64,000 nucleotides of DNA from Lunularia cruciata. Lineage: Eukaryota > Streptophyta > Marchantiopsida > Lunulariales > Lunulariaceae. The first letter of the stretch is position 1; every line of letters begins with the position of its first letter. Positions 1 to 64,000 of this stretch are shown in pieces. Under the pieces are notes generated by a model that had not been told where the DNA came from, ran no database searches, and worked only from the letters and a program-made list of their open reading frames with translations. The DNA is taken from positions 54,640,291 through 54,704,290 of the forward strand of contig OX419755.1 in NCBI GenBank assembly GCA_948567375.1, given 5' to 3'. The position numbers and the translations under genes are program-made.

Positions 1-276
1 GCTCATATACCAATGAAACATGACAAATCATGCACAACTCCCCTTACCTCCAGCAAAGTGAATTATTCTCCTCTTGTTATCACATACTACTTGTCCATTT
101 ATGGATTATAATGGATTTAATGGATTTCCCCTATCAATGGTTGGTCTTTGAGCCAAGGAAAATAGTGTACAATCAACTAATCCGACTTACCTAAGAAAAT
201 CTTTCTTGGCAAATATAGATGAACTCAGCTCTCTTTCTTCTTGCTTGGGATATTTCACTTCTTTCCCAAATATTGA
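1..276. other. Unassigned AT-rich sequence left of element M1
   Basis: No supported gene. The sequence is AT-rich, has no long reading frame and shows no match to the corresponding flank of M2 (left of 41800). It is therefore probably the flank into which M1 inserted, or another decayed repeat. Confidence 0.4.
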
Positions 277-830
277 TATCATGCGTATATACACCACTAC
301 ACAACATAAATCACTATCAAAATCATACACTATAGAGGCACAAATCACATATCAATCATACATGGACTGTAAAGTGCCAAAATAATCAATTTGTTCTCAG
401 CTTGAATCACATTCAATCAAATCAGTACTTGATCTATCACTCAACAATCTGCCAACAATTGGGCATTGATTATAGTCAAGCCACACCTACTCTAGCTAAG
501 AGACTCCAAGTGATGCTTGTCAACCTCTGTCCACCATAGCCAAAAACTCAAAGGCTCAACATTAAAGAAGTGAGCTCTCTGGAACTGCACTTCAAAAGTA
601 TACCCCCTAATCTTGACCTAAGTCTCCAATCCTAATGGTCTCATTGATGGTACACCTAATGGTGCAAATAGTGCAAGTGATGGTGGGCCTGACCATGTAG
701 TCAATACCCTAAACAAAATATTTGATCGTCAATAAGTAGTCTATGAGTAACTACCAAAATATTTATGACTACCAACATTACTACTCCAGCATTCAAGCAA
801 TCTAGGTGCAATGCTACAAATGGCATGACA
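277..830 (-). repeat. LTR of element M1 (3' LTR in element sense)
   Basis: The right edge, read on the minus strand, begins TGTCATGCCATTTG, the same start as the M3 LTR at 58164. The left edge corresponds to M2 position 41800 (TGTCATGCG, here mutated to TATCATGCG). Start TGTCATGC and end GCATGACA form an 8-bp inverted terminus typical of an LTR. Positions 384-720 match the M3 LTR (58290-58600) in reverse complement. About 100 bp at 277-383 is repeated next to the LTR at 831-925. The LTR is shorter than that of M3, so it is internally deleted or a variant. Confidence 0.6.
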
Positions 831-1100
831 ATTGCTACATAATATACATTGTTTTCAACATCATACACTATAGAAGCACAACTCACACATAAGTTATATC
901 ATACATGGAATCTAATGTGCCATAACTGCCTCCCTAGTTGGCGGTTAGGTCCCTCCAACTCTAGATAACCATCTACTCCAAGTATGTGGTATCTCCTGTG
1001 GTGGGTAAAAGATCAAGGGGTCGGGTGCTATTGAGCCCCATTGTTAGTAGCTTGTTTGCAAACTATACCATATAAAGGATGAATTAGCTATAGATTGAGT

Positions 1101-1235
1101 ACATTTAGGACATAACCATTGTCCATGAGCAACTACTGTGAGAAGAGGAGTCAAACATGCCATATGCCATCCTCTCAAAGAACTATCACACACTAATATA
1201 GTAGCAACTCCACCAGAAGAGCCGTATAACATACA
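1101..1235 (-). pseudogene. PHD finger at the C-terminus of M1 polyprotein
   Basis: The minus strand encodes a C4HC3 zinc-finger pattern: CMLYGS, then ILVCDSS, RGWHMAC, and WLCPKC at the end. Two ligands are mutated (second Cys to Tyr, fourth Cys to Ser), but His, Cys6 and the final W-x-C-P-K-C are intact. M2 (42081-42215) keeps the ligands lost here, so together they support a real PHD finger. PHD fingers of this type commonly bind histone H3 tails; binding here is inference. Confidence 0.7.
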
Positions 1236-1854
1236 TCACAAGTGCCAAGCTTGGATCCATAGTACCATTGATGTTTGGGAGGTGGCATGGCACATAATTG
1301 CATACATGATCCTCCTAAAAAACACCATCACACCCTTCCAACACAAGGACTCCAAATGGCAAGACCTCACGCACTTTCAAGATAATGCAGCCTGTAGAAA
1401 CATCAAGTGTTGTTGATGTTGTTTATTATAAATATACATAGTCACTTGGATGAAATTGAAAAATCAAGGGTCTTTAAATGGTAGCATAGCATAAGGTATT
1501 CTTATGTTGAGCAATCACCAAGTTCTCAAAGGCCATTGACATCACCCTCTGAAAGATCTCTACTTGTTGAGAACATGCACTCACCCATACTTCTATATAT
1601 CAACAATAAAGGTCTAGTGAAGTCCAAACTCCAATGGTAACCCAATCCCATGATAAGTAATGGGTGTAACTATGGCATAAGATCATTATATGATGCTCTA
1701 ACTTGGTCACAAACCACATATCTACCAAAAAATTGTTGTACATTGGTCTGCATATCACACCACCAATAAGGATTCTAGAGTAAACTATATGGCTACTTTA
1801 CTCCAAAATGTCCTAGCTTTTCATGAGCATGACGGACCAACTATGGTCTCTAAG
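1236..1854 (-). pseudogene. M1 integrase C-terminal remnant
   Basis: Matches M2 42260-42600 and 43085-43340 on the minus strand: the region between the integrase core and the PHD finger, then sequence just before the core. The core (M2 42600-43080) is absent, a deletion of about 480-500 bp. The right end is the insertion site of the solo LTR at 1855. Confidence 0.6.
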
Positions 1855-2592
1855 TGTAATACCAATAGTTAGATAGATGATTAGAGATGAAATTTGGTTT
1901 GGTAACATCTGGAAGGATGTTATACATGACGGACAAAGTAGATAAGCTCTCAAAGGTATTACCAAAAGAGTACTTCTACTAATATGCCAAAAACCAAACA
2001 TGCTTGGAAACTTTAGAATCAATAGCTAGGCATATGATCTAGAGGTGAAACTTGAAGTGGTAACATCTGGAAGGATGTTACACATGATGAAGAATGTAGA
2101 TCAGATATAGGTATCCCCAAAAGAAAACTTCTACTAATAGGGTGAAAGCCAAAATAAGCTTGAAAACTTTATAGGCAATTTTGGAGGCCTAAACGGATGA
2201 ATTAGGCCTAAAAATGTGAAAAATCTCCCCCAAAAAAGGAAAGGCTGGCCTTCCTTCCCTCCAAGTTTGTCTTGCCAAGAGCTTTCCAATGGTACCTCAC
2301 CCACATGATTTTGAGATTTCTATAGGAAGAACCCTTAAAAGATTCCTTCTGGTCAAAGCCTATTTGACCAACCAGATGAGACCAAGACCGACATGTCACC
2401 CATCCAAGCAAGTAATCTAAGGGTGGAGCTTGCTGATAGGTCACCTATGGTGGAGCTTCCTTAGAGGAGATCCTCCTTGGCTATCTTATAAAGAGAAGGT
2501 GCTCATTTGGGGCATTGGAGGATTGAGGGTGAAATCTATGTTTTCTCTCTTGTCTCTCTCTTGAAGAGTTCTCTTGTCCTTGGAATATTACA
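1855..2592 (+). repeat. Solo LTR, chromovirus family LTR-1
   Basis: 738 bp, starts TGTAATACCAATAG and ends GGAATATTACA, flanked by the 5-bp duplication CTAAG (1850-1854 and 2593-2597). M2 carries the empty site (TTGAG within 43335-43345). It is about as long as the LTRs of the full chromovirus at 49185-55816, in opposite sense. A TATATAATAAAG-like promoter is decayed here. It arose by recombination between the LTRs of one inserted element. Confidence 0.9.
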
Positions 2593-2597
2593 CTAAG

Positions 2598-4052
2598 ATG
2601 GAAGTGGTACAACTTGCACTCTACCTTTTATCCTATATACAAAGAAGGTGTATGCTCTCCAACCGCATGGCTTGCTAAAGAACACAGTCTCTCTTCTTGG
2701 CTCCAACTATGCCACCCGCAACACCAATGCAAAGATAGTCCATCAATAATACATCATCATGAATGTCTTGTTGAATTGTACCACTATCTCTACTCTTTGG
2801 ATCTATGACCTCAACAACTCCTCTTGTATGCATTGAGAGAGATACCACCAAAGCCTCAAAAAATATGCAAAGAAAGGTAGATGCATCCCAACTTGGCACC
2901 ATCTCCTCATTTGTGTCACCATGCTAATGTGCTCTAGTCTGATCCTATTGGTTGGCACATGGGTTTCTACTCAACCCATCCGCATCATGGTTCACCACTC
3001 TAGGTCTTTGAATAACCGTGAAATAATACTCTTGTAAAATCAGAGCCCATCGTACAAGCTTCCTTGAAAGCTTGTCGGACTCCATCAACCACTTCAATGG
3101 CTAATGATCAATGATGAGAGTAAAAGGGTTGCCAAATAAGTTACATAAAAATGTGCTATTGCCCATACTTCTGCTAGGCACTCTCCTTCATATAAACTAT
3201 ACTTTTCCTCCACTAAATTGTTGGAGTGACTAGCAAAGGCCACCACAAACTCTTTCCACATATCATCATGTTGGGTGAGCATTGCTGCAAGCTCCAAAAT
3301 ATTCCAATCAGTGTGAACCTAAAATGGTTGTCCTTTGATTGGTCTTCTCAAAATGGGAGCAAATGTCAACCTTTCCTTAAGCTCTACAAAAGCTCTCTCT
3401 TGCTCAACTTCCCAACACAACTCATGTGTAAGCTTGGTCAGCTTTGCTTTGTAAGGCCTTGGCACTTGCACTTAATCCTCTAACATAACAGCAATAGAAG
3501 TTTGCCAACCCAAGGAATGCTTGCACTCTGCTCACATCTGTAGGCCAAGGAATACGTGCAATAGCTTCCACCTTGGTCTATAGAACACCAAGTCCTCCAA
3601 GGTAGATAGTGTGACCCAAATACCCAACTTGCTTATAGAAGAATCTACACTTCCCAAGATGTAATTTGAGTCCATGAGATCTCAACCTCTCAAACACCTC
3701 TAAAAAATGTCTCTCATGCTTCTCCAAAATAGTGCTAAAGACCAAAATTTCATCAATATAACACCAAGCAAAATCCAATCTAGCTAGGATCTTGTCCATG
3801 ACCCTCTAGAACTTGGCAAAAGTATTCTTTAACCCAAATGTTAAGAATCTACATCGACATAACACGTCCTTGCCATGAGGATCAATAGCCCAAAATGCTA
3901 TCTTGGACTTATCCTCTTCCTTGATTGGCAACTAATGATATCTTGCTTGAAGATCCAAAAGTATTGAAGATCTTTGCATGCCCAATTACATCAAAGATCT
4001 CCTTTGGTGTAGGCATGGCATACCAATCAGTACTAGTCTGTCAATTGATAGG
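2598..4052 (-). pseudogene. M1 reverse transcriptase and RNase H remnant
   Basis: Minus-strand frames encode RT around 3578-3799, with a YIDEIL version of the YxDD catalytic motif and the following GLKLHLGKCRFF thumb motif, then RNase H toward 2675-3300. Stops and frameshifts break it. It aligns with M2 43350-45540. The left end of the block is next to the CTAAG duplication of the solo LTR; the right end is cut by element G at 4053-4057. Confidence 0.75.
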
Positions 4053-4057
4053 ACAAT

Positions 4058-6125
4058 ATTGTACTTTGCTTGTCTCTCTCTAGGAACACACAAGATGCCT
4101 AGATGTAGAACCTATAGATTATGGGTTGTAGATAAACCTTTCCTTACTAGTTTGAGCATTCATGGATCCCAACTAGTAGAACCCTTCACTCTAGGTTTTG
4201 GTATTCTTGCTATTGAGTAGGGTAGTAATGGACAACCTAACCTGCCATCATAACACATAGTCTTGGAAAATATACACATCAGTTCCAACATTACCAAAGA
4301 GGAATACACATCACTCCTAGAAGGAAAGAACCTAAGTGCAATACTTGCACACCAATCCAAACCAACTGGATGTACAAACAGACATGCAAGCACAAAGAGG
4401 GTCTAATCACAAAAATTCAACAATAACTCTCTATGCTTTTGTTGGAATTGAGCTTTAGAGCACTCTTACTCTATAAGCAAGCTCATTTCAACATGTACTC
4501 CAATCTTCCTCCAATATATTGTAATACTCCGAGGACAAGAGAAGAGAGAAAACACAGATTGCACACTCAAACATTTGATGCCCCAAGGGAGCACCTTCTC
4601 TTTATTATATAGACAAAGAGGATCTCCTACAAGGAAGCTCCACCATAGGATTAGGGACACAGATAGGTGACATTTCAGCAAGCTCCACCCTTAGATTACT
4701 TACTTGGATGGGTGACCTGTCTGGTCTAGGTCCTATCTGGTTGGTCAAACGAGCTTTGACCGGAGGGAATCTTTTAGGGAATCTTCTTGTAGGAATCTCA
4801 GAATCACATGAGTAAGGTACCGTTGGAAAGCTCTCGACGAGACAAACCGGGAGGGAGGGGAGGCCAGCCTTTCCTCTGTTTGGGGGAGGGGGGAGGAATC
4901 TGCACATTTTCGAGGCCTAATTCATCCGTTTAGGCCTCCGAAATTGCCTTCAAAGATTTCAGGCATATTTTGGTTCCTACTCTATTAGTAGAAGTCCCTT
5001 TTTGGTGATACCTCTTTCTGATCTGTTTAGTCCATCATGTGTAACATCCTTCCAGATGTTACCAAACCAATTCTCACCTTTAAATCATATGTCTAGCTAT
5101 TGGTTCTAAGGTTCTCAAGTCTATTTTGGTTTCTGCCCTATTACTAGAAGTACTCTTTTGGTGATACTTCTATCTGATCTATTTTGACCATCATATATAA
5201 CATCATTCTAGATGTTACCAAACAAAATTTCACATCTAGATCATATGGCTAACCCTTGGTATTACATATATACTTCAGTCTTCAATCAATTTATACTCCA
5301 AGTGGAGTAATCCTATGTCTTTTTGATGAGGAAAATCCTATTTCTAACCCCTTGATTCAATCAATCAAATCTCCCATAGAATTGACTCAAATCACTTATT
5401 CTAGTCTCCAAAGTATACCCTATTAGCTCCTCTCTCCAAACATGGTCTTGTCTCTTTGAATGCCCTTCCAAAACTCCTTTGATGTTCCAAAACTCCCTGA
5501 CTTCTCCCCTTGGAACCCAATCTCTTGCAATTTTGTCATTAAACCTCTTGACTTTTTGACAAGTGGACCACACAACTCCACCTTGAAGCTCATGAGAAAA
5601 ATTGAGCCATTCACCATCTACAAGAGCACATAGATTGTCAAGTACTAGAATTGCTACTAAATAGCATTGGAAGGTCAATAGGATCTAGGTTTTCCATCAT
5701 CAACTCTTTTAACGTGCCACCATCCAGTCTCATAAGCCATCATGGTGTAGAATCTGAAGCTTGATGAGAAAAGGATTTTGGAGTGGCAAATTGGGAGCAT
5801 GGGACATCTCCTACTCAATTGCTCTTTCTAATGCTTGATCTCCATGCTTTGCTACAATTCTCACTCTCAACATCCTCCTCCTGCTTGAGACTCTTCTAAC
5901 TAAAACATACATTCCTCTTACCTCTCCACCACCTTTATACATAAGAGCACTCAAAGAATACTAGATCATAATCCATGTAGCCAATTGTATACATGTACAT
6001 AGATTGCTCACATGGCAATAGCTCAACCAGGGCACCCATCATACAACCTACTCCATCTTGATGGAAATAAACCACACATATAAACCATACTAGTTTACTT
6101 TTTCATGGGCTACCACAACATGACA
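4058..6125 (-). repeat. 3' LTR of element G (carries solo LTR-1)
   Basis: Matches 15910-18130 from the ACTTTGC block near its left end to CCACAACATGACA at its right end. The two copies differ because this one holds a 747-bp solo LTR with its duplication and lacks about 900 bp present at 16437-17340 in the other. LTR termini TGTCAT...ATGACA are inverted repeats; at this left end they are mutated. Confidence 0.8.
4520..5266 (-). repeat. Solo LTR, chromovirus family LTR-1, in LTR of element G
   Basis: 747 bp, TGTAATACTCC...GGTATTACA, flanked by TATAT (4515-4519 and 5267-5271). The other LTR of element G keeps the empty site, a single TATAT at about 16365, so the insertion is later than element G. 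A TTTATTATATAGA block at about 4602 is the TATA region of the minus-sense LTR promoter. Two related 150-160-bp segments lie in tandem at roughly 4970-5110 and 5110-5260. Confidence 0.93.
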
Positions 6126-7558
6126 TCCAACCCCTCTAAACCTATGCATCCTTTGATATGAACCAACTGATCAGACCATATGTTATGGTTGCAATCATAC
6201 CACCTCCTTATTTGAGTGGTTAGACTTATCATCCTCTAGCAATAGATTTTCATCTTGGAACTGAAAGAGATCAAATACTTTTGCTAACTTCCTCTATGTT
6301 CAAGGTTTCTTCTTGTTGCTTGAAGAGCTTGACACGCTTGCTTGCAATTGGAATCTTCAGTTTGCTCCCATCTAACTCTTGAAGAGAGTAAGTAACATTA
6401 TCCAACACACTAACAACCACATGAGGTCCAAACCAATGCTTTGAGAATTTCCTCACAACACTATGTTGGTTATCTAGCCTACTATCAAAGTCTAGCGCCC
6501 AATCTCCTTGAATATCTCTTGCCTTCAAGCAATAGCTTTTGTCAAATCTGTCTTTATTTCCAAGCTGTGCTTTCTCAAGCCTCTCATTGCTAGCTCAACA
6601 TCCTCTGCCCTTTTCTCCAATTGATGATCTTGAGTGCTAGAAGCTCCTCCCTAGATATGTGATCTTCCCAAGGTAGGACACTCCAAGTAGATATTTTCTC
6701 CTCAATTAGCATAATTGGTTTTTACCCATGCATCAACTCCACTAGCATGTAGCTGGTTACAAAACTATGTGTGGTACAATCTGCCCATAAAGCAAATGGT
6801 AAGAGCCTTGGCCACTCTTTCACTCTCCCTTGGCATGCTTTCACAATAGGTGGATGACCATGCACTCTTGGCATTTCCTTCCGGGTTGTAAGCTGGAGTA
6901 AGAGCTAGTTTGACTCCACATCTCTCAAAGAAAGCCTTAAATTTTTTTGTATTTAACTCTCCTTGATCCACTGTAATTTTTCCAACACACCCGTATCTAC
7001 AAACCATATCCTCTAGCAGAAACCTACAAATTACTTCATTGGTTTTGGTCCTCAAGGCTCATCCTTCCACCTGGTAAGACAAATCCTCCCATACCAAAAC
7101 CAAGTACCACACCTGTCATATCCCAACTGGCATAATAACTAGATCCACAACCCACTTGAAATGCATCACAAGAGGATAGGTAGGATGCAATCCATCTCTA
7201 TGTTGAATATGTGAGTATGTTTGGCAGATTTTACGTGTCTCCACAAACTGAACTACATCTTGATACATATGCCACTAATACATCTCCTTTAGTTTAGAAA
7301 AGGTAGCATAAATACCCCTATGTCCAGCCCACAAGCTCTCATGGAATTCTCTAATCAGTAGCTTCTTGGTCTCCTCCTTGCATACAACTTGTTGTAGAGG
7401 CTCATCACTCCATTTAGCTTTCTTCTACAAATAACTCCCTTCTAAAAGATAATTATATGCATTTTGCCTCAATTGTTTGTACCAAGTGTCATTCCATTCT
7501 GGTTGCTTGGTCAAGGAGGTAAAGTAACCCCCAATATCTAACCATTCTCTTTCATAGA
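6126..7558 (-). pseudogene. Element G integrase
   Basis: Minus-strand frames read the integrase in order. Near 7300-7430 is the HHCC-region text EFHESLWAGHRG. At 6765-7055 are the core blocks ITVDQGE and LTPAYNPEGNAKSAW. The C-terminal GPHVVVSVLDN block lies at 6271-6528. Stops interrupt it. Sequence just before 7558 reads YEREWLDIGGYF, the linker between RNase H and integrase, and joins in frame to the sequence at 11342 once element K is removed. Confidence 0.8.
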
Positions 7559-7561
7559 TGT

Positions 7562-8351
7562 AACAACCTAGAAAATATCACTTTTGCGGTAATCGGGTAA
7601 GTAAAGTTCATTCCCGCAGAGATACTAGTCAGAAATTTCCAAATACGAAGTCAAAAGTCACAATGTAGTTCTTCTTGGTTGCATCTTTAATCTCTCAGGC
7701 AGAAACCACACCCAGAAGAGAGTAACAAGCACTGATTTGCAGTCTTGTCACAAATTCACACTTCTTAATCACAACTCCAACAAATCTTTCCAAACAATCT
7801 TGATTGTGATGATTCAGGCTCTCTCGAAAACAACACTTCACTACAAAACGACTTTGCCTCAGAATTTTGTTCCACCCTTCCACTGAAGGCACAACTTCCT
7901 CGATTGAAATTGCTTCACATCAACCTTGCACTGCACTCAAAAATGCGGAATACTACCAACACTACAATTCCTCTCAGATCTGTCAAGGCATTGCTCTGAT
8001 TGCACTTCATTCAGAATCAAACACACAAAATGAAGATCAAGGCTACGGAATCCAACATCCAACAAGCACATTGACTTGCACTTTGAATTTCTCCAAACAC
8101 TCACAAACACAGTACAACGTTGATACTCGGAATCAAGCTTAAGCAACGAGCAATGCTTCACAACACTTCGCTTTATCTATTCTCAGACATTATGAGCACT
8201 AAACAACATGATACTACAAATGCCACTCTTAAGTAGTGAACAAATCAACAGTTCTAACAACTATACCGTTCTACAACAACTTTTTTAACCTGCAGATTCG
8301 AAATGTCAATGCACCTCTTCATATTTGTCTCTTCAAATCTCAAAAATGTTT
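7562..8351. other. 3' non-coding part of element K
   Basis: About 790 bp after the end of the K reading frame. Small frames on both strands have no recognisable domain. No copy of the opposite element end was found here, so direct LTRs are not supported. Confidence 0.5.
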
Positions 8352-10964
8352 CTAATCCGATCCGATGTCTACTTCATCATTGGCTTTCAAACCCAAACCC
8401 AAAGTAATCTTACTTCCTACTACTCTGTCCTTGGGTTTCATATCTTCTACTTCTTCTACCAAATCCAACAATTCTCTTTCCTGATCTGAAATTCCACTAG
8501 TGGGTAACCCTTCTAAACCTTCATCTCTTGACCCACTCTTCTTTAATGTCTCCAATGGTAACTCCAAAGACATCTGCACTCCTATGTTATCTACTTTGGG
8601 TTTTGCTCTGACATCTTTTTGAAGTTTTTCTATCTCCAATTTCACTAAGTCTAATCTAATCGCAATATTGTCTTCTACCTCTAAGATCTTCCTATCTACA
8701 CGAGTCCTGAGACTTATAAGTAGCGCATTCAAATCTGTATCTTTCACTTATCTTTGCCTCGTCTCTTGCACCAACAATTTCAACTCGTGCAACCTTGTCT
8801 CTTCAATTTGAACACTAGCCTCTGTACTCAGCATCGCGTTCATCCTGAGGACTATCTCCTTCAACGGCTCCAATCGCATTTTTCTTTCTCGCTCTCGATC
8901 TGCAAGCCAATCCTCCCTATACATTGCCAACTCTACTTCAAACTCGGCTTTCACCGTTTCCTTCTCCTTCTACTTTTGTACAACCTTCTCCTCCTGATTA
9001 CGAAGTAACTCTCGTAATCTCTCTTCTTCCCTATATTGTCCTGCTAACTCTCTTTGCCAGAGTTGCTTCTTCTCTTCTACACTCTCCATCACCCTATCGA
9101 GCTCTTGATCCTTTGTGGCTACTCTTGCCATAGCATGGATAAGTTCTACTCTTTAATCAACAAACTGCTGCTTCAAGATCTCATATTCTGCTACCTGCCT
9201 TTCCCTTGCTATGTCACTCTTCTTAACAAGCTCTTCTTGATATCTCACTTCTCTCTTCAGGTCTTCAATTACTTGAGTCTTCACTACTGCCTCCGCTCGC
9301 AGTACTTCACTTTCCTCCTCTCCTCAGGTTATGATTTTCTTCAACTCCGAGTTCTCTTCTTCTAACCGCGCTAAGGCCTGCAACACAGTCTTCACCTCCG
9401 GACACTTTGATTGCATCTCCTTCTTCTTGTGTTCTAACTTCACCAATAGAGGACACACCACTTCCCGTAGGTACTCGACTCCATCGCTCGCTACTACCTC
9501 TTCTTGCGTAATAACTTCCCTTTGTACTTCGTGTTCATCCAATACTTGCCTTCTTCTCTGCAGTCTTTGTATTGGAACTGACGCCTCACTTCCCAAGCTT
9601 TCATTTATTTCTTCTTTCACATTACTCAGACCTGCATCATGCTTTGCCTTGCGTCTTGAGCGGACTTCCCTCTGAACTGCGATCTTCTTCTCTTTGGCTG
9701 CAGGTACCTCATCTTCCAACTTTGTGTTGTCCTCGGCCTTGGTTTTTGCCTGCACTTCTTCTTCCTCCTCTGTAGCAACTGGCACCAATGTCATTTCTCT
9801 ACCCTCATCGCTGTCGCTACTAGTATCTCTACTTTGTAGCGTTAGCTTGGGCTCCTCCTCGTGTTCCGAGTCTTTGGTCTTGCGCTTGGCTTCACCTTCC
9901 GAGTCTTCATCTTCTGACTCGATCACCACCATGCCTCGCCTCGGGTTTCCTCTTCTTGTCTTCCAAGGTTTTGTCTTGTCTTTGGCTTTGCCCTGCTGAC
10001 TTTGCTTCTTCAATTTTGGAGTACTCACTTCTATCTCCACATTCTTCTCCGTCTTCTTGTAGTACTCGTCGGTGCTTCTGATTTGTAAGATGTATTGCTG
10101 CTCCTCTACGTCAACTTCCCTTCTCAAATCAGGATGGAAATGCGATACCATCCGAGTTTGCTCCACCGAGTTCAGCAAATTCAACCCGAGGTAGAAATGG
10201 GCTGCAAACGGCACGATGTAATGTGGAGGCGACTTATCCCACAGATTCCACACCATTTATCGCGTTCTCCCATGGAAACAGCTTGCCCAATTAATTGGTT
10301 CTCCTGCAAACAATTTGTGAAAGAACACCGCTTGGTGTTTCATCACATAGGTTGTTCTCTCCGGCTTCAAGATTGCCATCAAAGCACTCACAATTCCCCT
10401 CTTGATAGGATCTTTGTAGTTCTCGACTTTGTACCCATTCTTTGTTTGCTTTGACGAGAATGCATCCTTCACTTCTTGGGTTTCCTTGGCTATCTCTCCC
10501 TTCCCCAAGAACGTGGCACCCTGCTCCATGCCTGCTTCCTTCCCGGGTACTAATTTCCAATCCGACTCTGTCCAGCGAGCCGGATTTCCTCTCTTCCCTT
10601 CTTCCTCGGGTCCATTGAGACACTTGCTCTCGATGATCTCAATCATGAAACCTGGAAAACTAAAATTCCAGTTCCATGCCAAGAATGTAATCCAAAGTTG
10701 GCTCAAGACTTCAATTCTTGCGATTACATCCAACCTCCAAATTGCATGATTCCTCACGGCAAATTTGGAGTTCTTCTTTCCTCCTCTCATATCTCTTGCT
10801 TTCTCACTGACTCTCGGTTTCACTCTTGCAACTTCTCCCTTACATAATAGCGCATCTCCAACTCTATTTCCCTTCACACGATCACCTACAGGACGACTTC
10901 TCAACGGCAAAGGAAAATTGCTCGACATTGCTTCATTGTGAGCTTGATTTTTATAGAGTTGCAC
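8352..10964 (-). pseudogene. Element K long ORF: coiled-coil protein of unknown function with five in-frame stops
   Basis: One minus-strand frame of 871 codons stays open apart from TAA at 10257, TGA at 9324, TAA at 9153, TAG at 8970 and TAA at 8748, with no frameshift. The N-terminal ~240 codons look globular (tryptophan-rich, ending near the text KLFAGEPINWAS). An acidic and basic low-complexity tract follows (ESEDEDSEGE, EEEEE, KKIAVQREVRSRRK). The last ~450 codons are charged, heptad-like coiled coil. No known family was recognised. All stops are one C-to-T change from CAA, CAG or CGA, so this was probably an intact gene when inserted. The first ATG (10964) overlaps a TATA-like box; Met13 (10926-10928) is an alternative start. 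Confidence 0.65.
10947..10955 (-). promoter_or_regulatory. TATA-like box ahead of the K ORF
   Basis: The minus strand reads TATAAAAAT inside the first codons of the longest frame. If used, transcription would start downstream of the first ATG and favour a shorter protein. Inference from position and consensus only. Confidence 0.3.
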
Positions 10965-11346
10965 TTTCTTTGTCTCTCTTCAATTCAAGTTTCTACGAGA
11001 AATCACACCTCTTGCATGCACCTGTCACTGTCAATCATAGTTTGCGTGTATGGGCCGTTGGTTTTTGAACGGTCCCTTCTTGAATTTCTCGCCCCAACGA
11101 AAGGTTGTTAGACAGACTTTGCCTCGAGTTGAGCTCCCCCCAATACAAAGACTCCTTACTTTGAGTTGTATGCTGATAGGGCATGTCCGAGTACTTCGCC
11201 TTATGACCTGAAGTCACTTTACTTTGGGTTTCATCCCAAAGACTCTTTTCTTCACCTTCTTCGGCCATACAGGCACAATCCGACTTCTCTATACACTTCT
11301 TCTTCTCTACTTTGAAAATAAAATAAAATGTGGGCACCACAATAGA

Positions 11347-11686
11347 GCTCTTCCATGAAGACTTTGGGTTGCTCATACTCTCCTACTTGAGCCCTTGAGA
11401 AGAAAGTAGTGCAGATAACTTTGGTATCATCAATCATCAACCCCTCATCTTGATACTCAACCCAAGATAGTAGATCTGCTATTGGATTATCTTTGTTGGC
11501 TATGTGTTGGAACTCAAGACTCAAGGACTTGATGTATGCTATCCACTTGAGCATTGCAATGTTCAAGGAATTACAATTTGTTATCATACCCAATAGTGGC
11601 AAACAATCTATCTCTAGTATAATTGATGCACCAATCAAGTAGTCCTTCTCTAACTTCATCATTATAATGCTCCCCATAGCTCTCAT
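11347..11686 (-). pseudogene. Element G RNase H domain
   Basis: The minus strand encodes ILEIDCLPLLGMI, LKWIAYIKSL and FQHIANKDNPIADLLS, the order and spacing of the gypsy RNase H C-terminal half including the HxxxxNxxAD block. It ends at the K insertion site. Confidence 0.8.
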
Positions 11687-13335
11687 TTAACCTAAGGGTA
11701 GGCTCTTTGGGTGTTCACTCAACACCTTTGCTGCAAAACATATAGCATATTGATTCTTGTCTTCATCATCTTGCCCTACTGCCCAACCAACAGCTATGGG
11801 ACTAGTATCAACTGTGAGTATTATGAGTTTGTTGTTCTCATAGCTGATCCATCATAGTATAGATGGAGAAGACAACAGTTGTTTCAGCTTCTGCACTGCT
11901 TTTGTGTGTCTCTCCTCCCATCTCAACTTTTGACCTTTTCATAATAAAATGTAGAGAGGATCTGCTATGTGAGCAAAGTGCGGAATCCACACATGATAAA
12001 ACAAACAAGCTCCCAAAATTCTCCTCACTCTGTTGATGAGTTGCATGTGTCCCTCATCCATAAAAGCATCCACCTTGCTTGGATCAGGTTTGCAACCAAA
12101 CCATCCACATAAATGTCCAACAATGACCACCTCTCCAACCCCAAACTTGGATTTAGCACTTTATAAGGTCAAATGAACCTCCTCAAGCCGGAACAAGATT
12201 TGATCACCATCTAAATATAATCACCTTCAAACTCATGGCACCCTCTTTGATCTAAAATTTCATCCTTCTCTTCCTCTATGCACCTTTTTTATGGAATATC
12301 ATCCATAAAAGGCATTGTCTTCTCAAGAATGAACTCCTTAAGAACTTTGTTCATTCCATTCATGATGTGTGCAACAAAATTTGTTGGTCCGTGTGGCAAC
12401 TTGCACATCCTCATCAACCTCAATAGTATCCTTATCGTGGTAATGTCTCTGCTCCTTTCAGCAGGTTGGAATTGGTCATAACCAGAATGTAGATGTCCCA
12501 AAGAATATATGGTTCTACTCACAAAAGCTTCAACAAATTCTCCAACAATTGGCCCTATCCCAATGTTCCTGATTGTCACTCAATTTAGTGGCTATATATC
12601 TTGAATAAACCTCAAAGCTCCATTCTTCTTAGGCACTATAAACCAACAACTAGAATAAGATGCAAAGGACGGTTCTAGGATCTTTGCATCAGTTTTCTCC
12701 TTCAAGAGATCCATAAGTTTTGGCATGTAAGCTCTAGGTACCATAATCAGTCTCAAGTCCCAAGGTGCATATGGAACCATAAAGATGATCATCAAAGCCA
12801 CAACATGTGGATCTATACACCAAATTTTAGAGAGCTCAAAAGAGAAAGCTTTCCCATGCCAACTCAACATCTCTTGAAACCTTTTCTCCTCCGTTGGTAG
12901 AAGAAAATATGATGAACCAACCGTCAACTCCTTGAGTGTAGCTTCTATGAACTTGTGACCTATCTGATTTGGATCCCTTAAGCTCTTTTGTTTTTGAGCA
13001 AGTTGGACATGCTGATCAAAGTCACTTGGAAGAGGTTCAGCTACAAGCCTGACCTTTTTCTCCACATTCTTGTATATGGTTTCCACCCTAACCTTAGAAC
13101 CTAAAAAGGACTCTATTGTTGAATAGAGCTCCCTCAAATGTATTTCTACCACCTGATCCTCATGCTCAAACTCCATCCCCTTGAGATCTCCTAGAGGATC
13201 CTCCAACCTTATCTCCATGTACACCCTTGATATGGTCTCATCCTCATCAATCAATCCCACTCTTTTTAGTTCTTTTTCTTGTTCTTGCACAACTTTTGTG
13301 CAAATTGGCAAGTTGTGTGTACACACTAAACCCAA
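11687..13335 (-). pseudogene. Element G reverse transcriptase
   Basis: Minus-strand frames read from 13335: an N-terminal region ending KKNGALRFIQDI (12592-12650), then YSLGHLHSGYDQFQ, TNFVAHIMNGMNKVLKE and the PFMDDIP catalytic region (12289-12579), and the connection domain text RRILGACLFYHVWIPHFAHIA (11939-12130, last residues trimmed). Several frameshifts and stops separate the blocks. The catalytic pair appears as MDD. Confidence 0.8.
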
Positions 13336-13419
13336 TCTAAGAAAACCTCATCACTCCTATACATAAGGTACTGCTTTGAAGCAAGAGTACCTTCTTTGAG
13401 ATATCACTATATTCTTGTC

Positions 13420-13917
13420 CTATAGTGGTACTTGGAGAAATTCTTTGAACTCCACCATCACTTTAGGTAGAGAACCACTCCTCAAGTAGTCCTGGTTGTG
13501 CTCATGGTTTACAAGTATAGTGAGTAATTGCATTGATTTTGTTCCATCTTGGCTTCTGATTTGAGTGTAGGTAGAATCAACATCAAGGACTTTGGTCTTT
13601 ATCCTTACCGTTGTAATGTATGGTTGTCCAAGGATCATTGGGTATGATGTAGTCTCTTGAACAAAGAAATTTTGTTTAGTATCTACATCCCCAACCTTTA
13701 CCCTCACATCTAGGCAGGCACCATAGAATTCTCCCTTGGTGTTTTTTGCTACCCTGATCACCCAACCATGCTTTGTATCATTTGACCATTTCCCATGCTT
13801 GTAGAGCTCCTTGGAAACAATGTTGATTTTTGACCTATGATCAATAAGAGCAACCATAGGATCTATCATGTTGCCAATCTTGACCATGATTTCAATAGTG
13901 GATCTAGTCCAATGCAC
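13420..13917 (-). pseudogene. Element G aspartic protease
   Basis: A 165-codon minus-strand frame contains MVALIDHRSKINIVS, where the catalytic D-[ST]-G is degraded to DHR, and the later flap-side motif PMILGQPYITTV. Position between gag and RT fits the family. The remainder is readable without frameshift. Confidence 0.75.
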
Positions 13918-15909
13918 TCTAGTATAATGACTAGAGTTCCCACCATCATCATCCTTATCTTCTATAAATTTGACCTTACAATTGTTGCAACATCAAGCTA
14001 ACTCTAACTCTTGTTCTTCTATAATAGTAGTATCAAGAGCTTTTGATAGAGTAACTTCTCTTGTCAATTGTTATTCTCACTTGATGGTGTCTATTATGAC
14101 ATCATGAAACATCTTCTTGGCAATCCCAAAGATCTCTTGAAGAGTAAACTCTACCTTGGTGTTGAGTACTCTCTCTTTTAGTACTCATTTTAGGTCAGTA
14201 GTTGCTTCAATATCCAATTGAAGCTTGTAAAAGAGTGGTTTACCCTTCTCTTTCCACTTTCCATTCACCATTTTTTCAGAATCAGAAAGTAAGGTATCCT
14301 CTATGACCTCCTTCTGTGAAGGTACCACTCCTTGCCTTTGGGGAGCACCCTCTTGCTGGAGTCTATCTCCTCTCAATTGTCTCTTTTGAGATGATCACTC
14401 ATCACCAAGCTCTATGTCATCTCTCCTTCACTTTTCTTTGATGAGATCTTCATGTTGGTTTTGTGCCAAGTAGGCATCAACTGATATGGTATCCACTAGA
14501 TCAGCCCATTGAGTGGCATTCTTGTGTAGCCGCCCTTAATAGTTCTCTTCTTGTGGTTTTCTCCTCCACCATTGTATGTAAAGCATTGCTCCACATGCTT
14601 CCCAAATCTACATGTTTCAAAAATGATTCCTATCCATCTCCTACTACCTAGGAGATGGATAGGAATTCTACTCCATAAGTAGCAGCTTCAATTGACATGG
14701 TAGCTTGTAGTGATAAGAAATCCTCCAACAACTTCCGCATTCTTCCTTTCCCAAAATTAGTTTTTAGGATTTCTCTTGTGTAGTTCAATACAATTTTCCA
14801 ATCTTTCCAAAAAACTACTCCTTGCTGAATAGTATCATCAAAATCACCACACTCCTTCCTGGTGTGTTTAGTTTTATCACACCAAATGCACCTTTGTGCA
14901 TAGCTTTACTTTGTCACCATTTTGGTTTTAAAACCAATTCCTTTCTCCTCTAACCTTGCTAATTTGATTTGCAAATCTCTCATCTCTTTCACCAAATTAT
15001 TGATGGTAGTTATTTATAATGGAGTGGTGAAAAATGGGTTAGGAATAATTGGTGCTATGGCAATAGGTATCACTTTTTGTCTTAGAGCCCTTGCAACCAC
15101 CGATGGTATTGTATCTGATGTTACCAACCCTTTTCTCCTACTCCTACCCTTACTTTTCCACCACTTTTCTTGCTTGGCAAGAATACTCATGGCTTCCAAG
15201 ATCTTCTTCCAATCTGATTTCAATCCACTATCCTCAGACCCATCCTCTAGCAAGACTCCTAGCTCCCTTTACAGCTTGTTTTTTTCTGATTGAAGAAACA
15301 ACTCCACCTTGTCACTCTCAAGCATGAGCTTCTCTATTCAAGACAATTGTGAATATTATCTCTCAAACTCCTAAAATAGCTTAATTTCACTCCGCCCCTT
15401 TGGCAACTTTGTTCACCCGCTCCATGAATTACTTCTTGGTTACCATATCTGCATCTTCCAAGCAGTACTCTTTCAGATGAATAGAAAATCTCTCCAAACT
15501 ATCTCCATGAGCTTGAATGATCTCCTTCATGTGTACATGGAGCTCTAAGATAACCGCAAGCTCAAATGTGTGTATCATCTCACATTTAGGGACCTTGTTG
15601 AGCTCCATCTTCCTTGAGTAGTACTTTAGGTACTTGGAGATGTTACTCCCATCAAACTGATCAAATGCAAACTGATTGCAAGGCTTTAGTAGCCAATGCC
15701 TCCTTATGTTTCACAATTTGATGTTGTTGCATATAAAGTGAAAATTCTTGGAACATTGCATTATAATTGGATCAATCTATAATGAGTGTGCATTTTTAGA
15801 GCCACTAGCACCCAAATTTCCTATGATCTTGTCTGATCTCTTGTCCATGTCCACCAACAACCTTCTTTCTTACTCTCCACCCTAGAAGTTTCACGTTGAG
15901 TTCACCAAC
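13918..15909 (-). pseudogene. Element G gag
   Basis: The minus strand encodes a gag-like protein, best seen at 15400-15620: MELNKVPKCEMIHTFELA and HGDSLERFSIHLKEYC, followed by broken frames to 14185. No zinc knuckle was identified. The region ends against the 5' LTR at 15910. Immediately after the LTR on the minus strand is GTTGGTGAACTCAACG, the position of a primer-binding site, but I could not assign its tRNA. Confidence 0.65.
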
Positions 15910-18130
15910 TGTCATACTTTGCTTCTCTCTCTTTGGGAACACACAAGGTGCCTAGCTGTGGAATCTATAGATCATAGGTTGTAGATAAACCTAACCCTAC
16001 TAGTTTGAGCATGTGTAGATCCCAACCAGTAGAATCCTTCACTCTAGGTTTTGGTATTCTTACTATTGGGTAGGATAGTAATGGGCAACCTAACCTATCA
16101 TCATAACATGCACTCTTGATTTACTAAACATCACTTCCAACATTACCAAAGAGAAATACACATCACTCATAGAAGGAAAGAACCTAAGGGTAATGCCCAC
16201 ACACCAACCCAAACCAATTGGACATACCAATAGGCATGCAAGCACGGAGAGGATCCAATCACAAGAATTCAACAACTCTCTATGTCTTTTTGTTGGATTT
16301 GAGCTTCAGAACCTTCTTGCTCTATCAGCAAGCTAATTTGAACCTGATTCCAAGCTTCCTCCAATATATACTTCAGCCTTCAATCAATTTGTACTCCAAG
16401 TGGGGTAATCTTATGTATTTTTTATGAGGAAAATTTTATGTAACTTAGATGTGTATAACTTTCTTTATGTGACTTGGATTCCAATGTTCTAAGATTCAAT
16501 GGAAAGCCTATAAAATAAAATTTCAAATGATATAAGAAAACCACAATCTGATGACTACAGCTCCCCTAACAAGCTCTCAAACTTAGGTAGTTTTTTTTGT
16601 AAATTTCACCCTAATTTTGAAATTCCTAATTTAGGGTTTGCTCCTAGTTCTTGGGAAATTCTCTAGATTTCTTGATCAGAGGAACAATTAATCCTCAAAA
16701 AAACTCCATAAATCTAAAATCCTCAATCATAGACATACAAATAAGAGAATCAACACTCAATCATGATAGAAGATAGAAATGCTCTACCAAGCTTACAACA
16801 ATATTTTTAGTAGAGTTTCTTGCATTAGCTCTCACTCTCTATGGACCCAAAGTCAACCAAAATTTTCATAGTAGCTGGTTGTGCCCTTGTCTAACCCTTT
16901 GCAAAGTTGAATACCCTTGTCCAACCCCAAACCCTAGATATGGATCAATTCTTGGGTTGGGCTAACTTGTGAGCTCTATAGACCCAAATATGCTTGATCC
17001 AAGACCCAGAATTGTCTTTTTGATAAATCCACATGAAACTTTTACAAAGGTACAAACCTTAACTGCCAACAATATTGGAAATTTTCACAAGGTGATTTGA
17101 GCCTCAACTTCAAGAGTGACCAAATTTTCAAACCTAATTAACATCTCATCTCCAACACCTCCCTTTCCAGAGCTCCAACTTCAATTGGCTAGATCTGATT
17201 TGATATTGATCAAAATATAAAATTTCTTGAGCTCAAAAGTAGAAGTACTTTGTCTTATCTTCAAACCATTTAATAGATCATGAAAATGTCTCAAAAAGCT
17301 CTCCAAATGATCTATTTTGTGCACTTAGATATAAATTATACCCCCTTGATGCAATCAATCATATCTCCCATAGAATTAACTCAAATAATTAAATTATACC
17401 ATGTAAATTATAGCCTATCAGCTTATCTCTCCAACCATGGTTTTGTCTCCTTGAATGCGTTCCAGAAACTCATTTGATAGTCCAAAACTCCTCGACTTCT
17501 CCCCTTGGAACCCAGTCTTATGCAATTTTGTCATTTAGCCTCTTCACTTTTTGACAAGTGGACCCCACAACTCCACCTTGAAGCTCATGATCACATTCTC
17601 CATTTACAAGAGCACATAGATTGTCAAGTCCCAAACTTGCTCGTAAGTAAGTACCAAAAGGACAAAAGGATCTGGGTATTCCATCATAGACTCTATGAAG
17701 ATCACCCCAAAACGTGACACCATCCAGTCTTGTAAGGCATCATGGTGTAGGATCTAAAGCTTGGTGATAAAAGGATTTTGGAGTGGCAGATTGGGAGCAT
17801 GGGACATCTCCTATTCAATTGCTCCCTTTGCCGCTCGACCTCTACGCTTTGCTACAACTCTCACTCTCAATGTCCTCTTCTCGCTTGAGACTCCTCCAAC
17901 TAAAACACACCTCCTCTCAACTCTCCACCACCTATATACATAAGAGCACTCAAAGAAGACAAGAACCTAATCCATATGGCCAATCATATATATGTACATA
18001 GATTGCTCACATGGCAATAGCTCAACCGTGGGACTTGTCATACAACCTACTCCATATTTATGGAGATAAACCACACACATAAACCAATCCAATTTAACTT
18101 TTCATGAGCTACACAAACCACAACATGACA
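15910..18130 (-). repeat. 5' LTR of element G
   Basis: 2221 bp with TGTCAT...ATGACA inverted termini, matching 4058-6125. It includes about 900 bp (16437-17340) missing from the other copy. It preserves the uninterrupted TATAT target of the solo LTR found at 4520. Confidence 0.8.
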
Positions 18131-18135
18131 ACAAT

Positions 18136-18829
18136 AATCTCCACAAAATTGCCTATTTGTGTAGTTGCCATGCAAATCATTTTTGGCTGGCATCACTACA
18201 AATAATGCATACTCTCTATATAAAATCTCCACCAAACTAGCCTCAAAATGTCTCTACTCTAGCTTTGAATGAATGCTCTCTCCTTATCACTATATCAATA
18301 GGGATGTTGAAAAATTTGTGTATTGCTAGTTAGCTCAATCCAAATATTCAGTCCTTTCAAAGCATTCAAATCCTTCATATTGAAGGCAAAATAAGTTGTG
18401 TAACTCCTCAAGAACCTCCAAACTCTCCATCTTTCCTCTTCTATAAGCTTAGGTCCCAGATCTAGCTCACAAGTATCCTTTGTAATTGATGGAGTGGTAG
18501 ACGTATTGACTGGTTCCTACACAGGGCCCTTAGGAGTAATAGTGTCATGCTCCTAGCCACTAGAGGTCCCAACTTCCTTATGAAAAACTCCCTCTACTCT
18601 GGTTGCAAGCTCCATATGTCTAGTTGTATCCCAAGTAGACCATGCTATTAGACCAAGGGTGTAATCCAAGTAGACTATGCTCACCTGGATGGACTCCAAG
18701 TAAACCACTCTCCCTAGTAGCCATTGGTTATGTCCCAAGAATACCCTATTCATTTTGTTCATCACCCTCAACATGGACTTGAAATGTCTGGATAGGCACA
18801 AAGCTCACAAGTGTCCAAGTAGTGATGCC
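18136..18829 (-). pseudogene. M1 linker between methyltransferase and reverse transcriptase
   Basis: Matches M2 45540-46250. It contains the start of the RT region and a linker with repeated LGHNQWLLGR-type text. Cut at 18131-18135 by element G; the RT continues left of 4053. Confidence 0.6.
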
Positions 18830-19935
18830 TATCAAGCGCATCCTATGCTGTTATGCCAAGCCAAGGCTCACAATCCAAGTCAAATAGTCTAGGTTCATAG
18901 CTTGACCTAACACTTGACACCTAGATGCCTTTGACACTATTGGAACAACAATAACATTGGTGCAAAAACCCATTGCTTGCTCTCTCTCATTGGCATTGGG
19001 CTCCACCAACTATTATAATCGTGAGTCCCAAACACGTCCAAGACCTCCCTCTCAAAAAGCATGGGCGCTTGGGAGACTCAAAAGTGTGGGTAAAGTAGCT
19101 CAAGGTTGTCCAACTAGATTCACCATTGCCATAGGTGACCTATCAACCACTACCAGCATCTAAGACTGACATCCAACATCCAAGATGTCATTAACAATGA
19201 GGTGGTCTAGTTGTTGAATTCCATCATAAGCACCCTATAGAACCTCTTTGAATAAGAGGTTTTTCCACCAGAGATGAATACACTGAACCCATGATCCTAC
19301 TTTGACTGCATCCGATAACACAGTAGGTCCCATCCAAGAATGGACCTAATGTGTACTTGTCACCACATGGGTGCAAGAATCACCCATCAAAAGGATATTC
19401 TCCAAAATGTAAGTTGGAGAAATGGACAATTGAACCTAGAGATGTTGTAGTATATGTAACACACCAGAATAGGGGATCTTGACGACCCAAATATTGGCCA
19501 ACACGTGTATGTCCCTAACATGGCCATCAAAAATCATCCAAAACACATCAAAATAGGGATCCTAACAACCTAAATGTCGGCCAACATGTGTATGTCCCTA
19601 ACATGGCTATCCAAAAATAAGCAAATGAATGGGACCATGTCTCTCCAAATCTTACACCACCAACAAGGAAATGTCTAATGGTAGGGTCTTCTTGTAATCC
19701 TTGACTGTTGACATCAGTAATAACTCATGATATTGATAGGCCAAGTGTGCCATATGATATAGAGAGACTCACCTAGCAATCTCATCTCTCTCCACATACA
19801 AATACCTCTTTACCTATATACCCGTCTATAGTACCATAGCTAGTCTAGTGTTAATCCCACCAAATAACTCCAATAGACATACTTCCTCTATTGGATACTG
19901 CCAAGCAATGAGTGTGGTATCCAAAGGGTCAAGGT
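18830..19935 (-). pseudogene. M1 cytosine-C5 DNA methyltransferase domain
   Basis: The minus strand reads in order: LELFGGINTRLAMVL (motif I, SAM binding, about 19854-19874 inward), RYLYVERDEIAR (motif II), LIFG-stop-PC-stop-G (motif IV, catalytic Cys codon 19601-19603), YILENILLMGD (motif VI, ENV degraded to ENI), a LWWKNLL block (motif VIII region) and EPNANEREQAMGF then VLGQAMNLDYLTW (C-terminal block). The LLENVxxMG and (H)xxxLWWxNLL context resembles DNMT3/DRM more than DNMT1. An 84-bp tandem duplication (19468-19635) doubles motif IV in this copy. It sits between protease and RT. Several stops; inactive. Confidence 0.82.
19468..19635 (-). repeat. 84-bp tandem duplication across motif IV of the M1 methyltransferase
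   Basis: Units 19468-19551 and about 19552-19635 share the segment GGCCAACA(C/T)GTGTATGTCC and its flanks, with a handful of differences. M2 and M3 have a single unit. Confidence 0.7.
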
Positions 19936-20950
19936 AATCAACTCTAGAAGCTCATCCTCACATTGGTCTCCTGGTGGTACAAAGGCTCCACTCCAAGACT
20001 GTTGTACCAATTAATCTGCATGTTGCTATAATGCCTCCCTTGAACTCCACAATGGAACATCCAAGGTTGATGGAACAATCCCACTTGTACTCCAAATCCA
20101 AGTGGTGTCCTTTAATATTGGAGTATCCTTTGCATGGGTGTTCCCCTCCAATAAGTCACCAGGCCAAGTAGCAAAACCACCAAATGCTAAAACTCATGGT
20201 CTCGGACTATAGTGAGCCAAAACTACCACTATTGAAGTGTACTAGTAGGTGATATACTTGTAGCTCACCTGACTGCCAACCTGGTCTATAGGAGGTTTTC
20301 TCCTCCCAATAGTCAATATTGAAAGCCATGGAATATAATACTATTCCACCAACTAACACATCATATGACTCAACTATTGTTGCAATGGCCTGAGCTCTCA
20401 CTATAGAGCATATTAGTCAAATGATTGGGTGGAATCTGGTCAGTGAGCTCTCCACATGTGATGTAATATGTAGAACCATCCTCTAGAGATGCTTGGATCT
20501 GAAATAGACACTCTTCACATTGGTCTTCCATAACTCTAGACCGACAATTAGAACCTTCCCCAATATAAGAGGTTGTGCACCAAAGTCAAGTAAGACCTTC
20601 TATGGTGTATAGACTTCCCTAAAGGTCCCATCAAACAAAAAATCCCCCTCTAGTTATCCAATAGGACAACTCCAAGTGTAAACTATGCTCGCTCAAAGGC
20701 CGGTCTAGTTGGTAACTCCTCCAATCTAGCCATTATTGCCTACCATAAACCATTGGTCATTGAGTGGATCCCATGCTCCTCAACCAAGTCAACTCCACTA
20801 TCAACTACCTCTACTTTAGAAGTAGAAACCACAACATCCCTACTCTCACAAAGTATGGTAGCCAATTGGAATATTGAAGTCGGGTCAACTCCTAATTTAC
20901 TTATGTCATTGGCTAAGAATGATGAAAGCACATAATCAACTTAGTCACCC
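19936..20950 (-). pseudogene. M1 aspartic protease region
   Basis: Corresponds to M3 62465-63250. The minus strand encodes text such as ESYDVLVGGIVLYSMAFNID and WEEKTSYRPGWQ after the protease core. The core (near 20570-20640) aligns with the LLDFGAQPLML site of M3 but is decayed. Confidence 0.65.
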
Positions 20951-22820
20951 CCCAACATCAAGCTAGACTCAATTGGTGTATTTGTAGGTAGTTGACTAGT
21001 AGGTAGTCCATCAACACCCAATCACCACCTACCACACATACACTAAGAGCCATGGATGTTGTTTGTAGTGCCTTAGAGAGTGTAAAAGATTGGACAAGTC
21101 TGACCTATCTACCAGCCTCTCCTCTCCATGGATCCAATTCTATTGAGGCTTGTGAGTTGGCTTGTCTCTAACTCAAGATGAACCACTGATGGCTATTATG
21201 GTAGCACACCATGAACTAAGAAGGCAAGGAATCCTAACTCCATCATACTCCTCCAAGGCTAACACTCCAAGACTCAAGACATTGCTCACTAGAGAACTCA
21301 ATGAGAGAGATAGTTGCAAATGAAAGGATGATAAGTACCTCCTTACCCTAGTTTGTATACTTATGAAATAGTTAAGCACCAAAGTTACGAATTATTGGAG
21401 TAACTCAGGTAAAAATCAAGTAGAGTCAAAAAGCTAAAGGAATATCCATACTCATGGGAATATTTGCCTAAGCATGTGGTCTTATCTTGACACAACCACT
21501 AAGTCAAGGGTTCCTTCACATGGGTTATCCTTGGACTATAGAAGAACCTAAAACAAAAAGGCTTGTGGGTCCAAGAGTCCTCAACACTTTCCTCAAAGCC
21601 AAAAACCTAGGAATAATACCAAGTCAACATACTAGAATCCAAAATAGTTGTGCTCATATTTTCTACTTTCTCTAAAGTAAGGTCTTCTTTATCTTAGCTA
21701 TGACTAACTTTAGCTAATCATGACTAATGTAGAACCATCATTTATCTCTTTATAAATAATATCTCTCAAGTTCTTACAATACCAAACTAAATATCACAAT
21801 AGCACATACATGCACAAATGGGTGTTATAGCTCCTCTAGGCTTTGGAGCACATATTGCACTCCTAGTCACTACAGCAAATGCCTCTACCTTTGTTACTCC
21901 ACACATGAAGTCCAAGATGTCTCTATTATCTACATATGAGGTGGAAGCCTAAACACCCAAATTTGATCTCCTTTGAGCTATGGCCATGCTAGCCTATCTC
22001 TACTCCAACTGCTCAGTCCAAGTTAACATGGCTATATTAAAAGTAAGTGTAGGTATTGCACTCCTACTAGGTGTAAATCCTATACCACCTTGTCCTCCAT
22101 GACCTAGAGCTCCTCTGTCACCTACCAAAGCAACCTTCCCACTTCGGAACTCTAGGTGTAGGTCAAAGCTTCAATCACTAGTGTGACCAAATTTGTGGCA
22201 ATGGTCACATTGACTTTATGCCGACTGAGATGCACTAGGGGTATCATGTCTGCTGCCCTAAGTGCACTATCTCTTGTTGTGAGGTCCACCACAAGTCCAA
22301 CAAGCAACACCACCACTCATTGGTTACTGTTGACCCAAAAATGAAGGTAAGAATCTAGCTACACTAGGCCTTCTGCTCGCTCCATAAGATCTAGGCTGTC
22401 CTTGTCCTTGGAAACAAACATGGCATGGTGCACTCTGCTGCACTCTGGAAGAAGTAACAAGTATGGATGAGGTCTCCATACCAAATCCATATGTCACCAC
22501 TCTCTCCTCTACCATGGTAAGCTCAATACAGTCAGCCAAACCAAAGATGACTACCAAAGTAAGTAAGTAGCATGTAACAACATAGCATCATGATCTCTAC
22601 ATTGCAACTCTTTGTCCAATATCCCATACCAAAATTGGACTGCTTGGGCTTCTATACCTCCTTGAGTAAAACTGATCAACCGTCTCGTGTGCGTGTATGC
22701 CTCATGTAGGCTCTCTCTAGCCTTCCATTGGAACTCCTACAAGCTCCTTAGCTTGTCAATCTGCACTCCCTAGTAGTTTAGCCTCAAACACTAGAAGAAA
22801 TCCACCATGGGGTTAAACCC
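20951..22820 (-). pseudogene. M1 gag C-terminal part with zinc knuckle
   Basis: Minus-strand text FGLADCIELTMVEERVVT at 22480-22557 aligns with M3 61570-61640. Near 22170-22215 it reads CDHCHKFGHTSD-stop, a CCHC knuckle whose last Cys is lost. The intact knuckle is in M3. Interrupted by a solo LTR-2 (21151-21829) and bounded by the Tigger insertion. Confidence 0.65.
21151..21829 (-). repeat. Solo LTR, family LTR-2, in M1
   Basis: 679 bp, TGTGAGTTGG at the left edge and GGGTGTTATA at the right (reverse sense: TATAACACCC...AACTCACA). M2 has the uninterrupted site near 48482 (GATGCTCCTC). The flanks share GCT, so a target duplication exists but is degraded. Related copies are at 25102 and 56036. 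Confidence 0.75.
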
Positions 22821-22834
22821 TAGTACAGTAATTT

Positions 22835-22885
22835 CCCAGTTAAGTACGCATCCCAGTTAAGTACGCATCCCGGTTAAGTCCGCAT
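22835..22885. repeat. Three tandem 17-bp subterminal repeats of the Tigger element
   Basis: CCCAGTTAAGTACGCAT twice (22835-22851, 22852-22868) and CCCGGTTAAGTCCGCAT (22869-22885). The other end has single inverted versions (near 24655-24702). Such repeats may bind the transposase; that is inference. Confidence 0.85.
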
Positions 22886-23014
22886 CTTCTGATAGACAAT
22901 TTAAGGTTCAATATTTCTCAATTGAACGTATCATGAATTTTCATGTGGTGCAAGTTTTGAAGTTTCTTGTGTTTGGCTTTGACGGCAACCTTGCGGACCT
23001 TGCTCTAGAATATT

Positions 23015-24605
23015 TCAAATAATTTTTAGATCTTCAAAAGTTCCCTCCACTTCCATTTGAACTTCAGTGCAGAGCAGCTGGTCCTCAATATCAAGAACTT
23101 GTTTATAAAGAGATTCAAAACCCTGAAATATGGTTCCAATCTCTAAATTGGCATTCAGCTCTTGAGGATCAGGATTGTCTGTATCATTCACCGCAGTGTC
23201 AACAATCTTCATTGGCTCTAACAGCTCTTCAACATCTTCCAACACTGCTGTTACATATTCTTCATTGTTCTCATCATCAATATGAACAAAGTCTTCCAGT
23301 TCCGATGGATTGATAGAGAATGTTTGAATGGCGTGTGCCAAATTGCTAAATATGTTCTGAAGTTTGTCAATAGCTTCCAATTCTGGCTCTAGTTGCATTA
23401 GCTTTGCCTTACTAAAAGCATTTTTGATTGAGCTGGAAGAGACAAAATCCCATGCTTCTTTCACATAACTTGCAGCATTAAGCATGTGTGTTGTTTTCCG
23501 TAGGAGACCCCTGCAGCACCTCGTTGCAATCTTCCACCCAAATCTTTCTTTTGCTGCTTTGCCTCCTCATCAAGTTCATAAAAATCAAGGACATCCTTGA
23601 GGTACAAATATTTGCATCACTTTTTCAGGGCTACAATGATGCGCATATGGCAAGGCTGTTTCTAGCTTGTACAATTTGGTGGGAAGAAAATGACCCAAAT
23701 ATTATCACGCTCAAAGGCATTAAAGTGTCATGGGCGATCCATCAACAAAAGAATGCGGCGTCCAGTTCTTTTTTTGACTTCTGGAACAAAGACTTCATTG
23801 AACCATTTCCAACAGGTTTCCACGTCCATCCAAGCCTTCACTTGATTGAAATAAGGAATTGGCCATTGTCTGTCCTTGATACAAGCTGGCTCCTTTGGTT
23901 TCCCGACTAGCGCGCATGGAATTTTATGCGTTCTTGTTGCGTTAGCACAGACTATCAAAGAAACTCGATCCTTGACTTTCTTTTTGCCTCTTATAGTTGA
24001 GATATCTTTGTTTGGCATAAGGAGGCTACATTGCGGTAGCAACCAAAAGAACAAACCGGTCTCGTCCATATTGTAAACATTTTCACGGTCGTATTGCACA
24101 ATGATCGCATAAAGACTTTCTAAAGCTGCTAATAACTTTGGATCTCTTTTGTCAACTTCTGCTCCTTGTCCATAAAGGAGCATCTTCTATGAATCACGCC
24201 GTGCTCTAAATTGACTAAGCCATTGCCATGATGCCTTAAAGTGTGATTCCAAAATTGATAAAGTAGAAGCAATGCTTTTTGCTTTGGCAATGGCAAGAGA
24301 TGGTGGTACGGGAAGTTTGGCTTGGCGCATGTTGTCAATCCAGATGTAAAGCATATTTTCAAGCTCTGTAAATCGTCCCAGTGAAGCATGGAAGGTCTTC
24401 TCCTTAGCTTCTTCAGACATCAAAGCCTATCTCTCCAAAATCAAATCACAATTTCTCCACACCTTTTGGATGGCACCTTTGCTGACATCGTACTCCCAAG
24501 CTAAAGCCCGTTTACTAGGAGGATTCATTTTGCTCAACTTAGAAATGATTTCATAGCGTTGGGACTCATTAAGACACTTGCTTTTTGGTTACCTTGTCAT
24601 TCTCT
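23015..24605 (-). pseudogene. Tigger transposase (CENP-B/jerky-like)
   Basis: Read on the minus strand: N-terminal HTH remnants from about 24600, the CENP-B HTH segment (24187-24423, with IAKAKSIASTL and SWQWLSQFRAR), then DDE catalytic blocks: NMDETGLFFW (first Asp), LLLMDRP-stop-HF (second Asp) and the QPC block near 23640-23660, where the third acid is His (QPCHM). The C-terminal part is 23015-23485. Two or more stops and a changed third catalytic residue mean it cannot be active. Confidence 0.85.
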
Positions 24606-24721
24606 TCAAGCGCAAACGATATAGGACTGAGTACTATAGTCTAAATTTTGCACCTACCAGTTAGGTACGCACAAACCCTCAAGGTTCAAGTTGCGGACTT
24701 AGGTGGGAGGTTACTATACTA

Positions 24722-25101
24722 CACCACCTCTTAGAGTAGCACTATCTCCAAGAGATCCACCAATGCTACTAGAGCTAGAACTTGTAGGAACTACAAATCT
24801 ATCCTTAGAACCCAAGCCTAAAGTGATGGAGACATAATTCTAAGATCCATACTGTCTACATAGCTCAATCTCCTCCAAGTGAGCTCTCTTGAACTCATGA
24901 TAGTCATGCATTGGTAGACCCTCTAAGTGCTGAAGCAACCCCTTCCATGTCATGAAAGGTGTGAATAAAATTGGGATCCACATCTACTACAGATCACACT
25001 AACTATCAAACTCCTAGATGAAGTCATCCAACTCAATGATACCCATTATACTAGAGTAATGCTTGGGGTTTTTGGAGGCCCTATAAATCTTATCCATGTC
25101 T
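24722..25101 (-). pseudogene. M1 gag N-terminal fragment
   Basis: Matches M3 60150-60545 in reverse complement, including the sequence for the start of gag (ATGGATGAGATTTATGG type, here at about 25080-25100). It stops exactly where LTR-2 copy B begins. Confidence 0.65.
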
Positions 25102-25795
25102 TGTAACACCCATTTGTGCATGTGTGTGATATTGTGATATTTAGCTTGGTATTACAAGTACTTAAGAGATATTATTTATATAGAGATAAAGGATGGTTCT
25201 ATATTAGTCATGGTTAGCTAAAGTTAGTCATAGCTAAGATAGAAGGGACCTTACTTTAGAGGAAGTAGAAAAGATGAGCACCACTATTTTGGATTTTAGT
25301 GTGTTGACTTGGTATTATTCCTAGGTGTTTGGCTTTGAGGAAAGAGTTGAGAACTCTTGGGCTTGCAAGCCTTTTTGTTTTGGATTCTTCTTTAGTCCAA
25401 GGATAGCCCATGTGAAGGAATCCTTGACTTAGTGGTTGGGTCAAGATAAGACCACATGCTTAGGGGAATATACCCATGTGAATGGATATTCCTTTCTACT
25501 TTTTGACTTTACTTGACTTTTAGTCTAGTAACTTGAGTTACTACGGTAATTAGTAACTTTGGTACGTAACTATTTCACAAGTATATAAACAAGGGGTGAG
25601 GAGGTACTCATCATCCTTTCATTTGCAACTATCTCTCTCTCTCATTGAGCTCTCTAGTGAGCAATGTCTTGAGTCTTGGAGTGTTAGCCTTGGAGGAGTA
25701 TGATGGAGTTGGGGTTCCTTGCCTTCTTAGTCCATGGTGAGCTACCATAATAGCCATCAGAGGTTCATCCTAAGTGAGAGACACGCCGGCTCACA
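25102..25795 (+). repeat. LTR-2 copy B
   Basis: 694 bp, TGTAACACCC...CCGGCTCACA. It lies between M1 gag and a chromovirus gag, and no target duplication is visible (left TGTCT, right GAACG), so one or both flanks were rearranged after insertion. Confidence 0.75.
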
Positions 25796-27015
25796 GAACG
25801 GGTCTCCTAAGTCTAGGTCCCAATATGCACCAAGCAATGAATCTCATTGCCTTGTCTCAAGGAAGGTCTTGACATCCTCATAAGCCTCCTCTAGCTCAGT
25901 CTTCACCAAGTCTAGAGTTCTACATGCCTTTGCTAACTCAACTTGAAATTCTTCAACAATCCTTCTTGCATTGGTATCCACGTGACTTTCCTTCTCTCTG
26001 CCAACATGGATCATTCCCAAGCATAGTACCATATGAGGGCTTTATTGGTCAAGTATCCACATGCAAACACACATGCAACATGCTCGATGATCTTTGTTGA
26101 GAACAATCAGAAATATCAATTCATTCTTGAGATCCAATTCTCCACTACTCCTATCATATGTTGCCCCTTGTAAGGCTCAATGTTGCAGGTCTTCTTCATC
26201 CAGAGTAGCAAAGTGGCTTCATTTTTGAGCGGGTTCATAGGCACATGTGCCTCTCCAAGTACTTCAATTGCATGTACTGGGTTTTGAGACGGCTCTTCTT
26301 CTTGCATTGCTTGATCATTCCTAAGGGTCTACACTTGACTTTGTAATGCCTCCATGATAATCTTAATCTCTTGAAATTTTTTCAACATCCCTTGCATTCC
26401 TTGCACTATCTCCTACAATTGCGGATCCATTGTTTCTACAACACTCAATTGCTACTATCTACTTCAATAGAGAGTTAATATGACCACTCTGGAGAGCACA
26501 TGAACTATTGGGACTATCATTGGGACCTCAAAAGCTGTCACTCATTGATAATATTCCTCATTAAAATTCTTGACCATGAAATCTATAAAAATCACTTTTG
26601 ATCTCACTACATAACAAATTTCTACTTGAGTGTTGAAAGGGAGAGGATTTGGGACATTCAAATCCATCACAACAAAATATAGATTGTTAAATCCCACTCT
26701 CTATTGTAAACCACTATAGGTAGAATCACCGGGTTTGGTGAATTCATCACTTGTCCATGAACTTTGCTCCAAAATGGTAAATCAAGTATACTCTCACTTG
26801 CTCTTGCTGAATGTACATGACCTTGATGTGAAACAAATTTAGAAATGGAAGATGGGATGCAGAAAAATTGTCTTTTGGGAGCTTCTATCCCATCCTCTTT
26901 CTAAAACACTCCCATCCTATCAATTTCTGTGTGGGTTTTCACTCTAAAATTACTCAGTCTCAATAGCTCATGTTCTTCCAAGTGGGGTGATCCACTCTCT
27001 TGGATTGAAACACCT
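25796..27015 (-). pseudogene. Chromovirus copy C2: gag fragment
   Basis: Minus strand, 5' part of the chromovirus family: matches 53980-55070 of the complete copy (for example the segment with GPSQNPVHAIEVLG-like text at 26116-26307). Broken by stops. The rest of the element is absent; the fragment ends at LTR-2 copy B. Confidence 0.7.
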
Positions 27016-27027
27016 GCTCTGATACCA
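27016..27027 (-). other. Primer-binding site of chromovirus copy C2
   Basis: The minus strand directly after the LTR reads TGGTATCAGAGC, the classic complement to the 3' end of plant initiator-Met tRNA. The complete copy has TGGTATCAAAGC at 55072-55083. Confidence 0.9.
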
Positions 27028-27769
27028 TGTAATATTGCCAAGATAGCAGGGAAACATAGATGCACAAACACAAGTTTCACACTCAAAACTCCGATGCCCC
27101 AAAGAAACACCTTCTCCTTATTATATAGACAAAGAGGATCTCCTCCAAGGAAGTCGCACCATAGGATTAGGCAAATAGATAGTTGACATGTCAGCAAGCT
27201 CCACTCTTGGGTTACTTACTTGGATGGGTGACATGTTGGTCCTGGTCCTATCTGGTTGGTCAAACAAGCTTTAACCGGAGTGAATCTTTTAATGAATCTT
27301 CCTATAGGAATCTCAGAATTGTGTGGGTGAGGTACCGTTGGAAAGCTCTTGACAACAAACCTTTCTTTCAAATGGGGGGAGGGGGTGGAGAAGGAGTTAG
27401 CATTTGCACATTTTTTAGGCCTAATTCACCCGTTTAGGCCTCCAAAATTGCCTTTGAAGATTTCAAGCATATTTTGGTTCCTACTCTATTAGTAGAAGTC
27501 CCCTTTTGGTGATACCTCTTTCTAATCTATTATTCTATCATGTGTAACATCCTTCTAGATGTTACCAAACTAATTTTCCCCTTTAAATCATATGTCTAGC
27601 TATTGGTTCTAAGGTTTTCAAGTCTATTTCAATTTTTGCACTATTAGTAGAAGTACTTTTTTGGTGATACTTCTGTCTGATCTATTTTTTCCATCATGTA
27701 TAACATCATTCTAGATGTTACCAAACAGAATTTCACATCTAGATCATATGGCTAGCTCTTGGTATTACA
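27028..27769 (-). repeat. 5' LTR of chromovirus copy C2 (LTR-1)
   Basis: 742 bp, TGTAATATTGCC...GGTATTACA, next to a perfect primer-binding site. Its two outer flanks do not match, as expected for a truncated element. TATA region TTATTATATAGA at about 27117. Confidence 0.88.
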
Positions 27770-30700
27770 CCTTGCTTGCTTGTTAGTGTCCACTCAACTC
27801 AAACTTCCACTCTTCCTTCAAACTCCCAAACCCTGAACTTTCTTTCCTCCACCTAAGCTTTGAAAATCTCTCACTTTTGAACCTTGCTTTCTATGAAAAT
27901 TATTCCATGGTCTCTCTTTCCTCCATGCAATTCAAAATCAAATCATGCTTGCTTGTCAATGTCCACACAACTCAAACTTCCACAATTTGTCAAACTCCTC
28001 TCTTTGTGCACTCAAGTTTCCTTTCCCAAAAATTTCTTTGACTTGAACTCTGTCTGATACAAAATTCCCTAAACTCTTTTGATGACAATTGACACAAAGA
28101 ATTTCTCTCATTAAGAACTATGAATCTCACAAAACACCACTAACATAATTTTTCTTGATATACTACTGAACACGACCTTTCAATGTGACTCTTTAGATAT
28201 TCCTACTAAAAATTGAATATTCTCAAAATGTATGCATCATCAAAATCATAGGCCCAATGACAACAACTCCAAACACATACCAATGTACTCCATACTCCAT
28301 ATGGACTTGTATTTATTTATTCTAATTAGAGCAACTAACATCCAATAATTCATCCCATCCCAACCCAATGTATACTAGCACAAACATGCATAGACTTACC
28401 CTTGCAAGAATGTATATCTGAGCGCATAAAAATATCTTCTACCATAGATCAATGTTTTCCAACTTATCCCAACGGAGACTCAATATAAATTCAAGATTTT
28501 TAAAATTATGCAAAATGATCATTTTTTTAATATTAGTAAGGAAACCTATTTTAAAAATTATTGTAGATTAAGAAAACCACTTAATTGCCTATGGGAAGAA
28601 AGACAATACTGCATCACCACACTTCTAGTCTCTTCTTTGCTTTGCTCAAGCTCCAACATAAGACCTTGGTCTAAACCTTCTACTTCCCTCCAAAATCACC
28701 ATTCTCTCCTGACAAAAAATCAAGAAATTATGCAAAATAAAACATCCACTAATCAATGTTAAAAATATATGCATTTCTCCCCAGATTTTTTATTATACCA
28801 TTAATTCCCCAAGCAAATGCCAACGTGCTTTCAAAACTCCAATATTATGTTCATTCAATACTCTTGTTCTAACCACATATTTGCTGAAAAGGTGTTTTTC
28901 TTCAGTTCGTGTCTATTTGAAAGAGGGCACGAGATTGTTGGAACATAGCTTGAGTCACCGAGTAGATATTGATTTTGTTCAAATGTGGTATGTTTCTTGT
29001 TATTCAAATCTGCTCACAAGGGAGATTTGTTCAAACATGTCATATAATGCTCTTGTCTTCATAGATGACCATTGATGGAATATGATCCTTTCCGCTTGTA
29101 AGATAATACTCAGTCTATTGTCGGTCGTTGTGCTAAAGGAAAAGCGATTTCATTGACAAGACCTATGTACTCATGGATCCCTTTTTGAGTAAATACAGAG
29201 GAAATTCTAAGGCACTCTTCCTTGTCCGGCTAATCCACTTCCTTCATGAGTATAAAATGGCAGATATTACTCTTTATGAATAAAATGGTGTATCCTACAC
29301 TAATGCTCCAAGTATTCAGTCCCCTAACTACCCAAGCACCGTCGCCGTTGGACACAATGGCGATGGTGCTTGGAATCCACACAAGAGTTTAGTTTCTCCG
29401 ATGTATTTTTCGAAAAATTGGATGCACTTTTATAATATCCACAAGTGTATGATTCTGAATCCATACTGGTTAGCTGTCTAAAGGCTCCAGCATCCAAATC
29501 TTCAAAATACTTTAAAACAAATTCCTAAGACCAAGTAACATGCAATCTAGGTAGTAGATACTTCTGCCGATTTAGCGATTTCCACCACTTTAATAATATA
29601 TCTAAAGTGCTTTCCTCACCGTTCCATTCATCCTTAAGGTTCCATTCATCATGAGAGCTCCATTCATCAAAAATCTATACTCTAAGAAAACATTCAACCA
29701 ATTTTACAATATTCCTACTCAATTTCCGACTATCACTAATATATGGCATCCTACCACCAAGGCTCTCACCTGATTACACGAGCCCTCACTTTGCAATCGA
29801 GCACTAGATGAGAAAACGAACCGAGCAACTCAAAATCACTCAATCATCTAATCCTCTATCTACATTAGAATCAATGAGCAAGCATCACAAGCAAGCACAC
29901 CAAGCACAAGGAGGACAAGCCAAGACTCTGCGAATTTGAATTTTGAACCCCTGACATCACATTTTAACGTTTATTTGATATCCATGTAACTCAAATAACA
30001 ATTAGAAAGTCACACGTCACATTCTTCCGGCAAATATTTTGACGGAATACAATCCAATGCCCATAAAATTCCGTAAAATCTTAGGGGTATCCCATAAAAT
30101 TCCTTGTGGGAATCTCCGGATAGTTGTATACTTACTATTGAGACCCCCTTATGCATATCTTCGTAGGTTTTTTCTCTGCATGTCTTCATCATCTGCCTTT
30201 TCTGCCCCGTACATTCATGCGAGCGGGCGTACCCTAGTCACAACATGATTCCAAAGTGAGAAGAAGCGGCGCTGAGGTTACGAGATATCCTGACATGCTT
30301 TAAAACAAGATGATTCCAAAGTAAGTAGAAGGCGAAAAGAAGTTGAACTTTCATTGCAGGTCTGCAAGGATTCATTGTGACTTCATAAGCGCTTTTAGAG
30401 TGCAAGGTGGTTAATCATACATAGGCACCTGTAATTCGCACGGAATTCTGCGTGTTATAGCGTACAGATTCAACAGAAGCGTCCTTTCAAGGGAGTAGTG
30501 CCTTGATATCTTTCGCGTTTGGTCACCTTGAATCATGAATAGTTCCGGGAACAAAGCTGTCTTAACGATGACAAAATTCGCATAGTTTCGGGAACGAAGT
30601 AACCAACATTCGCATATGCTGTGGAGACTACAAAACCTAGTATCTCAAGAACACTAGGTATATTCCTCGACAATGCTTTCTCCACATTCGAGGACTACCG

Positions 30701-31342
30701 ACTCCCGTAACGACTGTTCTGCATCAGGTGGAATCCGTGTGAAAATGAGTTTTACTTCCAAGAGGAAGGTAAATGATTAACCTGCATTGTGGCCACTGAC
30801 ACCAGCCAAAGAACAACGTATTCACAAGCTCATTGTTACTCACATCTTTGCGATTTTCGCTACTCATTCAGATAGAAGCACAAGATTTGAAAAAATCTGT
30901 TTCCTTTATGTACAGATCTTGCTAGCTGTAATAGCTCTCCATCTAACTGGATATCAACGCCCTCCAATCCTCAATCAATCTCCAAAGAGGTCCACTATCG
31001 CTCAACAATCAACATCCAAGTTGTTATCTAAACTTCCTGCAAAATTAATCATGGCTTTGGCCTTCAAAGACCATAAGCTCATGAAAGTATACTGCACAAA
31101 TGCATCAAGACACTGCATTCTTTCAATCCTGTCCCTCTTGATGCTCTACTCTAAGTGGGAGTTAAAAGTCTCCCCATTAATAATACGAAGAAAATTTGTC
31201 GCTCAGTAGCTGCTGCCCACAATCCGAAGTGTCGTTTGCAAGGCAAGCTGTTGGGCTTCCATTCTCAGGTAAATAGCATGTCAACGCCGCCACTTGAACC
31301 ACACTTGTGCTGTGGACATTATTTGTTGCGAAGTAGGAAACT
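27770..31342. other. Gene-poor flank of the CTL gene
   Basis: No supported coding region. A roughly 174-bp segment at 27771 recurs at about 27945 (shared CTTGCTTG...CAACTCAAACTTCCAC). A stem-loop lies at 29332-29373. The part from about 30240 to 31342 includes the probable 3' UTR and downstream region of the CTL gene. A 140-codon plus-strand frame at 30787-31209 has no recognisable domain. Confidence 0.5.
29332..29373. repeat. 15-bp stem-loop
   Basis: CCAAGCACCGTCGCC (29332-29346) pairs with GGCGATGGTGCTTGG (29359-29373) with one mismatch and a 12-bp loop. GC-rich in AT-rich surroundings. Function unknown. Confidence 0.8.
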
Positions 31343-34300
31343 TTACGTTAGGACTTCAGGGTTTGGGTTTGAGTAAGCTTCTGGGTTCAAATACATCTGC
31401 CGCACCCACATCTTTTCATAAAGAGGTCCATCATGTCTTTGTAGGGAATCAGGGTCCTCAGCAAACAGCACGTAGTAAGTAGCTACTCCACTTTCGTAAA
31501 CCGCCAGAGTGAGGTACGTCTGAGAGAAAAGAAACACTAAATCAGAGGATGAATGATACTCGAATGAGGAGAATATATTAGTATTTGAGCCACAAGCTAA
31601 TATTCAAAACGGAGAGTGGCGAGAGCACTTACAAATGAGAAACCTATAAAGAAAGACACAATTGCTATTCCAATTGTCAGACTTTTATGGGCCACAAAAG
31701 TCCAGATTCCTCCAACTAGGGCACTTAGAGAACCTCCCACGCTACATGATATGAGCATGATAGAACCAATTAGATCATCGTGGATCAGACAATCCACGTC
31801 TTGTCCACGTAACATATCCCAAGTGTCCTTGGATGCTCTCACAAATGGTTTGCTGTAAATTGCAACCTGCAGGAATCCACAACAAGCATTTAACCCCGCA
31901 AACTTTTCTTTTTTATTAGAGAAGGACCAGGTCCCTGCGACCCTGAATTAAAGTCAAATATGGCAAACAGAGCATAGGTTTTCTGGCCTAATATATGTAG
32001 AAGTCTAGCTACTAAAATCCTGCTTGTAGAGAGTTCCTTCACCGATCCTAGAAAGAGTTGGATTCCGTCTTTAATTTCCCGTAATTTGCAGAATCAAACT
32101 AGTGTGAATACCTGTAGAGTACTTAAACAGGGCAGATAGGTAGATTTCTGAATTTTCTGGGTTATGAACCTGTATATATCTGAAACATAAAACACTTTCT
32201 TTTCTACTCTGCTGCAGACCATGCTAAGACCAACTAAAGATGGTTCATGAACGATTCAAGGAGAACATTCAACTCGCCTGGGTGGAGGAGATTACAAAAG
32301 TAGGTCTCACTAGTTCTCAAAAACCGAAGAAATAAAACAAACGACCTTACAACTCAGTAACACAATCCAACAAAAATCTGAGAGTTCAAGCCACCTGAAT
32401 ATAAGCCCATTTGTTGAAGTACCGAATTAAGCCCTCAAAACAGTGCAGGAAACATGTCACGCAGGAGAACAAGAACTCGCTTTGTCCTCCTTGAGCATTA
32501 ATTCTACGCAGCTGCACCACAGATAAGACAAATTTAGAACACAGATGAACAACAAGAAGACCTGAACTTAGAAACCAGGTACTAACATACAAGCTAGGAA
32601 ACAACAAATAGAACTTTAAAGCGAGCACTCTCCATAAATTTGACTGAAGCCAAGCCTTCACTCACCACATGGCAAGGAACTTCAATGAGTGGAACAGTCA
32701 AAGAGCCAAAACAGATGGTTCCCAGTGATAGAGTGCAGGCTTTAAGAAGTGCAACCATTGTTGGCATAGGTTCCATGGTGACTGGATTGTAATAGTACTG
32801 GGAGACAGTTCCTGCAACGGCCACTCGGATGAGATTCCGCAGAACTTGCATGGTCCATACGAAGCTCGCCACATATCCCACAATTATGAACGAATGATAC
32901 GGTCTCTTGGCGATACCGGATACTCCAAATATCCAAAGCGTAGTCCAGCAACAGCCTACCAACACCCCGAAGTAGGACACGATGTATGTAGATGGGTATC
33001 GATTCAGAATTGATATAACCTTCCTGAGCAGCTCGCCAGCAAATGGTATCCTGTAATAGGCAAGGAACTTTCCGTTACTTCTGATCTAGTTGCAATACAG
33101 AATTCGTCTTTCACTATGTTTGAGGCCTTTTAGGTTCGCATGCGGATCCATTAAATGTTGAAGACTCCGGTTCTGGAGAGACTGGTTCAAACTGGTTTCA
33201 GACCTGGTTTACAGTTAAGTCAGCTGGGTATGGTCTTGAACGTCCTGACATAGGCAACAAACTAACAGTTCTGAAAAAGAAACAAAGCAAGCAGATAAAA
33301 CGAAACGCCCCGCTTCGTGTCTGAAGGAAGAAGCTACGCAAAGCAGGAGAGTGAATTAGTCTTGTGCAGCTAGGAATGAGCGAGGGTCGGTATAATTCCG
33401 TACAGCCACATGGAGTCAGCTTGGCATGTGGATTCAGCCTTGACGAGTGCGGTCAGTATCGCCATCAGTAGTAGTAGTTTCCAAACAAATTCACATCATA
33501 CACTCTTCAAGTTCAGATATCACTGAAGTCTGAGATTTCTGACCTGTTTCGAACTACAAATGCGTAGAGACACTGTGACAATCCAGCGAAGAAGAATGCC
33601 AGCCCAACAAGTCCGGTTGTCTCCCCTGTCGCGATCAAGACGATACCCAGAATACTCATCGCAAAAGCACCGGCCCATATTGTGAATAGTATCATTCCTA
33701 CAGGGGCGATCCTGAAGAGCATCTGCCAGATGCAGGAAAATACTGCTCCCGTAATACCCGCGGCGCACAGCTGAGGAAACCAATCAATAATTCGGAATGC
33801 ATTGGGATTGTTGAAATTTTCGATAGTACTCGTAATTGCCTTGAGACCATAAACAAGGCTCACCGCTGCGAGTCCTCCCAAGTGCAGTACAAAAACAACC
33901 GCCGCCCACATGTCCTTCCAACCGCCGCCCGGCGCTCTTCCAGGATTTCCTTGACGAGGAGTTTGATCCTGCAGAGGGTTGCTCAACTTTGAATCTCTTA
34001 GTCTGTCTGAGTTGGTCAGCGCATACAGAATCACAGACAATGCACGGCACCGGCGGAAATCTGACACATCACTCCGGCCTGGATTGGTACTTCCGACACG
34101 CTAAGGTAGGTCTTCAAACGAGAAGAAATCTCAACAGGCAAAGAGAATTTCAAATCACCTTTCAGGTGGTGGCACGAAGGTTAGCTTATCTTTTCTATCA
34201 GAAGAGTTCAGCTTCATTAGATTATTCATCAAATTATCAGGGTTATCTTGCTCCATCAATACGTAGGTATCACCTCCTCTCAGAAGTGGTAGATAACCAC

Positions 34301-36897
34301 TTCTTGGACGACGAACAGCAATGTTTTTCTAACCATATGGCTCACCGTCAGTTTTACTGTAAGCCATGGTTTTTAGTGACTTCACCCAATCGTCTTAATC
34401 AAACAATCACTTGATGAAAAATCCCGGGTTGAGGAAACAAACCTTTAGCCTGTCCTCGATAAAAATAGGAACAACATTAGCAGTGTAGATCGTGTCGTCC
34501 GGATTAACTCGTGGTGGAATGGTGAAGTCTCTTGGAGGTGTGGTGACCTTGTAACCATCAGCATACCGACGAGGCAGCGGTATCCGGAAATTTAAGTCCT
34601 CCTTGCGGAAGGCATGCGCAAAATTGGGAACTCCAGCGGAGGGTGGTGCGGCAGCAGGCTGATCAAGATTGTCTCGGCCGGGGGCTGGTGTAGAAGCACT
34701 CGGACGACGCAGATGCCTAGGAGGACTGGCCTCAATAGGACGACCGCCGAGACGTACATTCGGAGTGGTGCCATCGGGATTCCTTGGAGGCAAATTTTCC
34801 CCAGCATAAACAGGTGGGAATGAATTTGCTGTGAACGCGACTTGTGCAGCAGACTGCCGAGTTGGTGAATTTTCAAAGCGATTTCTCTGAGGAGGATTCG
34901 GAGCTGCGTCATACCTTTGCACAGGTCCATCGTATGTCCGTGGTGGAGTTCTCCTAGGACTGACGTTTGGATATCCAGCTGGAGGGAGAGGGGAAGCACG
35001 AGGAGGCGTGTATCTGTTTGGACTTCCTTCTGGATATCCAGGAGGAGGTGGACTTGCTGCTGGATTGTTACCTCTTGAAAACTTGCGTGGTTGAATGTCG
35101 TCTGCGTATCCTCGGGTTGACTCGATAAATGGGGGCGGTGGGGTACTACCAGCAGGAAGTCTTCGGACGGGTGGAGAATCAGTGAACCTCGGGGGAGTCC
35201 TGCCACCAGTATCACGCCGAGCAACAACGTCGTCTGCTGGTAGTCTTGGAGGAGTACTGCCACCAGCAAACCTTCGGATCCCGTCGTCAATATATCCCGG
35301 AGGACTATCATGTGGAGGAGGAGCTTCCAAGTATCGCTGAGGAGACCTATGAGGGGTGCCATCCAGATGTCGATGCGGGGAGTTCCCGTATCCTTCTGGC
35401 CCTTCCAAGTAGTGATGAGGGGAAAGTCCATCTGCGAATCTCCGGGGACTTTCATCCATATATCGATGGGGTGGGCTCTCTGTTTCGAATCTACGTAGGG
35501 CACCATCTCTGGGAGCTTGCCGCATCAGGGGGCTTCCAGCAAATCTTCGGGGACCCTCGTCCGCGTATCCAGGAGATGGAGGGGAATGGTACCGATAACG
35601 CGGACTGTCATCCCCACGAAAATCTGGAGGCGGAGGGCCATCCGGATACGTATCACGGTAACCAGGCGGTGGAAGACCATCTGGATATAAGTCAGAAGGG
35701 CTTCCAACTGAGTTTCTCCGAGGAGATTCATCCCAGAAGCCTGGGGGAGGTGGCGGAGGCGGAAGAGTTCCGTAGGGAGGACTGTCTCCAAGGAATCGTC
35801 GAGGACCTTCATCGGGGTAATCAGGAGAATAACGACCATAGCCAGGGCTGGACGGATACCTTGGATTTCTCGGCCACGCACGTTGAATCGGAGAAGTTGG
35901 AGGACGGACGGGTTGTCCGGTAGCCCTGTCGATCATCGGTGGTGGACGAATAACAGGGGGACGATCAGGCGAATCTCTATATTCCTGTGAATAGCCATCA
36001 ACCCGGAGCAGAATCAGACTGCGAATGTCTAAATTGAACATCGAGAAAGTGGAGGGAACAATAATGGCCATTTACTCACCAGTTGAACGAAAATTGCAGT
36101 ACTTGCAAATGGAATTGGCAGACGATTTAGCAGACGGGAGTGCAAAGACAAGACTAAGGCACTTGAGATATTCCCCTGAACTCTGCTGGAGACGAGAGAA
36201 AATACCTTCTATATTTGCAAACCCTATCACAACCTAGACAGTCGATAACACGAACAACAATGTGGCTAGGTAGGAAGCCTGTGCCGGAAAAATGTATGCG
36301 CGAGTAACACGAGTATCCCGACGCATTCATGAGAAAGTATAACGAAGAGACAAGTAATAACCGAGGTAAAACCTCTCCTTTCCTGTCCATGAAATTGCCA
36401 GAAACAGCTCCAAACGCCCCACTTGATAATTCGAGGGTCATCTGTTTTAAGTAGGAATCAGCCGGCATGGTGAACTGACGATCATGCTAGCCCGGGAGAT
36501 TCTGACTCAATTAACGTCAACTCAGAGTCAAAATACGATGAAAAGAGAAGAACTCACCATGCTGGCCCTTCCAACGATTCCGACTAATAAACAGTTCTGT
36601 CTTCAATGCCCTGCTCCGGTATTTTCCCCAGACGTTACTCCACCCTCCGTCAACGCGCTGGGTAGCCGTCTTCACAACTATGCTGTCAATGCAAACGCTT
36701 CAGGAATAGACGTCTTGAAACCAGATGGACCAAAAAACATTGTCCACGAATCTTCTTCTCCTTCCTCCCCTTCCCTGACATACGTGAGCTTCATTCACAG
36801 TAGTTTCTCCTTCTCTCGTGTGTAGCTCTGGAAGCTCATCACCATCTTTTTCGCCTCCCTCGATCCCTGCAGACAGAAGCCCACTCCTCTCTTCCAC
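31343..36897 (-). CDS. Choline-transporter-like (CTL/PNS1 family) membrane protein with long proline-rich N-terminus
   Basis: Seven exons on the minus strand, all GT-AG with compatible phases: 36784-36897, 34443-35984, 33544-33986, 32666-33050, 32395-32511, 31633-31866, 31343-31519; about 1003 residues. Exon 1 (acidic, 38 codons) is the weakest call, chosen for its GTATGT donor and matching phase. Exon 2 encodes a ~514-residue Pro/Arg/Tyr-rich disordered region with repeated DESPRRFADG-like units. Exons 3-7 encode roughly ten membrane segments with family marks: SLGTICFGSL, a C-rich segment followed by LIRYFNKWAYIQV, and YYVLFAEDP near the C-terminus. Plant CTLs have been linked to choline or lipid trafficking; substrate here is unknown. 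Typical plant members have much shorter N-termini. The frame is intact, so the gene is probably functional. Confidence 0.85.
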
Positions 36898-37300
36898 TCA
36901 TTGGCGCTCGACATCACCACACACTCTCTCACTCACCAAGGGCAGCAGCAACAGCAGCAGGAGGAGATGGATGCCTCGAACAAACAGCATCCAAAGACGA
37001 CGAAGCGTGGGCAGCGAAGTTGCACCCTGCAGTGACAGCGTCAGGGCCAGGACCAGCCATATCGTCAACAGACGGACAGACACTCACTCCTCCTCTACTC
37101 CTCACCGCTCCTCTTCTACTTCTTCTTCTCGTCCCCTCCTCTCTCGACCTGAACTAGCCTCGATGCAGGAATTTAGTACAAGTTCCATCCAGAGCAACAG
37201 CTCCACTTCACGAGGCACGATTTATTACTATAAGTACGTGTAATTACTCTCGATAAATACCTACCGTGCACCTACTGAGTTACCTGTTTCCTGTACCATC
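36898..37300 (-). promoter_or_regulatory. Upstream region and likely 5' UTR of the CTL gene
   Basis: GC-richer sequence with CT/GA and CAG-type low-complexity tracts directly upstream of the chosen start codon. No clear TATA box was seen. The plus-strand frame across it (36818-37243) is Ser/Arg low complexity and is treated as a shadow. Confidence 0.35.
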
Positions 37301-40300
37301 CAGCTGGTTGGGTCCATTTCCGCGCAATAGTTTTCTGCAGAAAGGGTTGCCGCAAACCAGAGTTAACCTTTTGTTGTATCACTTTAGTTAAAACCCGGTA
37401 AAACTATGTCGAGTTAAATCTCATCCTTCTACTCAACGTTTGTATAGTACCAACTAACTAAAGCTAAAGTTTAATCTGTTAACCCTGGTTTGCGCGAGAA
37501 ATGCCTCCGCTGTATTGCCTAGCCCGAAATGGCCTCTCCCCTCCCTACTGTACTGTCTTATTTCTAACCCGTTACAGTAAATTCTCTAAACCAAGGCTGC
37601 CATGGTCGTGGCATCTCCACCACTTCGCCAAGTGACGGCGCGTATTGTCGTTTGACTGTGGCCGTCGCGCGGGCCCACCAGAGACGGTAGTCCAGGTCCT
37701 GTTTCTCTCACTCTCCCGGCCATGCACTAGGTGGCCTCTCATTGATCAAGAGGAAGAGACGGTCCTGCATCCGTCGCTCGTCAAAGTTGCGTCTTCGAGT
37801 TGGCTACGTACAGTGTCAAGAGAGAGAGAGAGCGGGCTACCTCCAAATTTAGTTAACCCGCGAGGAAAATAGTAATCATGGTTCCACCTGGATCCATGGG
37901 CCCCTGATCTTCTTCAACAAGATGAAAAGGCGACCCCTGATCTTCTTCAACAAGCATCTTGCACTTCTGCCGCCATTTGTGGTTGTCATGGGAGAACAAC
38001 AATATTCCACATGGGTTTCTCTAAAACAGGTAAGAGGTAAAATTGGTTTTAATCCTATTTTACCTCTTAGGGTTATCCTTGTACGGTTCAATGTGTCTTC
38101 CCATCGAGTCGATCCGTCTTGTCGCCTCTCGCCGCAGTATTCCACTTATAGCATAGTAATTTTGCAACAGGTGAACCTTTCTATGCAAACATCGCAATCA
38201 TCGGGCAGGTGAACCTTTCATCTCAAACATTGCCTCCTCATTCGCCTTGGATAAGAGGATACTCATCCACTCTCATTGTTACAGAAATACGAAGGAGAGA
38301 CTCAAGAAGATTAATTATAACTATAACTATTACCTAGAAGGACACAGAAATGTCAAAGTGAATAGGAAATTCTCCTAAAACATATGTCAGGCTATTCCCC
38401 TCAAAGACTAATAAAAGGATCTTTCCAGTTTTGATTGATTAAATAATAATGGAAAATGCAAATCAGGGAGTTTGATTCAAGCGCTACTGGTTAACACATT
38501 GACGTGCAACGTGGGGTAATTAATGTTGTCAGATTGACGTTGAGAGGAGGCCCCTGAAATCTCAGGGATGTTTATACTACTGTATTGTATCGTGTTGGTA
38601 AGGTGAGGGAGCCGTTAAGATTGCGCACTTTGATCTTCTCAACCCTCTGCTTTGGTCGATCCGAGGGGCTGACAGCGCAAGGACTCGTCGGGAATTCGCA
38701 CCAAACCTGATGGCGACTGTTGTAAATAAAACGGAAGCTACGGTCTCAAGGACAGATCTCGTAGAGAGACTCATGCATCTTTCTGTTGGGGGAGGGAACT
38801 TTTATCGATCTAGAAATCGGCCAGGAAAGTACGATTGGAAAGTCTCCAGATAAAGCTCAGCAAAATGCTGGATGGCCTGAGAATCAGATAAAATCAACTG
38901 TAAATAATTGGTACAAGGGTGCCCTTTCCGGAGGCACTTGACGCTGCTAGAGGCACGACGTTAGATAGGAGGTATGCGAGAGGGAATGTAGGAAGGGACG
39001 TACAAGGGTGGGAGATCTTCTTTCGGTCTTCTGGGGGTATACTCAAGGCCACAAACCGTATGCTCGTTATCGTAGTGGGTCTGATGATCGAATGCAAATA
39101 CGAATGATTACATGATGACGGTATTTGTCCCATTAGATTGGGTTGGGCCTAACAATCTCTTCAATCCTTCCGGGTGTGAGCTTCCTTACAAGACATGGTC
39201 GTGATCCTTTCCTTTTCCTTTTAGGGTCTCCTTTCACTGGTGGGGAGGTTGTTTGCTCCAATCTAACTACCCCGTTGTCGAGATCCAATGCTGTACTTTT
39301 CCATCTTTGACAGGGCCAAATGAGATCATCGTCTGTAAGTAAGATATAATCTTCCTCCTTCTTTGGACTTCTTCCAGGCCCATTCTGTACGACGCGCTAC
39401 TTCTAACCACGAATCAAGTAAGAAAATAGGGGGATAGCTGTTTGCTATGTCTTGCATTTTGTCGTCGAGTCCAAGTTCTCGAATTAGTAATCACTAACTA
39501 AAACGAGATGGCGCTTCCATCTCCCAGTGTTGCAGATATAAACTCCCTTCCTGAATCTGATCATGCGCAAATAGGGAACATAATAGCACGCTTACTGTTG
39601 TCAGAATTACATTTCTGTTGTTCGAACAGTGTTCGAATTTCCTGACTTAGCGGCGACTTTCACGAAAAGGGAAGAAGGAAAGGCGTGCAATTGTGGAGGT
39701 ACCATGCATGTTTGGAGTGGACTCGCATATACCAACACTGCAAGACCATGACACCGTTCGATGCTCAATCCAACATTTTCCTTTCCTCTTGACCTTACCA
39801 TGGTAGTAGGCGGCGGCCGCCAGTGGAATCGTATAACACTATGTTCAAATTCATCACAATCAACGAATTTGTACACAGATAATAGATAGATGCTCCAAAA
39901 ATCTCCCTCTTCTGTTCTCTGGTGTTTCTGCTGGTTCCATAGTACTGTTCAATCGGAAGACCTGAAAAGAAAGGCGACCGCGTAAAAAAACGAAGGAAGA
40001 CCTGTAGACATGGGATGTGCCAGATTCTACTACTCTCCTACAACTTTCAGGAATAATTTCTATTCGAGAATATTCCTGCACATTCACTTGTTTCATTCCC
40101 GCAAAGATCCTCTAAGAGAGATTGGGAGGGGTGTCGAGGGGGAGAGGAGAGAAATGAGCAGAAAGTTTTGAACTTTTGGGGCTACACTAGCCTATATCAC
40201 ATGAGAGAATAAGTTTTATTTATTTATTTATTTTGGTTCCATTGGTATTTAAATTGAAAGCAATGTATAATCCAATAAAATGATAGGAAGACATTTAGGT

Positions 40301-41049
40301 CTCATTAATTCATAATGAGAGTGATGGATACTGGTTTTTATATTTCAATTTTATTGGAATTTAGATTGAATGAGATATAAATTGAAAATTTGAGAGTTTA
40401 TTATTTTAGGGTTTTGAGAGGTAGTATTTATTCATGTGAGTGTGTTGTGGTTTTTGTAGGTATAGAGAGGCATGAAGAGGCATATCACATGTTACTATCT
40501 TATTCTTATACTAGCTATGGCCTCACTTTTCTATGTGAGGCTGCCTAGAACGGCTCGGGATACACCATGCTCGTTATGTCACCAACTCTTTCCCTTGTAA
40601 AGGTAAAGATCCACGTGGTGAAGATGCACAAGCACTATGATTGGACTACTTGGGATGTTCACGTGAGGTGAGGAATCACAACAAGATCATTGACACTCAA
40701 GATTACACATGCTTTGTCTATCATTTTGTTGACTCCTTCGGGGATACCGATCAAGTCATTAGAATGTTTAGTATCTCAAGTGGGTTGTTTTTGGGGTCAT
40801 TTGAGATTAGTTTCCCTTGTCCAAGCATATCCCATAGGCTTCCTCATACACTTCATGATGAGGCTAGATAGGCTTTTTGCTTACCATTTGATTGATTAGC
40901 TCATGATCCCATGGATGAGTTAACTTGGTTCTTATTTCCACTATGGTGTCTTTGTTATACTAGAGGGGAGTATGTAGGGTAAAGAGAGGTGGTTGCTAGA
41001 TTTTGCAGATTTCGAGCAAGGGATTGGGCTACCCTACAAAGAGCAGTAT
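37301..41049. other. Gene-poor region between the CTL gene and element M2
   Basis: No supported gene. Small features: a 22-bp direct repeat (CCCCTGATCTTCTTCAACAAG) at about 37902 and 37935; a perfect 13-bp inverted repeat with 13-bp loop at 38031-38069; two CAGGTGAACCTTTC units at about 38169 and 38205; and a TTTA run near 40217. Composition turns AT-rich after 40200. Confidence 0.45.
38031..38069. repeat. Perfect 13-bp inverted repeat
   Basis: TAAGAGGTAAAAT (38031-38043) and ATTTTACCTCTTA (38057-38069) around a 13-bp loop. May be a fold-back element remnant. Confidence 0.85.
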
Positions 41050-41515
41050 GTTTGAATGGCATGTTACAAGAAATAGGTTCAATCACATGATACTACAAAT
41101 TCTACCTGATTACAATGGTATAGAATATTGGATCAAGGAAGAGAATATTAGTAGAGCAATGTGAGCACTATACCCTTTGTCTTTAGGTAGTCCTACTGAT
41201 AAGACTATCTCTTTTTTATGCTTATTACATCTTGTAGCAAGAGAGGGAGTACCATTAGAAGTCTTAAACTAATAATTTGAGCAACTTTTATGTCTTGATA
41301 GATCTCTCTTTGCACAGGACTTGTGCATTGTCCCACACTTCTCTTCAAGAGGCTTGTCAAGGATAATATATGTGCATCCTAGAGATTTCTTTTAGGCATA
41401 TGATCCCTTCAGTGATTTTATTGAGCTATTTTAGGTGGTTGTAGCAATAGCAAAGAGAGAGATTCTTCTATCAATTGGTCAAATCTTAGATGGTAGCTTA
41501 CTTCTCATGATGAAG
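41050..41515 (+). pseudogene. Decayed ORF of unknown function
   Basis: A plus-strand frame reads as protein-like text with scattered stops (LPDYNGIEYWIKEENISRAM, LHLVAREGVPLEVL, LFAQDLCIVPHFSSRGLSR). No family was recognised. It is probably a transposon or gene remnant, followed by a C-rich tract (about 41530-41580). Confidence 0.3.
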
Positions 41516-42080
41516 AAGGATTTAATGGGGCATTAGACCCTCCTTCCTCCCACCCCACTCCACCCAACCCAACTCAACCCATATCCTTCTTCATCACGCA
41601 ATAGACTAATGGCTGTTAGTGAGGTCTTTTTGCATTTTGTTAGCTATATTATTACTATTGTTCTTTAAAATCATTCTCATTTCCAATAGCACCTCAATCC
41701 ACACCAGTTTTGAATTGCTACACATAGAGATTGTGAGGCTATAACTTTAGGCATTAGAGCACTCTTAGATATCCACCTAAAGTGGGTTGTTCTATAGGTT
41801 GTCATGCGTATATACATGGCCACACAACATACATCATTGTCAACATCACACACTATAGAAGCACAACTCACACATTAGTCATACATGGACTCTAAAGTAC
41901 CACAATCACCATCCTAGCTAGGAGTTAGGTCCTTCTAACTCCAGATAGCCATCAACTCCAAGTATATGGTATACCTTATGGTGGGCAAAATATCAAGAGG
42001 CTAGGTGCTATTGAGCCTCATTGTTAGTCGCCTATCTGCAATCTATACCATATAAAGGATGAGCTAGCTATAGATCAAGT

Positions 42081-42215
42081 ACATCTAGGACATAACTACC
42101 TTCCTTGAGGAACCACCATGAGGGGAGGAGTCATACATGCCATATGCCATCCTCTCAAACAGCTATCACACACTAACATAGTAGCAGTTCCACCAAAAGA
42201 GCCACATAACATACA
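42081..42215 (-). pseudogene. PHD finger at the C-terminus of M2 polyprotein
   Basis: C4HC3 ligands at spacing C-x2-C-x11-C-x2-C-x4-H-x2-C-x14-C-x2-C: QCMLCGS, MLVCDSC, RGWHMAC, LCPRC. All eight ligands are present; only the conserved Trp before the last pair is a stop (TAG, from TGG). It follows the integrase C-terminal region (GVLVLEGCDGVVWKDH) and an extra CxxC (HNCASC). This occupies the place where chromoviruses have a chromodomain, so a targeting role is likely by analogy. Confidence 0.82.
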
Positions 42216-43250
42216 TTGCAAGCCTACATGTACAAGTGCCAAGCTTGGGTCCATAGTACCATCAATGTTTGGGAGGCGGCATGACGCACAATTGTGCACA
42301 TGATCCTTCCAAACAACACCATCACATCCTTCCAAAACAAGGACTCCAGATGGCAAAACCTTGTGCACTCTCAAGATAGTGCGGCATGTAGAAACATCAA
42401 GTGTCATTGGTGTTGTCTATTATAGATATACATAGTCATTAGATGAAATTGACGGATTGAGGGTCTATAACCTCCTCCTCAAATGGTTGCATAGTATAAG
42501 GTATCCTTATGTTGAGCAATCACTAAGTTCTCAAGGGCCATTGGCATCACTCTTCAAAAGATCTCTTCCCATTGAGAATATGCACTCATCCATACATCTG
42601 GATTATCCACGTCCAACACTACGATAGCATCTCAACAAATGGCTATAGGTAAATTTGGATCTTGTCCATAAAGTAGAAAGTAAGGAGAGAAGGATGTTAA
42701 GGAGGCTTGCTAGCTGAATCAATAACCCATGGCCAGCCACGGTAACTAGAGATCCCAATCTCCCAAGTGGCATCTTTGCAAACCATACTTCCGCAATCCT
42801 TTCTTCACTATTTGAACCACTCTCTCTGCTAAGCCATTTGCCTCAAAGTGATGTTGAGAGGTACTATGATGATCAATCAAAGCCTTGTCATACAAGACCT
42901 GAAACTCCCTCAAGAATTATGTGCCCTAATCAGTCAAAACCTCAGTTGGTGCACCAAAATGACTAAGAACTTGATCCAGGAACAAGTAAGCTATCCCTTC
43001 ATTGGACATGTTAGGAAATACCACCAACTCAATCCACTTGGAGATTGCACCACCATCACCAAAATTTACCAATGATGTCTCACAATCAATGGTAAAGGTC
43101 CAGCAAAGTCCAAACTCCAACGGTAACCCAATCCCATGATAGGTAATGGGTGTAACTTTGGCTTATGAGCATTAAATGATGCTCTAACTTGGTCACAAAC
43201 CACACATCTGGCAACAAACCTCTATACATTGGTTTGCATACTGTGCCACC
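42216..43250 (-). pseudogene. M2 integrase
   Basis: From 43120 the minus strand reads FTIDCETSLVNFGDGG, SKWIELVVFPN, VLSHFGAPTEVLTD (core with catalytic Asp), then, through frameshifts, HHPEADGLAERVVQ (core glutamate region) and FSPYFLLYGQDPNLPI, then VMPMALENLVIAQHKDTL leading to the PHD region. A broken but complete Ty3/gypsy-type integrase. Confidence 0.78.
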
Positions 43251-43931
43251 AATAATGACTTTGGAGTAAGCTACATGTATGCTTTACTCCAAAATGTCCT
43301 AGCTCCTCCTGAGCATGAAAAACCAACTGTGGTCTTTGAGGTGGAAGTGGTACTACTCTCACTCTACCATCCTCCCATACACAAAGAAGGTGTCTTCCCT
43401 CCAATTGAACCACCTAGTTTGTTGAAGAACACAATCTCTCCTTGGCCCTACCTGTGCCACCCACAACACCAATGCAAAGATAGTCCATCACTAAGACATC
43501 ATTATGAATGTCTCATTGAACTATACCATTATCTCCACTCTTTGGATTTGTGACCTCAATAACTCCTCTTGTATGTGCTAAGAGCGTAAAATTTATACAA
43601 AGAAAGGCAAATGCATGCCAATCTGGCACCATCTCCTCATCTATCTCACCATGCCAAAGTGCTCCGGTCTGATCTTGTTGGCTAGGACATGGGTTTCTAC
43701 TCAACCCATCTGCATCACGGTTCACCACCCCACGTCTGTGAATACTTGTGAAATCATACTCGTGTAAAATCAAAGCCCATCGTGCAAGCTTCCTTGAAAG
43801 CTTGTCAGAATCCATCAAGCACTTCAATGGTTTATGATCAATGATGAAAGTAAAGGGATTACCAAATAAATAACATCAAAAATGTGCATCAGAAATGTAC
43901 ACATACTGCTGCCAAGCACTCTCCCTCATAT
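43251..43931 (-). pseudogene. M2 RNase H C-terminal part and integrase zinc-binding region
   Basis: Minus-strand frame 43513-43827 reads RKLARWALILHEYDFTSIHR then GVVNRDADGLSRNP, the RNase H end of gypsy elements (N-x-x-AD-x-LSR). 43222-43413 contains ELGHFGVKHT, the start of the integrase HHCC region. Confidence 0.78.
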
Positions 43932-44675
43932 TGTAATACTAAGAGCTAGCCATATGATCTAGATGTGAAATTTGGTTTGGTAACATCTGGAATGATGTTA
44001 TACATGATGTTCAAAATAGATCAGATAGAAGTATCACCAAAAGAGTACTTCTACTAATAGGGTAGAAACCAAAATAGACTTAAAAACTTTAGAACCAATA
44101 GCTAGACATATGATTTAAAGGTGAAAATTGGTTTGGTAACATTTGGAAGGATGTTACACATGATGGATTAAACAAATCAAAAAGAGATATCACCAAAAGG
44201 GGACTTCTACTAATACAAGAGGAACCAAAATATGCTTGAAATCTTTAAAGGCAATTTTGGAGGCCTAAATAGATGAATTAGGCCTCAAAAACATGCAAGT
44301 CCCCCCCCCCTTCTTAATGAAAGAAAGGTTGGCCTTCCCTCCCTCCTAGTTTTTCTTGTTGAGAGCTTTCCAATGGTACCTCACCCACGTGATTATGAGA
44401 TTCCTATAAGAAGATTCCCTAAAAGATTCCCTCTAGTCAAAGCTTGTTTGACCAACCAGATAGGACCAGGACCGACTTGTCACCCATCCAAGTAAGTAAT
44501 CCATGGGTGGAGCTTGCTAACATGTCACCTATCTGTGTGCCTAATCCTTTGGTGGAGCTTCCTTGGAATAGATCCTCTTTGTCTATATAATAAAGAGAAG
44601 GTGCTCCTTTGGCGCATCGGATGATTGAGTGTGAAATCTGTGTTTTCTCTCTTCTCTTGTCCTTGGAGTATTACA
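43932..44675 (+). repeat. Solo LTR, chromovirus family LTR-1, in M2
   Basis: 744 bp, TGTAATACTAAGAGC...GGAGTATTACA, flanked by CATAT (43927-43931 and 44676-44680). M1 has the empty site, a single CATAT at 3189-3193. The sense-strand promoter element TATATAATAAAG is intact at about 44584-44596. A C10 tract at about 44299 is the complement of the family's G-rich tract. Confidence 0.93.
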
Positions 44676-44680
44676 CATAT

Positions 44681-45560
44681 AAACTATACTTTACCTTTGT
44701 TGAATTGTTAGAGCAACTAGCATAGCCCACCACAAACTCCTTCCTCTCATCATCATGTTGGGTGAGCATTACTCCAAGCCCCAACATGCTCCAATCATTG
44801 TGAACCTGAAATGGTCGTCCTCTGCTCAATCTCCTCCAGATAGGAGTAGATGTCAACTTCTCCTTGAGCTCTACAAAACCTCTCTCCTGGTCATCTCCCC
44901 AACACCACTCCTATGTAAGCTTGGTCAGCTTTGTCCAAGCCTTAGCAATAGCATTAAATCCTCTAACATAGCGGCAATAGACGTTTGCCAACCCAAGGAA
45001 TGCTTGCACTCTCCTCACATTTGTAGGCTAAGGAATACGTGCAATAGCTTCCACCTTGGTCTGTTGAACACCAAGTCCTCTAGGGTAGATAATGTGACCC
45101 AAATATTCAACCTGCTCATGGAAGAACCTACACTTCCCAAGATGTAATTTGAGTCCATGAGATCTCAACCTCTCAAACACCTCCAACAACACTATCTCTC
45201 ATGCTCCTCCACAATAGTGTTATAGGCCAAAATATCATCAATATAACACCAACCAAAATCCAATCCAGCTAGGATCCTGTCCATGACCCTTTGGAACTTG
45301 GCAAGAGCATTCTTTAACCCAAATGGTAAGAACCTCCATTGATATAACACATCCTTGTTGTGAAGATCAATAGCCCAAAATGTTGTCTTGGACTTATCCT
45401 CCTCTCTAATTGGCAATTGATAATATCTTGCTCAAAGATCCAAAGTATTGAAGGCCTTTGCATGCCCAATCGTATCGGAGATCTCCTCTAGTGTAAGCAT
45501 GGTATACCAATTAGCCCTAGTCTGTCAATTGATAGGACGGTAATCTCCACACATCCGCCT
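44681..45560 (-). pseudogene. M2 reverse transcriptase and RNase H start
   Basis: Minus-strand frame 45192-45416 reads FWAIDLHNKDVLYQWRFLPF (RT block), KNALAKFQRVMDRILAGLD and CYIDDILAYN, with an intact YIDD catalytic motif. RNase H begins at 44671-44856 (FQVHNDWSMLGLGVMLTQHD). Stops interrupt between blocks. Confidence 0.82.
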
Positions 45561-46249
45561 ATCTATGTAGTTGCCATGCATATTTTTCTTGGCTGGTATC
45601 AATGTAGTTGATGCATACTCTCTATGTGAAATCTCCACCAAACCAGCCTCAAAAAGGTCATTACTTTGACTCTTAATCAATGCGCTCTCCATGTCATTAT
45701 ATCAATAGGGATGTAAAAAATTGGTGTATCACTAGTCAGCTCAATTCATATACCAAGTCCTTTTAGAGCACCCAAATCCTTCATACTAAAGGCAAAACAA
45801 CTTGTGTAGCCACTCAAGAACCTCCAAACCCTCTGTCTTTCCTCTCCTATAAGCTTGGGTCCAAGATTAGGCTCCCAAGTATCCTCTATAACTATCTAGG
45901 AGTGGAAGACATATTGATTGGTTGCTACACCTTGGGACCCTTGGGAGGAATAGTGTCATACTCTCAATCACTAGAAGTCCTAGCCTTAGTGTGAAAAACT
46001 CCCTCTTATCTGGCTACAAGCTCCATACATCCTCTAATTGCATCCAAAGTAGACCAAGGATGTAATCCAAGTAGCCTATGCTCACTTGGATGGACTCCAA
46101 GTAGACCACTCTCCCTAGTAGCCATTGGATGTGTCCCAAGAATACCTTGTCCACTTGGTCCATTGCCCCCAGCATGTGCTTGAATTGTCTCAATAGACAC
46201 AAAGCTCACAAGTGTCCGGGTGTTGATGCCTATCAAGTGCATCTTACGT

Positions 46250-47275
46250 TGCTATGCCAAACCAAGGCTAACAATCCAGGTCAAACAATTTGAGTCTATA
46301 GCCTGACCTAACACCTAACGCCTAGATGTCTTTGACACTACTAGAACAACAATAATACTAGTGCAAAAACCCATTGCTTTCTCTCTCTCATTGGCATTGG
46401 GCTCCACCAACTATTGGAATTGTGAGCCCAAACCAATCCAGGACCTCCTTCTCAAAAAGCATGAGAGCCTGAGAAACTCATAAGTGTGAGAAAATTAGCT
46501 CTGGGTTGTCCAACTAGGTTCACCCCTACCATAGGTGACCTATCAACCACTACCACTATCTAAGACTGACGCCCAACATCCAAGATATCATCAACAATGA
46601 TGTGGTCTAATTGTTGAATCTCATCATAAGTGCAATATATAACCTCTCTTTGTAAGAGGTTTATCCACCAAAAAAAAGACAATGACCTTGTGATCCCACT
46701 CTAGTTGCATCTAACAACATGGTAGGTCCCATCCAAGAATGGACCTGATATGTACTTGCTACCACTCGGGTGTGAGAATCACCCATCAAAGGGACATTCT
46801 CCAAAATGTAAGCTGGAGAAACGGACTAATGAACATGGAGAAGTCATAGTATACGTAACATCTCCCAAAACACACTAGAATATGGATCCTAAAGACCAAA
46901 ACCTTGGCTAGCACATATATCCTTGACATGGCCACCCAAAAATCACCAAATGAATGGGTCCATGTCTCTCTAGATCATTCACCCCTAATAAGGAAATATT
47001 TGCTGGTAGGGCCTTTTGGTAACCCACAACTACTAACATCAATAATAACTCAGAATACCAATAGGCCAAGTGTGCCACCTGATGTAGAGAGACTTGCCTA
47101 GCAATCTCATCTCTCTTCCCATACAAGTAACTTTGTACTCCTATACCCGCTTGTAATACCAAAGCTAGTCTAGTGCTAATCTCACCAAATAACTCCAATA
47201 AACATACTCCCTCTATTGGATACTACCAAACAATGAGTGTGGTATCAAGAGGTGTTAAGGTAATTGACTCTAGAG
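46250..47275 (-). pseudogene. M2 cytosine-C5 DNA methyltransferase domain (best copy)
   Basis: Minus-strand frame 46908-47198 runs without a stop from motif I (ELFGEISTRLALVLQAGI) through KRDEIAR (motif II) to VIFGWPCQG (motif IV); the catalytic Cys codon is 46926-46928. After two stops the frame continues to VFWEMLR, then ILENVPLMGDS (motif VI, 46790-46801), then MGPTMLLDATRVGS and, after a frameshift, WWINLLQRE (motif VIII region). A linker with QQLDHIIVDDILDVG follows, then a C-terminal block near 46256-46460 matching the EPNANERE...VLGQAM region of M1. It would transfer methyl groups from SAM to cytosine C5. Position between protease and RT places it inside the polyprotein. Now inactive. 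Confidence 0.85.
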
Positions 47276-48420
47276 GCTCATCCTCACACCAGTCCCCTAG
47301 TGGTACAAAGGCTCCACTCCAAGCCTGTTGCACCAATTGATCTACATGTTACTGCAATGCCTCCTCTAAACTCCACAAAGGAACATCCAAGGTGGAGAGA
47401 ACAATCCCACACTTGCTTCAAATCTGAGTGTTCTTCTTTGGTACTATAGTACCCTCTGTATGGGCATTCTACTCCAATAAATCACCAAGCCAAGTAACAA
47501 AATCACTAAAAGTTGATGCCGCCATAGTCTCAAACTGTAGTGAGCCAAGACTGCCATTGTTGAAGCGTACTAGTAGGCAATATACTTGTCCCTTACTAGA
47601 CTGCCAACCTGGTCTATCGGAGGCTATCTCCTCCCAATAGTCAATATTGAAACCCATGGAGTATAACATTGCTCTCACAACTAACACATCATACGACTCA
47701 ACTATGGTTGCAATGGCTTGAGCTCTCACCATAGAGCTATCAATTGGATGACCGGGCTGAATTTGAACAACCAACTCTCCACATGTGATGTATTGTGTAG
47801 AGCCATCACCTAGAGATATCTAGATTTGAAAATGACACCTCTCCACATCAGTCTTCTAAAACTCCAGACCGACAACTACATTCTTCCCCAACATAAGAGG
47901 CGCCAAAGTCTAATCAGACCCTCTATGGTGTATAAACCTTCCCTAAAGGTCCCACTAACCAAAAAATCCCCCTTTGGTTATCCAACAGGACAACCCTAGG
48001 TGTAAACCATGGTCACTCAAAGGCCAATCTAGTTGGTAACTCCTCCAATCTAGCCGTTACTGCTTGCTATAAACCATTGGTCACTAAGTAGATCCTATGC
48101 TCTTCAATCAAGTTAGCTCCACTATCAACCACCTTTGCTTTGGTAGTAGGGCCCACATCATCCATACTCTCACAAAGCATGGCAGCCAATTGGAACAATG
48201 GGTTTGGGTCAACTCCCAATGTACGTATATCATTAGTTAAGAATAATGGAAAGTGCATAATCAGCTTAAACGCACCCAACATTGTGCTAGACTCAATTTG
48301 TGTAGTTGCAGGTAGCTGACTAGTAGGTAGTCCATCATGCACCCCATCACCACCTACCACACCTGCACTAGAACATCTAGGAGCCATGGATGACGTTTAT
48401 AGTGCCTCAAAGAGTGTAAA
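47276..48420 (-). pseudogene. M2 aspartic protease region
   Basis: The minus strand contains ESYDVLVVRAMLYSMGFNID and ASDRPGWQSSKGQVYC (47469-47774), matching M1 and M3 downstream of the protease active site. The active site aligns with M3 near 47950-48000 but is decayed. Confidence 0.65.
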
Positions 48421-49184
48421 AGACTAGGGAAGTCTGACTTGTCTACTAGCCTCTCCTCTCTATGGGTCCAACTCTGTTGATGCTCCTCTAGGCTCTGGAG
48501 CACGTACTGCACTCCTAGTCACTACGGTAGATGCATCTACTTGTGCTGCTCCACATATGAAATCCAATGTGTCTCTATCACTAGCATATGAGGTGGAAGC
48601 CTCAGCATCCGAATCTAATCTCCTCGGAGCTATGGCCGTGCTAGCCAAACTCTAATCCAACTGCTCAATGCAAGTAGCTATGGTTGTATCAGAAGTAAGA
48701 GCCGATATTGCACCTCTACTAGGTGTGGATCGTCTACCACCTCATCTTCCATGACCTGGAGTTCCTCTACTACCTGCCATAGCAGCCCTACCACTCTGTT
48801 ACTATGGGTGTAGGTCAAAGCACCGATCACTAGTGTGAACATATCTATGGCAATACTCACATTGTCTTTGTGCTAGTTATGATGCACTAGAGGTATTGGG
48901 TGCGCTGCCCTGAGAGCACTCTCTCCTGTGATGAGGTCCACCATAAGTCCAACAAGCAACACCACCACTCATTGGCTATTGCTGACCCAACAATGAAAGT
49001 AAGGGTCTAGCTACAACTCCACTCGCTCCATAAGATTTGGGTTGTCCACCTTGTTTTCAAAAACCAAAATGGCCTGGTGCACTCTACTGCACTCTGGAAG
49101 AAGTAAATACTATGGATGAGGTCTCCCTACCAAATCTAGATGTCACCACTCTCTCCTCCACCATGTTGAGCTGAATATGCTCAA
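48421..49184 (-). pseudogene. M2 gag C-terminal part
   Basis: Matches M3 61560-62400 in reverse complement. Includes the region of the zinc knuckle (near 48800-48860, ligands decayed). Ends at the CTCAA duplication of the chromovirus; gag resumes at 55817. Confidence 0.65.
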
Positions 49185-49958
49185 TGTAATACTCTGAGGA
49201 CAAGAGAAGAGGGAAAACATAAATTTCACACTTAATCCTCCAATGCCTCAAAGGAGCACCTTCTCTTTATTATATAGACAAAGAAGATCTCCTCCAAGGA
49301 AGCTCCACCATAGGATTAGGCACATGGATAGGTGACATGTCAACAAGCTCCACCCTTGGATTACTTACTTGGATGGGTGACATGTCAGTCCTGGTCCTAT
49401 CTGGTTGGTCAACCAAGCTTTGACCGGAGGGAATCTTTTAAGGAATCTTCTTATAGGAATCTCAGAATCACGTGGGTGAGGTACCATTAGAAAGCTCTCA
49501 ACAAGACAAACCAGGCCTTTCATTTATTGGTGGAGGGGAGGGGAGGGGAGGGGAGGAGGATTTGCACATTTTCAAGACCTAATTCATTTTTTTAGGCCTA
49601 TGAAAGTGCCTTCAAATATCTGAGGCATATTTTGGTTAGAAATCCCCTTTTGGTTAGAAATCCCCTTTTGGCATATTTTAGTAGAAATCTCCTTTTGGTG
49701 ATATCTCTTTCTGATCTATTTAGCCCATCATATTTAACATCCTTCTAGATGTTACCAAACCAATTCTCACCTTTAAATTATATGTCTAGCTATTGGTTCT
49801 AAGGTTTTCAAGTCTATTTCAGTTTTTGCCCTATTAGTAGAAGTACTCTTTTGGTGATAATTCTATCTGATCTAATTTTCCATCATGTATAACATCATTC
49901 CAGATGTTATAGAACCAAATTTCACATCTAGATCATATGGCTAGCTCTTGGTATTTCA
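49185..49958 (-). repeat. 3' LTR of the chromovirus
   Basis: 774 bp; TGTAATACTCTG at the left, GGTATTTCA at the right (canonical GGTATTACA). A GGGGAGGGGAGGGG run at 49533-49557 and a duplicated TTGGTTAGAAATCCCC segment (about 49633-49670) make it longer than the 5' LTR. Confidence 0.92.
49533..49557 (+). repeat. G-run tract in LTR-1
   Basis: Four or more GGGG runs separated by single A; fits the G-quadruplex consensus. Related but less regular G-rich tracts lie at the same LTR position in other copies (4850-4895, 27376-27395; C10 at 44299 on the opposite sense). Confidence 0.75.
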
Positions 49959-49973
49959 AACCTCCCTCCTTTT
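49959..49973 (-). other. Polypurine tract of the chromovirus
   Basis: The minus strand reads AAAAGGAGGGAGGTT directly before the 3' LTR start, the plus-strand primer position for LTR elements. Confidence 0.85.
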
Positions 49974-49989
49974 AAGATGCAACGTACTC

Positions 49990-50175
49990 GTTGTGCAGCT
50001 ATTGCTCAAACGCTTGTACCAACACCTGTGCATGCGTCAAATTGGCAGCAAGCTCCTGAGTTCCCTCATGGAAGGAATAACCTTTCCACTATACCAAATA
50101 GTCCACCCGTAGATGGCGATTACCACGCATGTGTTTTTGGAGGATATGTTCCACTTCATATTCCTTCGTGCAATC
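49990..50175 (-). pseudogene. Chromodomain of the chromovirus integrase
   Basis: The minus strand reads EYEVEHILQKH, LRVDYLV-stop-WKGYSF, a chromodomain with its aromatic positions (Y, W, Y) recognisable; one TAG sits before the W. Chromodomains of chromoviruses guide integration to methylated-histone chromatin. It follows the IHPVFHVSLL motif at 50193-50420. Confidence 0.85.
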
Positions 50176-51300
50176 AATGAGTGTCGAACAGGTCAAAGGT
50201 CTTGTGTGGAATGATAGTGGCCCAATCGGGAAGCATATTTACATAGTAGGGAAACATGGAACACTGGATGGATTTTCATGTGTGGTGGTAGCTTGAGGTG
50301 ATAGGCCATAGCGCCAACTTGACAAAGAATAGAAAAAGGCCCAATAAAACAAGGTTTGAGCTTATGAAGGCCAACTAATGTGCCAGCCACACATTGTTGG
50401 TTGGTTGTAGCCAACCACACCTAATCCCTAACATTGATGATTTGGCAATTTTATGCAATCTACAATCTGTGCTTGGCGCTCTCTACACCTTGTTGGATTC
50501 TAGAAACAAATGTGTTGATTGTGTCAACCTTGGTAGCCATCGGACGGATCTTCATTAAGCTAGAAGATGTGAAGGGATGCTCACCATACATGAGGAAGAA
50601 TGGAGTTACATAGGTGGATGCATTCACCAAATTGTTGTAAGCAAATTCCACCAAGGAGAGTAGGGTGTCCTACCTCTCTTACTCTTCTAAGGGGAAACCA
50701 TGCAACATGTCTTCAATAGTGCTATTAGCCCACTTTGTTTGTCTATCTGTTTGTAGGTGGTAAGCTGTGGACATGGCCAACTTGGTTTTGAAGAAACTTA
50801 AGAGTGTTTGCCCAAACAAATTGGTGAATTAAGTGCCTCTATTGGTGATGAGTACTTGAGACAAGCAATGGTGAGAGAAGACTGCATCTAAGTATAATTG
50901 AGCTAGTTGTGGAGCAATCACATCCTTGGTGGTAGGGCATACATGAATCATTTTGCTGAGCCGGTCCACAAACACCACAATGGAGTAAAACCTTGAGGTG
51001 GTCTTGGGTAATTCACAGACGTGATCCATACTCACATATTGCCAACATTGTGTATGATTGGAGAGAGGTTGAAGGAGCTTGCAGGAGCTTGATTAGAAGC
51101 TTTGTTTTGTTGATAGAGTAGGCAATTGTGTACGTAGTCCATCACATCATTGCTCATCTTGGGCCAATAGTAATGGCATTGGACTACATCCAAGTTCTTG
51201 TCCACTCCGACATGACCTACAATGGCCAAATCATGACATCAATCATGACATAGAATGGTGGTGCATAATTTTGAGACATTTGGGATCCATAATCTACCAT
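50176..51300 (-). pseudogene. Chromovirus integrase
   Basis: Minus-strand blocks in order: GHVGVDKN and CLLYQQNKAS (zinc-binding region, 51032-51229); SMDHVCELP and SIVVFVDRLSKMIH with the first catalytic Asp (50829-51035); EFAYNNLVNASTYVTPFF (50460-50654, N-terminal Met-Val omitted); GPFSILCQVGAMAYHLKLPP and HPVFHVSLL (50193-50420). Stops break the frames. Confidence 0.88.
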
Positions 51301-52027
51301 CACAAAAAGGTGAGTCCTTAGGTGCTTGTGATGCCTTTGGATGATTGCACTCTTGTAATCTATGGATCAATTTTTGTAGTAGCTAGAATCTCTAGCCAAA
51401 ATTCACGGTTAACCTTAACCTCTACCACCAAATTGTTTGCCATTGGCATGCAAGTGAATGCATCTGCAAGTTGCTTTTTATGTCCCACATAGGTAATTGT
51501 CATGTTGAAGTATTGTTGCCACTCTGCACATCAAATCTGGCGATGAGATAGATCTTGTTGTGTCTCAAGGTAGACTAGAGGTCTGTGGTATGTCTCTACT
51601 ACAAATGCCTTCTTGTCCAGATAGTGCTTCCAATGCTTGGTTGCAAGGACAATGGCCAACTCTTCTTGTTCTATGGTGTGATAGTTGGGCTCTATCGGTA
51701 ACAAATTTCAAGAGAATATGCAATTGGATGTCATCCGTCATGCCACTCTTGTTGTAGGACTGCTCTTATTGCTACGCTTGATGCATCTATAGCCAACTTG
51801 ATTGGACATTTTAGGTCATACCACTTCAAGATTGGTGCAAGTAGCAAGGCAAATTTCAATTCTTGAAAGGCTAACTCTTGTGTGGTTCTCCACGTCCACT
51901 TCTTCCCCTTGCCAAGTAGTGCCATTAAAGGTTGTGCACCTTTGGAGAAGTTCTTGATAAATTGATGATAAAATACTGTCAACCTCAAGAAGCTCTTGAG
52001 TTGAGTCTGATCTTCTGAGCACTCCAT
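51301..52027 (-). pseudogene. Chromovirus RNase H
   Basis: Frame 51731-52027 reads FLRLTVFYHQFIKNFSKGAQ, then LMALLGKGKKWTW and IKLAIDASSVAIRAVLQQ (the first RNase H Asp). The rest of the domain to 51300 is decayed. Confidence 0.82.
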
Positions 52028-53055
52028 TTTTGAATGACCTCTATTTTATCTATCAATAATTGAATACCATCTACACTTACTCTATGCTCCAAGTAGTCTA
52101 TTTCAGATTTGCCAAACTTGCACTTTGAGATTTTGGCATACAATTGATTCTATCTTAGAATCTGGAGGACTTCTTGTAGATGTTATTTGTATTCACTCAT
52201 CATGCCACTATTTAGTAAGATGTCATCTAGGAAGACGATAACAGACTTATCCAAATCTGGACAAAATATGTCATTCATTTGACTCATGAAAGTGGCAAGT
52301 GCATTGGTGAGGTCAAAAGGCATCACGAGATACTCAAAGTGGCCATACCCGGTTCAAAAGGCAGTTTTGTACACATCCTCCTCTGCAATTTGGATTTGAT
52401 TGTAACTACTCTACTAATCCAATTTGGTGAAGTATCTTGCTCCATGGAGTTGATCAAATAGGTCATCCATGCAAGGTAAGGGGTATTTTTTCTTCACTAT
52501 TTGCTAATTGAGGCCTTGATAGTCAATGCACATGCATATTGTACCATCTTTCTTCTTTACAAACAAGACAGGAGCCCCATATAGTGATACTTTGGGTTGG
52601 ATGAACTCTTTTTGCAACATATCCTCAATTTGAGTATTATACTCCTCCAACTCATGAGGTGATAGGCAATATGGGGCCTTACAAGGAGGTGTCTTCCCTG
52701 GGAGTGTCTCAATTTTATGATCTACTCTACTTTTTGGTGGTAATCTTGAGGGTAGATCATCAAGAAAGACATCTTGAAACTCATCCACCACATCCTTCAA
52801 TTTCTTAGGAATTTGTCCAACAAGTTGTGCACTTTGGACTTCTCTTATTAGACCTATGAAACATCTATTGGTCTTATAGATGGAAACCGTCTTTATAACA
52901 CAAAGAGGCAGTTCTTGCCTATGTGATTTTTTTGTAATCCTAATGATTGGCCATTGGTGGGTTTTCACTACTTTCTTCCTCCAATCTACCATAGGGTTAT
53001 AATGCTCCATCCATTGCATGCCTAAGATTACATCATAACAAGCTAATTGTATCAC
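52028..53055 (-). pseudogene. Chromovirus reverse transcriptase
   Basis: Frame 52504-53055 contains YDVILGMQWMEHYNP (end of protease region), VVDEFQDVFLDDLPSRLPP, EDMLQKEFIQPKVSLYGAPV (RT start) and VKKKDGTICMCIDYQGLN. The active-site part (52030-52500) is broken by stops. Confidence 0.85.
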
Positions 53056-53062
53056 TTGCCAC

Positions 53063-53326
53063 TCAATTGCTTCTTAATATTCTCCTACAAAGAGTGTAAC
53101 AATCTTTGTAATCCTCTAGGTAATGATTCAATCCTCTCTGTTTTCCCATTAGTAACTCTACTTCTTTGCTCTCATCTCTCTCTAGATCTATTCCCAATCT
53201 TATTGCAATAGAGGGAGACAAGAAATTCTTTGTTGCTCCTGGATCTATTAATACTCTCCCTTGATTACCTTTTAGGACTCCATTCACAACAATCAATTGT
53301 GAAGTGGCCTTTTGGGACCTTTGCAC
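53063..53326 (-). pseudogene. Chromovirus aspartic protease
   Basis: 87-codon minus-strand frame with RVLIDPGATKNFLSPSIA, a DxG active site (DPG) in the position of the usual DSG. Follows the gag knuckle and precedes RT. Confidence 0.82.
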
Positions 53327-53508
53327 GCTTGTCTTCTTCCTTCCCTCACTTCTCTATTGCCTTATTGAGCCAGTAAGGCTGCAAGGTACATTTACTAGTG
53401 ATCTTTGTTTTTTGAAGTGATTTCCATCTCTTCCTTTTTAGTGCATCTTTCCATGTTATTCAAAGATCATCTATATGAAGGCCAAGGGCCTCTAGGAGGA
53501 CAAGCACG

Positions 53509-53550
53509 ACAATGGGTAGATTTGTGCTCAATACAGCCACAATTGTAACA
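53509..53550 (-). other. CCHC zinc knuckle of chromovirus gag
   Basis: The minus strand reads CYNCGCIEHKSTHC, all four ligands present at C-x2-C-x4-H-x4-C spacing. Confidence 0.92.
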
Positions 53551-55071
53551 AAGGTATTGTTCTCCTTGAGTTCCTTCTCCTTGTGGGACTCCATCTCTCC
53601 ATTCTTCTACCCATCCACGCTCTCCTTGAAGAAGTTGTGCTCCTTGGTCTTGAAACCAAAAGGTTGTCCAATTCCATCAATATTGGTCCACCCATATATG
53701 GCATTTCTATCCAATAATGTTGAGGTTGAACTACTCCTTCACCTCCACCTAATGCTCCTACTATTCTCTAGGGCACAAGCAATGGCTTCAAATACTATGC
53801 GAGGATTTTGTACCATGCTTTCTTGGCAAATCCGCTCCTTTATCCCTCGTTTGAAATTGTTGAGAGCATCTACTGGACTCATGTCGGTTATTGCAACTTG
53901 TGGATCCAAAAATGCTTCCATATACTCTTGTACTTTGTTCTTTTGTTTCAATCCCCATAGTCAGATCCGGACCATTTGCACAAAATCCATCGACTAGAAA
54001 TTCTTCATCAATCCTTCTTGCATTACTGTCCACATGACCTCCCTTCTCTTTGCCAACATGGATTGTTCCTATGCATTGTACCATGTGAGGGCCTTATCGG
54101 TCAAGTACCTACATGTAAACATGCTTGTAGCATGCTAAGTGATCTTTGTTGAGAACAATCAAAAATATTGATTCATTCTTGAGATCCAATTTTCCACTAC
54201 TCCCATTGTACGTTGCTACTTGTAAGGCTCAATGTTGCAAGTTTTCTTCATCCGGAGTAGCAATGTGGCTTCATTGTTAACCGGGTTTGTAGGCACGGGT
54301 GGCTCTCTAAGTACTTTAATCATAGGTACTAGGTTTTGCAACGGCTCTCTTCATGCATTGCTTGATCATTCCTAAGGATCTACACTTGACTTTGTAATTC
54401 CTCCATGGTCATCTTAATCTCTCAAAATTTATTCAACATCCCTTGTATTCCTTGCACCAGCTCCTGCCATTGCGGATCCATGGGTCATGCAACACTCAAT
54501 CACCATTGTCTACTTCAATAGAGAGTTAATATGATCACTTTGGAGGGCGCACAAACTATCGGGACTACCATTGGGACCTTAGAAGCTATCACTCGTTGAT
54601 AATACTCCTCACCAAAATTTCTAACCACAAAATCTTGAAACATCACTTTTGGTCTCATTACATAATAAATTTCTATTTGAGTGTTGAAAGGAAGAGAATT
54701 TGGGACATTCACATCCATAGCATCATAATATAATGTAGATTATCAAATCACACTCTTTGTCATATACCGCCATAGGTAGAATCACCGGGTTTGGTGAATT
54801 CATCACTCTATCCATGAATTCTGCTCCAAAATGATAAACTAGTTATACTCTCATTTGTTCATGTTGGATGTACATAATCTTCATATGGAATGGATTCAAG
54901 AATGGGAAGATAGGTGCAGGAAATTTTACTCTCGGTGCATCCATCCCATCCGCTCTCTAAAGCCCTTCCCAAGTCTAGCAATTACTCTATGTTCTCCACC
55001 TCAAATTACTTGGTTTTAGTAGTTTGTGCTCTTCCAAGAGGGGTGATCCACTCTCTTGGATAAATATACTT
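53551..55071 (-). pseudogene. Chromovirus gag
   Basis: Minus-strand frame 53739-53951 reads VQEYMEAFLDPQVAITDMSP then VDALNNFKRGIKERIC, the retrotransposon gag core. The N-terminal part runs toward 54720 in other frames. Matches copy C2 at 25796-27015. Confidence 0.78.
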
Positions 55072-55083
55072 GCTTTGATACCA
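55072..55083 (-). other. Primer-binding site of the chromovirus
   Basis: TGGTATCAAAGC on the minus strand one base after the LTR end; one mismatch to the tRNA-iMet site TGGTATCAGAGC found in copy C2. Confidence 0.88.
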
Positions 55084-55084
55084 C

Positions 55085-55816
55085 TATAATACTACAAGGA
55101 CAAGAGAAGAGAGAAAACATAGATTTCACACTCAATCCTCCAATTCTCCAAAGGAGCACTTTCTCTTTATTATATAGACAAAGAGGATCTCCTCCAAGGA
55201 AGCTCCACCATATGATTAGGCACATGGATAGATGACATGTCAGCAAGCTCCACCCTTGGATTACTTACTTGGATGGGTGACATGTTGGTCCTGGTCCTAT
55301 CTAGTTGGTCAACCAAGCTTTGACCAAAGGGATCTTTAGAGAATCTTCTTGTAGGAATCTCAAAATCACGTGGGTGAGGTACCATTGGAAAGCTCTCAAC
55401 AAGATAACCTAAGGGGGAGAGAAGGCCAGACTTACTTCCACTAAGGGAAATATTTGTACATTTTTGAGGCCTAATTCATCCGTTTAGGCCTCCAAAATTA
55501 CCTTCAAAGATTTCAAGCATATTTCAGTTCATACTCTATTAGTAGAAGTCCCTTTTGGTGATACCTCTTTTTGATCTATTTAGTCCATCATGTGTAACAT
55601 CCTTTTAATGTTACTAAACCAATTCCACCTTTAAATCAAATGTCTAGCTATTGGTTCTAGGGTTTTCAAGTCTATCTGAATTTTTGCCATATTAGTAGAA
55701 GTGCTCTTTTGGTGATACTTCTATCTGATCTATTTTGTTCATCATATATAACATCATTCCAGATGCTACCAACCAAATTTCACATCTAAATTGTATGGCT
55801 AGCTCTTTGTATTACA
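55085..55816 (-). repeat. 5' LTR of the chromovirus
   Basis: 732 bp, TATAATACTAC...TGTATTACA; first dinucleotide mutated TG to TA. TATA region TTTATTATATAGA at about 55165. Confidence 0.92.
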
Positions 55817-55821
55817 CTCAA

Positions 55822-56035
55822 CCAAACCAAAGACCACTGCCAAAGTAAGCGAAGTGGCCTGTAACAACCTAACATCACAAACTCTACTTTGCAATTCCTT
55901 GTCCAAAACTTGATTGCTTAGGCCTCAATAACTCCCTAAGTAAAACTGATCAATTGTCTCATTCAAGTGTATGCCTTGCGTAGGCACTCTCTAGCCTCCA
56001 TTGGAACTCCTACAAGCTCCTCAATTTGTCAGTCT
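55822..56035 (-). pseudogene. M2 gag fragment right of the chromovirus
   Basis: Continues M2 gag from 49179. The sequence matches M1 22540-22760 and ends where LTR-2 copy C begins; the N-terminal gag is missing. Confidence 0.65.
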
Positions 56036-56722
56036 TGTAAGACCTAATTGTGCATGTGTGTGGTATTGTAATATTTAGCTTGGTATTATAAGTACTTGAG
56101 AGATATTATTTATATAGATAAAGGATGGTTCTATATTAACCATGATTAGCTAAAGTTAGTCACAGCTAAGTTAGAGTGGATGTTACTTTAGAGGAAGTGG
56201 AAAAGATGAGCACCACTATTTTGGATTCTAATGTGTTGACTTGGTATTATTCTTAGGTGTTTGGCTTTGAGGAAAATGTTGAGAACTCTTGGGCCCGCAA
56301 GCCTCTTTGTTTTGGATTCTTTTATAGTCCAAGGATAGCCCATATGAAGGAATCCTTGACTTAGTGGTTGGGTCAAGATAAGACCACATGCTTAGAAGAA
56401 TATTCCTATGAGTATGGATATTTCTTTAGCTTTTTGACTTTACTTGACTTGTAACCTAGTAACTTGAGTTATTATGGTAAATAGTAACTTTAGTGCATAA
56501 CTATTTCACAAGTACATAAACAAAGGGTGAGGAGTTACTTAACATCCCTTCATTTGCAACTATCTCTCTCATTGAATTCTCTAGTGAGCAATGGCTTGAG
56601 TCTTGGAGTGTTAGCCTTGGAGGAGTATGATGGAATTAGGGTTCTTTGCCTTCTTAGTCCATTGTGCGCTACCATAATAGCCATCATAGGTTCATCATGA
56701 GTGAGAGACAGACCGACTCACA
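56036..56722 (+). repeat. LTR-2 copy C
   Basis: 687 bp, TGTAAGACC...GACTCACA. Directly after it lies TTTGGTTTTGTTGTCGAGAC, which looks like a C-to-T-decayed version of the TGGCGCCGTTGCCGG-type primer site of some gypsy elements. It may therefore be a 5' LTR rather than a solo copy. Confidence 0.7.
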
Positions 56723-57258
56723 TTTTTGGTTTTGTTGTCGAGACATCTCTAGAAGGCAAGATAATATTTTGCATACAATTCTATATTAGACAAAATAAGG
56801 TTATGAGAGCTCAATTGGAGAGAACATTAGGAGAGGAGATGGTTTATGTTAAAGAACCAAAATCCATTTTTATACCTTGTAGTTCATTATGATGTCTTTG
56901 AGGTGATTTTGTACATCTTGTACACATGAGAGGATTTGAAGAGATTGTGTGAGGTGGATTGAAGAATTTGGGGATTACGGTGATTTTGAGCAAAATCTCA
57001 AGTTTGAGATCTGGACTTGAAATTTCTACACATGATAGCTTTCAGTTAGTACACTTGAAATTATTGTGAAAATTACTATGTGCATTGAGCTAGAATTTTT
57101 GAAAGTTGATAGGGTAAATTGTCCGAAGTTTGCCATTTCTTCAATTTTCAATGGATTGTTTTGAAATTTTCCAAGAAAATTTAGTGCACTGTATCCTATC
57201 TTTTGGCATAAAAATTAAAGAGAGATTTATGCAGCTCTTGATTTATGAGGATGGAGTG
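56723..57258 (+). other. Possible internal start of the LTR-2 element
   Basis: Begins with the primer-site-like sequence. No clear gag domain; small frames only. Ends where sequence matching the inverted M leader starts (about 57259). Confidence 0.4.
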
Positions 57259-58163
57259 TCTAATTGGTCATCACTCCAACCTCACATTCAAGAGCACACC
57301 AGAGCACACCAGAGCACCAACGTTCTAAATTCAATGCATCTCACACAAATATGGTGTACAAATAGGAAGTAAGGAATGGAGGATGTCCAATCACAAGAAA
57401 GCTAAAAAAAAACCCTCAATCTTACAAATAAACACTGGATTGACACTGCCACCATTTGGCATTTGATATAATCAAAATACCTATCTACTTCTTGAGCTAC
57501 GAGGATCACCAAGAATTTCAAAGTTCTTCTTGCCAAAATTTGATGTAAATCCTTCACAAAAATTGACATAAATCTTATGTAAAGCCCTAAAGTTAATTGA
57601 TTGCTAAATCATCCGCTAACTCTTCCCTTGAGCTAAAATGGAAAGATGGGGATTGTCAAATCTCTAATTCATGAGAATAGATTCTCAACTCCACCTTCAA
57701 TTTCACTATCTGAGCTCAACTTGCACTAGATTGCTTGTATTTTCACCTCTTGAGCGCAAAATCACAACTACCGCTTGAAATCAAATCTCTCTAGCTCCAA
57801 ATTTGGCTAACGCTTTTGCACACAATCACTCCCAAGGAATTAGAACTACGATCAAAGTACCATGATCCAACGGGCTTGGAGATACCACCACCACCCTCAA
57901 TTCTTGTACTTGATTTCTCCTTGACTATCACTTCTTTGTTGTAAATAGATTAGTACTTGATCTGTCACTCAACAATCTACCAACAATTGTGCACTAATTA
58001 CAGTCAAGCCACACCCACTCTAACTAAGAGACTCTAGATGGAACTCGTCGGCTTTCTATCCACTTTAGTTAGGAACTCGAAGGCTCAACAACAGTGAGCT
58101 CTCTAGAACTACACTCCTAGGGTATATTCTTGATTTTGACCTAGGTATCACCCCAATGGTCCA
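57259..58163 (-). repeat. Inverted, internally deleted M LTR plus leader
   Basis: Reverse complement matches 58355-59725 of M3, with about 470 bp less. It may be the 5' LTR and leader of M2 (correct strand and side). It abuts the M3 LTR head-on at 58164. Confidence 0.7.
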
Positions 58164-59530
58164 TGTCATGCCATTTGTAGTATCACATCTAGATTGCTGG
58201 AGTTCCAATGATAGTAATTAGAGTTATTTCAGCAGTTTCTCAAAGACTACTTTCCGACGGTCAGATTTTGTGTTTGGGGTATTGACTTCACGGTGGGGCC
58301 CACCATCACTTTGCACCATTTGCACCGTTTGCACCGTCGGGTGTGCCATCAGCAAGACCGTTAGGGTTTCAGTCCTAGCTTGAGTCCAAGGGTATACTTT
58401 TGAAGTGCAACTCTAGAGAGCTCACTTCTATGATGTTGAGCTTTCGAGTTCCTGGCTATGGTGGACAGAGGCCGGCGAGCGTCACTTGGATTCTCTTAGC
58501 TAGAGTGGGTGTGGCTTGATTGTAATCACTGCCCACTTGTTGGCAATTTATAGAGTGATAGATTAAGTACTGATCTAAGTTGAGTGTATTTGAGAGTTGT
58601 AAACAATCTGATTACATCAAAGAAATGAAGTCTGGTGGAAATTGGGTGCAAGAACTTTGAGTGTTGGTGGTATTTCCAAACTCGGTAGATAGTTGGTAGC
58701 TCAATTGAAGTTTAGTTTTTCCCTAGTGTGCAGAAGTTTGTTCAATTGATGCAAATTTGGCAATAAGGTAGACGGTGTGCGGAAGCACTAGATAATTTTT
58801 TAGCACAAAAGAACCAATTTTTGAGCAGTGGTTGTGATTTTGAGCTCAAGAGGTGAAGGTAGGACCAATTTGTTGCGAGTTGTGCTCAAAAAGTAAAATT
58901 GAAGGTGGAGTTGGGAAGCTATTCACGTGAAGTTGTGATTTGGAGAAACTTGTGTTTTCAATTTGGCTTGAGTGAAGAGTTAGCGGGGGATTTGGTGGTC
59001 AGCCAAATTTAGGGTTTATATCAGATTTTATGTCAGATTTTGGCTGGATTTTATGTTAGATTTTGGCTAGATTTTATGTCAGATTTTGGCCAGATTTGGA
59101 GGACTTTTGCTAATTTGGAGGAGTTTCACCAGATTTTGGAGGAGGTTCCAAGTGGCAAGAAGAAAGACCTCATTTGGCATTTAGAGGCTTTGAGGCATAG
59201 GGTTATGGGCTATGAGAGGCTACAAAGGCCTAGAAGGGCAACAAGCAAGCTTGTTGGCGTGAGGCTACCTAGTTTAGAGTAGATCTTGGTCATTGGTTGG
59301 CAAAATCTGCCCATACTGCTAGATTGTGCGCAATAGGATTTGATCCCTAGATCTCTTGTTCCTAGATTGGTTCCCTAGCCAACTAGTCCACCCTCATTGG
59401 TTGTCCTAGTGACTGTGCCATTGTTATTTGTACACTTGTAGCTTTGGCTAGGAGAGGTAGTTTGATCCCATTCTTAGTAATCTTGGTAGCTTAGGACTTA
59501 GATACAAACTTCTCTTATGTCAAATGCCAA
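58164..59530 (+). repeat. 5' LTR of element M3
   Basis: Starts TGTCATGCCATTTG. The right end is uncertain: a TGGTGGCAGAGTC sequence near 59532 is a candidate primer site. Carries sequence shared with the M1 LTR (384-830) and the inverted copy (57259-58163). Confidence 0.55.
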
Positions 59531-60060
59531 ATGGTGGCAGAGTCAGTCTCGTGTTGTTTTATGAGATGAAGGGTTTTTGTTTAGATTTCTTGTGATTGGA
59601 CTCCCTCCATTCTTTGCTTCTTGTTTGTGCACCACGTTTGTGTGAGGTGCCCTGACTTTTGAGCATTGATGCTTTGGTGTGCTCTTGGTAGTGAGGCTAG
59701 AGTGACGACCAATCAGACTATCTTTGTTTCTCTCCGGTGAGGTAGGAAGTGATGACTTGCAGACATGAGAGTGCATGTTGTGATAGCTAGTTATAGATTG
59801 TCATTTCCCCTAGTGTAGTTATCTTAGTTAGAGTTACATTAGTGCGTGGTGTTCCATGGGTATTTGCACTTGGGTGTGCTTAATTGGTGTTGGCACTTGG
59901 TGGGGTACTTGCAGTCGCAACTTGCGGTTGCAATTTATGGTTTTGGTTTGTGGTTACTTTGTCACAACAGAGTTTGTTGGGGATTCCAAAGGAGTTAGCC
60001 TTGCATTACGCAGTGGGTTTACTCGGAGTGGCACTCGGTATCAACCTGTATCTTAGGTCC
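59531..60060 (+). other. M3 leader
   Basis: Between the candidate primer site and gag. No clear protein; part of it (to about 59725) is matched by the inverted copy at 57259. Confidence 0.5.
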
Positions 60061-60792
60061 CAATGAGAGAGGAGATTGACTCTGAGTTGGAGTTTGACAC
60101 AGGAGCTGATTTAGTTGAGAGTGCACTTGGTGTGTCCGCACCATTGTTGTGAGACATGGATGAGATTTATGGGGCCTCTAAAGTTCCTAAGCGTTACTTT
60201 GGTACAGTGGGTACCATTGAGTTGGATGACTTCATGCAAGAGTTTGATAGTTGGTGTGATCTGCAGCAGATGCGGAACCCAACTTTGTTTACACCCTTCA
60301 TGGCATGGAAGGAGTTGTTTCAGCATTTGGAGGGTCCACCAATGGATGACTACCATGAGTTTAGGAGAGCTCATTTGGAGGAGATAGTATTGGTCTTTGA
60401 ACTATGTCTCTTTAACTTTAGGTTCAATGGCCAAGAGTAGATTGGCCGTACCTACGAGGTCTAGCTTGAGTAGTGTTGGTGGAACTAGTGGAGGTGCACT
60501 AGCTGGAGATAGTGTTACCACGAGTGGAGGTACCGTTGCAAGAGGTGGTGTGGTATCGGGGTTTAACCCCATGGTGGAGTTCTTATTGTGTTTGAGGTAG
60601 AACTACCAAGGAGTGCAGACTGACAAGTTGAGGAGCTTGCAAGAGTTCCAATGCAAGGTTGGAGAGAGCCTACGCAAGGCAAACACTTGCATGAGGCGGC
60701 TGATCAGTTTCACTCATGGAGTTACTTAGGCCCAAGTAGTCCAATTTTGGTATGGGATACTAGATAGGGAGTTGTGATGTAAAGTTCGTGAT
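60061..60792 (+). pseudogene. M3 gag N-terminal part
   Basis: Plus-strand frame 60156-60440 reads MDEIYGASKVPKRYFGTVG, TIELDDFMQEFDSWCDLQ and DYHEFRRAHLEE. Sequence near 60540 (GGGGTTTAACCCC) is the unbroken version of the Tigger target in M1. Ends at the solo LTR. Confidence 0.7.
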
Positions 60793-61531
60793 TGTAATAC
60801 TCTGAGGACAAGAGAAGAGAGAAAACACAAATTGCACACTCAAACATTTGATGCCCCAAGGGAGCACCTTCTCTTTATTATATAGACAAAGAGGATCTCC
60901 TCCAAGGAAGCTCCACCATAGGATTAAGGACACAGATAGGTGACATGTCAGCAAGCTCCACCCTTGGATTACTTAGTTGGGTGGGTGACCTGTCTGGTCT
61001 AGGTCCTATCTGGTTGGTCAAACGAGCTTTGACCGGAGGGAATCTTTTAGGGAATCTTCTTGTAGGAATCTCAGAATCACATGAGTAAGGTACCATTGGA
61101 AAGCTCTCGACGAGACAAACCAAGGAGGAGGGAAGGCTAGCCTTTCCTCTGTTGGGGGGGAAATCTGCACATTTTTGAGGCCTAATTCATCCGTTTAGGC
61201 CTCCGAAATTGCCTTCAAAGTTTTCAGGCATATTTCGGTTCCTACTCTATTAGTAGAAGTCCCCTTTTGGTGATACCTCTTTCTGATCTGTTTAGTCCAT
61301 CATGTGTAACATCCTTCCAGATGTTACCAAACCAATTCTCACCTTTAAATCATATGTCTAGCTATTGGTTCTAAGGTTCTCAAGTCTATTTCGGTTTCTG
61401 CCCTATTAGTAGAAGTACTCTTTTGGTGATACTTCTATCTGATCTATTTTGACCATCATGTATAACATCATTCTAGATGTTACCAAACTGAATTTCACAT
61501 CTAGATCATATGGCTAACCCTTGGTATTACA
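60793..61531 (-). repeat. Solo LTR, chromovirus family LTR-1, in M3
   Basis: 739 bp, TGTAATACTCTG...GGTATTACA, flanked by GTGAT (60788-60792 and 61532-61536). M2 shows the empty site (GTGAT in reverse complement near 55878). Confidence 0.93.
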
Positions 61532-62464
61532 GTGATGCTACATTGTTACAGGCTACTTCACCTACTTTGGCAATGGTCTTTGGTTTGGCTGAGCATATTG
61601 AGCTCAACATGGTGGAGGAGAGAAAGGTGACATCTAGATTTGGTAGGGAGACCTCAGCCATAGTTGTGACTTCTTCTAGAGTGCAATAGAGTGCACCACG
61701 CCTAGTTGGTTTTTGAGGATAGTGTGGACATCCTAGATCCTATGGAGCAAGTAGAGGGCCTAGTGGAGCTAGACCCTTTCCTTCATTTTTGGGTCAGCAA
61801 CAACTAGTGAGTAGTGGTGTTGCTTGTTGGACTTGTAGTGGACCTCACCATCAAAGAGTGTACTTAGGGCAATGGACTTGATACCTTGGGTGCATCATAG
61901 CCAGCACATAGGCAATGTGAGCATTGCCACAGATTTGGTCACACTAGTGACCGATGCTTTGACCTACACCCGGAGTTACGGAGTGGTAGGGCTGCTATGG
62001 TAGGTAGTAGAGGAGCTCCAGTTCATGGAGGATGAGGTGGTAGAGGATCTACACCTAGTAGGGGTGCAGTACCTACTCTTACTTCTAATACAACAATGGC
62101 TACTCAGATTGAGTAGTTGGAGCAAAGATTGGCTAGTATGGCTATTGCTCAAAGGGGATCAGATTTGGGTGTTGGGGCTTCCACCTCATATGTTGGTGAT
62201 AGAGATGCTTTGGACTTCATGTGTGGAGTAGCTCAGGTGGATGCATCTGCAGCAGTGACTAAGAGTGCAGTACATGCTTTAGAGCCTAAAGGAGCATCAA
62301 TGAAGTTGGACCCACAAAGAGAAGAGGTTGGGAGACAGGTCAGACTTCCCAAGTCTTTCACACTATCTAAGGCATTGCCGACAACATCCATGGTTCCTAG
62401 ACGTCCCAATATAGGTGTGGTAGGTGGTGATGGAGTGCATGATCGGTAACTTGCTAGAGTAGAG
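61532..62464 (+). pseudogene. M3 gag C-terminal part
   Basis: Plus-strand text MVFGLAEHIELNMVEERKVT, then SFLGQQQLVSSGVACWTC and the CCHC knuckle (61916-61957), then a Ser/Ala-rich tail (62117-62449). Stops from C-to-T changes. Confidence 0.7.
61916..61957 (+). other. Intact CCHC zinc knuckle of M3 gag
   Basis: Reads CEHCHRFGHTSDRC at C-x2-C-x4-H-x4-C spacing; a second, weaker CxxC (CWTC) lies about 30 residues earlier. Confidence 0.9.
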
Positions 62465-63329
62465 GTGGTTGGTAGTGGAGCTGACTTGGTTGAGGAGCAT
62501 GAGATCCATTCAACAACTAGTGGTTTATGGCATGCAATAGCGGCTAGACTAGAGGAGTTGCTAGCTAGACCAGCCTTTGAGAGAGCATGGTTCACACTTG
62601 GTGTGGTACTATTGGATAACCAGAGGGGGATTTTCTGTTTGGTGGGACCTTCAAGGAATGTCTATACACCACAAAGAGTCTTGTTAGACTTTGGTGCGCA
62701 ACCCCTTATGTTGGAGAAGGCTATAGTTGTTGGTCTGGAGTTACGGAAGACCAATGTGGAGAGGTGTCCATTTCAGATCCAGACATCTCTAGGTGGTGGT
62801 TTGACAGAGTACATCACACGTGAGGAGCTTGTTGTCCAGGTTTAGCCTAGTCATCCGACTAATAGCTTGGTGGTGAGAGCTCAGGCTATTGTGACAATAG
62901 CTGAGTCATATAATGTGCTAGTTGGGGGAGTAGTGTTATACCCCATGGGTTTCAATATTGACTATTGGGAGGAGACAACCTCCTATAGACCAGGTTGGTA
63001 GTCTGGTGAGGGACGGGTATGTCACCTACCAGTATGCTTCAATAGTGGTAGTCTTGGCTCACTATAGTTTGAGACCATGGCAACATCAGTTTTAGCTTTC
63101 AATGGTGCAGTTACTTGGCCTGGTGACTTGTTGGAGGAGAACGCCCATGCAGAGGATACTCTAGTACCAAAAGAGATCACTAGGATTTGGAGTACGAGTG
63201 GGATTGTTCCATCCACCTTGGATGTTCCATTGTGGAGTTTAGAGGAGGCATTGCAATAGCATATAGATAAGTTGGTGCAATAGGCTTGGAGTTGAGCCTT
63301 CGTACCATCCGCAGATGAGTGTGAAGATG
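62465..63329 (+). pseudogene. M3 aspartic protease
   Basis: A 126-codon frame (62465-62845) contains YTPQRVLLDFGAQPLMLEKA; the catalytic Asp codon is 62687-62689, with Phe in place of the usual Ser/Thr (one-base change TCT to TTT). SYNVLVGGVVLYPMGFNID and TTSYRPGW follow. Ends where the methyltransferase begins. Confidence 0.75.
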
Positions 63330-64000
63330 AGCCTCCAAAGTCAATTTCTTTGACACCTCTAGATACCACACTCATTGCTTGGCATTATCTAGTAGAGTGG
63401 ATATATCTATTGGAGTTGTTTGGTGGGATTAGCACCAGACTAGCTATGATATTACAAGCAGGTATACAAGTATAGAGGTACTTGTATGTAGAGAGAGATG
63501 AGATTGCTAGGCAAGTATCTCTATATCATGTGGTACACTTAGGCCTATCAATATCTGGAGTTATTACCAATGTCAGCAGTCAGAGGTTACTAGAAAGCCT
63601 TATCAGTAGATATTTCCTTATGGGGGAGGGGGCATGATCTGGAGCAACATGGGCTTGTTCACTTGGTGATTTTTGGATGGTCATGTTAGGGACATACACA
63701 TGTTGGCCAAGGTTTGGGTCTTTAGGATCCTTGTTTTGGTGTGTTTTGGGAGATGTTACGGATACTACGACATCTCCAATTTCATCAATCTGTTTCTCCA
63801 ACTTACCTTTTGGAGAACGTTCCTTTGATGGGTGATTCTTGCACCAGAGTGGTGGCAAGCACACATCAGGTCCATTCTTGGATGGGACCTGCTGTATTAT
63901 TAGATGTAGCCAGAGTGGGATCACGGGCTCATCATCTTTGTCTTTGGTGGAAGAACCTCTTACCCAGAGAGGGTTTTACAATGTGCATATGATAGGATTT
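63330..64000 (+). pseudogene. M3 cytosine-C5 DNA methyltransferase domain, cut by the window end
   Basis: Plus strand: LLELFGGISTRLAMILQAGI (motif I, about 63407-63466), YLYVERDEIARQ (motif II). Then, after a frameshift, LVIFGWSC-stop-GHTHVG (motif IV; Cys codon 63684-63686, Pro to Ser, Gln to stop), LLENVPLMGDS (motif VI, ENVP 63813-63824), MGPAVLLDVARVGSRAHHL and LWWKNLLPRE (motif VIII region). From 63741 to 63989 it is open. The C-terminal block lies outside the window. Confidence 0.83.

What the first reader, a model, noticed from the sequence alone, without database searches (positions are those of the whole stretch)
46250..47275. A Ty3/gypsy family that encodes its own cytosine DNA methyltransferase between protease and RT
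Three copies (M1 18830-19935, M2 46250-47275, M3 63330-64000) share FGG motif I, ERDE motif II, PCQ motif IV, LLENVPLMG motif VI, a WWxNLL block and, in M1 and M2, an LGQAM C-terminal block, always on the coding strand and after the protease. M2 retains motif I through the catalytic PCQ in one open frame. Methyltransferase-bearing retrotransposons have, to my recollection, been reported from dinoflagellates and charophyte algae; this family may be an undescribed or poorly described land-plant-lineage case. A self-encoded methyltransferase could mark element DNA or reshape silencing.
Basis: partly seen in the sequence, partly recalled or inferred. Interest (0 to 1): 0.92.

Follow-up and report, generated by a model that had tools for sequence, protein, structure and literature searches.

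The report
Liverwort retrotransposon with own DNA methyltransferase
A family of jumping genes in a liverwort genome carries, between its protease and its reverse transcriptase, an enzyme of the kind cells use to mark and silence jumping genes; similar elements were known from algae, and this one extends the trick to land plants.

Summary
The three window stretches belong to three decayed Ty3/Gypsy elements with a C5-cytosine methyltransferase (MTase) next to the protease. The 566-Mb genome, almost surely the liverwort Lunularia cruciata, holds many open copies: gag-protease-MTase, an in-frame UAG (16 of 16 distinct genomic copies where the site was found, plus 2 of 2 window copies that reach it), then RT-RNaseH-integrase-PHD finger. 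Ends are split direct repeats (A1 ... B1-A2-B2) with 4-bp target duplications. The MTase is DNMT3-class (profile E 2.7e-24 to DNMT3A, 1.3e-11 to DRM) and nearly as conserved as RT. Relatives occur in Marchantia, Riccia, Calypogeia and Sphagnum; a second, algal group carries the MTase between RNaseH and integrase. The kind is known (KnitGypsy-Dnmt3 of the alga Klebsormidium nitens, with the same split repeats). New here, as far as my searches show: the land-plant range, the conserved UAG, the PHD finger and the two domain orders. Best guess: the MTase, made at Gag level, marks the element's own new DNA. That function is inferred, not shown.

The parts
279..25100 (-). Element E1 (holds M1), decayed and split by later insertions; 3' end near 279, 5' part near 25100
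   Evidence: blastn of open copy L038: pieces at 279-1593, 1607-1851, 2597-4054, 18135-22826 and 24746-25100
18836..19891 (-). M1, MTase of E1, dead (stops in motif IV, an extra 72-nt stretch)
   Evidence: 80.5% DNA identity to L038; tandem repeat 19458-19618
18517..18519 (-). UAG between MTase and RT in E1, followed by GAA CCA
41800..58115 (-). Element E2 (holds M2), decayed and split by insertions
   Evidence: blastn pieces 41800-43931, 44676-49183, 55813-56034, 57258-58115
46237..47216 (-). M2, MTase of E2, dead; open frame 46911-47222 from motif I to PCQ
   Evidence: 83.8% DNA identity to L038, frameshifts
45925..45927 (-). UAG between MTase and RT in E2, followed by CAA CCA
45528..45701 (-). 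Start of the RT region of E2 (open piece with the MCGDYRPIN block)
   Evidence: translation; L038 alignment; Pfam gave no match to this short piece
47895..47916 (-). Protease active-site region of E2 (5-nt deletion)
58164..64000 (+). Element E3 (holds M3), 5' A repeat at 58164-58614, cut by the window end
   Evidence: blastn pieces 58164-60792, 61532-62457, 62454-63999
61916..61957 (+). CCHC zinc knuckle of E3, CEHCHRFGHTSDRC
62681..62707 (+). Protease active-site region of E3, LLDFGAQPL (open copies LLDSGAQPL)
63392..64000 (+). M3, MTase of E3 (stop in motif IV), truncated by the window end
   Evidence: 88.6% DNA identity to L038

Best explanation
SHOWN BY SEQUENCE: the three copies are dead members of a high-copy Ty3/Gypsy family of a liverwort. 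Open members read gag-CCHC-protease-MTase, a conserved in-frame UAG, then RT-RNaseH-DDE integrase-PHD finger, between split direct repeats (A1 ... B1-A2-B2) with 4-bp target-site duplications. The MTase is DNMT3-class, keeps the catalytic motifs and is conserved across species almost like RT. INFERRED: the UAG, in a TMV-like CAR-YYA context (rule recalled), is read through at low frequency, so MTase is made in Gag amounts, well above RT and integrase. In the particle or just after nuclear entry it methylates the element's new double-stranded DNA; host MET and CMT enzymes then keep the mark on the inserted copy. The element thus arrives pre-marked, which lowers its harm or its visibility to the host. 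The PHD finger, closest to CHD4/KDM5-like fingers (several read unmodified H3K4, recalled), would steer integration.
For: Open copies and layout. UAG: 16 of 16 distinct genomic copies, plus E1 and E2. DNMT3 class. Catalytic Cys in 216 of 219 readable homologues. Conservation: MTase 73% identical to Marchantia P0002 against 53-60% for gag, spacer, protease and linker, RT-RNaseH 78%; MTase and RT distances correlate in 91 algal-type proteins (rho 0.57, none of 999 permutations as high). Split repeats and target duplications. Decay of dead copies: C-to-T at CG 0.32-0.50 and CHG 0.30-0.40 against CHH 0.05-0.11, so inserted copies were methylated. SymbioDIRS-Dnmt3 enzymes methylate CG de novo in yeast (PMC5890265, passage).
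Against: The methylation scars are the ordinary plant CG/CHG pattern and need no element enzyme. The K. nitens enzyme, the closest described kind, showed no activity in yeast, which its authors call inconclusive (PMC5890265, passage). Within this genome the shared-versus-single test is not significant for MTase (p 0.23) and the 12 copies had been chosen for open frames. Readthrough, packaging, activity and transcription are all unmeasured. PCQ replaces the PCN of DNMT3.
Confidence: 0.55

Rival explanations
1. The MTase acts in trans on the host: it disturbs host silencing or methylates host genes, which helps expression of the family, rather than marking the element's own DNA.
For: High copy number and Gag-level expression, if the UAG is leaky, would give much enzyme.
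Against: K. nitens, with such elements, has a land-plant-like methylome (PMC5890265, passage). Dead copies here show normal CG/CHG decay.
Confidence: 0.15
2. The MTase protects the element's DNA from a host nuclease or deaminase; silencing is a side effect.
For: Proposed for SymbioDIRS elements in PMC5890265 (passage). Such a role would explain conservation like that of RT.
Against: No such host factor was looked for or found here.
Confidence: 0.15
3. The enzyme methylates RNA (genomic RNA or the primer) as DNMT2 does.
For: It sits beside gag, in the particle protein, by the inferred expression.
Against: DNMT2 scores far below DNMT3 (about 2e-5 to 1e-4 against 2.7e-24).
Confidence: 0.07
4. The domain is a dead structural part of the polyprotein.
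For: Divergent loop in some algal rows (ECQ in place of PCQ).
Against: Catalytic Cys in 216 of 219 and motif VI Glu in 235 of 247 readable homologues.
Confidence: 0.04
5. The stretches are host methyltransferase pseudogenes that landed in elements.
For: The genome also has host C5-MTase genes, for example a DRM (L019).
Against: Same place and frame in the open copies, fused to gag-protease, and the same order in Marchantia.
Confidence: 0.01

Closest known systems
KnitGypsy-Dnmt3 of Klebsormidium nitens (PMC5890265; abstract, passages and one figure legend seen)
   Same: Gypsy-type pol, a Dnmt3-class MTase in the polyprotein, DIRS-like repeat structure, conserved enzyme.
   Different: Here in land plants, high copy number, UAG between MTase and RT, PHD finger behind integrase; the paper's main text has no hit for moss, liverwort, PHD or readthrough. 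Position of its MTase relative to RT was not seen.
SymbioDIRS-Dnmt3 and SymbioLINE-Dnmt of dinoflagellates (same paper)
   Same: Retroelements with a C5-MTase; DIRS type has Dnmt3-class enzyme with activity in yeast.
   Different: Other retroelement classes; here a DDE integrase and target duplications.
Algal Gypsy polyproteins found here, e.g. Scenedesmus sp. PABB004 pol (P0080)
   Same: Related MTase, RT, RNaseH, integrase and PHD finger.
   Different: MTase between RNaseH and integrase in one frame, not between protease and RT.
DNMT3A/DNMT3B
   Same: Best relatives of known structure; same linear motif order.
   Different: GWPCQ instead of GGSPCN at the catalytic loop; no PWWP or ADD domain reported by Pfam in the element proteins.
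Chromoviruses (recalled)
   Same: Gypsy integrase with a histone-reader-type domain at its C-terminus.
   Different: PHD finger instead of chromodomain, plus the MTase.

Membership tests
KnitGypsy-Dnmt3 type | Gypsy-type RT-RNaseH-DDE integrase | tested here: met
   RVT_1 E 5.8e-32, RT_RNaseH 3.1e-36, rve 1.1e-12
KnitGypsy-Dnmt3 type | Dnmt3-class MTase inside the polyprotein | tested here: met
   PF00145 in ORF1; DNMT3A best PDB relative
KnitGypsy-Dnmt3 type | DIRS-like split direct repeats | tested here: met
   B1/B2 in 11 of 11 and A1/A2 in 9 of 11 loci
KnitGypsy-Dnmt3 type | Purifying selection on the MTase | tested here: met
   Cross-species protein conservation; within-genome test not significant
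KnitGypsy-Dnmt3 type | Groups with K. nitens copies in RT and MTase trees | not testable with these tools
   No protein named K. nitens among the listed hits
DNMT3 family | Linear motif order I to X, unlike DRM | tested here: met
   Alignments
DNMT3 family | PCN catalytic loop | tested here: not met
   PCQ in this family
DIRS elements | Tyrosine recombinase, no target duplication | tested here: not met
   DDE integrase; complete 4-bp duplication in 7 of 9
Chromovirus | C-terminal chromodomain | tested here: not met
   PHD E 7.4e-10 and 2.2e-10, no chromodomain listed
TMV-type readthrough signal | UAG CAR YYA (rule recalled) | tested here: met
   15 of the 16 pattern hits (CCA 14, TCA 1; CTT in one)
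Active DNA methyltransferase | Methyl transfer to DNA | not testable with these tools
   Only residue conservation

The most novel reading that the evidence does not exclude
An old retroelement lineage of green plants couples three devices: a DNMT3-class writer made in Gag amounts through a leaky UAG, an integrase with an H3K4me0-type PHD reader, and split repeats served by a DDE integrase. Together they deliver copies that are methylated at birth and placed in H3K4me0 chromatin. In Marchantia, whose published list of host enzymes has no DNMT3, the element would be the only source of DNMT3-class activity.
Probability: 0.2. Interest if true: 0.88.

Novelty: new variant of a known kind. Interest (0 to 1): 0.68.

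Why it matters
Transposons are the targets of cytosine methylation; one that carries the writer turns the arms-race picture round. [quoted passage not shown] Here they are numerous in a liverwort and present in Marchantia, a tractable laboratory plant whose published list of five methyltransferases names no DNMT3 (PMC5784723, passage). That makes self-methylation directly testable. The two domain orders, MTase before RT and MTase before integrase, offer a natural comparison of how the enzyme is delivered.

Tried and rejected
Host pseudogene nested in elements: rejected (same frame and place in open copies, same order in Marchantia). DRM origin: rejected by score and motif order; no chain named DNMT1 or CMT was among the 56 listed. 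Phage origin: IMG/VR gave 10 weak loci at 27-39% identity, not followed. Pfam on 10 short window pieces: no PF00145. Four other window frames (two stretches): no Pfam match. Rfam on the window: 0 matches. The first selection script failed on a coordinate error and was corrected. AlphaFold2 model of relative P0162: mean pLDDT 68.6, pTM 0.75; fold comparison was not available, so no structural claim is made. An RT-anchored, MTase-blind count of copies did not complete.

Full report
WHAT IS IN THE WINDOW. Translation and alignment confirm three homologous stretches; M1 and M2 read on the minus strand, M3 on the plus strand. Comparison with an open genomic copy places them in three elements of one family: E1 (279-25100, -), E2 (41800-58115, -) and E3 (58164 to the window end, +), split by later insertions. 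All three MTases are dead. M1 motif IV reads G*PC*G, M3 reads GWSC*G, and M2 keeps PCQ but has FGE in motif I and a frameshift behind PCQ. Differences between E1 and E2 in the MTase fall at 72, 51 and 55 sites of codon positions 1, 2 and 3, so there is no third-position excess, as expected for neutral decay. Pfam on ten short window pieces found no PF00145.

OPEN COPIES IN THE SAME GENOME. The window lies in a 565.8-Mb assembly. A PF00145 search scored 123 of 2,161 first-look candidates, all 123 over the curated cut-off, many in frames of several hundred to 1,428 codons. A search with one MTase-bearing frame scored 71 of 17,636 candidates; all 71 were 95-100% identical to it, and 41 of the 71 had no internal stop. 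Both lists hold only the best candidates, so they say 'many', not how many. Of 15 stretches fetched, 13 hold element copies, one a host DRM gene (L019, DRM2 E 1.6e-103) and one a host-like C5-MTase exon that I did not classify (L020).

ANATOMY. ORF1 is gag, CCHC knuckle, protease, MTase (up to 1,428 codons stop to stop). ORF2 is RT, RNaseH, integrase zinc finger, DDE integrase, PHD finger (1,037 codons in L012 and L013). Pfam names RT, RNaseH, integrase, PHD and MTase; gag is only a weak match (E 0.06-0.07) and the protease is read by eye. The two frames are in phase, parted by one UAG. With the stop codon left open in the pattern, it was TAG in 16 of 16 hits, followed by CAG and then CCA (14), TCA (1) or CTT (1). 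together cover 16 distinct copies, L006 and L018 being one. E1 and E2 in the window also keep TAG, followed by GAA CCA and CAA CCA. This fits the CAR-YYA rule of TMV-type readthrough, which I recall and did not look up. Among 88 MTase-only homologues complete at the C-terminus of the domain, the protein ends at recurring distances behind it (74 aa in nine; 72, 81, 90 and 123 aa in four each), which suggests a conserved stop in other subfamilies too; 11 end directly at the domain, and contig ends could mimic some of this.

ENDS. Eleven 10-kb stretches were refetched. They show an A repeat of about 450 bp at the 5' end and B1-A2-B2 at the 3' end, B being 102-110 bp. B1/B2 pairs were found in 11 of 11 loci and A1/A2 pairs in 9 of 11, 88-99% identical. 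The element starts TGTC and ends GACA. Read by eye, a 4-bp target duplication is complete in 7 of 9, agrees in the 3 readable bases of L041, and is absent in L037. The B1-A2 junction looks like a joined pair of element ends with two extra bases. The figure legend in PMC5890265 reports DIRS-like repeats for KnitGypsy-Dnmt3. Here they go with a DDE integrase and target duplications.

THE ENZYME. One open copy matches DNMT3A first among PDB chains (E 1.1e-10). A seven-row profile gives DNMT3A 2.7e-24, DNMT3B 3.5e-21, plant DRM 1.3e-11, HaeIII 4.6e-8, HhaI 1.2e-6, DNMT2 2e-5 to 1e-4. Motif order is linear. Across 267 aligned rows the catalytic Cys is present in 216 of 219 readable, the motif VI Glu in 235 of 247; in the 113 algal-type rows both are in 113 of 113. 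The Pro before the Cys is Glu in 48 of those 113.

SELECTION. Against Marchantia polymorpha P0002 the parts of ORF1 are 56% (gag), 53% (spacer), 60% (protease), 53% (linker), 73% (MTase) and 42% (tail) identical; RT-RNaseH against P0013 is 78%. MTase and RT distances within 91 algal-type polyproteins correlate (Spearman 0.57, none of 999 permutations as high), with medians 0.546 and 0.521. Among 12 open copies of this genome, variants shared by two or more copies give an observed/expected N/S of 0.42 for MTase and 0.43 for RT, singletons 0.60 and 0.57. The shared-single contrast is not significant for MTase (p 0.23) or RT (p 0.33), and the copies had been chosen for open frames. The case for selection therefore rests on the cross-species comparison.

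METHYLATION SCARS. Against the open copies, E1/E2/E3 changed C to T at 0.50/0.42/0.32 of CG sites, 0.40/0.34/0.30 of CHG and 0.11/0.09/0.05 of CHH, while A/T sites changed at 0.086/0.062/0.024. Inserted copies were thus most likely methylated at CG and CHG, the usual plant pattern. This does not show that the element wrote the first mark. CpG observed/expected is 0.37-0.42 in the open copies and 0.11-0.19 in the dead ones; no gene baseline was taken.

RELATIVES AND HOST. Three protein searches gave 279 proteins (48 listed; 120 of 197; 120 of 161; overlaps removed). Named bryophytes are Marchantia polymorpha and M. paleacea, Riccia sorocarpa, Calypogeia fissa, Sphagnum fallax, S. troendelagicum and S. 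tenellum; named algae are Closterium sp. NIES-53 and Scenedesmus sp. PABB004. Domain order: RT-MTase with or without IN and PHD in 114; MTase before integrase without RT, fragments, in 21; MTase-RT in 9 (Marchantia 5, Sphagnum, Riccia, Closterium, one unnamed); MTase alone in 135. The MTase tree (59 rows) parts a bryophyte-type group (20 rows, 97/91) from the algal type (37 rows, 100/97), with Closterium P0045 and P0048 as long, unplaced branches. The RT tree (40 rows, algal rows thinned to 35) has the algal type as one group (36 rows, 99/96) and this family with Marchantia (100/99). One capture and a later move, or two captures, cannot be told apart. Eight chromosomes of 60-85 Mb and 565.8 Mb in all fit Lunularia cruciata: PMC12885004 (passage) gives 565.6 Mbp, and PMC9985172 (abstract and passages) puts that genome's size down to Ty3/Gypsy bursts. 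The host name is an inference; whether this family is one of those bursts was not tested.

WHAT IS KNOWN. PMC5890265 (abstract, passages, one figure legend) describes KnitGypsy-Dnmt3 with Gypsy pol, Dnmt3-class MTase, DIRS-like repeats and Ka/Ks under 0.2; 'moss', 'liverwort', 'readthrough' and 'PHD' do not occur in its main text, 'bryophyte' once, for host sequences. PMC6338049 (passages) says such transposons are not present in land plants such as tracheophytes. PMC12344493 (passages) mentions DNMT3s in retrotransposons as reported in 2018. PMC5784723 (passages) lists five Marchantia methyltransferases, no DNMT3. Passages of PMC9516144, PMC10952607, PMC6453930 and PMC8616336 added nothing on element MTases. 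Ten paper searches showed me no report of a bryophyte element with an MTase in their listings; subscription papers and preprints are not held, and I opened only the papers named here.

HOW IT PROBABLY WORKS. Shown: architecture, UAG, ends, enzyme class, conservation, decay pattern. Inferred: leaky UAG, hence Gag-level MTase; methylation of the element's own DNA; upkeep by host enzymes; PHD-guided insertion. The PHD finger's nearest solved relatives are CHD4, PHF12, KAT6A, KMT2D and KDM5-type proteins; that several of these read unmodified H3K4 is recalled. VERDICT: a real, recently active, selectively maintained family; a new variant of a known kind with a land-plant range.

Noticed in passing
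window 1855-2595, 4515-5271, 27066-27770, 43931-44676, 49184-49959, 55087-55817, 60790-61532: Seven copies, either strand, of a repeat of about 745 bp starting near TGTAATAC and ending near GTATTACA, several of them inserted in the elements described; they look like solo LTRs of another family.
   Followed up: partly
window 21151-21829, 25096-25796, 56034-56723: Three copies of a second repeat of about 690 bp, 86-90% identical, lying within the span of these elements.
   Followed up: no
window 9324-13347 (-) and 34407-36071 (-): Open frames of 240-554 aa without a Pfam match; those at 9324-13347 lie in DNA inserted in E1.
   Followed up: partly
window 19458-19618: An 83-bp tandem duplication in the MTase of M1 next to motif IV.
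   Followed up: no
L038 9319-9983 and the same place in L036-L046: The B1-A2 junction (CGACA-GC-TGTCACG) looks like a stored circle junction; a CTGAT-TAC-ATCAG hairpin sits behind A1 where a primer site would be expected.
   Followed up: partly
MTase tree: Sphagnum troendelagicum P0177 groups with Marchantia (98/92) to the exclusion of this family and Calypogeia; old paralogues or transfer between bryophytes.
   Followed up: no
P0129: A protein named as from a Minisyncoccia bacterium MAG carries RT, integrase and PHD of the algal type; probably eukaryotic contamination of the bin.
   Followed up: no
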